From Bacteroidales bacterium (GTDB lineage: Bacteria; Bacteroidota; Bacteroidia; Bacteroidales; P3): a stretch of DNA of 33,380 nucleotides. Position 1 is the stretch's first letter. Every line of letters begins with the position of its first letter. This document shows positions 1 through 33,380 of this stretch, one piece after another. The notes under the pieces are model-generated. The model was not told the origin of the DNA. It worked only from the letters and a program-made list of their open reading frames with translations, and ran no database searches. The position numbers and the translations under genes are program-made. The stretch spans positions 1 to 33,380 of the forward strand of contig JAISIA010000065.1 of assembly GCA_031262295.1 (NCBI GenBank). Direction: 5' to 3'.

Positions 1-50
1 TTGGTTATTTTACGTAATTCCCCTTGCTGATTTTCCTTATTGAATTGCCT

Positions 51-150
51 AAAAATAAAGGTTGGTTGCCAGACATCCGTTAGGACTAATAAAAGCCACT
101 TGGTGGTCCGTTAGGACAACTAAATGCCCGTTGCGGGTTCGGTTGCCGAC
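51..150. repeat. Tandem hairpin repeat with TTG loops and TCCGTTAGGA spacers
   Basis: Four short hairpins share the loop TTG but have different stems: TGG/CCA (63-71), CCAC/GTGG (96-106), CCCG/CGGG (127-137) and TCGG/CCGA (139-149). Two copies of TCCGTTAGGA (76-85 and 107-116) lie between them, each itself a TCC/GGA mini-hairpin, and AAATAAA- or CTAAA-like spacers precede the stems. A related copy lies at 22303-22342. Stem bases differ while pairing is kept, so the structure appears constrained. The region holds no gene. I do not recognise the family. Confidence 0.75.
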
Positions 151-280
151 TTGCTGACTTGCTTACTTTTTTTGTTAAAATTTTAAATTTGATTTCTTAC
201 TTTTTTAATTCTTTAATTAATATCCAATTATTCAAAATAGGAAAGGAAATGAGATAAGAAAAGAGACTACTTTAATAAAA

Positions 281-320
281 AAAAACGCTGTCTAAGGGCA
301 AACCTTGACAGCGTTTTTTT
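281..320 (-). terminator. Rho-independent terminator of the giant T9SS gene (bidirectional form)
   Basis: Arms AAAAACGCTGTC (281-292) and GACAGCGTTTTTTT (307-320) pair over 12 bp. An inner AAGG/CCTT extends the stem around the loop GCAAA. On the minus strand it starts 17 bases after the stop codon of the giant gene and is followed by a run of T. The A-run on the other side makes it usable in both directions. Confidence 0.85.
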
Positions 321-336
321 ATATTTTAAGTGTGAT

Positions 337-3300
337 TTATCTAACTACAATCATTTTCTTACTTATCTTCTTTCCTTCAAATTCCATTATGTAGTAATAA
401 ACGCCTTGTGAAAGATTAAGATTATTTAGGCGGATTTCATTTTCTCCTTCTAAGTAGAATTTATTTTCATTCATTATTCTCTTACCCATTGCATCTATTA
501 TGAAGAATCTTGTATTTCCTGCCTTAGGAAGGAAGAATTTAATAGTTGTTGAATTATTTAATGGATTAGGAACATTTTGATACAAGGTAAATTCATTTGT
601 TTTGGAAATATCATCCATACCAATTAAATCAACAACCTTATAAATTAATGTAGTATCATTAGAACGATTTGCATCATAAGGATAATTTACCCACGCAACA
701 ATATCGTATATACCATTTACATTTAGAGGTATCTTTTGATCAAATGTAAGATATATTGTTGCGTCTTGATTTGGTTCTAAGAAGCCTTCATCAAAGGTTT
801 GAATGTAAGGCTCTGCCCAATTACCATTAATGAAGTATCCTGCTGTAAATGGATAATTAGATCCTATTGTCCCAACATTTCTTGCTCTTAATTGAACTAA
901 TGCAAGAGGATAAGGGTTGTATATAGGTTCAGAAGTATATGAGTTTTCTATATAAATTGTATCTGCTCTAAAATCCCTTCTACCCTTATATAGAGTGCAA
1001 GTTCTATTATTAGATAAGTTATCATCATCAGGTATTATAACGTATGCACATATACCAGAATAAGGAGCGTTCCTTCTTGGAAGTTTTTGAGAGAAATAGT
1101 GACAACCCTCTGAACCAGCAGTTAGCAATTCACCATTACGATACAACTCTTCAAAACTATTTGTTGAATCTCCATTATAGTAATATCCTACAATTATACT
1201 ATCCATTCCTATATTACCATTGTTTGTAAAGTTTAGTTGAATACCTAAATCTTCAGATGCATAATCATCAACCATTATAGTCTTAGCCTCAACGTCTTTT
1301 ATCTGACTTGTTGCAATAATTCTTTTGAATAGGGTATCATTATTGTGATAATAATCTCCGTCCAATCCCGTCCATACTCTTAGATTTGCAGTACCAAATG
1401 AGGAACGATATTTGTTTTGGAAGTTATATATGTATTCTTCACTATTAAATAATGGAGGGTTAAAATTAATTATTTCAGTAACTACACCAACCCCTGAAAC
1501 CTCGTATGAAACAGGTAATGTATTTATTGGTTGTAATCCTAAATTCTTAATTAGCATTGAAACCTCTATATCTGTATTTGCAACAATATTTGCATTAGGT
1601 GTAAGTATTGATAATGCTGAGGCATCCTTATTTAAAGGTCCAATTACAACCTGTCTTTTTGAAGAGTCGTTATCAAAGTATATATCTGTTGGATCTAAAC
1701 GAGTAAATGAAACAATATTGAAAGGATTAGGCATATTATCCAATACATACTTTCCTGTTTGGAAAGTATATTCCAAAGTATCTCCCGGAAGTATATTAAC
1801 ATCTTGAAGGATTTCTTCAACAGGAATATTCATTCCATCGGTTGCATAATATACCTTTACTCTTGTTAAAGGCTCTGTTCCGTGATTTCTTATCTTAACC
1901 TTAGGATAGAACATTGAACCATAGTTAGGCAATTCTGTTGGAGTAATTGCTATATCAACAACACCTGCATCTTGTGGTCTTTTTGCTCTTTTTATTTCTA
2001 CATTGTCTATTGCAATACCATCTTTTGTTGCTGTTGCACTATGGAATACAAAACGCAATTGCAGGACATTACCAAAATTGGATGCTACTCCATTTAAGGA
2101 ATATTTTCTTTCCTGCCAACCTTGAGTACCTTCAAATCTATTTGAATCGGAATTATACCAATTGGTTGCATTTTCGTCATCTTTTGTTCCTAAACGTCTC
2201 CAACGAAATTCATATCCTGCTGAAGAAAGAGCAGTATATTCAACAAAGAAATAGCTACCTGTACCTAACTCTCTTCTCATATAGAATGAAAGAGTGTCGG
2301 GTTTAATAACTGAAATGTCAAATATTGGAGAATAGAGTACGCTTTCATTATTTGCAGGATATTTTCCTGAAAGTTTAGTTTTCCAACAATTAGGTGCTGA
2401 ATATGCAGTCTTTATTGTTGTATTTGATGAATCAGGAACTCCAAATTCCCAACAATTATCAGGAATTAGGGCATTGGCATTATATGCAAAGAAGTCATCA
2501 TAAGCACTACTATCAAAGTTAGCAGAGTATGGCACTTCAAAGGTTTTGTACATATATGTTGTTCTTTGTATTGTGTCATTATCTCTAAATTGTTCTCCAT
2601 TTACATCAACCCAAGCCTTATATATGGTTTGTCCCTGAGGCAAAGAATCAAGTGCTTGCAAAACTATCTCTGTTCTTTCTCCTGAGGATAAACTACCCGA
2701 CCAATTGTATGTGTTAGAAATAATACCCTCTGTTGGATTAGTCATAGACCAATTTATGGTTGCACTTGTAATTGTTGTAAGACCTGCATTTCTTAACACG
2801 CATTTTATTTCATGTTCTGGTGTAGAAAGGAAGTTATCAGGCGAGGTGAATTTAACCATTTCTGCATTTGTTTGGAAAGGATCCATTACAAATACCAAAT
2901 AGTCTTCAACCTCTCCTGCAAGTGGTGAAGCATCTGCACCAAAAGGAGAAGAGGAAGCACCCTGCCAAAGAATTATTCTCATCTTTGTTCTTCCTATAAG
3001 AGTATTTGCTGGAACGTTTATTCTTCCTTTTGCTACTGTATTAGTTATTACTGTATCGGAATACACTAATTCTGTTGCTTCAAAAGAACCATTTCTATCC
3101 CAATCTATGAATACTCTTACCCATCCTCCTACTCTTTCATCTGTGTTTGCCATAGTAGAAGCATTTGCAGGTGTTATATATATTGAGTCGTATATTCCTT
3201 TAAATAGTAGGGCAGGAGGAACACTATTAGTGAAGTTTGTATATGTAAATCCTAAATTATTTGAAGGATTATCAATATTACTCAATTGAACCCTTGTTAT

Positions 3301-6300
3301 ATCCCAAGAAGAAGGATTTTGAGATTGACTTGGTGGATATGCACTTTCTTTTTTAGGTTTAACAAGCCAAGTATTTGAAGTATCATTTAGTGCTGTTGCA
3401 TCATCTTGGGCATCTACCCAAGCTCTTATCTTATAGTTTGAGGTTAATGAACTAAAATCAGCCAAAGTATTAAACCTATATATTATAGAACCATCTGCTG
3501 GTATTGGTGTTGTTGAGTGTTCTGTTACTATTATTGAATCTGCATTTGCAGGTGAAGCTGGTTTAATACAATATGTAATATCAAATTCTGTTATTGGTGT
3601 TGTTCCATAATTAGCAACCTTAACCTTAATTGTATCTCTATCCGACATAAACACCCAACCTTCTTCTGGTGGTTCAATTGGTCCTTCTCCAGTTAATCCA
3701 ATACATGCTGCATCCTTTGGAGAACGTTCCATAAGAGTTACGTGCAAAGGTGCATAATAGCTTTCACAAGGATAAGAACCTGTAAGTTGTGTTCTAAGAT
3801 AGAATGTAGAATCTGTGAAAAGTTGTGTTGTTTCATATTGAACAGACTTTGAATATTGACTAGGAGAATAGAAAGGATCTGCTGTTGAATCTGCAAACCA
3901 TTTTATTGCTAAATGTGTGGCAGAACCATTTCCTACTGCTGGTTGTGTTTGTTCTCCCCAAGGTTTAGCCCAAGTTCCGTAATGTATAACTGTATCGTGT
4001 GTAATAGGGGTGTGAGGAGAAACTCTTGAATTTACATTTATTCCATTTGTTGAATCATTTGTTGGAACATGATCCTTATCAAAGGATAAAGCTGCACTTA
4101 GTTTCCAAATTATGTCTTCATCTACTAACGGATATAGATTGGCTGTAGAATTAAAAGTGTATAGTATGGTTTGATTTTTGGATAAAGAATCATACATCAA
4201 TAATTCATTTTCGTCAGGTTGAGGGAAAGAGAGTTGTTCTGTTCTTGTTAAGTCAGGACGATTCTCAACATAATATGTTAGATAAATGTTATCTGCATTA
4301 CTTACTGTCTTTTCTCCAACATTCTTTACTTTTACTCTTATTGGAGTTTCAAACAATTTACACCTTTCTGTTATAGCAGGTACTGCAAGCATTTGTAAAT
4401 TATATGCAGGAATAACCTTAATGTTCATATCTAAGGTGTCATTTACTTGATTTGCATCATTGGTTATTGTTGTAAATATTCTAAGATTTATTGAATCATT
4501 TACAGATGCAAAATGCAAAGGTGGATGTAATTTATCAGTGAATTCAAATTCTGCTTCATCTAATGAATTTAATAGGGCTGAAAAGTCTTGTGTTATTTCT
4601 TCTATAACCTCTGTTGCATTGCTATAATATTTCAGTTGTGCTGTTATTCTAAATGAATTTAAACCATATAGACCAAAGTTTTTAATTCTTACCTTAACAT
4701 TTATAGGATCATTTTCTATATATTGAACTGTATTGAGAGGATCTATTACTGAAATAGGACCACCATCTATTTGATCAAATTGATATTCGTATGCACCAAT
4801 TGTAGGTTTAGGAGATATAGGTCTTATCATTCCCAATATATCATCACTAACATCATCCAATGGTTCTGCTGCTCTGACAACCAAAGATGGATAACTTAGG
4901 GCAAGCAATGAATCTTCTATAAAAGGATTTGTTGCTGTTATGGATTGTGCATCTTGTAGGTTTGCCGTTTGTAAAAGTTCTAATGTACTTTTTTCAGCAC
5001 CCCAGAAAGCAAATCTTGTTCCATTTACATCATAGTTATTGTTATTAGATGATATAACTTGTGTAGTAGGAGTGGCAACATAATAGGCATAACCCTTACC
5101 CAAGTTACTTAAATTGTTGTTGAGTATTCTTATGTTTGCTCCTTCTTTTCCTATATTAAGACATTTTGAATTTGTACTATTATTACTTGCTCTTAATCTA
5201 ACAGTATTATAATATATATTTGTTCCATAAGCAGTGTCAATATCAATACCTGTTGAAAGAACAGCTGTTGTATTATTTGGTCCTGATATTGAAATTGCAT
5301 TATTATATATTTGTGCAGGATTAAATGTTGAAGCATTTATACCCTTAGCACTAATACCAATTCTTGCATTTGAACCTTCTCTTAGATATATATCATTCTT
5401 ATTAATTGATATATCTCCATAGAGATTTCTTACTGATATTGCCTTTGAAGCAACACTATGAGAATATTCTCTAAACTTATTATTGCTTAGTAATAGATTT
5501 GTTATACCTGTTAATTCAGCACCGCTCAATTTAAAGTTTTCAAAGAAAGAATTAGTAATTGTTATATTATCGGATAAACTATCATTGTCAGAATATAGAT
5601 TTATTCCCTTTTCTCCTGAGGAGAAATAAACCTTATTAAAGGTTATATTACTAATAGGACCTCTTGCATAAACAAGGTTAGAAACATAGTCTGTGTCAAT
5701 AACAGGAGCTGATTTTATTGCCATAGATTCAAATTCTATATTTGAAGCTCCATTTAATATCTCCACAGTAGTTGGGTAAGAGCAATTGAGATTTTCAATT
5801 GTAAAGTTTTCAAATCTTATATTTTTTGCTCCATCTAATCTTATAGCATATTTATCTGTATTTTCTCCTGCATCATATCTTAATACAACTTGACTACTAT
5901 CAGCAGCATTTCCTCTAAATGTTATAGTATTTACATCCGTTCCAACTATAAAAGGAATTGATATTTGTTCATTGTATACAGTATCCTTAGGATTTATATT
6001 TAAGACAACATCTCCACAAGTACCTGAATTAATTAGAGCATTAACTACATCTGCTATGCTTGAATAATCATCCGTTGGGTCATCTCCAATTGTGAAATAA
6101 GTTATACCTTGATCATTTCCTACGCAAGCAGAAAAAGTAAATGATGAAGTATCATTACCATTTATTGCATCACAAGGCAAAACTGTCCATGCTTTTATTG
6201 TATTTTGTCCTGCGGAGAATGTATAAGAACCCAATGAAACAATTGCTTCTTCATTTGATAGTAAATTTCCTGTCCAACTATATTGCGTTTGAGCAATACC

Positions 6301-9300
6301 ATTAATTGTCCAATCAATTGCAAGAGATGATATAGGGTCTGTTCCAAAGTTTTTTATCTTAACGCTAATATCTATTGGTATTCCTGACATTTGAGTTGCT
6401 TGATTTGGATTTGTTATTTCAACTAATCCAGCCTCACACGCAGGAGGTGGTCCTACTACAACTTCAACAGGAGTTCTAATACTTGAACAACCAAATTTAT
6501 CTATAACAAATCCTATATTTGGTCTTTTCTTTTTATTTGTCGCATTTGTTAAAGGAGACCCTGTCCAAGCACAAGCATCTATATCATTATTATTATAATA
6601 TACAACAGAATTGAAATCTGTTTGAGTATAATATGTTTTTATTGTTCTATTATTACTGCCTGTTAAAGTGTTATGCGAACAAACCTCTACAATTAAATTA
6701 GATTCTCCATCATAATAGAAAGGTGTTGTAAAAATTAGTTCCTTCCATCCTAAATTTTCAGAAGAATTAATAAATTCTAATGTGTCTATATTTAAGACCT
6801 CTATTAGATTTCCTTCCCAAGAGTCTATTGCATTCAAAGAAGTTGTTCCCAATCTTACTTTAAAATCAAGTAGATTTATATTACCTCCAATAGAACTAAT
6901 ATCAAATTTAATTCCTCTTATCATTCCTCTTTCAAAGCCCATTTCATTTAATTCTGATGCTATATATAAATATTGTTCTTTGGAATTATTACTTGTTGCA
7001 TTAAAAGGAGCAGGATAATTACTACTTTGTGTTGTTGCATCTCCTATTTCAATTGTATCATAACTCATAATCATTGAAGCAACGTAGAAGGTATCAGTAA
7101 GGAACATTGTTGGTGTTGTAAAATCTCCTCTGGAAAGTTCAGTAATGGTTGTAGGAGAATCATACCATATAATTATATCATTTGGATCATTAGAAGTAGC
7201 TGTTAGGGTTGTTGAACTTGCATACGGAATTGTTGCACCAAGAGATGTTGGAGCATAAGGTGTCATAATAGAAGTTACATTCATCCTTACAGTATCATTA
7301 TCGTGCATTAGGTCTGAATCTAAATTGGAATAGCAAACAAAACTAAATGTCCTATCAGATGTATTGGCTGATAAATCTACTGTATTAGATAAGGTATAGG
7401 TTATTGTTTGTGTTGGTGCAACTGCTATATTACAAGTATCGTAATAAGTATTTATTAGAATATCATTTTCATAAACTTCCAACACTATTGGGGTGGAGTT
7501 ACAAGTCTGTGCTCCTATATTTGTTATTTCAACTTGAATATGTTCTTCTGTTAATGTACAAGCCTCTTGATGAGTTAATCCTTCTATATTCATAGATATT
7601 AAACCCGGATCAACACTTGGAACACCACTAACTATTACATTATATGTTGATTTTGCTCCAAAACAACCATTATCCCTATAAACAATATCATCATCATTAA
7701 TTGTACCAATAGACATTAAATGAGATGCATCGGAAATTGTCCATCCATTAGAATCGGATGCAGATAAAGAACTTCTTATAAATCCTGCTGCACTACCAAA
7801 ATATTTTTTCCCCATACCTGACCATACAGAAGCAGGAATATTAAGTGTATCTTTAAACATTCCACCATTTAAGGCTACTGCATCAATAATATTATCATTA
7901 GGATCTCTTAATAAAAATCCTGATTTCTGTGATGTAGTTACAGGAGCCAAGTTTACATACATATATATTGAAGAATCATTAGATGCTCCTGCTGATGATC
8001 TAAATACAATGGATAATGTAGAATTTTTATTGATTGTTACATTTCCAAAGTTCAAATTTTTCATTGGAAGAGATAGACTATCCGTATTACCTCCTACAAA
8101 AGATAAAGTATAACCATTCAAATTTAAATCCCCATTTCCATAGTTGGATAATTCTACTATATTCATTGAAGAAGTACTTGGAACCCAAGAAGGCATATCA
8201 GTAGTTCTGCCATCAGAAGAGGTACTATTATTTATTTGAATTTCCGAAATTTTAACCATAGGTATTTCTTGCTTTCTTGAATAGTAGAAAGCAGTGTCGC
8301 TAAACAAACGAGAAGTTTGATAGCTTTGATTTTTCATATATGGTGTTGCATCATCAATATTCAAATACCAATATATGGAATCATTAGAAGTAATTGCAAG
8401 TAGTGCAGAATCTCCATAATTTATAGTAGCAGTTTGGCCAGCCAAAGCAGGAAGCTCATAGCGGGAATTTACATAATATTTTATAGTATCATTACTTCTT
8501 ACTGTATCTGCTGAAAGAATAGAAAAGACTGTTACTTTAAATGTATTATCACTTCCATTTACAGAAAAATTATATGGATTTCTAAAAGTATAGGTATAGG
8601 TTGTGTCAGGATGAACCTCAAAATGTATTGTATCCTTTTGCGAAGCAGGAACAACATTATTATTTATCTTATACCATAGTTTTAGATTGTCTGCTGGAAT
8701 AATATTACTACTTATATTTGAGAAAGAAACTGTTATGTATTCATTTGAAAGACCACAAGCAGAATATGTAGTTAATCCATCAGAGGCAACAGATGTTTCA
8801 CTTGGAGCTTCTATTTGAGAAGCTGAAACAAATATATTACTTGGTGGTGGATCAAATTGGTATGCTCCAACACAAGGATTCGTTTCTGTTGGACGAGGAT
8901 TGTTAGCATAGTCATTTGTTACTTCAGTTAATTGAACAGCTTTATAACAAAGGAAGGTATTGGTTGTTGTAAGATTATTTGAAGCATTAAATATTGGGTC
9001 TTGGAAATAACTATTTGCATCTCCGCCTAAGGCAGTTTGCCAATCAGTAATTAGTTGGCAATTTGTATTATTATATCTCCAAACTATATTACTTGGTTGA
9101 GCAACATCTGTTGCTAATTTCCAATAAACATTATTGCTAAAATCCAATGTGCTTCCCGAAGAAGGGCGAGCATATACTGCATAACCATTACCATCACTTA
9201 AAATAATATTATTTTTAACTCTTATATCAGATAATAGACTGTTACTTCCAAGATTCAATCCGTAGGATACCAGACTTGTTCCAAAATCTTTTGCATATAT

Positions 9301-12228
9301 ACTATTATATGCAACTAAGACATTGTAGCCAGATATAATATTAATACCATAAAGATTCGCAGCTGATGATAAATTATTATTATTAGTAATAGTTATTTTA
9401 TTGTTGGCAACAATTGAAGCAATATTTGATTGCATTGCATCACTGACAGCAATTGCACTTACATTGTTTAAATCAAATAAATTCTTTGTTATTTTAAAGT
9501 TCTTTGAATTTTGCATCAAAATAGTATTTATTGAAGAAGCTGTTGTTGTTCTATTATTAAGGAAGAAACAACTATCAATTGTTATATTTTGTGCATAGTT
9601 TACACTAATTGCCCCATTTAAATTATTAATAAAATGAGAATTTTTTATTGTTGTATTGTCCGATAAATCTGTTGGAGATGTTCCTTGAATACTAATTTGA
9701 GTATTTGCATCACCATCAAATGTACAACTATCTATAACTATGTTTTTGGCATTTGCAATATTTACAAAAATATTAGGCTTTGCACCATTATAAATTGCAG
9801 GTCTTGTATCATAAGTATTATTTATAAACAAACATTTTGCAAATTCTATATCAGTTGTAGTAGAAGACATCTGTATAATATTGTTTGAGCAAGAAGACAA
9901 ACCACTATTTAAGCAATTATCCGCAGAAACAAATGCTATCCTTTCAAACTTTAAATACTTGCTTTGAGATAAATCAATATTATAATTCCCTACTGAATGA
10001 GGTTTAATATAAACTATACCAGTAGCAGTTGCACTAATAAATTTTATATAATTTGTTGCAGATGCTCCCGCTATATCAGAAGGAAACATCAATGTGTCAC
10101 GATAAAATTCACCCTCTGGCAAATTAGCTATCTTAAATATAACAGGAGCAGAAACTCCACATTGTTTTAATATAGAAAATGCTTCATCAAATGTTGAAAA
10201 TGTTCTTTCCGCAGAAATTCCTGCTACATTCCCTATTGCATAATTTCCAGAAAGAGGTCCATCGCAAGCAAGTATATCAAAATATGCTGTATCATTTTCA
10301 GGCTCCCAATCAATTTGATTAACTATTGAATCAGTCCAAACCTTAATGTGATTATATCCTGCTGGGAAAGTTATATTACTTGGAAACTGATATTCTGCAT
10401 CACCAATAAAAGAAGCCTCTGGATCTCCTTGAATTAATCCAAAATATGTTCCTGCAAGAACTGGAGCATTATTATTTATCTTATAATAAACCCTAACTCC
10501 TGTTGCATCTGATGAACCATAATTATTGATTTTTATTTTAAAAGGAGAAGGAGTATTTGCAGCAACTATACCATTATTAGGAATAATTAGTGTAGAATCT
10601 ACTCCAACATCGTATGCTAATTTACCATAACGAGAAAAAATAAACTTAAAATTAGGTCTATATCCTATTGAACCATTTTGCGAATTCCACTGCGATTCAA
10701 TACAATAAACTACCTGTGCCACTCCATGTGCTTTATAAGTAGTAGCAGCAGGCTTTCCATTTTGTGCACCAGGGGCAACTACACTTTCAATCTTAGTTAC
10801 ACCTCCCAAAGCTGTTCCCTGAGGATTATCCCAACAAGTTTGAATTAGAATATCGCTTTCTCCATCCCATATAAAAGGTTTATCCAAGACTATACTTCCA
10901 TCTCCCACAGGAGGAGCAACTAAATTGGCATTAAAATATCTATCTAATCTTCCACTTAAATCATTACTCTCATAAGGATTATCTGGAGAAAGGATGTAGG
11001 TTGTATCCAAATTTGCCATATATACGTTGAAGCCTCGCATAATAAACCCTGAGGTAGCCTGAGTAACATTATACCCCAAAGCAGTTATTCTTCCCGCACT
11101 CATGCCTTTTTCCTTTAACTCTGAGGCACGGTAACGAAATTGAAATCTACTTCCTCTTTGATTAGTCACAAACATTAGCTCCTGATTGGATAGACCTGTT
11201 GTTTGAAAAGGATCATCTCCAACATATTCTCTTACATTTCTAAATGTATTCCAAGCACCATTAACAAAAGGATAAGTTGTCCTATCATAATAATTGTTAT
11301 TTACAATTAATCTCCACTTTACAATAGTATCAAAACCTGAAAAAGGGATATATCCCACAAGAGAGTCTGCACTTGAATATAGAGTTGTTGGTGCCCTGAG
11401 GATTTCAGTGGAAGAACCAACCATATATTCTATGTATAGTGAATCATTTACTGCATAATTTGTACCCGCTTTTCCCAATTTTACAATAATTGGTACATCT
11501 GCTCTATTGGGATAATTGAATACATTTGGATATTGATAGAAAGATTTCATCTGAACTATACGCATCATCCCACCTTCAACAGAAGACTCATAAACTCTTA
11601 CATCGTCAATTAACCAACCAGTAAAATTAAGGGCTGCTCCTGAGGCTGCTCCTATACGAAATCTTATTTGAAAAGATGTTTCAGAAGCATCTGTTAGAAA
11701 TGGATTAAAATAAAATACCTCATGTCTCCAATAATCATTATCCATATCAGTTATTGGAATATTTGCAGTTGCATCATTCCAATAATTTATTTTCTTAAAC
11801 TCAATAGCATTCCCTGCTGGAACAGATCTTATTCCTCCTCCATAACTATTATCATAGCAAGTTGGACTGCTGGTTGAACCCGAAAATGTTAAAGATTGCC
11901 AATTGCCACTTCCAACTTTTATTTGTACTGTCCCAGGAGAAGCATTACCTAACATAGGAATATGGTTAAATTCAAGCCTTATATTTCTTCCAGGAGTCCT
12001 ATTATAAACAGGAGAAGTTAAGGTAATTTCCGTTGTTGAAGCTTTCAATTTTATTGAAGAGTTGCCATCAGAAGCCAATGAAGACTCAGAAGTTACATTG
12101 CTTGTTGCTGTCCAGCCAAAAGGCACTCCATTTTCAAAACTTTCAGAGCCTAAAACAGTGGATTGTCCCTTTAATAGAGAAAAACTAAATACGGATAAAA
12201 TTAAACAGAGAAGGGATAACTTTTTCAT
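337..12228 (-). CDS. Giant multidomain secreted protein with T9SS type A sorting domain
   Basis: This 3963-residue protein has a signal peptide (about 1-22, ending KGQS) and a C-terminal Por_Secre_tail-type sorting domain (about 3880-3963, with YQNVPNP, GVYYY and final KKMIVVR). It should therefore cross the outer membrane by type IX secretion and be surface-attached or released. Modules recognised from sequence: jelly-roll/MAM-like domains at about 25-215 and 3225-3410; a beta-sandwich-like module with the motif DGES at about 366-533 and again 1750-1913; right-handed beta-helix blocks at about 655-1125 and 2046-2480; Ig-like domains near 1265-1320, 1660-1720 and 2750-2820; a lamin-tail-like domain at about 1324-1525; and a GEVED domain at about 2975-3115 containing GEVEDY. 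CARDB-like repeats with the pattern 'NND/DND-T' fill the gaps. No catalytic motif is evident. Adhesion or a structural surface role is inference. The ATG at 12228 gives the signal peptide and lies about 100 bases below a good promoter. Confidence 0.93.
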   Translation of the reverse strand: MKKLSLLCLILSVFSFSLLKGQSTVLGSESFENGVPFGWTATSNVTSESSLASDGNSSIKLKASTTEITLTSPVYNRTPGRNIRLEFNHIPMLGNASPGTVQIKVGSGNWQSLTFSGSTSSPTCYDNSYGGGIRSVPAGNAIEFKKINYWNDATANIPITDMDNDYWRHEVFYFNPFLTDASETSFQIRFRIGAASGAALNFTGWLIDDVRVYESSVEGGMMRIVQMKSFYQYPNVFNYPNRADVPIIVKLGKAGTNYAVNDSLYIEYMVGSSTEILRAPTTLYSSADSLVGYIPFSGFDTIVKWRLIVNNNYYDRTTYPFVNGAWNTFRNVREYVGDDPFQTTGLSNQELMFVTNQRGSRFQFRYRASELKEKGMSAGRITALGYNVTQATSGFIMRGFNVYMANLDTTYILSPDNPYESNDLSGRLDRYFNANLVAPPVGDGSIVLDKPFIWDGESDILIQTCWDNPQGTALGGVTKIESVVAPGAQNGKPAATTYKAHGVAQVVYCIESQWNSQNGSIGYRPNFKFIFSRYGKLAYDVGVDSTLIIPNNGIVAANTPSPFKIKINNYGSSDATGVRVYYKINNNAPVLAGTYFGLIQGDPEASFIGDAEYQFPSNITFPAGYNHIKVWTDSIVNQIDWEPENDTAYFDILACDGPLSGNYAIGNVAGISAERTFSTFDEAFSILKQCGVSAPVIFKIANLPEGEFYRDTLMFPSDIAGASATNYIKFISATATGIVYIKPHSVGNYNIDLSQSKYLKFERIAFVSADNCLNSGLSSCSNNIIQMSSTTTDIEFAKCLFINNTYDTRPAIYNGAKPNIFVNIANAKNIVIDSCTFDGDANTQISIQGTSPTDLSDNTTIKNSHFINNLNGAISVNYAQNITIDSCFFLNNRTTTASSINTILMQNSKNFKITKNLFDLNNVSAIAVSDAMQSNIASIVANNKITITNNNNLSSAANLYGINIISGYNVLVAYNSIYAKDFGTSLVSYGLNLGSNSLLSDIRVKNNIILSDGNGYAVYARPSSGSTLDFSNNVYWKLATDVAQPSNIVWRYNNTNCQLITDWQTALGGDANSYFQDPIFNASNNLTTTNTFLCYKAVQLTEVTNDYANNPRPTETNPCVGAYQFDPPPSNIFVSASQIEAPSETSVASDGLTTYSACGLSNEYITVSFSNISSNIIPADNLKLWYKINNNVVPASQKDTIHFEVHPDTTYTYTFRNPYNFSVNGSDNTFKVTVFSILSADTVRSNDTIKYYVNSRYELPALAGQTATINYGDSALLAITSNDSIYWYLNIDDATPYMKNQSYQTSRLFSDTAFYYSRKQEIPMVKISEIQINNSTSSDGRTTDMPSWVPSTSSMNIVELSNYGNGDLNLNGYTLSFVGGNTDSLSLPMKNLNFGNVTINKNSTLSIVFRSSAGASNDSSIYMYVNLAPVTTSQKSGFLLRDPNDNIIDAVALNGGMFKDTLNIPASVWSGMGKKYFGSAAGFIRSSLSASDSNGWTISDASHLMSIGTINDDDIVYRDNGCFGAKSTYNVIVSGVPSVDPGLISMNIEGLTHQEACTLTEEHIQVEITNIGAQTCNSTPIVLEVYENDILINTYYDTCNIAVAPTQTITYTLSNTVDLSANTSDRTFSFVCYSNLDSDLMHDNDTVRMNVTSIMTPYAPTSLGATIPYASSTTLTATSNDPNDIIIWYDSPTTITELSRGDFTTPTMFLTDTFYVASMIMSYDTIEIGDATTQSSNYPAPFNATSNNSKEQYLYIASELNEMGFERGMIRGIKFDISSIGGNINLLDFKVRLGTTSLNAIDSWEGNLIEVLNIDTLEFINSSENLGWKELIFTTPFYYDGESNLIVEVCSHNTLTGSNNRTIKTYYTQTDFNSVVYYNNNDIDACAWTGSPLTNATNKKKRPNIGFVIDKFGCSSIRTPVEVVVGPPPACEAGLVEITNPNQATQMSGIPIDISVKIKNFGTDPISSLAIDWTINGIAQTQYSWTGNLLSNEEAIVSLGSYTFSAGQNTIKAWTVLPCDAINGNDTSSFTFSACVGNDQGITYFTIGDDPTDDYSSIADVVNALINSGTCGDVVLNINPKDTVYNEQISIPFIVGTDVNTITFRGNAADSSQVVLRYDAGENTDKYAIRLDGAKNIRFENFTIENLNCSYPTTVEILNGASNIEFESMAIKSAPVIDTDYVSNLVYARGPISNITFNKVYFSSGEKGINLYSDNDSLSDNITITNSFFENFKLSGAELTGITNLLLSNNKFREYSHSVASKAISVRNLYGDISINKNDIYLREGSNARIGISAKGINASTFNPAQIYNNAISISGPNNTTAVLSTGIDIDTAYGTNIYYNTVRLRASNNSTNSKCLNIGKEGANIRILNNNLSNLGKGYAYYVATPTTQVISSNNNNYDVNGTRFAFWGAEKSTLELLQTANLQDAQSITATNPFIEDSLLALSYPSLVVRAAEPLDDVSDDILGMIRPISPKPTIGAYEYQFDQIDGGPISVIDPLNTVQYIENDPINVKVRIKNFGLYGLNSFRITAQLKYYSNATEVIEEITQDFSALLNSLDEAEFEFTDKLHPPLHFASVNDSINLRIFTTITNDANQVNDTLDMNIKVIPAYNLQMLAVPAITERCKLFETPIRVKVKNVGEKTVSNADNIYLTYYVENRPDLTRTEQLSFPQPDENELLMYDSLSKNQTILYTFNSTANLYPLVDEDIIWKLSAALSFDKDHVPTNDSTNGINVNSRVSPHTPITHDTVIHYGTWAKPWGEQTQPAVGNGSATHLAIKWFADSTADPFYSPSQYSKSVQYETTQLFTDSTFYLRTQLTGSYPCESYYAPLHVTLMERSPKDAACIGLTGEGPIEPPEEGWVFMSDRDTIKVKVANYGTTPITEFDITYCIKPASPANADSIIVTEHSTTPIPADGSIIYRFNTLADFSSLTSNYKIRAWVDAQDDATALNDTSNTWLVKPKKESAYPPSQSQNPSSWDITRVQLSNIDNPSNNLGFTYTNFTNSVPPALLFKGIYDSIYITPANASTMANTDERVGGWVRVFIDWDRNGSFEATELVYSDTVITNTVAKGRINVPANTLIGRTKMRIILWQGASSSPFGADASPLAGEVEDYLVFVMDPFQTNAEMVKFTSPDNFLSTPEHEIKCVLRNAGLTTITSATINWSMTNPTEGIISNTYNWSGSLSSGERTEIVLQALDSLPQGQTIYKAWVDVNGEQFRDNDTIQRTTYMYKTFEVPYSANFDSSAYDDFFAYNANALIPDNCWEFGVPDSSNTTIKTAYSAPNCWKTKLSGKYPANNESVLYSPIFDISVIKPDTLSFYMRRELGTGSYFFVEYTALSSAGYEFRWRRLGTKDDENATNWYNSDSNRFEGTQGWQERKYSLNGVASNFGNVLQLRFVFHSATATKDGIAIDNVEIKRAKRPQDAGVVDIAITPTELPNYGSMFYPKVKIRNHGTEPLTRVKVYYATDGMNIPVEEILQDVNILPGDTLEYTFQTGKYVLDNMPNPFNIVSFTRLDPTDIYFDNDSSKRQVVIGPLNKDASALSILTPNANIVANTDIEVSMLIKNLGLQPINTLPVSYEVSGVGVVTEIINFNPPLFNSEEYIYNFQNKYRSSFGTANLRVWTGLDGDYYHNNDTLFKRIIATSQIKDVEAKTIMVDDYASEDLGIQLNFTNNGNIGMDSIIVGYYYNGDSTNSFEELYRNGELLTAGSEGCHYFSQKLPRRNAPYSGICAYVIIPDDDNLSNNRTCTLYKGRRDFRADTIYIENSYTSEPIYNPYPLALVQLRARNVGTIGSNYPFTAGYFINGNWAEPYIQTFDEGFLEPNQDATIYLTFDQKIPLNVNGIYDIVAWVNYPYDANRSNDTTLIYKVVDLIGMDDISKTNEFTLYQNVPNPLNNSTTIKFFLPKAGNTRFFIIDAMGKRIMNENKFYLEGENEIRLNNLNLSQGVYYYIMEFEGKKISKKMIVVR

Positions 12229-12329
12229 ACTATTTTAATCTTTATAATCATTATAATTATTATCATACCAATAAGTCTTTCAGAGAATTATACAAATAAT
12301 TATCTCCAAAATTCAAAATAAAACTGCTA

Positions 12330-12361
12330 CAAATGTACTACAATAACTTCTATCTACCAAA
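12330..12361 (-). promoter_or_regulatory. Promoter of the giant T9SS gene
   Basis: On the minus strand TTTG (plus 12358-12361) is followed after exactly 20 bases by TACATTTG (plus 12330-12337), matching the Bacteroidota TTTG-N20-TAnnTTTG form. It predicts a leader of roughly 95 bases ahead of the ATG at 12228. Confidence 0.65.
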
Positions 12362-12515
12362 TTACAATACACTATAATGAGTATTATTTTATAGAGTTAT
12401 ATATACAAACACTTTTATATTGATTTTGTTTATTTTCTTCTTTGAAAGAAAAACTCTACATATTAATACAAGAAAAAGGAAGAAATAGTAACACTTTTGC
12501 AAAAGAAAAAAACAA

Positions 12516-12557
12516 GATAAAAAAGAAGAAGAGTTTGCTTTTAAAAACAAACTCTTC
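12516..12557 (-). terminator. Terminator downstream of tRNA-Phe
   Basis: The perfect 10-bp arms GAAGAGTTTG (12528-12537) and CAAACTCTTC (12548-12557) enclose an A/T loop. On the minus strand the hairpin is followed by a T-rich stretch. It begins 23 bases after the tRNA 3' end. The rest of 12229-12580 holds the giant gene's promoter and leader and no other gene that I can see. Confidence 0.65.
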
Positions 12558-12580
12558 CACATAAACCATTTTATAATTTG

Positions 12581-12653
<73 letters not shown>

Positions 12654-12670
12654 TTAATTGAATGAGGGTG

Positions 12671-12702
12671 CAAAGATATTACAAATTCCTATATCCACCA
12701 AA
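12671..12702 (-). promoter_or_regulatory. Promoter of tRNA-Phe
   Basis: The minus strand shows TTTG (plus 12699-12702), 20 bases, then TATCTTTG (plus 12671-12678). The tRNA 5' end at 12653 follows about 17 bases later. This is the best match to the Bacteroidota housekeeping promoter in the window. Confidence 0.75.
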
Positions 12703-12762
12703 TTTCAATTAATTTTTTTATTGTATTTTTTCAAATAAGTGCTTAACTTCATACATTATCCC

Positions 12763-12820
12763 AAATTGTGGCATTAGAAAAAAAATAGTTTTCCCTTATA
12801 ACCCGATTTGGGTTTACATA
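12763..12820 (-). repeat. Dispersed element with CATTAG-A8-TA core, downstream of ettA
   Basis: The 16-mer CATTAGAAAAAAAATA at 12772-12787 recurs exactly at 32795-32810, and weaker similarity continues on both sides. On the minus strand this copy reads as a small hairpin AACCC/GGGTT followed 15 bases later by a T8 run. It lies 27 bases past the ettA stop, so it may serve as that operon's terminator. Confidence 0.5.
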
Positions 12821-12846
12821 ATTTATGAAAATAAAAAGATACAAGT

Positions 12847-14526
12847 TTATTCAATTAATTTCCTATACCTAATCTTTCTAATGGAAGCATCACCTAAGCG
12901 TTTTTTCTTGTTTTCTTCATATTCTGAATATGACCCTTCAAAGAAATAAACCTCTCCATTACCTTCAAAAGCTAATATATGTGTTGCTATCCTATCTAAA
13001 AACCAACGATCATGAGAAATAATCACTGCACAGCCTGCAAAATTTTCTAAACCCTCTTCTAATGCCATAAGTGTATTTATATCTATATCGTTTGTTGGTT
13101 CATCTAAAAGCAAGACATTTGCTTCACTTTTTAAGGTTAAAGCCAAATGCAAACGATTCCTTTCCCCTCCTGAAAGCACCTCTGTCTTCTTGTTTTGATC
13201 CACTCCTGAGAAGTTAAATCTTGAAACGTAGGCACGAGAATTAACTGTTCGTCCTCCCAGTTGAAGCTGTTCATTTCCTTCGGAAACAACTTCCCATACT
13301 GTTTTATTTGGATCTATTTCGGCATGTTGCTGATCAACATAACCTACTTTTACTGTTTCTCCCACTTCAAAGCAACCTTTATCTGCTTTTTGTTGTCCCA
13401 TAACCATCCTAAACAAAGTTGTCTTTCCAGCACCATTAGGACCAATAACTCCAACAATACCGCCTTGTGGCAAAGAAAAATTTAAATTCTCAAAAAGGAG
13501 ATTATCTTCAAAGGACTTACCAACTGAAATAGCCTCTATAACTTTTGTGCCTAAACGAGGTCCATTAGGGATATATATTTCCAATTTCTCTTCTTTTTCC
13601 TTTTGATCCTCAGTAAGCATCTTCTCGTATGAATTTAAACGAGCCTTTCCCTTAGCATGACGAGCCTTAGGAGACATTCTTACCCACTCCAATTCCCTAT
13701 CAAGAGTCTTCTTTCTCTTGCTTTGAGTCTTTTCTTCCTGCTCCATCCTCTTTGTTTTCTGCTCAAGCCAAGAAGAATAATTGCCTTCCCAAGGAATACC
13801 TTCTCCTCTGTCTAACTCCAAAATCCAACCTGCAACATTATCTAAAAAGTATCTATCGTGGGTAACAGCAATTACCGTTCCCTTATATTGATGAAGATGC
13901 TGCTCTAACCAATCTATAGACTCTGCATCCAAATGATTTGTTGGTTCATCTAAAAGTAGTATATCTGGTTCTTGCAAAAGCAATCTACAAAGTGCAACTC
14001 TTCTTCTTTCACCTCCTGAAAGTGTTTTTATTTTTCTATCTTCCCTTGGACAGGCAAGAGCATCCATAGCTCTTTCTAATTTGTTATCTAAATTCCAAGC
14101 ATCGTATTGGTCCATCTTTTCCAAAACCTCACCCTGTCTTTCCATAAGTTGAGACATTTCTTCATCAGATAAAGGTTCTGAAAACTTTAAGTTTATTTCA
14201 TCATATTCTTTTATTATGTCTGCAACTTTCTTAACTCCTTCCAATATTACTTCCTTTACCGTCTTTTCATCGTCCAATTTTGGCTCCTGTTCCAAATATC
14301 CAATTGTATATCCCGGCGAAAAATGAACCTCACCTTGATGAGAAGTGTCCAAGCCTGCTATGATTTTTAGTAGCGAAGTCTTACCTGAGCCATTTAAACC
14401 TATAATTCCTATCTTTGCTCCATAGAAAAAGGATAGGTAAATGTCTTTTAGTACTTGTTTAGAAGGAGGAAATATCTTTCCAACTCCCACCATTGAGAAA
14501 ATAATTTTTTTGTCTTCCAATGCCAT
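12847..14526 (-). CDS. ettA: Energy-dependent translational throttle protein EttA (ABC-F ATPase)
   Basis: This 559-residue ABC-F protein is close to the 555 residues of E. coli EttA and collinear with it from end to end. The first ATPase has Walker A GLNGSGKT (43-50), signature LSGGERRR (about 169) and Walker B LLLDEPTNHLDAES (about 195). The EttA-type arm insertion lies at about 95-140. The second ATPase has GPNGAGKTT (about 363), LSGGERNR (about 455) and LLLDEPTNDID. Diagnostic stretches such as DRGEGIPWEGNYSSWLEQK and SHDRWFLDRIATHI are present. EttA binds the ribosomal E site and gates the first peptide bonds according to ATP/ADP ratio. It starts 12 bases after recJ and is probably co-transcribed with it. 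Confidence 0.96.
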   Translation of the reverse strand: MALEDKKIIFSMVGVGKIFPPSKQVLKDIYLSFFYGAKIGIIGLNGSGKTSLLKIIAGLDTSHQGEVHFSPGYTIGYLEQEPKLDDEKTVKEVILEGVKKVADIIKEYDEINLKFSEPLSDEEMSQLMERQGEVLEKMDQYDAWNLDNKLERAMDALACPREDRKIKTLSGGERRRVALCRLLLQEPDILLLDEPTNHLDAESIDWLEQHLHQYKGTVIAVTHDRYFLDNVAGWILELDRGEGIPWEGNYSSWLEQKTKRMEQEEKTQSKRKKTLDRELEWVRMSPKARHAKGKARLNSYEKMLTEDQKEKEEKLEIYIPNGPRLGTKVIEAISVGKSFEDNLLFENLNFSLPQGGIVGVIGPNGAGKTTLFRMVMGQQKADKGCFEVGETVKVGYVDQQHAEIDPNKTVWEVVSEGNEQLQLGGRTVNSRAYVSRFNFSGVDQNKKTEVLSGGERNRLHLALTLKSEANVLLLDEPTNDIDINTLMALEEGLENFAGCAVIISHDRWFLDRIATHILAFEGNGEVYFFEGSYSEYEENKKKRLGDASIRKIRYRKLIE

Positions 14527-14538
14527 TAGTTGTTTTTT

Positions 14539-16353
14539 TTATTTGTTATTAATTAATTTTATATCTTGTACGTTTAGTTGTGTTATTGTTCTTCCTGAAA
14601 AGAAATTCTCCTCTATTTGATATATCATATCAAAAGAATATCCTCGTTTTATGTATTGATAGTATTCTCCCTGCTGAAAGGCAATACAAGGAAAAACTTT
14701 GCTATTATAGCCATTATTTATTGCAGAAAACCTTATATGATTTTCTCCTACGGGTGTCACCAATCCTGTATCTACAACCTTTTTTGTTAGAAAAAGAGGA
14801 TTATTATTTCCCTCTCCAAAGGGAGCAAACCTCTTTAATATTCTTAGAAGTTTATCTGTTATATCGTTTAACCCTATTTGAGCATCAAATTTTATTGTAG
14901 GCAGTTTAATGATTTCATCCATTCTCTTTTCTACTTCCTTATTAAATCTTAGAATAAATTCACTTAGATTCTCTTGTTTTAATGTTAAGCCTGCGGCATA
15001 CCTATGTCCTCCGAAATGATCCAATAAATCCTCACAGGCTTCAATTGCTTGGTATATATCAAATCCTTTTATTGAGCGAGCAGACCCTGATATTTTAATG
15101 GAAGACCCCTCACTTTTTTTATCAGATTTAGTAAAAATTATGGTTGGTTTGTGATATTTATCCACCAAACGTGCTGCAACAATACCAACAACTCCTTTAT
15201 GCCAAGTATCCTTATAAAGAACTATTGCACTATCATTATTAGGATTCCACTTATTATCCACCATTTCCATTGCCTCAAAGGACATCTGTCTATCCAATTC
15301 CTTTCTTTTCTCATTGTGATTGTTTATTTCACCTGAAATACGATAGGCATTATTTACATCCTTACATATAAGAAGATTTACTGCTTCCTTAGCTGAGGTA
15401 ATCCTTCCTGCGGCATTTATTCTTGGACCAATGAAAAAGCCCAAATCATGTGAGGTTATCTCCCTATTAAAATATAGTTTGGAATTATGAAATGTTGCAA
15501 TAGGGATTAGATCATTATATTTCAAAAGAGCCTTTATGCCTAATCTTGGATCGGTATTTATTACTTTAAGACCATGATATGACATTATACGATTCTCTCC
15601 CGTTAATGGTACAACATCAGCTGAGATTGCAACAGCAACTAAATCTAAATAGGGACGTATAGTTTCAAAACTATCCCCTCTTTTAATGCTTATTGCCTGA
15701 ATAAGTTTAAAAGCAATGCCACATCCGCAAAGTTCCTTATAGGGATACTTTGTTTGAAAAAGCTTAGGGTTAATTATAGAATGTGCATTAGCAATACCTT
15801 CATCAGGAAGATGATGATCGCATATTATTACATCTATACCTTTCTCTGCGGCAAAATCAATTGGTTTTTTATCTTTAATACCGCAATCCAAACACACAAC
15901 TAATGTAAAATTATTCTCTATTGCATAAAAAATACCTTCAAAAGATACACCATAGCCTTCTTTATATCTATCGGGAATATAATATTCAATATTTGCCTTA
16001 TAAGTGTTTTCAAGATAGGAATACAAAAGTGCAACAGAGGTAGTCCCATCTACATCATAGTCTCCATAGATTAGGATGTTCTCATTTTTGGAAATAGCAT
16101 CCTCAATCCTTATTACTGCCTTTTCCATATCCTCAAAGAGGAAGGGGTCGTGTAAGTTTTCAATTTTTGGATTAAAAAATTTATTTGCCTCATCATAAGA
16201 AGAAATACCTCTTTCCAAAAGCAAAGAAACTACAATATCACAAGTGTGATCAGAATTATTATTATTTAAATCTCTATTTGGGAACAACTCTCTTGAAAGC
16301 TGCTCTCTATTTTCACTATTATAATCTTTCCTTAATTCCCATATTTTTTCCAT
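14539..16353 (-). CDS. recJ: Single-stranded-DNA-specific exonuclease RecJ
   Basis: This 604-residue DHH-superfamily nuclease carries motif I DYDVDGTTS (about 98-106), the metal-binding DHH signature in CDHHLPDEG (about 178-186), a conserved RINAAGRI motif, and the DHHA1 motif GGHRYAAG (about 446-453) followed by an OB-like C-terminal part. Length and motif order fit full-length RecJ, a 5'-3' ssDNA exonuclease used in recombination and repair. The ATG at 16353 lies 11 bases after the cstA stop, and ettA follows after 12 bases, so cstA-recJ-ettA look like one transcript. Confidence 0.95.
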   Translation of the reverse strand: MEKIWELRKDYNSENREQLSRELFPNRDLNNNNSDHTCDIVVSLLLERGISSYDEANKFFNPKIENLHDPFLFEDMEKAVIRIEDAISKNENILIYGDYDVDGTTSVALLYSYLENTYKANIEYYIPDRYKEGYGVSFEGIFYAIENNFTLVVCLDCGIKDKKPIDFAAEKGIDVIICDHHLPDEGIANAHSIINPKLFQTKYPYKELCGCGIAFKLIQAISIKRGDSFETIRPYLDLVAVAISADVVPLTGENRIMSYHGLKVINTDPRLGIKALLKYNDLIPIATFHNSKLYFNREITSHDLGFFIGPRINAAGRITSAKEAVNLLICKDVNNAYRISGEINNHNEKRKELDRQMSFEAMEMVDNKWNPNNDSAIVLYKDTWHKGVVGIVAARLVDKYHKPTIIFTKSDKKSEGSSIKISGSARSIKGFDIYQAIEACEDLLDHFGGHRYAAGLTLKQENLSEFILRFNKEVEKRMDEIIKLPTIKFDAQIGLNDITDKLLRILKRFAPFGEGNNNPLFLTKKVVDTGLVTPVGENHIRFSAINNGYNSKVFPCIAFQQGEYYQYIKRGYSFDMIYQIEENFFSGRTITQLNVQDIKLINNK

Positions 16354-16364
16354 AAGAAACCTTT

Positions 16365-17792
16365 CTATAAGTTAGCTTTAAAAAGTTTCATACTCCGTAT
16401 AAAAAAACATAGTGTTGTAATTGTAACAACCAATCCTAAGGCAACGGATAAATAATATGGTAGATTCCCTCCTTCGGGAGCAAATAATATATATGTAGAA
16501 CAAGTAGCCGTCATAAAGAGTGCAGGAATCAGAGTTATAAAATAATTACGTCTTTGTTTCATCAAATAAATTGAAGCCGCCCAAAGAGTGAATACTGCCA
16601 AAGTTTGGTTGCCCCAAGCAAAGTAACGCCAAAGAATATCAAAATTAATTTGAAGTAGGATGAAAGTCAAAACAAATATTGGAATAGAAATAATCAACCT
16701 ATTCTTTATTGGCTTTTGATCATATTTTAGAAAATCCGCAATAGTTAAGCGTGCTGACCTTAGTGCAGTATCTCCCGAAGTTAGAGGTGCTGCAATAACT
16801 CCAAGCATTGCAATAAAACCTCCCACAACTCCAAGCCATGAATTAGAAATTTGTTGAACTACAATCGCAGGTTTATTGGCATTCTTAGGCAAAGATGCAA
16901 CAAAATCTTGTAATCCTTCAATTGAACCATAGAAACTACTTCCTGCTGCTGCCCATATCAAGGCAATAATTCCCTCACATACCATAGCCCCATAGAATAT
17001 CCTTTTTCCCAACTTCTCATCTACCATACACCGAGCCATAAGAGGAGATTGTGTTGCGTGAAATCCACTTATTGCTCCGCAAGCAATGGAGATAAACATC
17101 ATAGGAAATATAGGAAGAGTTTTGGGTTGTTGATTGTTTATAGCTTCCCATAGTTCTGGAATAGGAGCATTATGACTTATCATAGCAAAGAGAACACCCC
17201 CTGCCATAAATAATAGACATAGTCCAAATATAGGATATAGTTTGCCTATCAATTTATCTATTGGAAGCAATGTGGCAAGACCATAGTAGGCAAAAACAAT
17301 TACTGCCCACCACATAGAGGAAATTGAAGGAACTATATTATCTAATATGTCAGCTGGACCCGAAACAAAGACTGCCCCAACTAAGATTAGGAGAAATACA
17401 GAAAATATTCTCATAATTAGTTTTATTGTTTTCCCAAGCTGCTCCCCTACTATCTCGGGTAAAGATGCTCCATTTTTTCTTACAGAAAGCATACCTGCCA
17501 CATAATCATGAACACTCCCGAAAAGAATTGTTCCTAAAACAATCCACAAAAAAGCAGATGTGCCATACATTATGCCCATAACAGCTCCAAAAATTGGACC
17601 TAAACCAGCTATATTAAGGAATTGTATAAGGAATATCCTCCACCAAGGTAAAGGAACATAATCAACCCCATCTGGATTTGCAATAGCGGGAGTCTTTCTT
17701 TTGCTATCTGCCCCAAAGACCTTCTCAACAAAGGTCCCGTAAAAGATATATCCCAAAATTAAAATCAATATAGAAGATAATAATGTTATCAT
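16365..17792 (-). CDS. cstA: Carbon starvation protein CstA family transporter
   Basis: This integral membrane protein of 475 residues has many hydrophobic segments. It shows the CstA-type core FLNIAGLGPIFGAVMGIMYG and GTILFGSVHDYVAGMLSVRK, and later ACGAISGFHATQSPLMARCM. CstA proteins import peptides or pyruvate across the inner membrane. It is shorter than E. coli CstA (about 700 residues), as in many Bacteroidota members. The frame stays open to 17996, but that extension would run through the divergent pdxJ coding region. The ATG at 17792 starts a transmembrane helix (MITLLSS...) and sits about 30 bases from a TATTTTTG promoter box, so I chose it. The substrate cannot be read from sequence. 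Confidence 0.9.
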   Translation of the reverse strand: MITLLSSILILILGYIFYGTFVEKVFGADSKRKTPAIANPDGVDYVPLPWWRIFLIQFLNIAGLGPIFGAVMGIMYGTSAFLWIVLGTILFGSVHDYVAGMLSVRKNGASLPEIVGEQLGKTIKLIMRIFSVFLLILVGAVFVSGPADILDNIVPSISSMWWAVIVFAYYGLATLLPIDKLIGKLYPIFGLCLLFMAGGVLFAMISHNAPIPELWEAINNQQPKTLPIFPMMFISIACGAISGFHATQSPLMARCMVDEKLGKRIFYGAMVCEGIIALIWAAAGSSFYGSIEGLQDFVASLPKNANKPAIVVQQISNSWLGVVGGFIAMLGVIAAPLTSGDTALRSARLTIADFLKYDQKPIKNRLIISIPIFVLTFILLQINFDILWRYFAWGNQTLAVFTLWAASIYLMKQRRNYFITLIPALFMTATCSTYILFAPEGGNLPYYLSVALGLVVTITTLCFFIRSMKLFKANL

Positions 17793-17821
17793 AACAGCAA
17801 GATAAAACGTATAAATATATG

Positions 17822-17829
17822 CAAAAATA
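17822..17829 (-). promoter_or_regulatory. Minus 7 box of the cstA-recJ-ettA transcript
   Basis: The minus strand reads TATTTTTG, a match to TAnnTTTG, about 30 bases above the cstA ATG. No TTTG is found at the expected distance upstream, so the match rests on one element only. Confidence 0.4.
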
Positions 17830-17851
17830 CAATAATAATCCTTTTCGTTGC

Positions 17852-17859
17852 TATCTTTG
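17852..17859 (+). promoter_or_regulatory. Minus 7 box of the pdxJ-U32 transcript
   Basis: TATCTTTG at 17852-17859 is followed by the ATG of pdxJ 18 bases later. That predicts a very short leader, common in Bacteroidota. A clear -33 TTTG is absent. With the opposing cstA box it forms a compact divergent promoter region of 85 bases. Confidence 0.55.
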
Positions 17860-17877
17860 CACAAATTTTTCAAAACA

Positions 17878-18588
17878 ATGACAAAGCTAAGTGTTAATAT
17901 AAATAAAATTGCTACAATAAGAAATGCTCGTGGAGGCAACATTCCCGACCTTATAAAGGCAGCTCGCTTATGTGAAGACTTCGGTGCAGAGGGCATAACT
18001 TTGCATCCACGTCCCGATGAAAGGCATGTGCGTTATCAAGATGTAAGAGATATAAAAAAAGTTATAAAAACAGAGCTTAATATTGAAGGATATCCTTCTG
18101 AAAGATTCCTATCCTTGATAGAGGAAGTAAAACCTGAGCAAGTCACATTAGTGCCTGATGGACCCGATGCACTAACATCCAACAGCGGATGGAATACAAT
18201 AGAACATAGAAACTATCTTTCCGATATAGTAGATAGAATAAACAAGGTGTGTAGGGTATCAATTTTTGTTGATCCTATTCCCGAAATGATTATTGGAGCC
18301 AAAGAGTGCGGTGCTCAAAGAGTGGAACTATACACAGAAAGTTATGCAAAAAATTATCCCATTCATAAAAAAAGAGCAATATATCCCTTTATCATTGCAG
18401 CACAAACAGCACAAGAGTGCCTCTTAGGCTTAAATGCAGGACATGATCTTTCACTTGAAAACTTAGAATACTTCCAAAAAAAGATACCAAATCTATTAGA
18501 AGTCTCCATTGGTCACGCACTAATTTCAGATTCTCTTTACTATGGCTTAGAAAACACAATACAACTATATAAAAGACTCCTTAATTAA
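17878..18588 (+). CDS. pdxJ: Pyridoxine 5'-phosphate synthase PdxJ
   Basis: This 236-residue TIM-barrel enzyme joins 1-deoxy-D-xylulose 5-phosphate and 3-amino-2-oxopropyl phosphate to make pyridoxine 5'-phosphate, the last ring-forming step of the DXP-dependent vitamin B6 route. The N-terminal motif SVNINKIATIRNARGG, the loop EGITLHPRPDERH, and late motifs GLNAGHDLS and EVSIGHALISD are PdxJ hallmarks. E. coli PdxJ has 243 residues. A TTG at 17848 is in frame, but ATG 17878 gives the family N terminus and lies just below a TATCTTTG box. The U32 gene follows after 7 bases, so the two are likely co-transcribed. Confidence 0.96.
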   Translation: MTKLSVNINKIATIRNARGGNIPDLIKAARLCEDFGAEGITLHPRPDERHVRYQDVRDIKKVIKTELNIEGYPSERFLSLIEEVKPEQVTLVPDGPDALTSNSGWNTIEHRNYLSDIVDRINKVCRVSIFVDPIPEMIIGAKECGAQRVELYTESYAKNYPIHKKRAIYPFIIAAQTAQECLLGLNAGHDLSLENLEYFQKKIPNLLEVSIGHALISDSLYYGLENTIQLYKRLLN

Positions 18589-18595
18589 ATTCTTA

Positions 18596-20434
18596 ATGGA
18601 AGAAATTGAACTTCTATCGCCTGCAAAGAATAAAGCAACTGCAATAAAAGCAATCCTTACAGGAGCAGATGCAATCTATATTGGTGCAGAAAGTTTCGGT
18701 GCAAGAAAGAGTGCTTCCAACAATATTGAGGATATAGAAGATGTAATTTCTTTTGCACATCTTTTTAATGTAAGAGTATATGTTACAATAAACACTATCC
18801 TCTACGATGAGGAATTAAAACAAGTAGAGAAACTAATAAACGATCTATATAAAATCAAGGTTGATGCAATAATTATTCAGGATTTTGGCATATTGGAATT
18901 AAACCTCCCTCCCATAACTATGCATTCAAGTACCCAGATGACTAATGTTTCAGAAGAGAAAATTAAGTTTTTGGAAAATATAGGCATTAAAAGAGTAGTA
19001 TTAGAAAGAGGATTATCAATAGAAGAAATAATAAAAATTCATAATAAAGCTCCAAAAATGGAATTGGAATCCTTCATATATGGTGCATTATGCGTTGGTG
19101 TAAGCGGTCAATGCTATCTAAGTGAAAATATCAATAATCGTTCGGGAAATAGAGGTGATTGTGCCCAGCCTTGCAGAGGAAGATATAGTCTTATAAATTC
19201 CAAAAAAGAAGTATTAGTAAAGGATAAATTCCTTCTCTCCACTAAGGATTTAAACCTTTGCAATGAAATTCCTCAACTCCTTAGTGCAGGAGTAAGATCC
19301 TTTAAGATTGAAGGGAGGATGAAGGATGAGAATTATGTAAGTAATGTTACCGCATTTTTTAATGAGAAAATCAACGACTTTATCAATAAAGAAGAAAATA
19401 AATCTCTTTATAAAAGGGCTTCCATTGGAAGAATAACAACAAATTTTACTCCTAATGTCTCAAAAACATTTAATCGTGGCTTTACAACCTTTAACTTCTA
19501 TGGAGAAAAGGATGATATATGTTCTTTTAATAGTGCAAAAAGTGTAGGAGTTTTTCTGGGTAAGGCAATAATTGAGAAAGAGAAAACTAAGAGAAAATAC
19601 ATACAAATTAAAACAGAGAAAGAAATCTCTTTGTCCGATGGCTTATTCTTTTTGGATAATAGAGGCTACGAACAAGGTTTTTTGGTCAATAAGGTTGAAA
19701 AACTTAATGATAACTTAGTAAAAATTTACCCTAATAAGGAGATTAACCTACCAAATAATAAGGATATTTATAGGAATTTTGATAAAAAATTCAACGATAC
19801 TCTTCAAAACAATTCTTCTCAAAGAAGGATAGGGCTTGATATAAGTATTTTTTCCTTTGATAAAGGCTTTTATTTAATCTTAAAAGATGAGGATTCCTTA
19901 GAAGTAAAAACAGAGATTCTTTGCCAAAAGGTTTTATCTAATAAAGATAATAAAGCTCTTTTGGAAAAGCAACTTACAAAATTGGGAGATACAATATTCT
20001 ATTTAAGGGAATATAAAAACAACTTAGAAGAAAATTATTTTCTTTCCATAAGTCAAATAAATGCTTTAAGAAGAAAGGCTATTGAAAACTTATTACTCTT
20101 ACGCATAAAAAATTATACTATAAAAGAGAATCCAATAATAAAGAATAATATCCCCTACTATAAAACCTCTTTAACAAAACAGGATAATATAAAAAACGAA
20201 AAAGCAAGAGAGTTTTTCCTTCGTCATAAAGTAGAAGAATTTAAAGAAGAGGAAGATAATATCCTATTAAAAAGCAAACATTGCATAAGGAAAACATTAA
20301 ATCAATGCTTAAAAACCGATAATATCCAAGAAAAATTTCAAGCTCCACTATTCATTAAAGACAATAATCACACCTATTGCTTAGAGTTTGATTGCAAGAA
20401 TTGCCTTATGATAGTCAAAAAAGGTTTAGAGTAA
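18596..20434 (+). CDS. U32 family protein, RlhA/TrhP-like RNA hydroxylation enzyme
   Basis: The 612-residue protein begins with the U32 core (ELLSPAK, ADAIYIGAESFGAR, TMHSSTQM). It has the four-cysteine Fe-S-type signature ALCVGVSGQCYLSE (about 165-178) and SGNRGDCAQPCRG (about 183-195), then SFKIEGRMK. Older annotation calls these collagenases. Members studied in E. coli (TrhP, RlhA) act in prephenate-dependent hydroxylation of tRNA U34 or 23S rRNA C2501. The long C-terminal extension resembles RlhA (653 residues) more than TrhP. It ends with a separate cysteine cluster (CIRKTLNQC, CLEFDCKNC). It follows pdxJ by 7 bases. Its last 9 bases overlap the convergent ATPase gene. RNA target unassigned. 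Confidence 0.85.
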   Translation: MEEIELLSPAKNKATAIKAILTGADAIYIGAESFGARKSASNNIEDIEDVISFAHLFNVRVYVTINTILYDEELKQVEKLINDLYKIKVDAIIIQDFGILELNLPPITMHSSTQMTNVSEEKIKFLENIGIKRVVLERGLSIEEIIKIHNKAPKMELESFIYGALCVGVSGQCYLSENINNRSGNRGDCAQPCRGRYSLINSKKEVLVKDKFLLSTKDLNLCNEIPQLLSAGVRSFKIEGRMKDENYVSNVTAFFNEKINDFINKEENKSLYKRASIGRITTNFTPNVSKTFNRGFTTFNFYGEKDDICSFNSAKSVGVFLGKAIIEKEKTKRKYIQIKTEKEISLSDGLFFLDNRGYEQGFLVNKVEKLNDNLVKIYPNKEINLPNNKDIYRNFDKKFNDTLQNNSSQRRIGLDISIFSFDKGFYLILKDEDSLEVKTEILCQKVLSNKDNKALLEKQLTKLGDTIFYLREYKNNLEENYFLSISQINALRRKAIENLLLLRIKNYTIKENPIIKNNIPYYKTSLTKQDNIKNEKAREFFLRHKVEEFKEEEDNILLKSKHCIRKTLNQCLKTDNIQEKFQAPLFIKDNNHTYCLEFDCKNCLMIVKKGLE

Positions 20435-21697
20435 TATTTCACTTAGTCTCCAAGCAGGAATATGTCTTATTCCGCCTTTGGAATTTATGTGAATATCATC
20501 AGTAGAAACAACATATTTTTCATAGTTATCATCAATTGCTTCCAATGAAGAATACTCTCTTTCCATAGTTTGATTGTCATTAAGGGTAAAAGCACATTGT
20601 ATATATATTGTACGATCGCCTTTAATTGCAACAAAATCCACTTCCTTATCCTTAATGCTACCTATATAGACAATATAACCATTTCTTAATAGCTCCAAAT
20701 ATACTAAATTCTCAAGTAAATATCCTATACCATACCCATATCCTTTGTATAAGTAGTTATTAAATGATAAATCATTAACATAGTATTTACAAACGCCCGA
20801 TATAACATCTTTTCCTCTTATATTATATCTCTCTGCCTTATGAATAAGATATGCCTCTGCTATATATCCAATGTAGGATGCAATAGTATCATAGCTTGTT
20901 CTTCTTCCATTGCTTTTAAAATAATTAGAAATATTTCTTATTGACATCAAATTAGAGGCATTATTTACAATATATATAAATATATCTTCTAATAAACGAG
21001 CATCTTTTATATTATATCTTTGTATAATATCACGCAATAGGACAGTATCTTTAAGGGCAGAAATGTAGTTACGCTTTGTTTCATAGTCGGGCAAAATAAA
21101 TAATTCGGGCATTGCACCACCTTGCATATATTCTAAGAAAGCATCTCTTGAAGGTTTCTTCTTTGTCACCTCTATATATTCATTGAAACTTAAAGGGAAT
21201 ACTTCAAACTTAACATAACGTCCTGATAGCAGTGAGGCAAGTTCTCCTGCGAGCATAGAGGAGTTAGAGCCGCTAATGAAGACCTCATATTCTGACATAT
21301 AATCCTGAGAATATGAATTAATGGCATTTTCCCACCCTTCTATGTTTTGTATCTCATCAATAAAAAGATATATCCTTCCCTTAGGTTTAATCTCTTCTTT
21401 GTATAATTTAAAAAGATCGTCAAGGTCTTTGTATGTTTTAAGGAAATTAAAATCAAGAAACTCTCTATTGACAAAGAATATATTTTTTTTATCAACTCCG
21501 CTTTCTATCAATTTAAAGGCAATTTGACGAAGAATATAACTCTTACCAACACGTCTTTGCCCAATAAGAACTTTTATTAGCCTATTACCTTTATAACGAT
21601 ATATCTTATCGGTATAATTAGGGCGAGCAAAGCCCAATTCAAACCCACCTTTACCCCAAGGATTATAATTATAAAGTGCCTTAAATCTGTCGTCCAT
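20426..21697 (-). CDS. AAA_14 ATPase with DUF4143 domain
   Basis: This 423-residue P-loop ATPase has Walker A GQRRVGKS (about 42-49), Walker B IYLFIDEIQNI, the sensor-like VFISGSNSSML, and the ELASLLSGRYVKFEVFPLSFNEY segment typical of AAA_14. A DUF4143 region follows (about 205-370, with DTVLLRDIIQRY and LENLVYLELLRNGY). It ends in a PD-(D/E)XK-like EVDFVA motif (KDKEVDFVAIKGDRTIYIQCA). The family is abundant in gut and oral Bacteroidota and has no settled function. The EVDFVA/Q pattern suggests a nuclease-like fold. It is a single gene, convergent with the U32 gene and overlapping it by 9 bases. The promoter region carries a striking repeat array. Confidence 0.9.
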   Translation of the reverse strand: MDDRFKALYNYNPWGKGGFELGFARPNYTDKIYRYKGNRLIKVLIGQRRVGKSYILRQIAFKLIESGVDKKNIFFVNREFLDFNFLKTYKDLDDLFKLYKEEIKPKGRIYLFIDEIQNIEGWENAINSYSQDYMSEYEVFISGSNSSMLAGELASLLSGRYVKFEVFPLSFNEYIEVTKKKPSRDAFLEYMQGGAMPELFILPDYETKRNYISALKDTVLLRDIIQRYNIKDARLLEDIFIYIVNNASNLMSIRNISNYFKSNGRRTSYDTIASYIGYIAEAYLIHKAERYNIRGKDVISGVCKYYVNDLSFNNYLYKGYGYGIGYLLENLVYLELLRNGYIVYIGSIKDKEVDFVAIKGDRTIYIQCAFTLNDNQTMEREYSSLEAIDDNYEKYVVSTDDIHINSKGGIRHIPAWRLSEILL

Positions 21698-21702
21698 ACT
21701 CT

Positions 21703-21790
21703 AAACTTTTATGCAAAAGTACAAAAGTTTCTAATACAGACGAAACTTTTATCAATTTTAACAAAAGTTTAGAGTACATTCTAAACTTTT
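21703..21790. repeat. Alternating inverted-repeat array, exact 20-bp step, in the ATPase promoter
   Basis: AAACTTTT occurs at 21703, 21743 and 21783, and its reverse complement AAAAGTTT at 21723 and 21763. Each copy is exactly 20 bases from the next and orientation alternates. The pair 21763/21783 extends to perfect 11-bp arms (AAAAGTTTAGA/TCTAAACTTTT). The array begins 5 bases above the ATPase ATG and overlaps a possible -7 box, TACTTTTG on the minus strand (plus 21714-21721). Confidence 0.8.
21714..21721 (-). promoter_or_regulatory. Possible minus 7 box of the AAA_14 ATPase gene
   Basis: TACTTTTG on the minus strand matches TAnnTTTG 16 bases above the ATG at 21697. Only the imperfect TTTCG stands near the -33 position. 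It lies within the inverted-repeat array, so protein bound to the array would cover it. Confidence 0.4.
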
Positions 21791-22170
21791 ATCAAAATAT
21801 ATACTATTAAAAAAATGAATTCATTTTCCTTAAAACCATATTAAATAATCCTAAAATAACTACACAATAAAAGGATATTAAATTAATTAAAAACAAGTTA
21901 CTAATTTAATTTTAAAAAAAACATAATTTTTCAATTTTTTTTAACAATATTTTCATCCTTTTTTGCCAAATTTTAACATTTCTTCCTCATAAAAAACACA
22001 TAATTTGACGAATTTTTAACATTTCACTCAATTTTTCAATTTTAGAGCATCAAAATTTGTTAAAATTTTCTAAAATTATTAATTCATTAATTCTCAATAC
22101 ACTCCAAGCAAATTTTAATTTATTTTTTCAAATTTTTAATTTAAAAATCCAAAACCTAATTTTTCCAAAA

Positions 22171-22252
22171 TAAAACGCTGTTTTAGTTTGCTAAAACGAA
22201 GAAATAATTTCCTAAATCTTCGTTTTAATTTTCTAAAACGAAGAAATAATTT
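22171..22252. repeat. Direct repeat and nested hairpins in AT-rich intergenic DNA
   Basis: CTAAAACGAAGAAATAATTT occurs twice (22191-22210 and 22233-22252). Hairpins GTTTTAG/CTAAAAC (22180-22197) and CTTCGTTTTA/TAAAACGAAG (22218-22243) overlap these copies. The left part begins AAAACGCTGT, as does the terminator at 281, so terminator-derived sequence is possible. The preceding 21791-22170 is plain A/T-rich DNA in which I see no gene. Confidence 0.6.
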
Positions 22253-22302
22253 TTATAAAATCTTATTTTTATTTTATTAAATTATTAATATATAAATATA
22301 TA

Positions 22303-22342
22303 ACCAGACTTCCGTTAGGAAAAATAAAGGTCGGTTGCCGAC
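22303..22342. repeat. Second copy of the TTG-loop hairpin repeat
   Basis: CCAGACTTCCGTTAGGA (22304-22320) matches CCAGACATCCGTTAGGA of the copy near position 70. It is followed by AAAATAAAG and the hairpin GTCGG-TTG-CCGAC (22330-22342). The spacer, TTG loop and TCC/GGA mini-hairpin are all kept. Confidence 0.7.
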
Positions 22343-22397
22343 AAATAAGTGATGGGGAAAATTATTATGCTTTTGCCTTAAAAGCTATTGCTTTCGG

Positions 22398-22429
22398 CAA
22401 AGATACAAAAAAGATTTGATATATGCAAA
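22398..22429 (-). promoter_or_regulatory. Orphan promoter reading into the repeat region
   Basis: The minus strand has TTTG (plus 22426-22429), exactly 20 bases, then TATCTTTG (plus 22398-22405), as good as the tRNA promoter. The next minus-strand gene starts about 700 bases downstream, and no ATG-initiated reading frame begins soon after. A transcript would start near 22391 and run through the hairpin repeats at 22342-22171. Confidence 0.55.
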
Positions 22430-22460
22430 TGGCGATTCCCAATTTGGGGTGTTTGGACTT

Positions 22461-22495
22461 TTAACATTTGAAAGGAAAAATGTTAAATATTTTTT
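22461..22495 (+). terminator. Terminator-like hairpin
   Basis: Arms TTAACATTT (22461-22469) and AAATGTTAA (22478-22486) are followed by TATTTTTT on the plus strand. No plus-strand gene ends nearby, so its use is unclear. Confidence 0.35.
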
Positions 22496-22560
22496 GAAAG
22501 TGATAATTTCCTATATTTCAATACACTTTAAAGAACATTTTTTATATTTTCAGCAGATTA

Positions 22561-22599
22561 AATTATTAAAACTTGCAAATTTTGCAAGTTTTAATAATT
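22561..22599. repeat. Perfect 39-base palindrome, possible end of the signalling operon
   Basis: Arms of 19 bp (22561-22579 and 22581-22599) pair perfectly around one T. The apex TGCAAATTTTGCA recurs in the palindrome at 33050-33076. It lies 28 bases past the last minus-strand frame and could terminate or protect that transcript, although no long T run follows. Confidence 0.65.
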
Positions 22600-22627
22600 C
22601 TATGATGTATTTATACTTTATCTAATA

Positions 22628-22759
22628 TTATTTTTCCCTTATTGAAATATTAAATATCTTTTCCGCCACATTAATCATTTCATCATAAAAATCAGATCGC
22701 AATTTTGCTTCTTTTAGCTGTGCCAAAAAATGGAGGATTCCAATTATTGGACTGTGCAT
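22628..22759 (-). pseudogene. Transposase-like fragment (IS3-type OrfA remnant)
   Basis: A 43-codon minus-strand frame contains AQLKEAKLRSDFYDEMI, followed by NVAEKIFNISIREK and a stop. It resembles the end of OrfA-type transposases of the IS3 group in Bacteroidota, with the usual 'MI-VAE-FNI-IRKK' pattern but cut off early. No partner OrfB, DDE domain or terminal inverted repeats are found. The frame overlaps the truncated secreted-protein fragment in another frame, and its first residues derive from that gene. This is a recognition by pattern only. Confidence 0.45.
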
Positions 22760-22820
22760 TAACTACAACGCTGATTATTGTCAAAAAAGTTAATGCAATA
22801 AACGATTTAAATGTTTTCAT
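22692..22820 (-). pseudogene. 5' fragment of a secreted-protein gene, truncated after the signal peptide
   Basis: A 42-codon frame starting 36 bases after the last FHA gene encodes a classic signal peptide (MKTFKSFIALTFLTIISVVV, then NAQ). About 20 residues follow and then a TGA. The N terminus is convincing, while the mature part (SNNWNPPFFGTAKRSKIAI) is too short for a normal exported protein. It ends where transposase-like sequence begins. I read it as the start of an eleventh operon gene cut by an insertion and later decay. A genuine short exported peptide is the alternative. Confidence 0.45.
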
Positions 22821-22856
22821 TTTTACAATAAATTTCATTTTTAATCTCTTTTGTCA

Positions 22857-23510
22857 TCAATATAAATTAACGATATGTTCTGCAAATATGGCAAGAAGCA
22901 AAAATATAACAGACACACTTATAGCTATATTAGCCATCCATTGACCAGCTGAAGACAATTTATCCTCCGTATTTTCGTTGGTATAATCAACGAAATCTGC
23001 AATGCTCCCTAAAACCAATGCCGCAATCATAGGAATCCACTGTCCTCCAATACCAAAATACCCTCTTAGGTATATAGGAAATAATTTCAACGATGCTTCA
23101 GTTCCTCCAAATGTAAGTGCAATTTGATTTCCAAATGAAATAAAATAATTAATAATTATAAAAGCAACACATCCCAGCGCAGCAAGTCCTAAAATCAAGA
23201 CAAGTATGCCTGTATTTGAACTTTTAGGTTCAGGAGGAGGAGGTGGTGGTGGATATCCACCTGTTGGGGGAAAATAAGATTTCCACGGCACAACGGTATT
23301 TCCTATTTTAATAATATCATAAGAAGATAACCTAACCTCTCTCCCCTTGATTTTTACGCCATTGATGTAAGTACCATTTTTGCTTTCTAAATCAGAAAGC
23401 AAAAAGTTGCCATGATCATCTTGAATGATTTGCATGTGGCGGCGAGAGACCTTCGCATCGTTAATTACGATATCATTAGAGGAACTACGTCCTATAGTTA
23501 TAACTTTCAT
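22857..23510 (-). CDS. FHA domain protein with proline-rich linker and membrane segments
   Basis: This 217-residue protein starts with an FHA phosphothreonine-reading domain (about 1-80) keeping all key residues: GR (8-9 in IGRSSSND), SRRH (22-25) and NG (45-46 in KNGTYING). It ends with the tail PWKSYF, shared with two other operon members. A run of prolines (about 87-93) links to hydrophobic segments at about 101-125, 150-170 and 190-210, so the FHA is likely cytoplasmic and membrane-tethered. ATG 23510 is preferred to an upstream TTG because the paralogues also begin MK-I-IGRS. It follows the previous gene by 8 bases. Confidence 0.85.
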   Translation of the reverse strand: MKVITIGRSSSNDIVINDAKVSRRHMQIIQDDHGNFLLSDLESKNGTYINGVKIKGREVRLSSYDIIKIGNTVVPWKSYFPPTGGYPPPPPPPEPKSSNTGILVLILGLAALGCVAFIIINYFISFGNQIALTFGGTEASLKLFPIYLRGYFGIGGQWIPMIAALVLGSIADFVDYTNENTEDKLSSAGQWMANIAISVSVIFLLLAIFAEHIVNLY

Positions 23511-23518
23511 AATCAATA

Positions 23519-24031
23519 TTAAAAATTGGCAAATGCGCTTATAATAACACTATAATAAATGATGACTATCAAAAACCAGACACAACCAAGCACAAAACCT
23601 GCTATAGCAAGACCTCTATTTTTTCTGTCCCGTTGAAATCCAATAACACCGAAAACAATCGCTAAAATGTGGATTCCTAATATTCCTAAGACAAGAGAAG
23701 CAATACCAAAGCCTCCTCCTTTTAGCGGTGATGGAGGAGTATATCCCCCACTTGGATCTGGATTTACAATAGTGCCATCACCGCCCGTTTTGGTAAAATA
23801 TGATTGCCAAGGTATAGTAGAATTGCCTATACGAACGATATCCGTTTTATTAATATTAACCTCGCCGTGTCTACGATTACCATTAATATACGTGCCGTTT
23901 GTTGATTTTAGATCTATCAAACGATAATGCCCGTAATCATCTTCTATGATTTGGCAATGATATCTTGTGACATTTCTGTCGTCAATAACGACATCATTAT
24001 TTGAACTGCGTCCAATTTTAATGATTTTCAT
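23519..24031 (-). CDS. FHA domain protein with DUF4190-like membrane domain
   Basis: The 170-residue protein has an N-terminal FHA domain (about 1-79) with IGRSSNND, TRYH in place of SRxH, STNGTYING and the tail PWQSYF. After a Gly/Pro-rich linker, two hydrophobic segments (about 108-132 and 140-165) resemble DUF4190: GIASLVLGILGI, then RGLAIAGFVLG. The FHA should be held at the inner face of the membrane to read phosphothreonine. The Thr-for-Ser change keeps the hydroxyl. It lies 39 bases after the exported protein gene and 8 bases before the last FHA gene. Confidence 0.87.
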   Translation of the reverse strand: MKIIKIGRSSNNDVVIDDRNVTRYHCQIIEDDYGHYRLIDLKSTNGTYINGNRRHGEVNINKTDIVRIGNSTIPWQSYFTKTGGDGTIVNPDPSGGYTPPSPLKGGGFGIASLVLGILGIHILAIVFGVIGFQRDRKNRGLAIAGFVLGCVWFLIVIIYYSVIISAFANF

Positions 24032-24070
24032 ATGATTTTCTTATTTATTATGCTTTTATAAATGCAAATT

Positions 24071-25465
24071 TTATTTTAGAATTGTACTACCTGGTTTCAC
24101 CATTATTTTTTCTATAAGATAAGAACCATTATTATATTTCAAAAAAAGTACTTTGTCGGTGTTATCACTGTATGTTTTGCTGAAATAATCCTGATCAATT
24201 GGACATTCAATTATTTCAAGATTACCGATTTCTACAGGGTGCTCTAGTTTTATTACTATCTCTTTTGCCTTTAAACGAGAAAAATATTTTTCAACAGAAC
24301 GAATTTCTATCCTTTCCTTTCCCTGTTTTGATATATTAGATACCTCTACCGTTGCATTATTATCCACAAACATTTCCTTCAATTTAGTACGGTTTTCATC
24401 GGTTGGATTTATCACGTATGCAGATAGCTGATTAGCAAAATTCTGAGCTACTATATGGGCAGCCGCACTTCGCTTCTCTTTTTCTCCATTTGGCAAAGGA
24501 TTTTTAATTTCTCCTTTTGTATAATCAACATTAGTAACCTGTGCAGTTTTCAAATCATCGTTTATTGTCACAGTAAATTTAGGAGAAAGTGTGTAATACG
24601 ACATCGGATTTGCATCATAAAAAGCGACTTCCTCAGGAGCTACTTCAAAATGAATGTTGATTTCTATTTTTGGAACATCTTTAGAAACGAAAGATTGTTT
24701 ATCCAATGAACCCTTTATTTCACTTTCTGCAACTTTCATTGCGGCTAAACCTATTGCTTCATCAGCATACTTCTTATCTAAATTATTAGGCAGTTCTGCA
24801 TACCAATTTGAAATAGCTTTTTGAGCCATAGCCTTCATAGAAGCAAGTTCATTATGAGTATAAGGATTCCTTTTTGCCTTAACTGAAATAAGCTGCACAT
24901 CATTTTTTTTATCTGTTCTAACAGAGTCGTCTGTCAAATTTACTTTCCATCCAAAAGTTACGGTATACTCTACATCACTTACAAACCCCTCTCTTTCAGC
25001 ACGAGTGTAAATTTCGTCTGTTGTTTCATAATAAACAGTTGTAAATTTTTTGTCTTTCTTAGATAATTTCTCAACATCAGCATTTTTACACTGAACAGGT
25101 TTAGGACTCTTATATGCCCTTTCCTCCTTAACATAACCTCTTAATTTATCAAATACTATTTCTACTCCCGTTTTTTGGATTCCTATAAATTTTTCTACTC
25201 CATTGATAATTTTTTTAAGAAATGTTTTTTTGGTGTCAATAGAAAAAGCATTTAGAGTTTTTTCATCTTCCCTCAGCATAAATTGATCGCCTGACTTTAA
25301 ATTTCCAAATTCCGGTTTAATAGCTTTTTTGTCTATCAAACCTTTCTTTACGCTCTCAACAAATGCTTTATGGGCATCTACAACAGCTTGTTCAGGTGTT
25401 TTCATTTGAGCAAAGCCTGAGAAACTTACGCTCAACAAAAGAGCGATATAGTACATTCTTTTCAT
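24071..25465 (-). CDS. Exported protein of unknown function in the FHA/kinase operon
   Basis: The 464-residue protein has a signal peptide (about 1-19, ending GFAQ) and no lipobox cysteine or later membrane segment. A periplasmic location, or secretion, is expected. The mature part is lysine-rich with mixed helix and strand and has a single cysteine pair-like stretch (KPVQCKN and IIECPID). I recognise no domain. The C-terminal part (about 340-464) looks like a separate small domain. It sits 26 bases after the kinase-FGE gene and 39 bases before an FHA gene. A partner or ligand for the periplasmic domains of the kinase or the VWA protein is a reasonable inference only. Confidence 0.8.
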   Translation of the reverse strand: MKRMYYIALLLSVSFSGFAQMKTPEQAVVDAHKAFVESVKKGLIDKKAIKPEFGNLKSGDQFMLREDEKTLNAFSIDTKKTFLKKIINGVEKFIGIQKTGVEIVFDKLRGYVKEERAYKSPKPVQCKNADVEKLSKKDKKFTTVYYETTDEIYTRAEREGFVSDVEYTVTFGWKVNLTDDSVRTDKKNDVQLISVKAKRNPYTHNELASMKAMAQKAISNWYAELPNNLDKKYADEAIGLAAMKVAESEIKGSLDKQSFVSKDVPKIEINIHFEVAPEEVAFYDANPMSYYTLSPKFTVTINDDLKTAQVTNVDYTKGEIKNPLPNGEKEKRSAAAHIVAQNFANQLSAYVINPTDENRTKLKEMFVDNNATVEVSNISKQGKERIEIRSVEKYFSRLKAKEIVIKLEHPVEIGNLEIIECPIDQDYFSKTYSDNTDKVLFLKYNNGSYLIEKIMVKPGSTILK

Positions 25466-25491
25466 TTTTTTAATTTTTAAGTTATTAAATA

Positions 25492-27138
25492 TTATTTGTT
25501 AATTATTAATCTAAATCCAATATACCCTCGTTCAACATCATCGTAATCCCTATAAGTAATACTCACTTCCTCGGCATCTGTGCTATTAAAACTTCCACCT
25601 TTGACAACATGATATTTTCTGCTATTGTCATAGTAATCTTCACACCATTCAGCAACATTGCCACTCATTTGATAAATCCCCAATTCATTGACAGAAGGCG
25701 AATATTTTATCCTAAAAGGTCTTTCTTTTTTAAACCAAATATTAGCAGGGAAACGCTTGCCATTACCAAATTTTGTATCCGCTTTTGCTTTGTTTCCACC
25801 ACGAGCTGCATATTCCCACTCGGCTTCTGTTGGGAGGGAGAATTTTTTTTTAGTTTTTTGATTTAAACGCAAAATGAATTCCTGAATCTCATCAAAATTC
25901 ACGTTTTCCACAGGGTAACTATCTTTTTGTATTTGATCTAGTGGCTGTCCTTCTCTATTTGTTTTTGGTTGATATAATGATGGATTAGAACCCATAATCG
26001 CTTTCCAAAAACCTTGAGAAACTTCATATTGACCAATATAGAAATCTCCAGATTCCCCACCATCTACTTCAATCATTGGATATAAATTCATGCCGGTGAA
26101 ATCTTTCGTGACAAATGTTTTATCTTTTGTTTTATCTGGTTTGAGAATAAAATACAAAACTAGACTCACAATAATTATTACTGCAATTATCGGAACCAAC
26201 CATAACCACTTACTAACTTTTCCGCTACCAATCCTCTCATCTATAAGTGTTGAAGGACGAACATTGCGTAAATCGTCCATAAACTCTTGAATTGTTTGGT
26301 GACGATTTTCTGGTTTAATCTGCATCGCTTTAAGAATGGTGCGATTTGCTTCATAGGGTATAGCAGGCGACAGTTCTTTCGGTTCTGGCATTTTTTCGGT
26401 TAGGCGAGCAGCAGCCTCTACAGGCACTTTTCCTGTAACAGCAAAGTAAAATGTGCCCCCCAGAGCATAGATATCCGTATATGACCCCTTGCGGCTATTA
26501 GCTGTATATTGTTCCGTAGGAGCATATCCGTGTGTAAGCATCGAAGTATGTATTTGCGTTTTATCTTGCTCAAATTCACGTGCCGAACCAAAATCTATTA
26601 GAATAGCTTTGTGGTCAGCTGTGATCATAATATTGTCGGGTTTTATATCACGATGTAGAATATGCCTTTTGTGAATGTAACCAACTGCATTGGTAATTTG
26701 AGCAATGTAATTTACAGTCTCGTTATAAGAAAGTTTACCATTTTCCGTCACTATTTGCTGTAAACTCTTACCTTCAATGAAAGGCATAACCATATAAGAA
26801 GTGTTATTCTCATCAAATATGTCTATCACTTTCACGATATTGGGATGATCAAACGAGGCAATGGTCTTAGCTTCTTTCACGAATGCTTGGCGATACTTTT
26901 CAAATGTTACCTCGCTTATTCCTTGTGGATGTATGGTCTTAGCAAAGGTATTACGCATACATTTTCCATAAGGAAAATACTCTTTGATGCACACTGTCCG
27001 GTTTAGACCGCTCTGAATCGCCTTGTAGGTAATTCCGAAACCACCCTCCCCTATTTTTTGTTGGATAGTGTATTTTCCATTGCACAATATAGTTCCTGAT
27101 TGCAATTCATGTAATCCTTGTATATTTCCCTGATCCAT
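25492..27138 (-). CDS. Transmembrane Ser/Thr protein kinase with periplasmic FGE-like domain
   Basis: The 548-residue protein fuses two modules. The kinase (about 22-290) has the loop GEGGFGITY (30-37), lysine in VCIKEYFP (Lys52), HRDIKPDN (about 159-166), DFG in LIDFGSA (about 182) and a GYAPTEQY activation segment, so it looks active. One transmembrane helix lies at about 310-333 (WLWLVPIIAVIIIVSLVLYF). The outer part (about 355-548) is an FGE/sulfatase-modifying fold: GQYEVSQGFWKAIMG, LPTEAEWEYAARGG, MSGNVAEWCEDYY, GYIGFRLI. The active-site cysteines of true formylglycine-generating enzyme are not evident, so it is more likely a C-type-lectin-like ligand or protein-binding sensor. Chlamydial Pkn1 has a comparable kinase-FGE architecture. 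It starts 3 bases after the other kinase gene. Confidence 0.92.
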   Translation of the reverse strand: MDQGNIQGLHELQSGTILCNGKYTIQQKIGEGGFGITYKAIQSGLNRTVCIKEYFPYGKCMRNTFAKTIHPQGISEVTFEKYRQAFVKEAKTIASFDHPNIVKVIDIFDENNTSYMVMPFIEGKSLQQIVTENGKLSYNETVNYIAQITNAVGYIHKRHILHRDIKPDNIMITADHKAILIDFGSAREFEQDKTQIHTSMLTHGYAPTEQYTANSRKGSYTDIYALGGTFYFAVTGKVPVEAAARLTEKMPEPKELSPAIPYEANRTILKAMQIKPENRHQTIQEFMDDLRNVRPSTLIDERIGSGKVSKWLWLVPIIAVIIIVSLVLYFILKPDKTKDKTFVTKDFTGMNLYPMIEVDGGESGDFYIGQYEVSQGFWKAIMGSNPSLYQPKTNREGQPLDQIQKDSYPVENVNFDEIQEFILRLNQKTKKKFSLPTEAEWEYAARGGNKAKADTKFGNGKRFPANIWFKKERPFRIKYSPSVNELGIYQMSGNVAEWCEDYYDNSRKYHVVKGGSFNSTDAEEVSITYRDYDDVERGYIGFRLIINK

Positions 27139-27141
27139 AAT

Positions 27142-27993
27142 TTATTTTAACTTATATCTACACATATAATCTTTGATAAAATTTCCAAATTCTCCACACG
27201 ATTGATATCTGTCTGTCGGATTTTTAGCCAAAGCACGTTCAACGATGAATTGCAAATCCGAATTGATATGCGAATAAAATTGCTTCATCTGAGGCGTCGG
27301 TTCATATTTGATTTGTCGTCGAATATCTTCGTTTGCCATCCTATAATCAAGACTTTGAGAAATGAATGGCAGTCTCCCTGTTAGCATTTCAAAAAGCATA
27401 ATCCCCAACGCAAAGATATCAGTATATGCACCTACTACTCCCTTTTCCGATTGTTCGGGCGGCATATATGCCGGAGTACCAAATCCTGTACTATTACTTG
27501 CATCACTCATGCGAGAGGCAATACCCAAGTCAATTAATTTAATCGTACCGTCTGGACGTATCATAATGTTATTTGACTTGATGTCTAAATGCAGAATACC
27601 GTTATCATGCAAGTAATTGACAGTATCAAGTATCTCTAGAAACAAAGGTAAAGCCTTTTGTTCGGGAATCAGTCCAATTTCGGTATAAATGAATTGCTCT
27701 AACGTGCGTCCTTCAATGAATTCCATCACTATATACAACTGCTCCCTATCTTTTAAGTCAATAAAATCCACCAGTCGGGGTATGTTGGGATGTTGATTAT
27801 AGAGATACATATTTGCCTCAACTTCCTTAAATTTTTGGCGAATAATAGGATTTTTGAAATGCCTAATCTTCAGCTCCTTGATTGCTACAGGAAAACCACT
27901 ACGCAAATCTACGCCCCAGTAAACCCGTGCAGTACCTCCTTCGGCTATCAATCGTCCGACATAATAGAATGGAATATTTGGCAGTTCGTTCAT
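27142..27993 (-). CDS. Soluble Ser/Thr protein kinase with HLD catalytic loop
   Basis: The 283-residue protein is a bare Hanks-type kinase domain without membrane or sensor parts. The glycine loop is AEGGTARVY (18-25), the ATP lysine is Lys39 in VAIKELK, and the catalytic loop reads LHLDIKSNN (about 134-142). The usual HRD arginine is leucine, while the catalytic aspartate, lysine and asparagine remain. The metal motif is DLG in LIDLGIAS. FGTPAYMPPEQ and DIFALGIMLFEMLTG are typical. Activity is likely, without the RD-type activation-loop control. The start codon overlaps the stop of the upstream FHA gene by one base (TAATG), indicating coupled translation. Confidence 0.92.
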   Translation of the reverse strand: MNELPNIPFYYVGRLIAEGGTARVYWGVDLRSGFPVAIKELKIRHFKNPIIRQKFKEVEANMYLYNQHPNIPRLVDFIDLKDREQLYIVMEFIEGRTLEQFIYTEIGLIPEQKALPLFLEILDTVNYLHDNGILHLDIKSNNIMIRPDGTIKLIDLGIASRMSDASNSTGFGTPAYMPPEQSEKGVVGAYTDIFALGIMLFEMLTGRLPFISQSLDYRMANEDIRRQIKYEPTPQMKQFYSHINSDLQFIVERALAKNPTDRYQSCGEFGNFIKDYMCRYKLK

Positions 27994-28925
27994 TACTTTT
28001 TCTGTTTGTTGTCTGTTTGAGGTTGTTGAGAAGAGGCAGCTGTATTTGCACTATCAACCGTATTTTGATTAGATTGCTCTTTCTGCTGCTTCTCATCTTT
28101 AGTTTCCCTCCCTAAGACTTTGTTAATAGCCTGTAGTATTTTTTCTTTTTCGTTATTATCTTCTGCTTCTTCAAACTTTGATTTAATATCTTTTTTCATT
28201 TGAGCAATAGATATATTCTGATTATTCGATGGCACCTTTAATTCCTTACAAATTTTGTTATAGTCATCCCACCACTTTATAGTTTCAAAAACCTCATAAA
28301 GTTCTTTTGTTAGTCTTTCCTTTTGCTTATTGAATTCTCTAACTTGCTTCAAATCCTTATCTTTTTGAAGTATTATTTCTTCTGCAAGTTTTTTGTGCTC
28401 TGTATTGCTAACAGAGATTGCTTCTTGATAAAGGACTTCTACATCTTTTTTTAAAGTCTCTGCATCTAACAACTTTTGTTTATATTGCGTTGTTAAATCT
28501 TTTTCTGAATCCTTTCTAATCTCTTCTTGTCGGGTAATTTCTTTTTCATTCTTGGAATTAATGTAATATAGAAGACCACCTAATATAAATAATAGTACAA
28601 TGCAGGCAGCAACAATCCACCAAATTAGGCGTCCATTTTGTTGCCTTGTATCCTCAGGGATTTTTTGCGTTTTAGGAAATTCAGAATAAAAATAGCTCTG
28701 CCAATCCAACTTTGTATTTCCTATTTGCACAATATCGTCAAGCATTAAACGAACCTCTCCTGATATACGCTGCCCATTCACGAATGTGCCGTTTGATGAG
28801 CCCAAATCCACAATAAAGTAATTATTGTTATCATTCTGCACGAGTTGCACATGATTGCGAGAGACTTTGGCGTCCTCTATGATAACATCATTTTCTCTAC
28901 TTCTTCCGATTGTTATTATTTTCAT
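27993..28925 (-). CDS. FHA domain protein with transmembrane helix and periplasmic coiled coil
   Basis: The 310-residue protein has an FHA domain (about 1-80) with IGRSREND, SRNH, SSNGTFVNG and the tail DWQSYF. A single transmembrane helix follows at about 101-122 (IWWIVAACIVLLFILGGLLY). A long charged helical region (about 125-290), rich in Glu, Lys and Gln, is expected to form coiled coil in the periplasm. The FHA can bind phosphothreonine made by the operon kinases. The gene overlaps the PP2C gene by 29 bases and the downstream kinase gene by one, so reader, phosphatase and kinase are translationally coupled. Confidence 0.88.
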   Translation of the reverse strand: MKIITIGRSRENDVIIEDAKVSRNHVQLVQNDNNNYFIVDLGSSNGTFVNGQRISGEVRLMLDDIVQIGNTKLDWQSYFYSEFPKTQKIPEDTRQQNGRLIWWIVAACIVLLFILGGLLYYINSKNEKEITRQEEIRKDSEKDLTTQYKQKLLDAETLKKDVEVLYQEAISVSNTEHKKLAEEIILQKDKDLKQVREFNKQKERLTKELYEVFETIKWWDDYNKICKELKVPSNNQNISIAQMKKDIKSKFEEAEDNNEKEKILQAINKVLGRETKDEKQQKEQSNQNTVDSANTAASSQQPQTDNKQKK

Positions 28926-30213
28926 TGTTGTTTCGTTTCATAAAGAATAAGACAGGTTTTTGGATCAGACTATCTCTCTTTTGTTTATACTTTGCTTTTA
29001 TTTCATCTAATGATTGAATGACATTATTATATGCTTCCCATTCCGTTTTGCTTTTTTTCAATTCTTCTTCTTTAACCTCGACCAGAGGAATAGTATTTGG
29101 TTCTAATTGCTTTAACTCTTCTTCTAATTTGTTTATATCAGAATGAGGTTTTATAATTCTTTTTTCTATTTCTGGAATTAATTCATCATCTGTGTATTTT
29201 TCCCATTCTAAGGAAATTCCTGTTTTCAAACCTTTAAACGCTTCAATAAATTCTACTCTCTCTCTCTGTAATGCATATTTTTTTTGCGAGTACCAATACC
29301 AATACAATCCTCCAAAGCAAATAGCTAAAATAACTATTGCCCGCATTATCCATTTAAGAATTCCTTTTGGCAATTTCCACTTGATACCCGTTTTGGATTT
29401 GCTCGTGGTCTTAGGATTAAAATCACAGTGTTTGTATATGCTCTTTTTGTGAGGACTATTGGATATTTGTATCAATTCTACCGTGATGTTGTCTAAGCCT
29501 CCGTTTTTCATGGCTAAGTATATAAGCATATCACCTTTTTGTTTGATAGTATCGTTATTTGACAAGACATCACTTATAGTACTATCTGAAATCATTCCAT
29601 TCAAACCATCACTGCAAATCAAAAATATATCGCCATTCTTCGGCAAAATGGGAGATGTATTTATAGTCGGTTCTAGTTCTGATTTGATTCCGAGAGCTTT
29701 TAAAATACGGTTTTTATTGGGATGTGATTCAGCCTCTTCATCCGTGATATTTCCTGCATCAACAAGTGTTTGCACATAGGAGTGATCTTTGGTAATACGG
29801 TGTAGTCGTTTCTCTTTTCCAAGATATAGATATATACGACTGTCACCAACATGAGCTATATATGCTTCATCATCACAGAGTAGTAGAATACAGGCTGTAG
29901 TACCCATACCTTTGAGTTCAGGATGATTGTTCGCATAACCCAATATCTGCACATTGGCATATTGAAGTGCAGAGTCAAGAGCAGAAACAGGATCAGAATA
30001 TTTTTCTTTTTTGAGATGTTCAATTATTTTTTCTACAGCAATTTCAGATGCTCGTTTACCACCGACATGACCACCCATACCATCACACACAACGAACACA
30101 TCCCCGTTAGGAGTCATTGCAGCCATATCATGGCTATCTTCTTGCACCTTTCGCACATTACCAGTCTCTTCCTTTTTGAAAATGTTGGTTGTATTGATTG
30201 TTGTTAAACTCAT
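28897..30213 (-). CDS. PP2C-family Ser/Thr phosphatase with transmembrane helix
   Basis: The 438-residue protein has a PP2C catalytic domain (about 1-252). Metal-binding motifs are intact: VQEDSH (23-28), VCDGMGGHVGG (42-52), GMGTTA, AHVGDSRIYLY, ICSDGLNGMISD and GGLDNITVELI. A transmembrane helix follows at about 288-308 (WIMRAIVILAICFGGLYWYW). A charged helical segment to 438 is probably periplasmic, mirroring the FHA-coiled-coil neighbour. It should remove phosphate from Ser/Thr sites made by the two kinases. It lies 17 bases after the small unknown gene. Confidence 0.93.
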   Translation of the reverse strand: MSLTTINTTNIFKKEETGNVRKVQEDSHDMAAMTPNGDVFVVCDGMGGHVGGKRASEIAVEKIIEHLKKEKYSDPVSALDSALQYANVQILGYANNHPELKGMGTTACILLLCDDEAYIAHVGDSRIYLYLGKEKRLHRITKDHSYVQTLVDAGNITDEEAESHPNKNRILKALGIKSELEPTINTSPILPKNGDIFLICSDGLNGMISDSTISDVLSNNDTIKQKGDMLIYLAMKNGGLDNITVELIQISNSPHKKSIYKHCDFNPKTTSKSKTGIKWKLPKGILKWIMRAIVILAICFGGLYWYWYSQKKYALQRERVEFIEAFKGLKTGISLEWEKYTDDELIPEIEKRIIKPHSDINKLEEELKQLEPNTIPLVEVKEEELKKSKTEWEAYNNVIQSLDEIKAKYKQKRDSLIQKPVLFFMKRNNNENNNNRKK

Positions 30214-30230
30214 TTCAAACTATATTAATT

Positions 30231-30554
30231 TTATCTATCATTCAAATCAAAAGAATATATAATATCATCAATCAAGGTTTCAAACTTTTTGTTATAACTC
30301 GGATGTGTCCATACATTAACGATGTAATAATATTCTTTGCTTGCAACATACAACACTTTACCAAACACTTTATCAAACTTCCAAAAATAATAACATATAG
30401 CCTTATTTCCTTTTCCCTCTGCTAAACTTTTTCTATTAGTACTATCTAATTTGTATGTAATTTTTTTAGAAACAGAATCGGAGATTTCTTGTACGGCAGA
30501 CACTAACTTCGACAAATTTATGAATATCTTCTCTAAATTTTTCTTTAAAAGCAT
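30231..30554 (-). CDS. Small protein of unknown function in the signalling operon
   Basis: A 107-residue frame lies between the VWA-FHA gene (15 bases upstream) and the PP2C gene (17 bases downstream), spaced as the true operon members are. No signal peptide or membrane helix is seen. The C-terminal half is rich in aromatic residues (ICYYFWKF, EYYYIVNVWTHP) and ends with IDDIIYSFDL, suggesting a small alpha/beta domain. I do not recognise the family. Confidence 0.65.
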   Translation of the reverse strand: MLLKKNLEKIFINLSKLVSAVQEISDSVSKKITYKLDSTNRKSLAEGKGNKAICYYFWKFDKVFGKVLYVASKEYYYIVNVWTHPSYNKKFETLIDDIIYSFDLNDR

Positions 30555-30569
30555 CTTGAACCTTATTTT

Positions 30570-32081
30570 TTATACATAAAAAGTTATTACAGCTTCACCG
30601 ATACATATTATATCGCCACTTTTGAGAGTGGCACGCTCGAAGAAAGCCCCGTTGATTATCACCTTGTTGGTGCTCTTATTATCTATTATCTCAAACCCAC
30701 CACCTGTAAATATAATTTCAGCGTGATGGCGTGAAACCTTATCGTTATTCAAAACAACATCATTATTCTTTCCTCGCCCCAAGGTGATGCGTGGTTTATT
30801 TATCGTATAATTGAATGTATCGTTACCTATGCAACATTGCAGACGCGGGTAAAGGTTTTTTGTACGCATCAGATTCTCAAGTCGCTCTTGTTCGGCTTCA
30901 TTCGCCTTTTGAGCTTCCTCTTCTCTTCGTTTACGCTCTTGTGACTCTTGCTTGCGTTTCAGATCTTCAAACTTTAGATCTGAAGCCGAAATTTGGTCTT
31001 GTAATCCGGCTTTTAGCTTTGCCATCTTTTTTTTTCGTCTAACAGCACTGCTACTTATTAACCATATTGACAATCCTATCAAAGCAAGAATAAACAAAAC
31101 AATCCCAACGAACCACCAAACATTATTCTTAATCCAATCTTTCAGTGAGAAAGAGGGTGGTATCAGCTGTTCCAGCTCTTCCTCGCCTTTCACTTTAAGA
31201 GAAATGATTCTCGCCTCATCGCCTCTTTTTGCATCGCTTTTGAATGAAATTTTATAGTTGTGACCAAAATATCTATCTCTTATTTGAGAATAGATATTAT
31301 TCAAAGCAACTTTGGCAGAAGCTACATCCATATATGAACCAAAAGTTCCATTGGTACTTTTTGCAAAACCTTCTGATTCGGGAGCAACGCCTGATTTATA
31401 ATAATACTGGATGATATATACAGGAATATGAAGCCGCTGAGCTTGGAGCAGGACTTGGGCTTCTGAGTCAGACCCCGAATTTTTCATAGAATAACCTGAA
31501 GTAAAAACAACTATGCTTTTAGCTCCTTCCATTGGTTGTAACATATCCAGTCCTTCGCGTATCGCCGAATACATATTAGATCTATTGGGAAATTCTGGGT
31601 AGCGTTCCCTGCTCGGTTGATAATTACGTATAGCTTGCTTTATTAAAAATTTATCACTTGTAAATCCATCAGTCAGAATTTTGAGAGTTGAAGGAGTGTT
31701 TTTTCGTCTATTAAAAACAGCAATAGCAATCTCATCCTTCGCAGTTATGTTTGTTTCATTGAAAAAATCAGAAAGAGTTTTCTGTGTGAAATCAAATTGT
31801 CCTCGCCCATTATGTGCCATATCTTCCCATAGGAAGAGTGTTATTTGCTGTTTCTGAGAGTGATTTTCCGGCAGGACAACCAAATCAAAATTACGTTCTT
31901 CTCCGCCTTCTTTCAGATATTGAAAATCGGATTTCGTCAATACCTGAGGAGCATAATTGTGGTACATGAAAGAAACTTTAGGAAATTTATCTACAATAAA
32001 CCCTTCCCTAATTGCGCCCATATCCTGAGCTTGTGTCGTCAAACACAATAATGACAGCCACAATAACAAAATCCGTTTCAT
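30570..32081 (-). CDS. VWA-like periplasmic domain, transmembrane helix and C-terminal FHA domain
   Basis: The 503-residue protein has a signal peptide (about 1-19, MKRILLLWLSLLCLTTQAQD) and a VWA-like region (about 50-290). The latter includes KSIVVFTSGYSMKNSGSDSE, and a canonical MIDAS DxSxS is not clear. A transmembrane helix lies at about 320-342 (WWFVGIVLFILALIGLSIWL), a highly charged coiled coil at about 355-405, and an FHA domain at about 413-503. The FHA keeps LGRGKNND and SRHH but reads STNKVIING where STNGT is usual. Topology is sensor outside, FHA inside. The frame is open to 32180, but the Met at 32081 begins the signal peptide and lies 7 bases after the upstream gene. Confidence 0.88.
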   Translation of the reverse strand: MKRILLLWLSLLCLTTQAQDMGAIREGFIVDKFPKVSFMYHNYAPQVLTKSDFQYLKEGGEERNFDLVVLPENHSQKQQITLFLWEDMAHNGRGQFDFTQKTLSDFFNETNITAKDEIAIAVFNRRKNTPSTLKILTDGFTSDKFLIKQAIRNYQPSRERYPEFPNRSNMYSAIREGLDMLQPMEGAKSIVVFTSGYSMKNSGSDSEAQVLLQAQRLHIPVYIIQYYYKSGVAPESEGFAKSTNGTFGSYMDVASAKVALNNIYSQIRDRYFGHNYKISFKSDAKRGDEARIISLKVKGEEELEQLIPPSFSLKDWIKNNVWWFVGIVLFILALIGLSIWLISSSAVRRKKKMAKLKAGLQDQISASDLKFEDLKRKQESQERKRREEEAQKANEAEQERLENLMRTKNLYPRLQCCIGNDTFNYTINKPRITLGRGKNNDVVLNNDKVSRHHAEIIFTGGGFEIIDNKSTNKVIINGAFFERATLKSGDIICIGEAVITFYV

Positions 32082-32088
32082 AGCTTTC

Positions 32089-32739
32089 TTAGAATGATGT
32101 TCTGAATTTGAAAGTAGTTTCCCCCATACGAATCTCATCTCCGTCTTTGAGGATGTGAGGCTCAAAACCGATGTTATCACCGTTCACGAGAGTGCCATGT
32201 GATGACATTTCATCTTTCAGAGCATACTGTCCCGTGCGGAATAACAGTGTTGCATGCTTATTCGACATCATTCGGTCATTGACGGTAATATTACAGTTGA
32301 TGTCACGCCCGATAATATTCTGTCCTTCATAAAGTTTATAATCAACACCCATAGAATCAAAAGAGTAGGATACCAACCATCCGACTAACTTGCGTTCCGA
32401 ACGATACATCTTTTTCTCTACTTTCTCGCCCGCAGGAGTATATTCTACATCCGGTTCATCACCAAAAACTGTACGACTTAGACTTGGTGGTCGCATGGAT
32501 CCAGAAACAGTTTCTTTTTCATTGCCTGCAACCGTTTCTTGTTCGTCTATTATTGTTGTTTTTGTTCCGCCGAGCATGTCAGTTTTTGTCGGCATTTGGC
32601 TACTTAATCCTCCGCCAACAAAATTTTCGGTTTTTAGAGATGTTTTGCTCCCTACACCATAATTACTCTGTTTGCAATAAGGACAATTTTCTTCCTGATA
32701 ATAGTGTCCATTGGGACATTGCTTAAATTTTCCAGTCAT
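32089..32739 (-). CDS. Zinc-ribbon and FHA domain protein, first gene of the operon
   Basis: The 216-residue protein starts with a small metal-binding motif, CPNGHYY then NCPYC (Cys8, His12, Cys19, Cys22). A Thr/Ser/Glu-rich low-complexity linker follows (about 30-100), containing repeated T-ETV/ETVSG-like stretches. The FHA domain is at about 124-214: IIGRDINCN, SNKH, then SSHGTLVNG. The binding-site asparagine is thus replaced by His. No membrane segment is seen. The Thr-rich linker could itself be phosphorylated, as in FHA adaptor proteins such as GarA (inference). A full promoter precedes it, making it the first gene. Confidence 0.88.
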   Translation of the reverse strand: MTGKFKQCPNGHYYQEENCPYCKQSNYGVGSKTSLKTENFVGGGLSSQMPTKTDMLGGTKTTIIDEQETVAGNEKETVSGSMRPPSLSRTVFGDEPDVEYTPAGEKVEKKMYRSERKLVGWLVSYSFDSMGVDYKLYEGQNIIGRDINCNITVNDRMMSNKHATLLFRTGQYALKDEMSSHGTLVNGDNIGFEPHILKDGDEIRMGETTFKFRTSF

Positions 32740-32794
32740 AATGATATAAATTATTATTTTATATTTAATTCAAAATGCTTTAACTCAAATCGGT

Positions 32795-32854
32795 CATTAG
32801 AAAAAAAATAAAACTATCCCCTAAAAACCAATTTGTATTTAACAAATTTTTAGG
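32795..32854 (-). promoter_or_regulatory. Leader hairpin and T8 tract of the signalling operon
   Basis: On the minus strand CCTAAAAA (plus 32847-32854) pairs with TTTTTAGG (plus 32820-32827), and an inner ATTTGT/ACAAAT stem lies between them. A T-rich tract ending in T8 (plus 32801-32808) follows. The palindrome abuts the -7 box and covers the expected start of transcription. It could act as an operator or as an early terminator/attenuator. The CATTAG-A8-TA core is shared with 12772-12787. Confidence 0.45.
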
Positions 32855-32886
32855 CAAAAATAAATCACTTTTTAAAACAAACCAAA
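32855..32886 (-). promoter_or_regulatory. Promoter of the FHA/kinase operon
   Basis: The minus strand has TTTG (plus 32883-32886), exactly 20 bases, then TATTTTTG (plus 32855-32862). The first ATG (32739) lies about 110 bases below the predicted start. No other equally good promoter is seen inside the operon gaps. Confidence 0.6.
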
Positions 32887-32911
32887 CTTTTATCAATAAA
32901 AATTAATTTAC

Positions 32912-32932
32912 TATATATATATATATATATAT
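32912..32932. repeat. TA dinucleotide run
   Basis: About ten TA units in a row stand 26 bases above the -33 element of the signalling operon. Such tracts melt easily and can change length by slippage, so expression could vary, but this is speculation. Confidence 0.8.
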
Positions 32933-33049
32933 CAATTACTTATAATTTTATTTAATTTAAGGTAAAACTCTTATTTTGGGGGTGATTTTTTGTTTTTTCT
33001 TCTGAAAAATATGGAAATTGTGCTAAAAAATTCTTTTTTCTTTCTTTGG

Positions 33050-33076
33050 CAGTATGTGCAAATTTTGCACATACTG
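33050..33076. repeat. Palindrome with TGCAAATTTTGCA apex, terminator-like on plus strand
   Basis: Arms CAGTATGTGCA (33050-33060) and TGCACATACTG (33066-33076) enclose AATTT, and AATTTTTTATT follows on the plus strand. The apex sequence is the same as in the 39-base palindrome at 22561-22599, while the outer stem differs. Confidence 0.65.
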
Positions 33077-33094
33077 AATTTTTTATTGTAAAAA

Positions 33095-33110
33095 GACAAT
33101 CACAATTGTC
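33095..33110. repeat. Short hairpin followed by T run
   Basis: GACAAT (33095-33100) and ATTGTC (33105-33110) enclose CACA. Flanking A and T runs extend the pairing beyond one mismatch and leave TTTTT on the plus strand, so it looks terminator-like. Confidence 0.5.
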
Positions 33111-33125
33111 GTTTTTATATTCTAT

Positions 33126-33151
33126 AAATCGTCAGCCTTAGCTGACGATTT
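33126..33151. repeat. Perfect 11-bp hairpin
   Basis: AAATCGTCAGC (33126-33136) and GCTGACGATTT (33141-33151) pair fully around the loop CTTA. It stands between other hairpins in 33050-33380, a stretch in which I see no gene. Confidence 0.65.
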
Positions 33152-33263
33152 CCAATTGAAGTATGATAATGTTTTTTGAATTGGGTATACATTGTCTACC
33201 CTTTCTTTATAAATGAGGGAAAAATTGGTTAAAGATGCTTTAAGAAATACTTTCTGTTGAAAT

Positions 33264-33335
33264 TCTACAATTGTAATTGTAGAATTGGTATTCTCTATTT
33301 TGACAGTTGTAACTGTCGAATTGGTATTTTACATT
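33264..33335. repeat. Two 36-bp tandem units with covarying stems
   Basis: Unit one (33264-33299) and unit two (33300-33335) share the core TTGTAA and the flank GAATTGGTATT. Their stems differ in paired positions (T-A to G-C and A-T to G-C), so both fold: arms AATTCTACAATT/AATTGTAGAATT and GACAGTT/AACTGTC. A further GAATTGG occurs at 33178. The array may continue past the window. Confidence 0.7.
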
Positions 33336-33380
33336 TTCCAATTTCCATAAAAAGGAATATCTTTTCAATAAAGTGTTATT

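What the first reader, a model, noticed from the sequence alone, without database searches (positions are those of the whole stretch)
22857..32739. Ten-gene envelope-spanning phosphothreonine signalling operon
Seen: five FHA proteins, two Ser/Thr kinases, one PP2C phosphatase, a VWA-like protein, an exported unknown protein and a small unknown protein form one minus-strand run with gaps of 3-39 bp and two overlaps. Predicted topologies agree, with FHA, kinase and phosphatase domains inside and VWA, FGE-like and helical parts outside. Known: kinase, PP2C and FHA sets control type VI secretion post-translationally, and VWA, PP2C and kinase sets occur in TerY-P modules, but neither secretion genes nor ter genes are here. 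Inference: a self-contained sensing complex with writer, eraser and several readers, possibly not yet described as a unit.
Basis: partly seen in the sequence, partly recalled or inferred. Interest (0 to 1): 0.8.

Follow-up and report, generated by a model that had tools for sequence, protein, structure and literature searches.

The report
Phosphothreonine module, sister loci hold secretion genes
This gut-type Bacteroidota genome keeps all of its detectable FHA domains, Hanks-type kinases and Stp1-type PP2C phosphatase in one ten-gene membrane operon, and relatives carry the same operon with a type VII-like toxin-secretion machine inserted in the middle, so it is probably the control unit of such machines, here without the machine itself.

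Summary
Ten minus-strand genes at 22857-32739 encode five FHA proteins, two Ser/Thr kinases, one PP2C, a VWA-TM-FHA protein, an exported protein and an orphan. In this 99.4%-complete genome every FHA domain, both Pkinase hits and the only Stp1-type PP2C lie in this operon. The order FHAzr > VWA-FHA > PP2C > (FHA) > STK is kept across Bacteroidales, but patchily: 0 of 10 same-genus genomes, 13 of 190 in the family.

In sister loci a cassette sits directly after the STK: an FHA-bearing EccC/EssC-like ATPase, WXG100-like proteins, and WXG-like proteins with variable C-termini, one a glutamine-deamidase toxin domain. All 7 family genomes with that ATPase also carry the core (p = 1e-9). The window is the same operon without the cassette, in a 100%-supported cassette-less clade. 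Its genome has no such ATPase, no detected WXG100 and no T6SS sheath.

Most likely it is a phosphothreonine control chassis for FHA-tagged membrane machines. Its own output is unknown. Papers describe T7SS with similar kits only in Gram-positives (PMC11217815).

The parts
32089..32739 (-). g1: N-terminal zinc-ribbon-like CPNGHYY..CPYC motif plus C-terminal FHA domain, soluble (216 aa)
   Evidence: FHA 4e-16; first gene of the core in relatives
30570..32081 (-). g2: signal peptide, extracytoplasmic VWA-like domain, TM, coiled coil, cytoplasmic FHA (503 aa; the ATG at 32081 is preferred to the GTG at 32180)
   Evidence: FHA 3e-17, VWA 9e-4 below cut-off; Foldseek to VWF A3 and integrin I domains, 5e-7 to 2e-6; invariant EDMAHN in place of a canonical MIDAS in the close relatives
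30231..30554 (-). g3: small orphan protein (107 aa) in the variable slot between VWA-FHA and PP2C
   Evidence: no Pfam hit; no homologue in any fetched locus
28897..30213 (-). g4: cytoplasmic PP2C (Stp1-type), TM, extracytoplasmic helical part (438 aa)
   Evidence: NF033484 5e-74, over cut-off; DGMGG, GDS and SDG motifs intact; only such hit in the genome
27993..28925 (-). g5: FHA, TM, extracytoplasmic coiled coil (310 aa)
   Evidence: FHA 4e-21; fully canonical phosphothreonine-binding residues
27142..27993 (-). g6: PknB-like Ser/Thr kinase domain with no predicted TM (283 aa)
   Evidence: Pkinase 1e-48; PDB PknB 6e-39; HLDIKSNN and AIK motifs kept in orthologues
25492..27138 (-). g7: Ser/Thr kinase, TM, extracytoplasmic FGE-like domain (548 aa)
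   Evidence: Pkinase 1e-44 and FGE 1e-25; closest solved kinase is PpkA, 5e-46 against 2e-31 for the next; FGE part hits TvpA, PorK/GldK and PvdO
24071..25465 (-). g8: exported protein (464 aa), possibly tandem NTF2-like repeats
   Evidence: signal peptide; homologues next to STK-FGE in L007, L009, L048 and L110; low-confidence model, pLDDT 57, with weak NTF2-like matches
23519..24031 (-). g9: FHA plus two-TM DUF4190-like tail (170 aa)
   Evidence: FHA 3e-17, DUF4190 2e-7; recurs in relatives, often followed by DUF2752
22857..23510 (-). g10: FHA, proline-rich linker, multi-TM tail (about 217 aa; the ATG at 23510 is preferred to the TTG at 23516)
   Evidence: FHA 2.5e-21; related FHA-multi-TM proteins in relatives
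27138..27142 (-). g6/g7 junction (3-bp gap): the region into which the T7-like ATPase/WXG cassette falls in G036, G539, G463 and G459
32855..32886 (-). Candidate Bacteroidota-type promoter (TTTG-N20-TANNTTTG) 116 bp upstream of g1
   Evidence: weak, about 3 matches expected by chance in the window

Best explanation
The operon encodes a phosphothreonine control chassis spanning the inner membrane. Two kinases write: g7, a PpkA-like kinase carrying a periplasmic FGE-like domain, and g6. One membrane-anchored PP2C (g4) erases. Five FHA proteins read: the VWA-TM-FHA receptor g2, FHA-coil g5, multi-TM g9 and g10, and soluble zinc-ribbon FHA g1.

Proposed mechanism (inferred): periplasmic parts (VWA, FGE, g8, helical stalks) sense an envelope event or a partner and switch the kinase. 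Phosphorylated threonines on complex members then recruit FHA-tagged clients to the membrane, and PP2C resets the complex.

Shown by comparison: this chassis is homologous, gene for gene and in order, to the control half of loci that also encode a type VII-like secretion cassette (soluble FHA-EccC/EssC-like ATPase, WXG100-like proteins, WXG-toxin fusions). In the window's lineage the cassette is absent. The chassis therefore most likely drives another FHA-tagged output here, with the multi-TM FHA proteins g9 and g10 as best candidates.
For: Domains and intact catalytic motifs.
All FHA, Pkinase and Stp1-type PP2C hits of the genome are in this operon.
Core order kept in about 20 loci.
In G036, G539, G463, G455 and G459 the ATPase follows STK directly, then WXG96. 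In G539 the locus continues to FHA-DUF4190, STK-FGE and g8, so the flanks are the same as in the window.
All 7 ATPase genomes of 190 have the core, against 6 of 183 others: p = 1.1e-9.
ATPase: T7SS EccC/EssC models 1e-18 to 3e-25 in 6 of 6, DNA translocase FtsK 8e-4 at best; PDB EccC and YukB.
WXG96: WXG100 family in 6 of 6, best 1e-5; PDB EsxA/EsxB 0.0015.
A WXG-like protein ends in a papain-fold glutamine deamidase toxin domain, 8e-18.
Precedents: T7SSc/e kits of kinase, PPM phosphatase, VWA or FHA (PMC11217815); the T6SS PpkA/TagR/Fha/PppA switch (PMC10482370, PMC3224232).
Against: The window genome has no T7-like ATPase and no detected WXG100, so a secretion role here is by kinship only.
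6 of 13 core-positive family genomes have no such ATPase; some of these are incomplete.
At order level 3 of 393 genomes have an ATPase relative, and none of those three has a VWA-FHA match, so the link is not obligate outside the family.
The cassette ATPase has one canonical Walker ATPase domain, a degenerate C-terminal part and no predicted TM, unlike EssC.
No phosphosite, interaction or secretion data exist; all genomes are draft or metagenomic.
Confidence: 0.6

Rival explanations
1. A stand-alone envelope-sensing complex that never had a secretion partner in this lineage. The secretion cassette was added later to a pre-existing sensor in a sister lineage.
For: Outgroup loci (G058, G175, G218, G161) and three-gene VWA-FHA > PP2C > STK loci (L073-L076) have the core with no cassette. 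The window clade of six loci is cassette-less and 100% supported.
Against: The tree needs four cassette gains or losses, so direction is open. The cassette occurs at the same place in G036, which branches at the base of the sister clade, and a divergent core/ATPase locus (G485) branches deeper still. The window keeps g7 and g8, which flank the cassette in G539.
Confidence: 0.25
2. A repurposed or decaying remnant: a T7-like locus that lost its ATPase and WXG genes and no longer has an output.
For: The genome has no ATPase or WXG100; the g6/g7 junction is just 3 bp; the tree allows losses.
Against: All ten frames are open, catalytic motifs are intact, and six divergent cassette-less loci (about 50-65% identity in VWA-FHA) keep the same arrangement, which speaks for selection.
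Confidence: 0.1
3. An anti-phage or TerY-P-like conflict module.
For: Patchy distribution; a variable slot with zinc-ribbon and other small proteins; both kinases hit PADLOC PD-T4-6 and MAD6 models.
Against: The kinase hits are generic (36 models each) and nothing else in the operon hits a defence model except a sub-threshold KwaA match. The VWA is exported, not cytoplasmic. No match in 72,556 plasmid or 50,697 phage records.
Confidence: 0.05

Closest known systems
T7SSc and T7SSe regulatory kits (Garrett, Higginson and Palmer 2024, PMC11217815)
   Same: Membrane Ser/Thr kinase, PPM phosphatase, and VWA (T7SSc) or FHA (T7SSe) proteins encoded with an EccC/EssC-like ATPase and WXG100; sister loci of the window have all of these.
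   Different: The window has no ATPase or WXG100. Sister loci are in Bacteroidota (diderm), with an exported VWA fused to FHA, an FGE-tailed kinase, many more FHA proteins, and an ATPase with no predicted TM. No YukD-like protein was seen, though none was searched for by profile.
Threonine phosphorylation pathway of T6SS (PpkA, PppA, Fha, TagQRST)
   Same: Membrane kinase with periplasmic sensor, PP2C and FHA readers; the g7 kinase domain is closest in the PDB to PpkA. A VWA domain is also used outside the membrane (PMC3224232).
   Different: No T6SS sheath gene in the genome. VWA sits on an FHA protein rather than on the kinase, and the kinase bears FGE.
TerY-P triad (VWA, PP2C, kinase)
   Same: The same three enzyme or domain types; the minimal three-gene version in f56 (L073-L076) looks superficially alike.
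   Different: Exported VWA fused through a TM to FHA; PP2C and kinase are membrane-anchored; no ter genes in the window. TerY-P details are from memory; no paper was found in the library.
Rv1747-type FHA-ABC exporters regulated by kinases
   Same: Distant core loci (L049, L066, and the partial L068) carry an ABC-2 exporter with FHA domains next to the core; FHA as a plug for a membrane machine.
   Different: Not present in the window.

Membership tests
Type VII secretion system | EccC/EssC-type FtsK/SpoIIIE ATPase | tested here: not met
   Own genome has a single FtsK_SpoIIIE match, in an 835-aa frame, and none to the cassette ATPase
Type VII secretion system | WXG100 protein | tested here: not met
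   No PF06013 match in own genome at E 0.01; divergent members could be missed, since the sister-locus proteins of G036 score below the family cut-off
Type VII-like system (sister loci, not the window) | EccC/EssC-type ATPase plus WXG100 plus WXG-toxin fusions | tested here: met
   whether they secrete was not testable
T7SSc/e regulatory kit | Ser/Thr kinase with TM, PPM phosphatase, VWA and FHA genes together | tested here: met
   VWA is extracytoplasmic here and cytoplasmic in T7SSc (PMC11217815)
T6SS threonine phosphorylation pathway | T6SS structural genes in the genome | tested here: not met
   No VipB (PF05943) match in own genome
T6SS threonine phosphorylation pathway | PpkA-like kinase with PP2C and FHA target | tested here: met
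   PpkA is the top PDB hit of g7 at 5e-46; PP2C and FHA
TerY-P triad | Cytoplasmic TerY-type VWA with canonical MIDAS, beside ter genes | tested here: not met
   Exported VWA with degenerate MIDAS and no ter genes in the annotated window genes; the definition is from memory
Anti-phage kinase systems (PD-T4-6, MADS) | Specific match with the system's other genes | tested here: not met
   Only generic kinase matches to 36 models, no partner genes

The most novel reading that the evidence does not exclude
Some Bacteroidales have a type VII-like toxin-secretion system in a diderm cell. It is built around a soluble FHA-tagged EccC/EssC-like ATPase that is docked to the membrane by phosphothreonine, under a dedicated kinase/phosphatase/VWA/FGE sensor complex. 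The window operon is the same control chassis running without the T7 machine and coupled to a different FHA-tagged output.
Probability: 0.5. Interest if true: 0.85.

Novelty: new variant of a known kind. Interest (0 to 1): 0.66.

Why it matters
Described type VII systems are from Gram-positive phyla, and the library searches here found no paper on them in Bacteroidota. A conserved Bacteroidales locus that combines an EccC/EssC-like ATPase, WXG100-like proteins, WXG-toxin fusions and a full phosphothreonine kit would extend that secretion family to diderm gut-type bacteria and suggests that FHA docking controls the ATPase. The window operon is useful because it separates the control unit from the machine: what the kinase, phosphatase and readers do without a secretion ATPase is directly testable. 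It also concentrates the genome's detectable FHA, Hanks-type kinase and Stp1-type PP2C genes in one 9.9-kb operon.

Tried and rejected
T6SS control module: no VipB in the genome.
Defence system: PADLOC hits are generic kinase hits.
WXG100 candidate in the window: the 107-aa g3 has no Pfam hit and no homologue in the fetched loci.
Empty-site comparison in the same genus: the flanking U32 peptidase is only about 52% identical and the contig ends 641 bp upstream of the operon, so it was not informative.
Plasmid and phage records: no VWA-FHA relative.
Structure of g8: confidence too low to assign a fold.
Literature: no paper in the library on WXG100 with Bacteroidota/T7SS or Bacteroidetes/FHA/FtsK, and none on TerY-P kits; the hits gave no description of such a system, judged from titles and abstracts apart from one paper read. 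Supplementary files were not searched.
Full report
OBSERVATION. The ten minus-strand ORFs at 22857-32739 are real. Pfam finds FHA over its cut-off in five of them, Pkinase in two, FGE in the C-terminus of one kinase, and PP2C in one. The PP2C passes the Stp1 equivalog cut-off. The VWA domain is below the Pfam cut-off. An AlphaFold model built with six sequences (mean pLDDT 64.5, the VWA core higher) matches VWF A3 and integrin I domains (5e-7 to 2e-6, TM-score on the target about 0.6-0.7) as well as FHA domains. The MIDAS is degenerate: EDMAHN is invariant in the close relatives. The GTG start of the VWA-FHA gene at 32180 is likely wrong; the ATG at 32081 opens a signal peptide. The genuine overlaps are PP2C/FHA (29 bp) and FHA/STK (1 bp); other gaps are 2-39 bp.

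GENOME CONTEXT. The window is a whole 33,380-bp contig of a 2.04-Mb, 99.4% complete genome. Genome-wide, the only FHA domains are these five, the only Pkinase hits these two, and the only Stp1-type PP2C this one. That is far beyond chance clustering. The genome has no T6SS sheath protein, one FtsK_SpoIIIE protein in an 835-aa frame, no WXG100, and no relative of the T7-like ATPase described below.

CONSERVATION. A VWA-FHA relative is present in 0 of 10 same-genus genomes, 13 of 190 family genomes and 15 of 393 genomes sampled over the order: patchy. Around it the order FHAzr > VWA-TM-FHA > (variable slot) > PP2C-TM > FHA-TM-coil > STK is kept. The nearest relatives (L006, L007, L009, L010, G048) continue to STK-TM-FGE, an exported protein (g8 family, or BACON in L006; none identified in L010) and FHA-DUF4190, as in the window. 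Distant families keep FHAzr > VWA-FHA > PP2C > STK > FHA (G058, G175, G218, G161), with an ABC-2 exporter carrying FHA domains upstream in G058 and G175. One family has a minimal VWA-FHA > PP2C > STK triplet (L073-L076). The variable slot holds the orphan g3 in the window, and zinc-ribbon CPNGHYY..CPYC proteins, a 135-138-aa protein or extra FHA proteins elsewhere.

THE SECRETION CASSETTE. In G036 the ORF after STK is an FHA-FtsK/SpoIIIE protein followed by WXG100-like proteins. Searching the family for this ATPase gives 7 genomes of 190, and all 7 also have the VWA-FHA core (Fisher p = 1.1e-9). In G036, G539, G463, G455 and G459 the ATPase follows the STK directly, then a 95-97-aa WXG protein (in G455 after one extra small ORF), a roughly 170-260-aa protein, an 82-164-aa WXG-like protein (not found in G459) and one or more WXG-like proteins with long, different C-termini. 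In G539 the locus then continues to FHA-DUF4190, STK-FGE and a g8 homologue. The window is thus this operon without the cassette: its g6 and g7 are 3 bp apart. In G491 the two halves are on different contigs. In G485 a divergent ATPase (889 aa), small WXG-like proteins and a lipase-domain protein lie with a divergent core.

Six of six ATPases match the T7SS EccC/EssC models at 1e-18 to 3e-25, and FtsK DNA translocase at 8e-4 at best. The PDB gives EccC (1e-14) and YukB (5e-13). The N-terminal FHA has the canonical GR..S..H..NG residues, and no TM is predicted. The 95-aa proteins match WXG100 in 6 of 6 (best 1.1e-5; PDB EsxA 0.0015). One WXG-like protein ends in a papain-fold glutamine deamidase toxin domain (8e-18). 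This looks like a polymorphic-toxin arrangement and is the best sign that the cassette is a secretion system; secretion itself is not shown.

PHYLOGENY. A concatenated tree of FHAzr, VWA-FHA, PP2C and STK puts the window with L006, L007, L009, L010 and G048 in a cassette-less clade (100/100). Its sister clade (93/93) mixes cassette-bearing and cassette-less loci. The label needs four changes, so gain or loss cannot be decided. For L006-L010 only the fetched loci, not the whole genomes, could be examined.

HOW IT PROBABLY WORKS. Shown: the domain set, intact catalytic motifs, gene order and kinship with cassette loci. Inferred: extracytoplasmic VWA, FGE, g8 and helical stalks form a periplasmic sensing layer. 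The g7 kinase, whose kinase domain is closest among solved structures to the T6SS kinase PpkA (5e-46 against 2e-31 for the next), and g6 phosphorylate threonines on complex members. FHA domains dock on these sites and PP2C resets. In the cassette loci one FHA sits on the ATPase itself, so phosphorylation could recruit a soluble ATPase to the membrane. Where the cassette is absent, other FHA-tagged membrane proteins (g9, g10) are the best candidates for output. This is a modular scheme in which FHA is the plug: FHA-ATPase, FHA-ABC exporter (L049, L066) and FHA-subtilase (L006) are seen plugged into the same core.

COMPARISON. The T6SS threonine phosphorylation pathway uses a membrane kinase PpkA with an extracellular VWA, activated through TagR, with Fha and PppA. 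The logic is the same, but the domain arrangement differs and no T6SS is present. T7SSc has a cytoplasmic VWA, a TM kinase and a PPM phosphatase; T7SSe has a kinase, a PPM phosphatase and an FHA protein; phosphothreonine control was proposed there. That paper covers only Gram-positive phyla. TerY-P triads have the same enzyme types, but here VWA is exported and fused to FHA. PADLOC hits are generic kinase hits.

LIMITS. Genomes are mostly draft MAGs. The literature search covers open-licence papers only. No supplementary files or preprints were searched. Window function is by kinship, and no output is identified.

Noticed in passing
L109:15926-18205; L113:17198-19001; L119:9597-11528: WXG-like N-terminal domains fused to differing C-termini (papain-fold glutamine deamidase in L109, a lipase class 3-like domain just below cut-off in L119): a polymorphic-toxin-like arrangement in Bacteroidota.
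   Followed up: partly
L126 (G351), L127 (G221), L128 (G129): T7-like ATPase relatives with one predicted TM, each flanked by ORFs of about 90 aa, in other families of the order whose genomes have no VWA-FHA match; possibly a second kind of T7-like locus.
   Followed up: partly
L049:8703-11570; L066:9131-12046: ABC-2 exporter fused to FHA domains (three stretches in L049), Rv1747-like, directly upstream of the core operon in another family.
   Followed up: no
L006:8937-11099: FHA-TM-subtilase (720 aa) inserted between STK and STK-FGE, the same place where the ATPase cassette sits in other loci; superficially like the mycosin protease of type VII systems.
   Followed up: no
L045:11825-12457, 14716-16185; L010:6221-6811; L009:3212-3793: Several otherwise different proteins in these loci share an N-terminal CPNGHYY..CPYC zinc-ribbon-like motif with g1, perhaps a common recruitment tag; one carries a kinase-like region.
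   Followed up: no
L079:9796-12382 (G015): FHA, DUF2752 and a g8 homologue together without the VWA/PP2C core: a partial locus.
   Followed up: no
window 337-12228: 3963-aa protein with GEVED, Ig-like and Por_Secre_tail domains, i.e. a giant predicted type IX secretion substrate.
   Followed up: no
window 20426-21697: AAA_14/DUF4143 ATPase gene just downstream of the operon; it lies between the operon and housekeeping genes.
   Followed up: no
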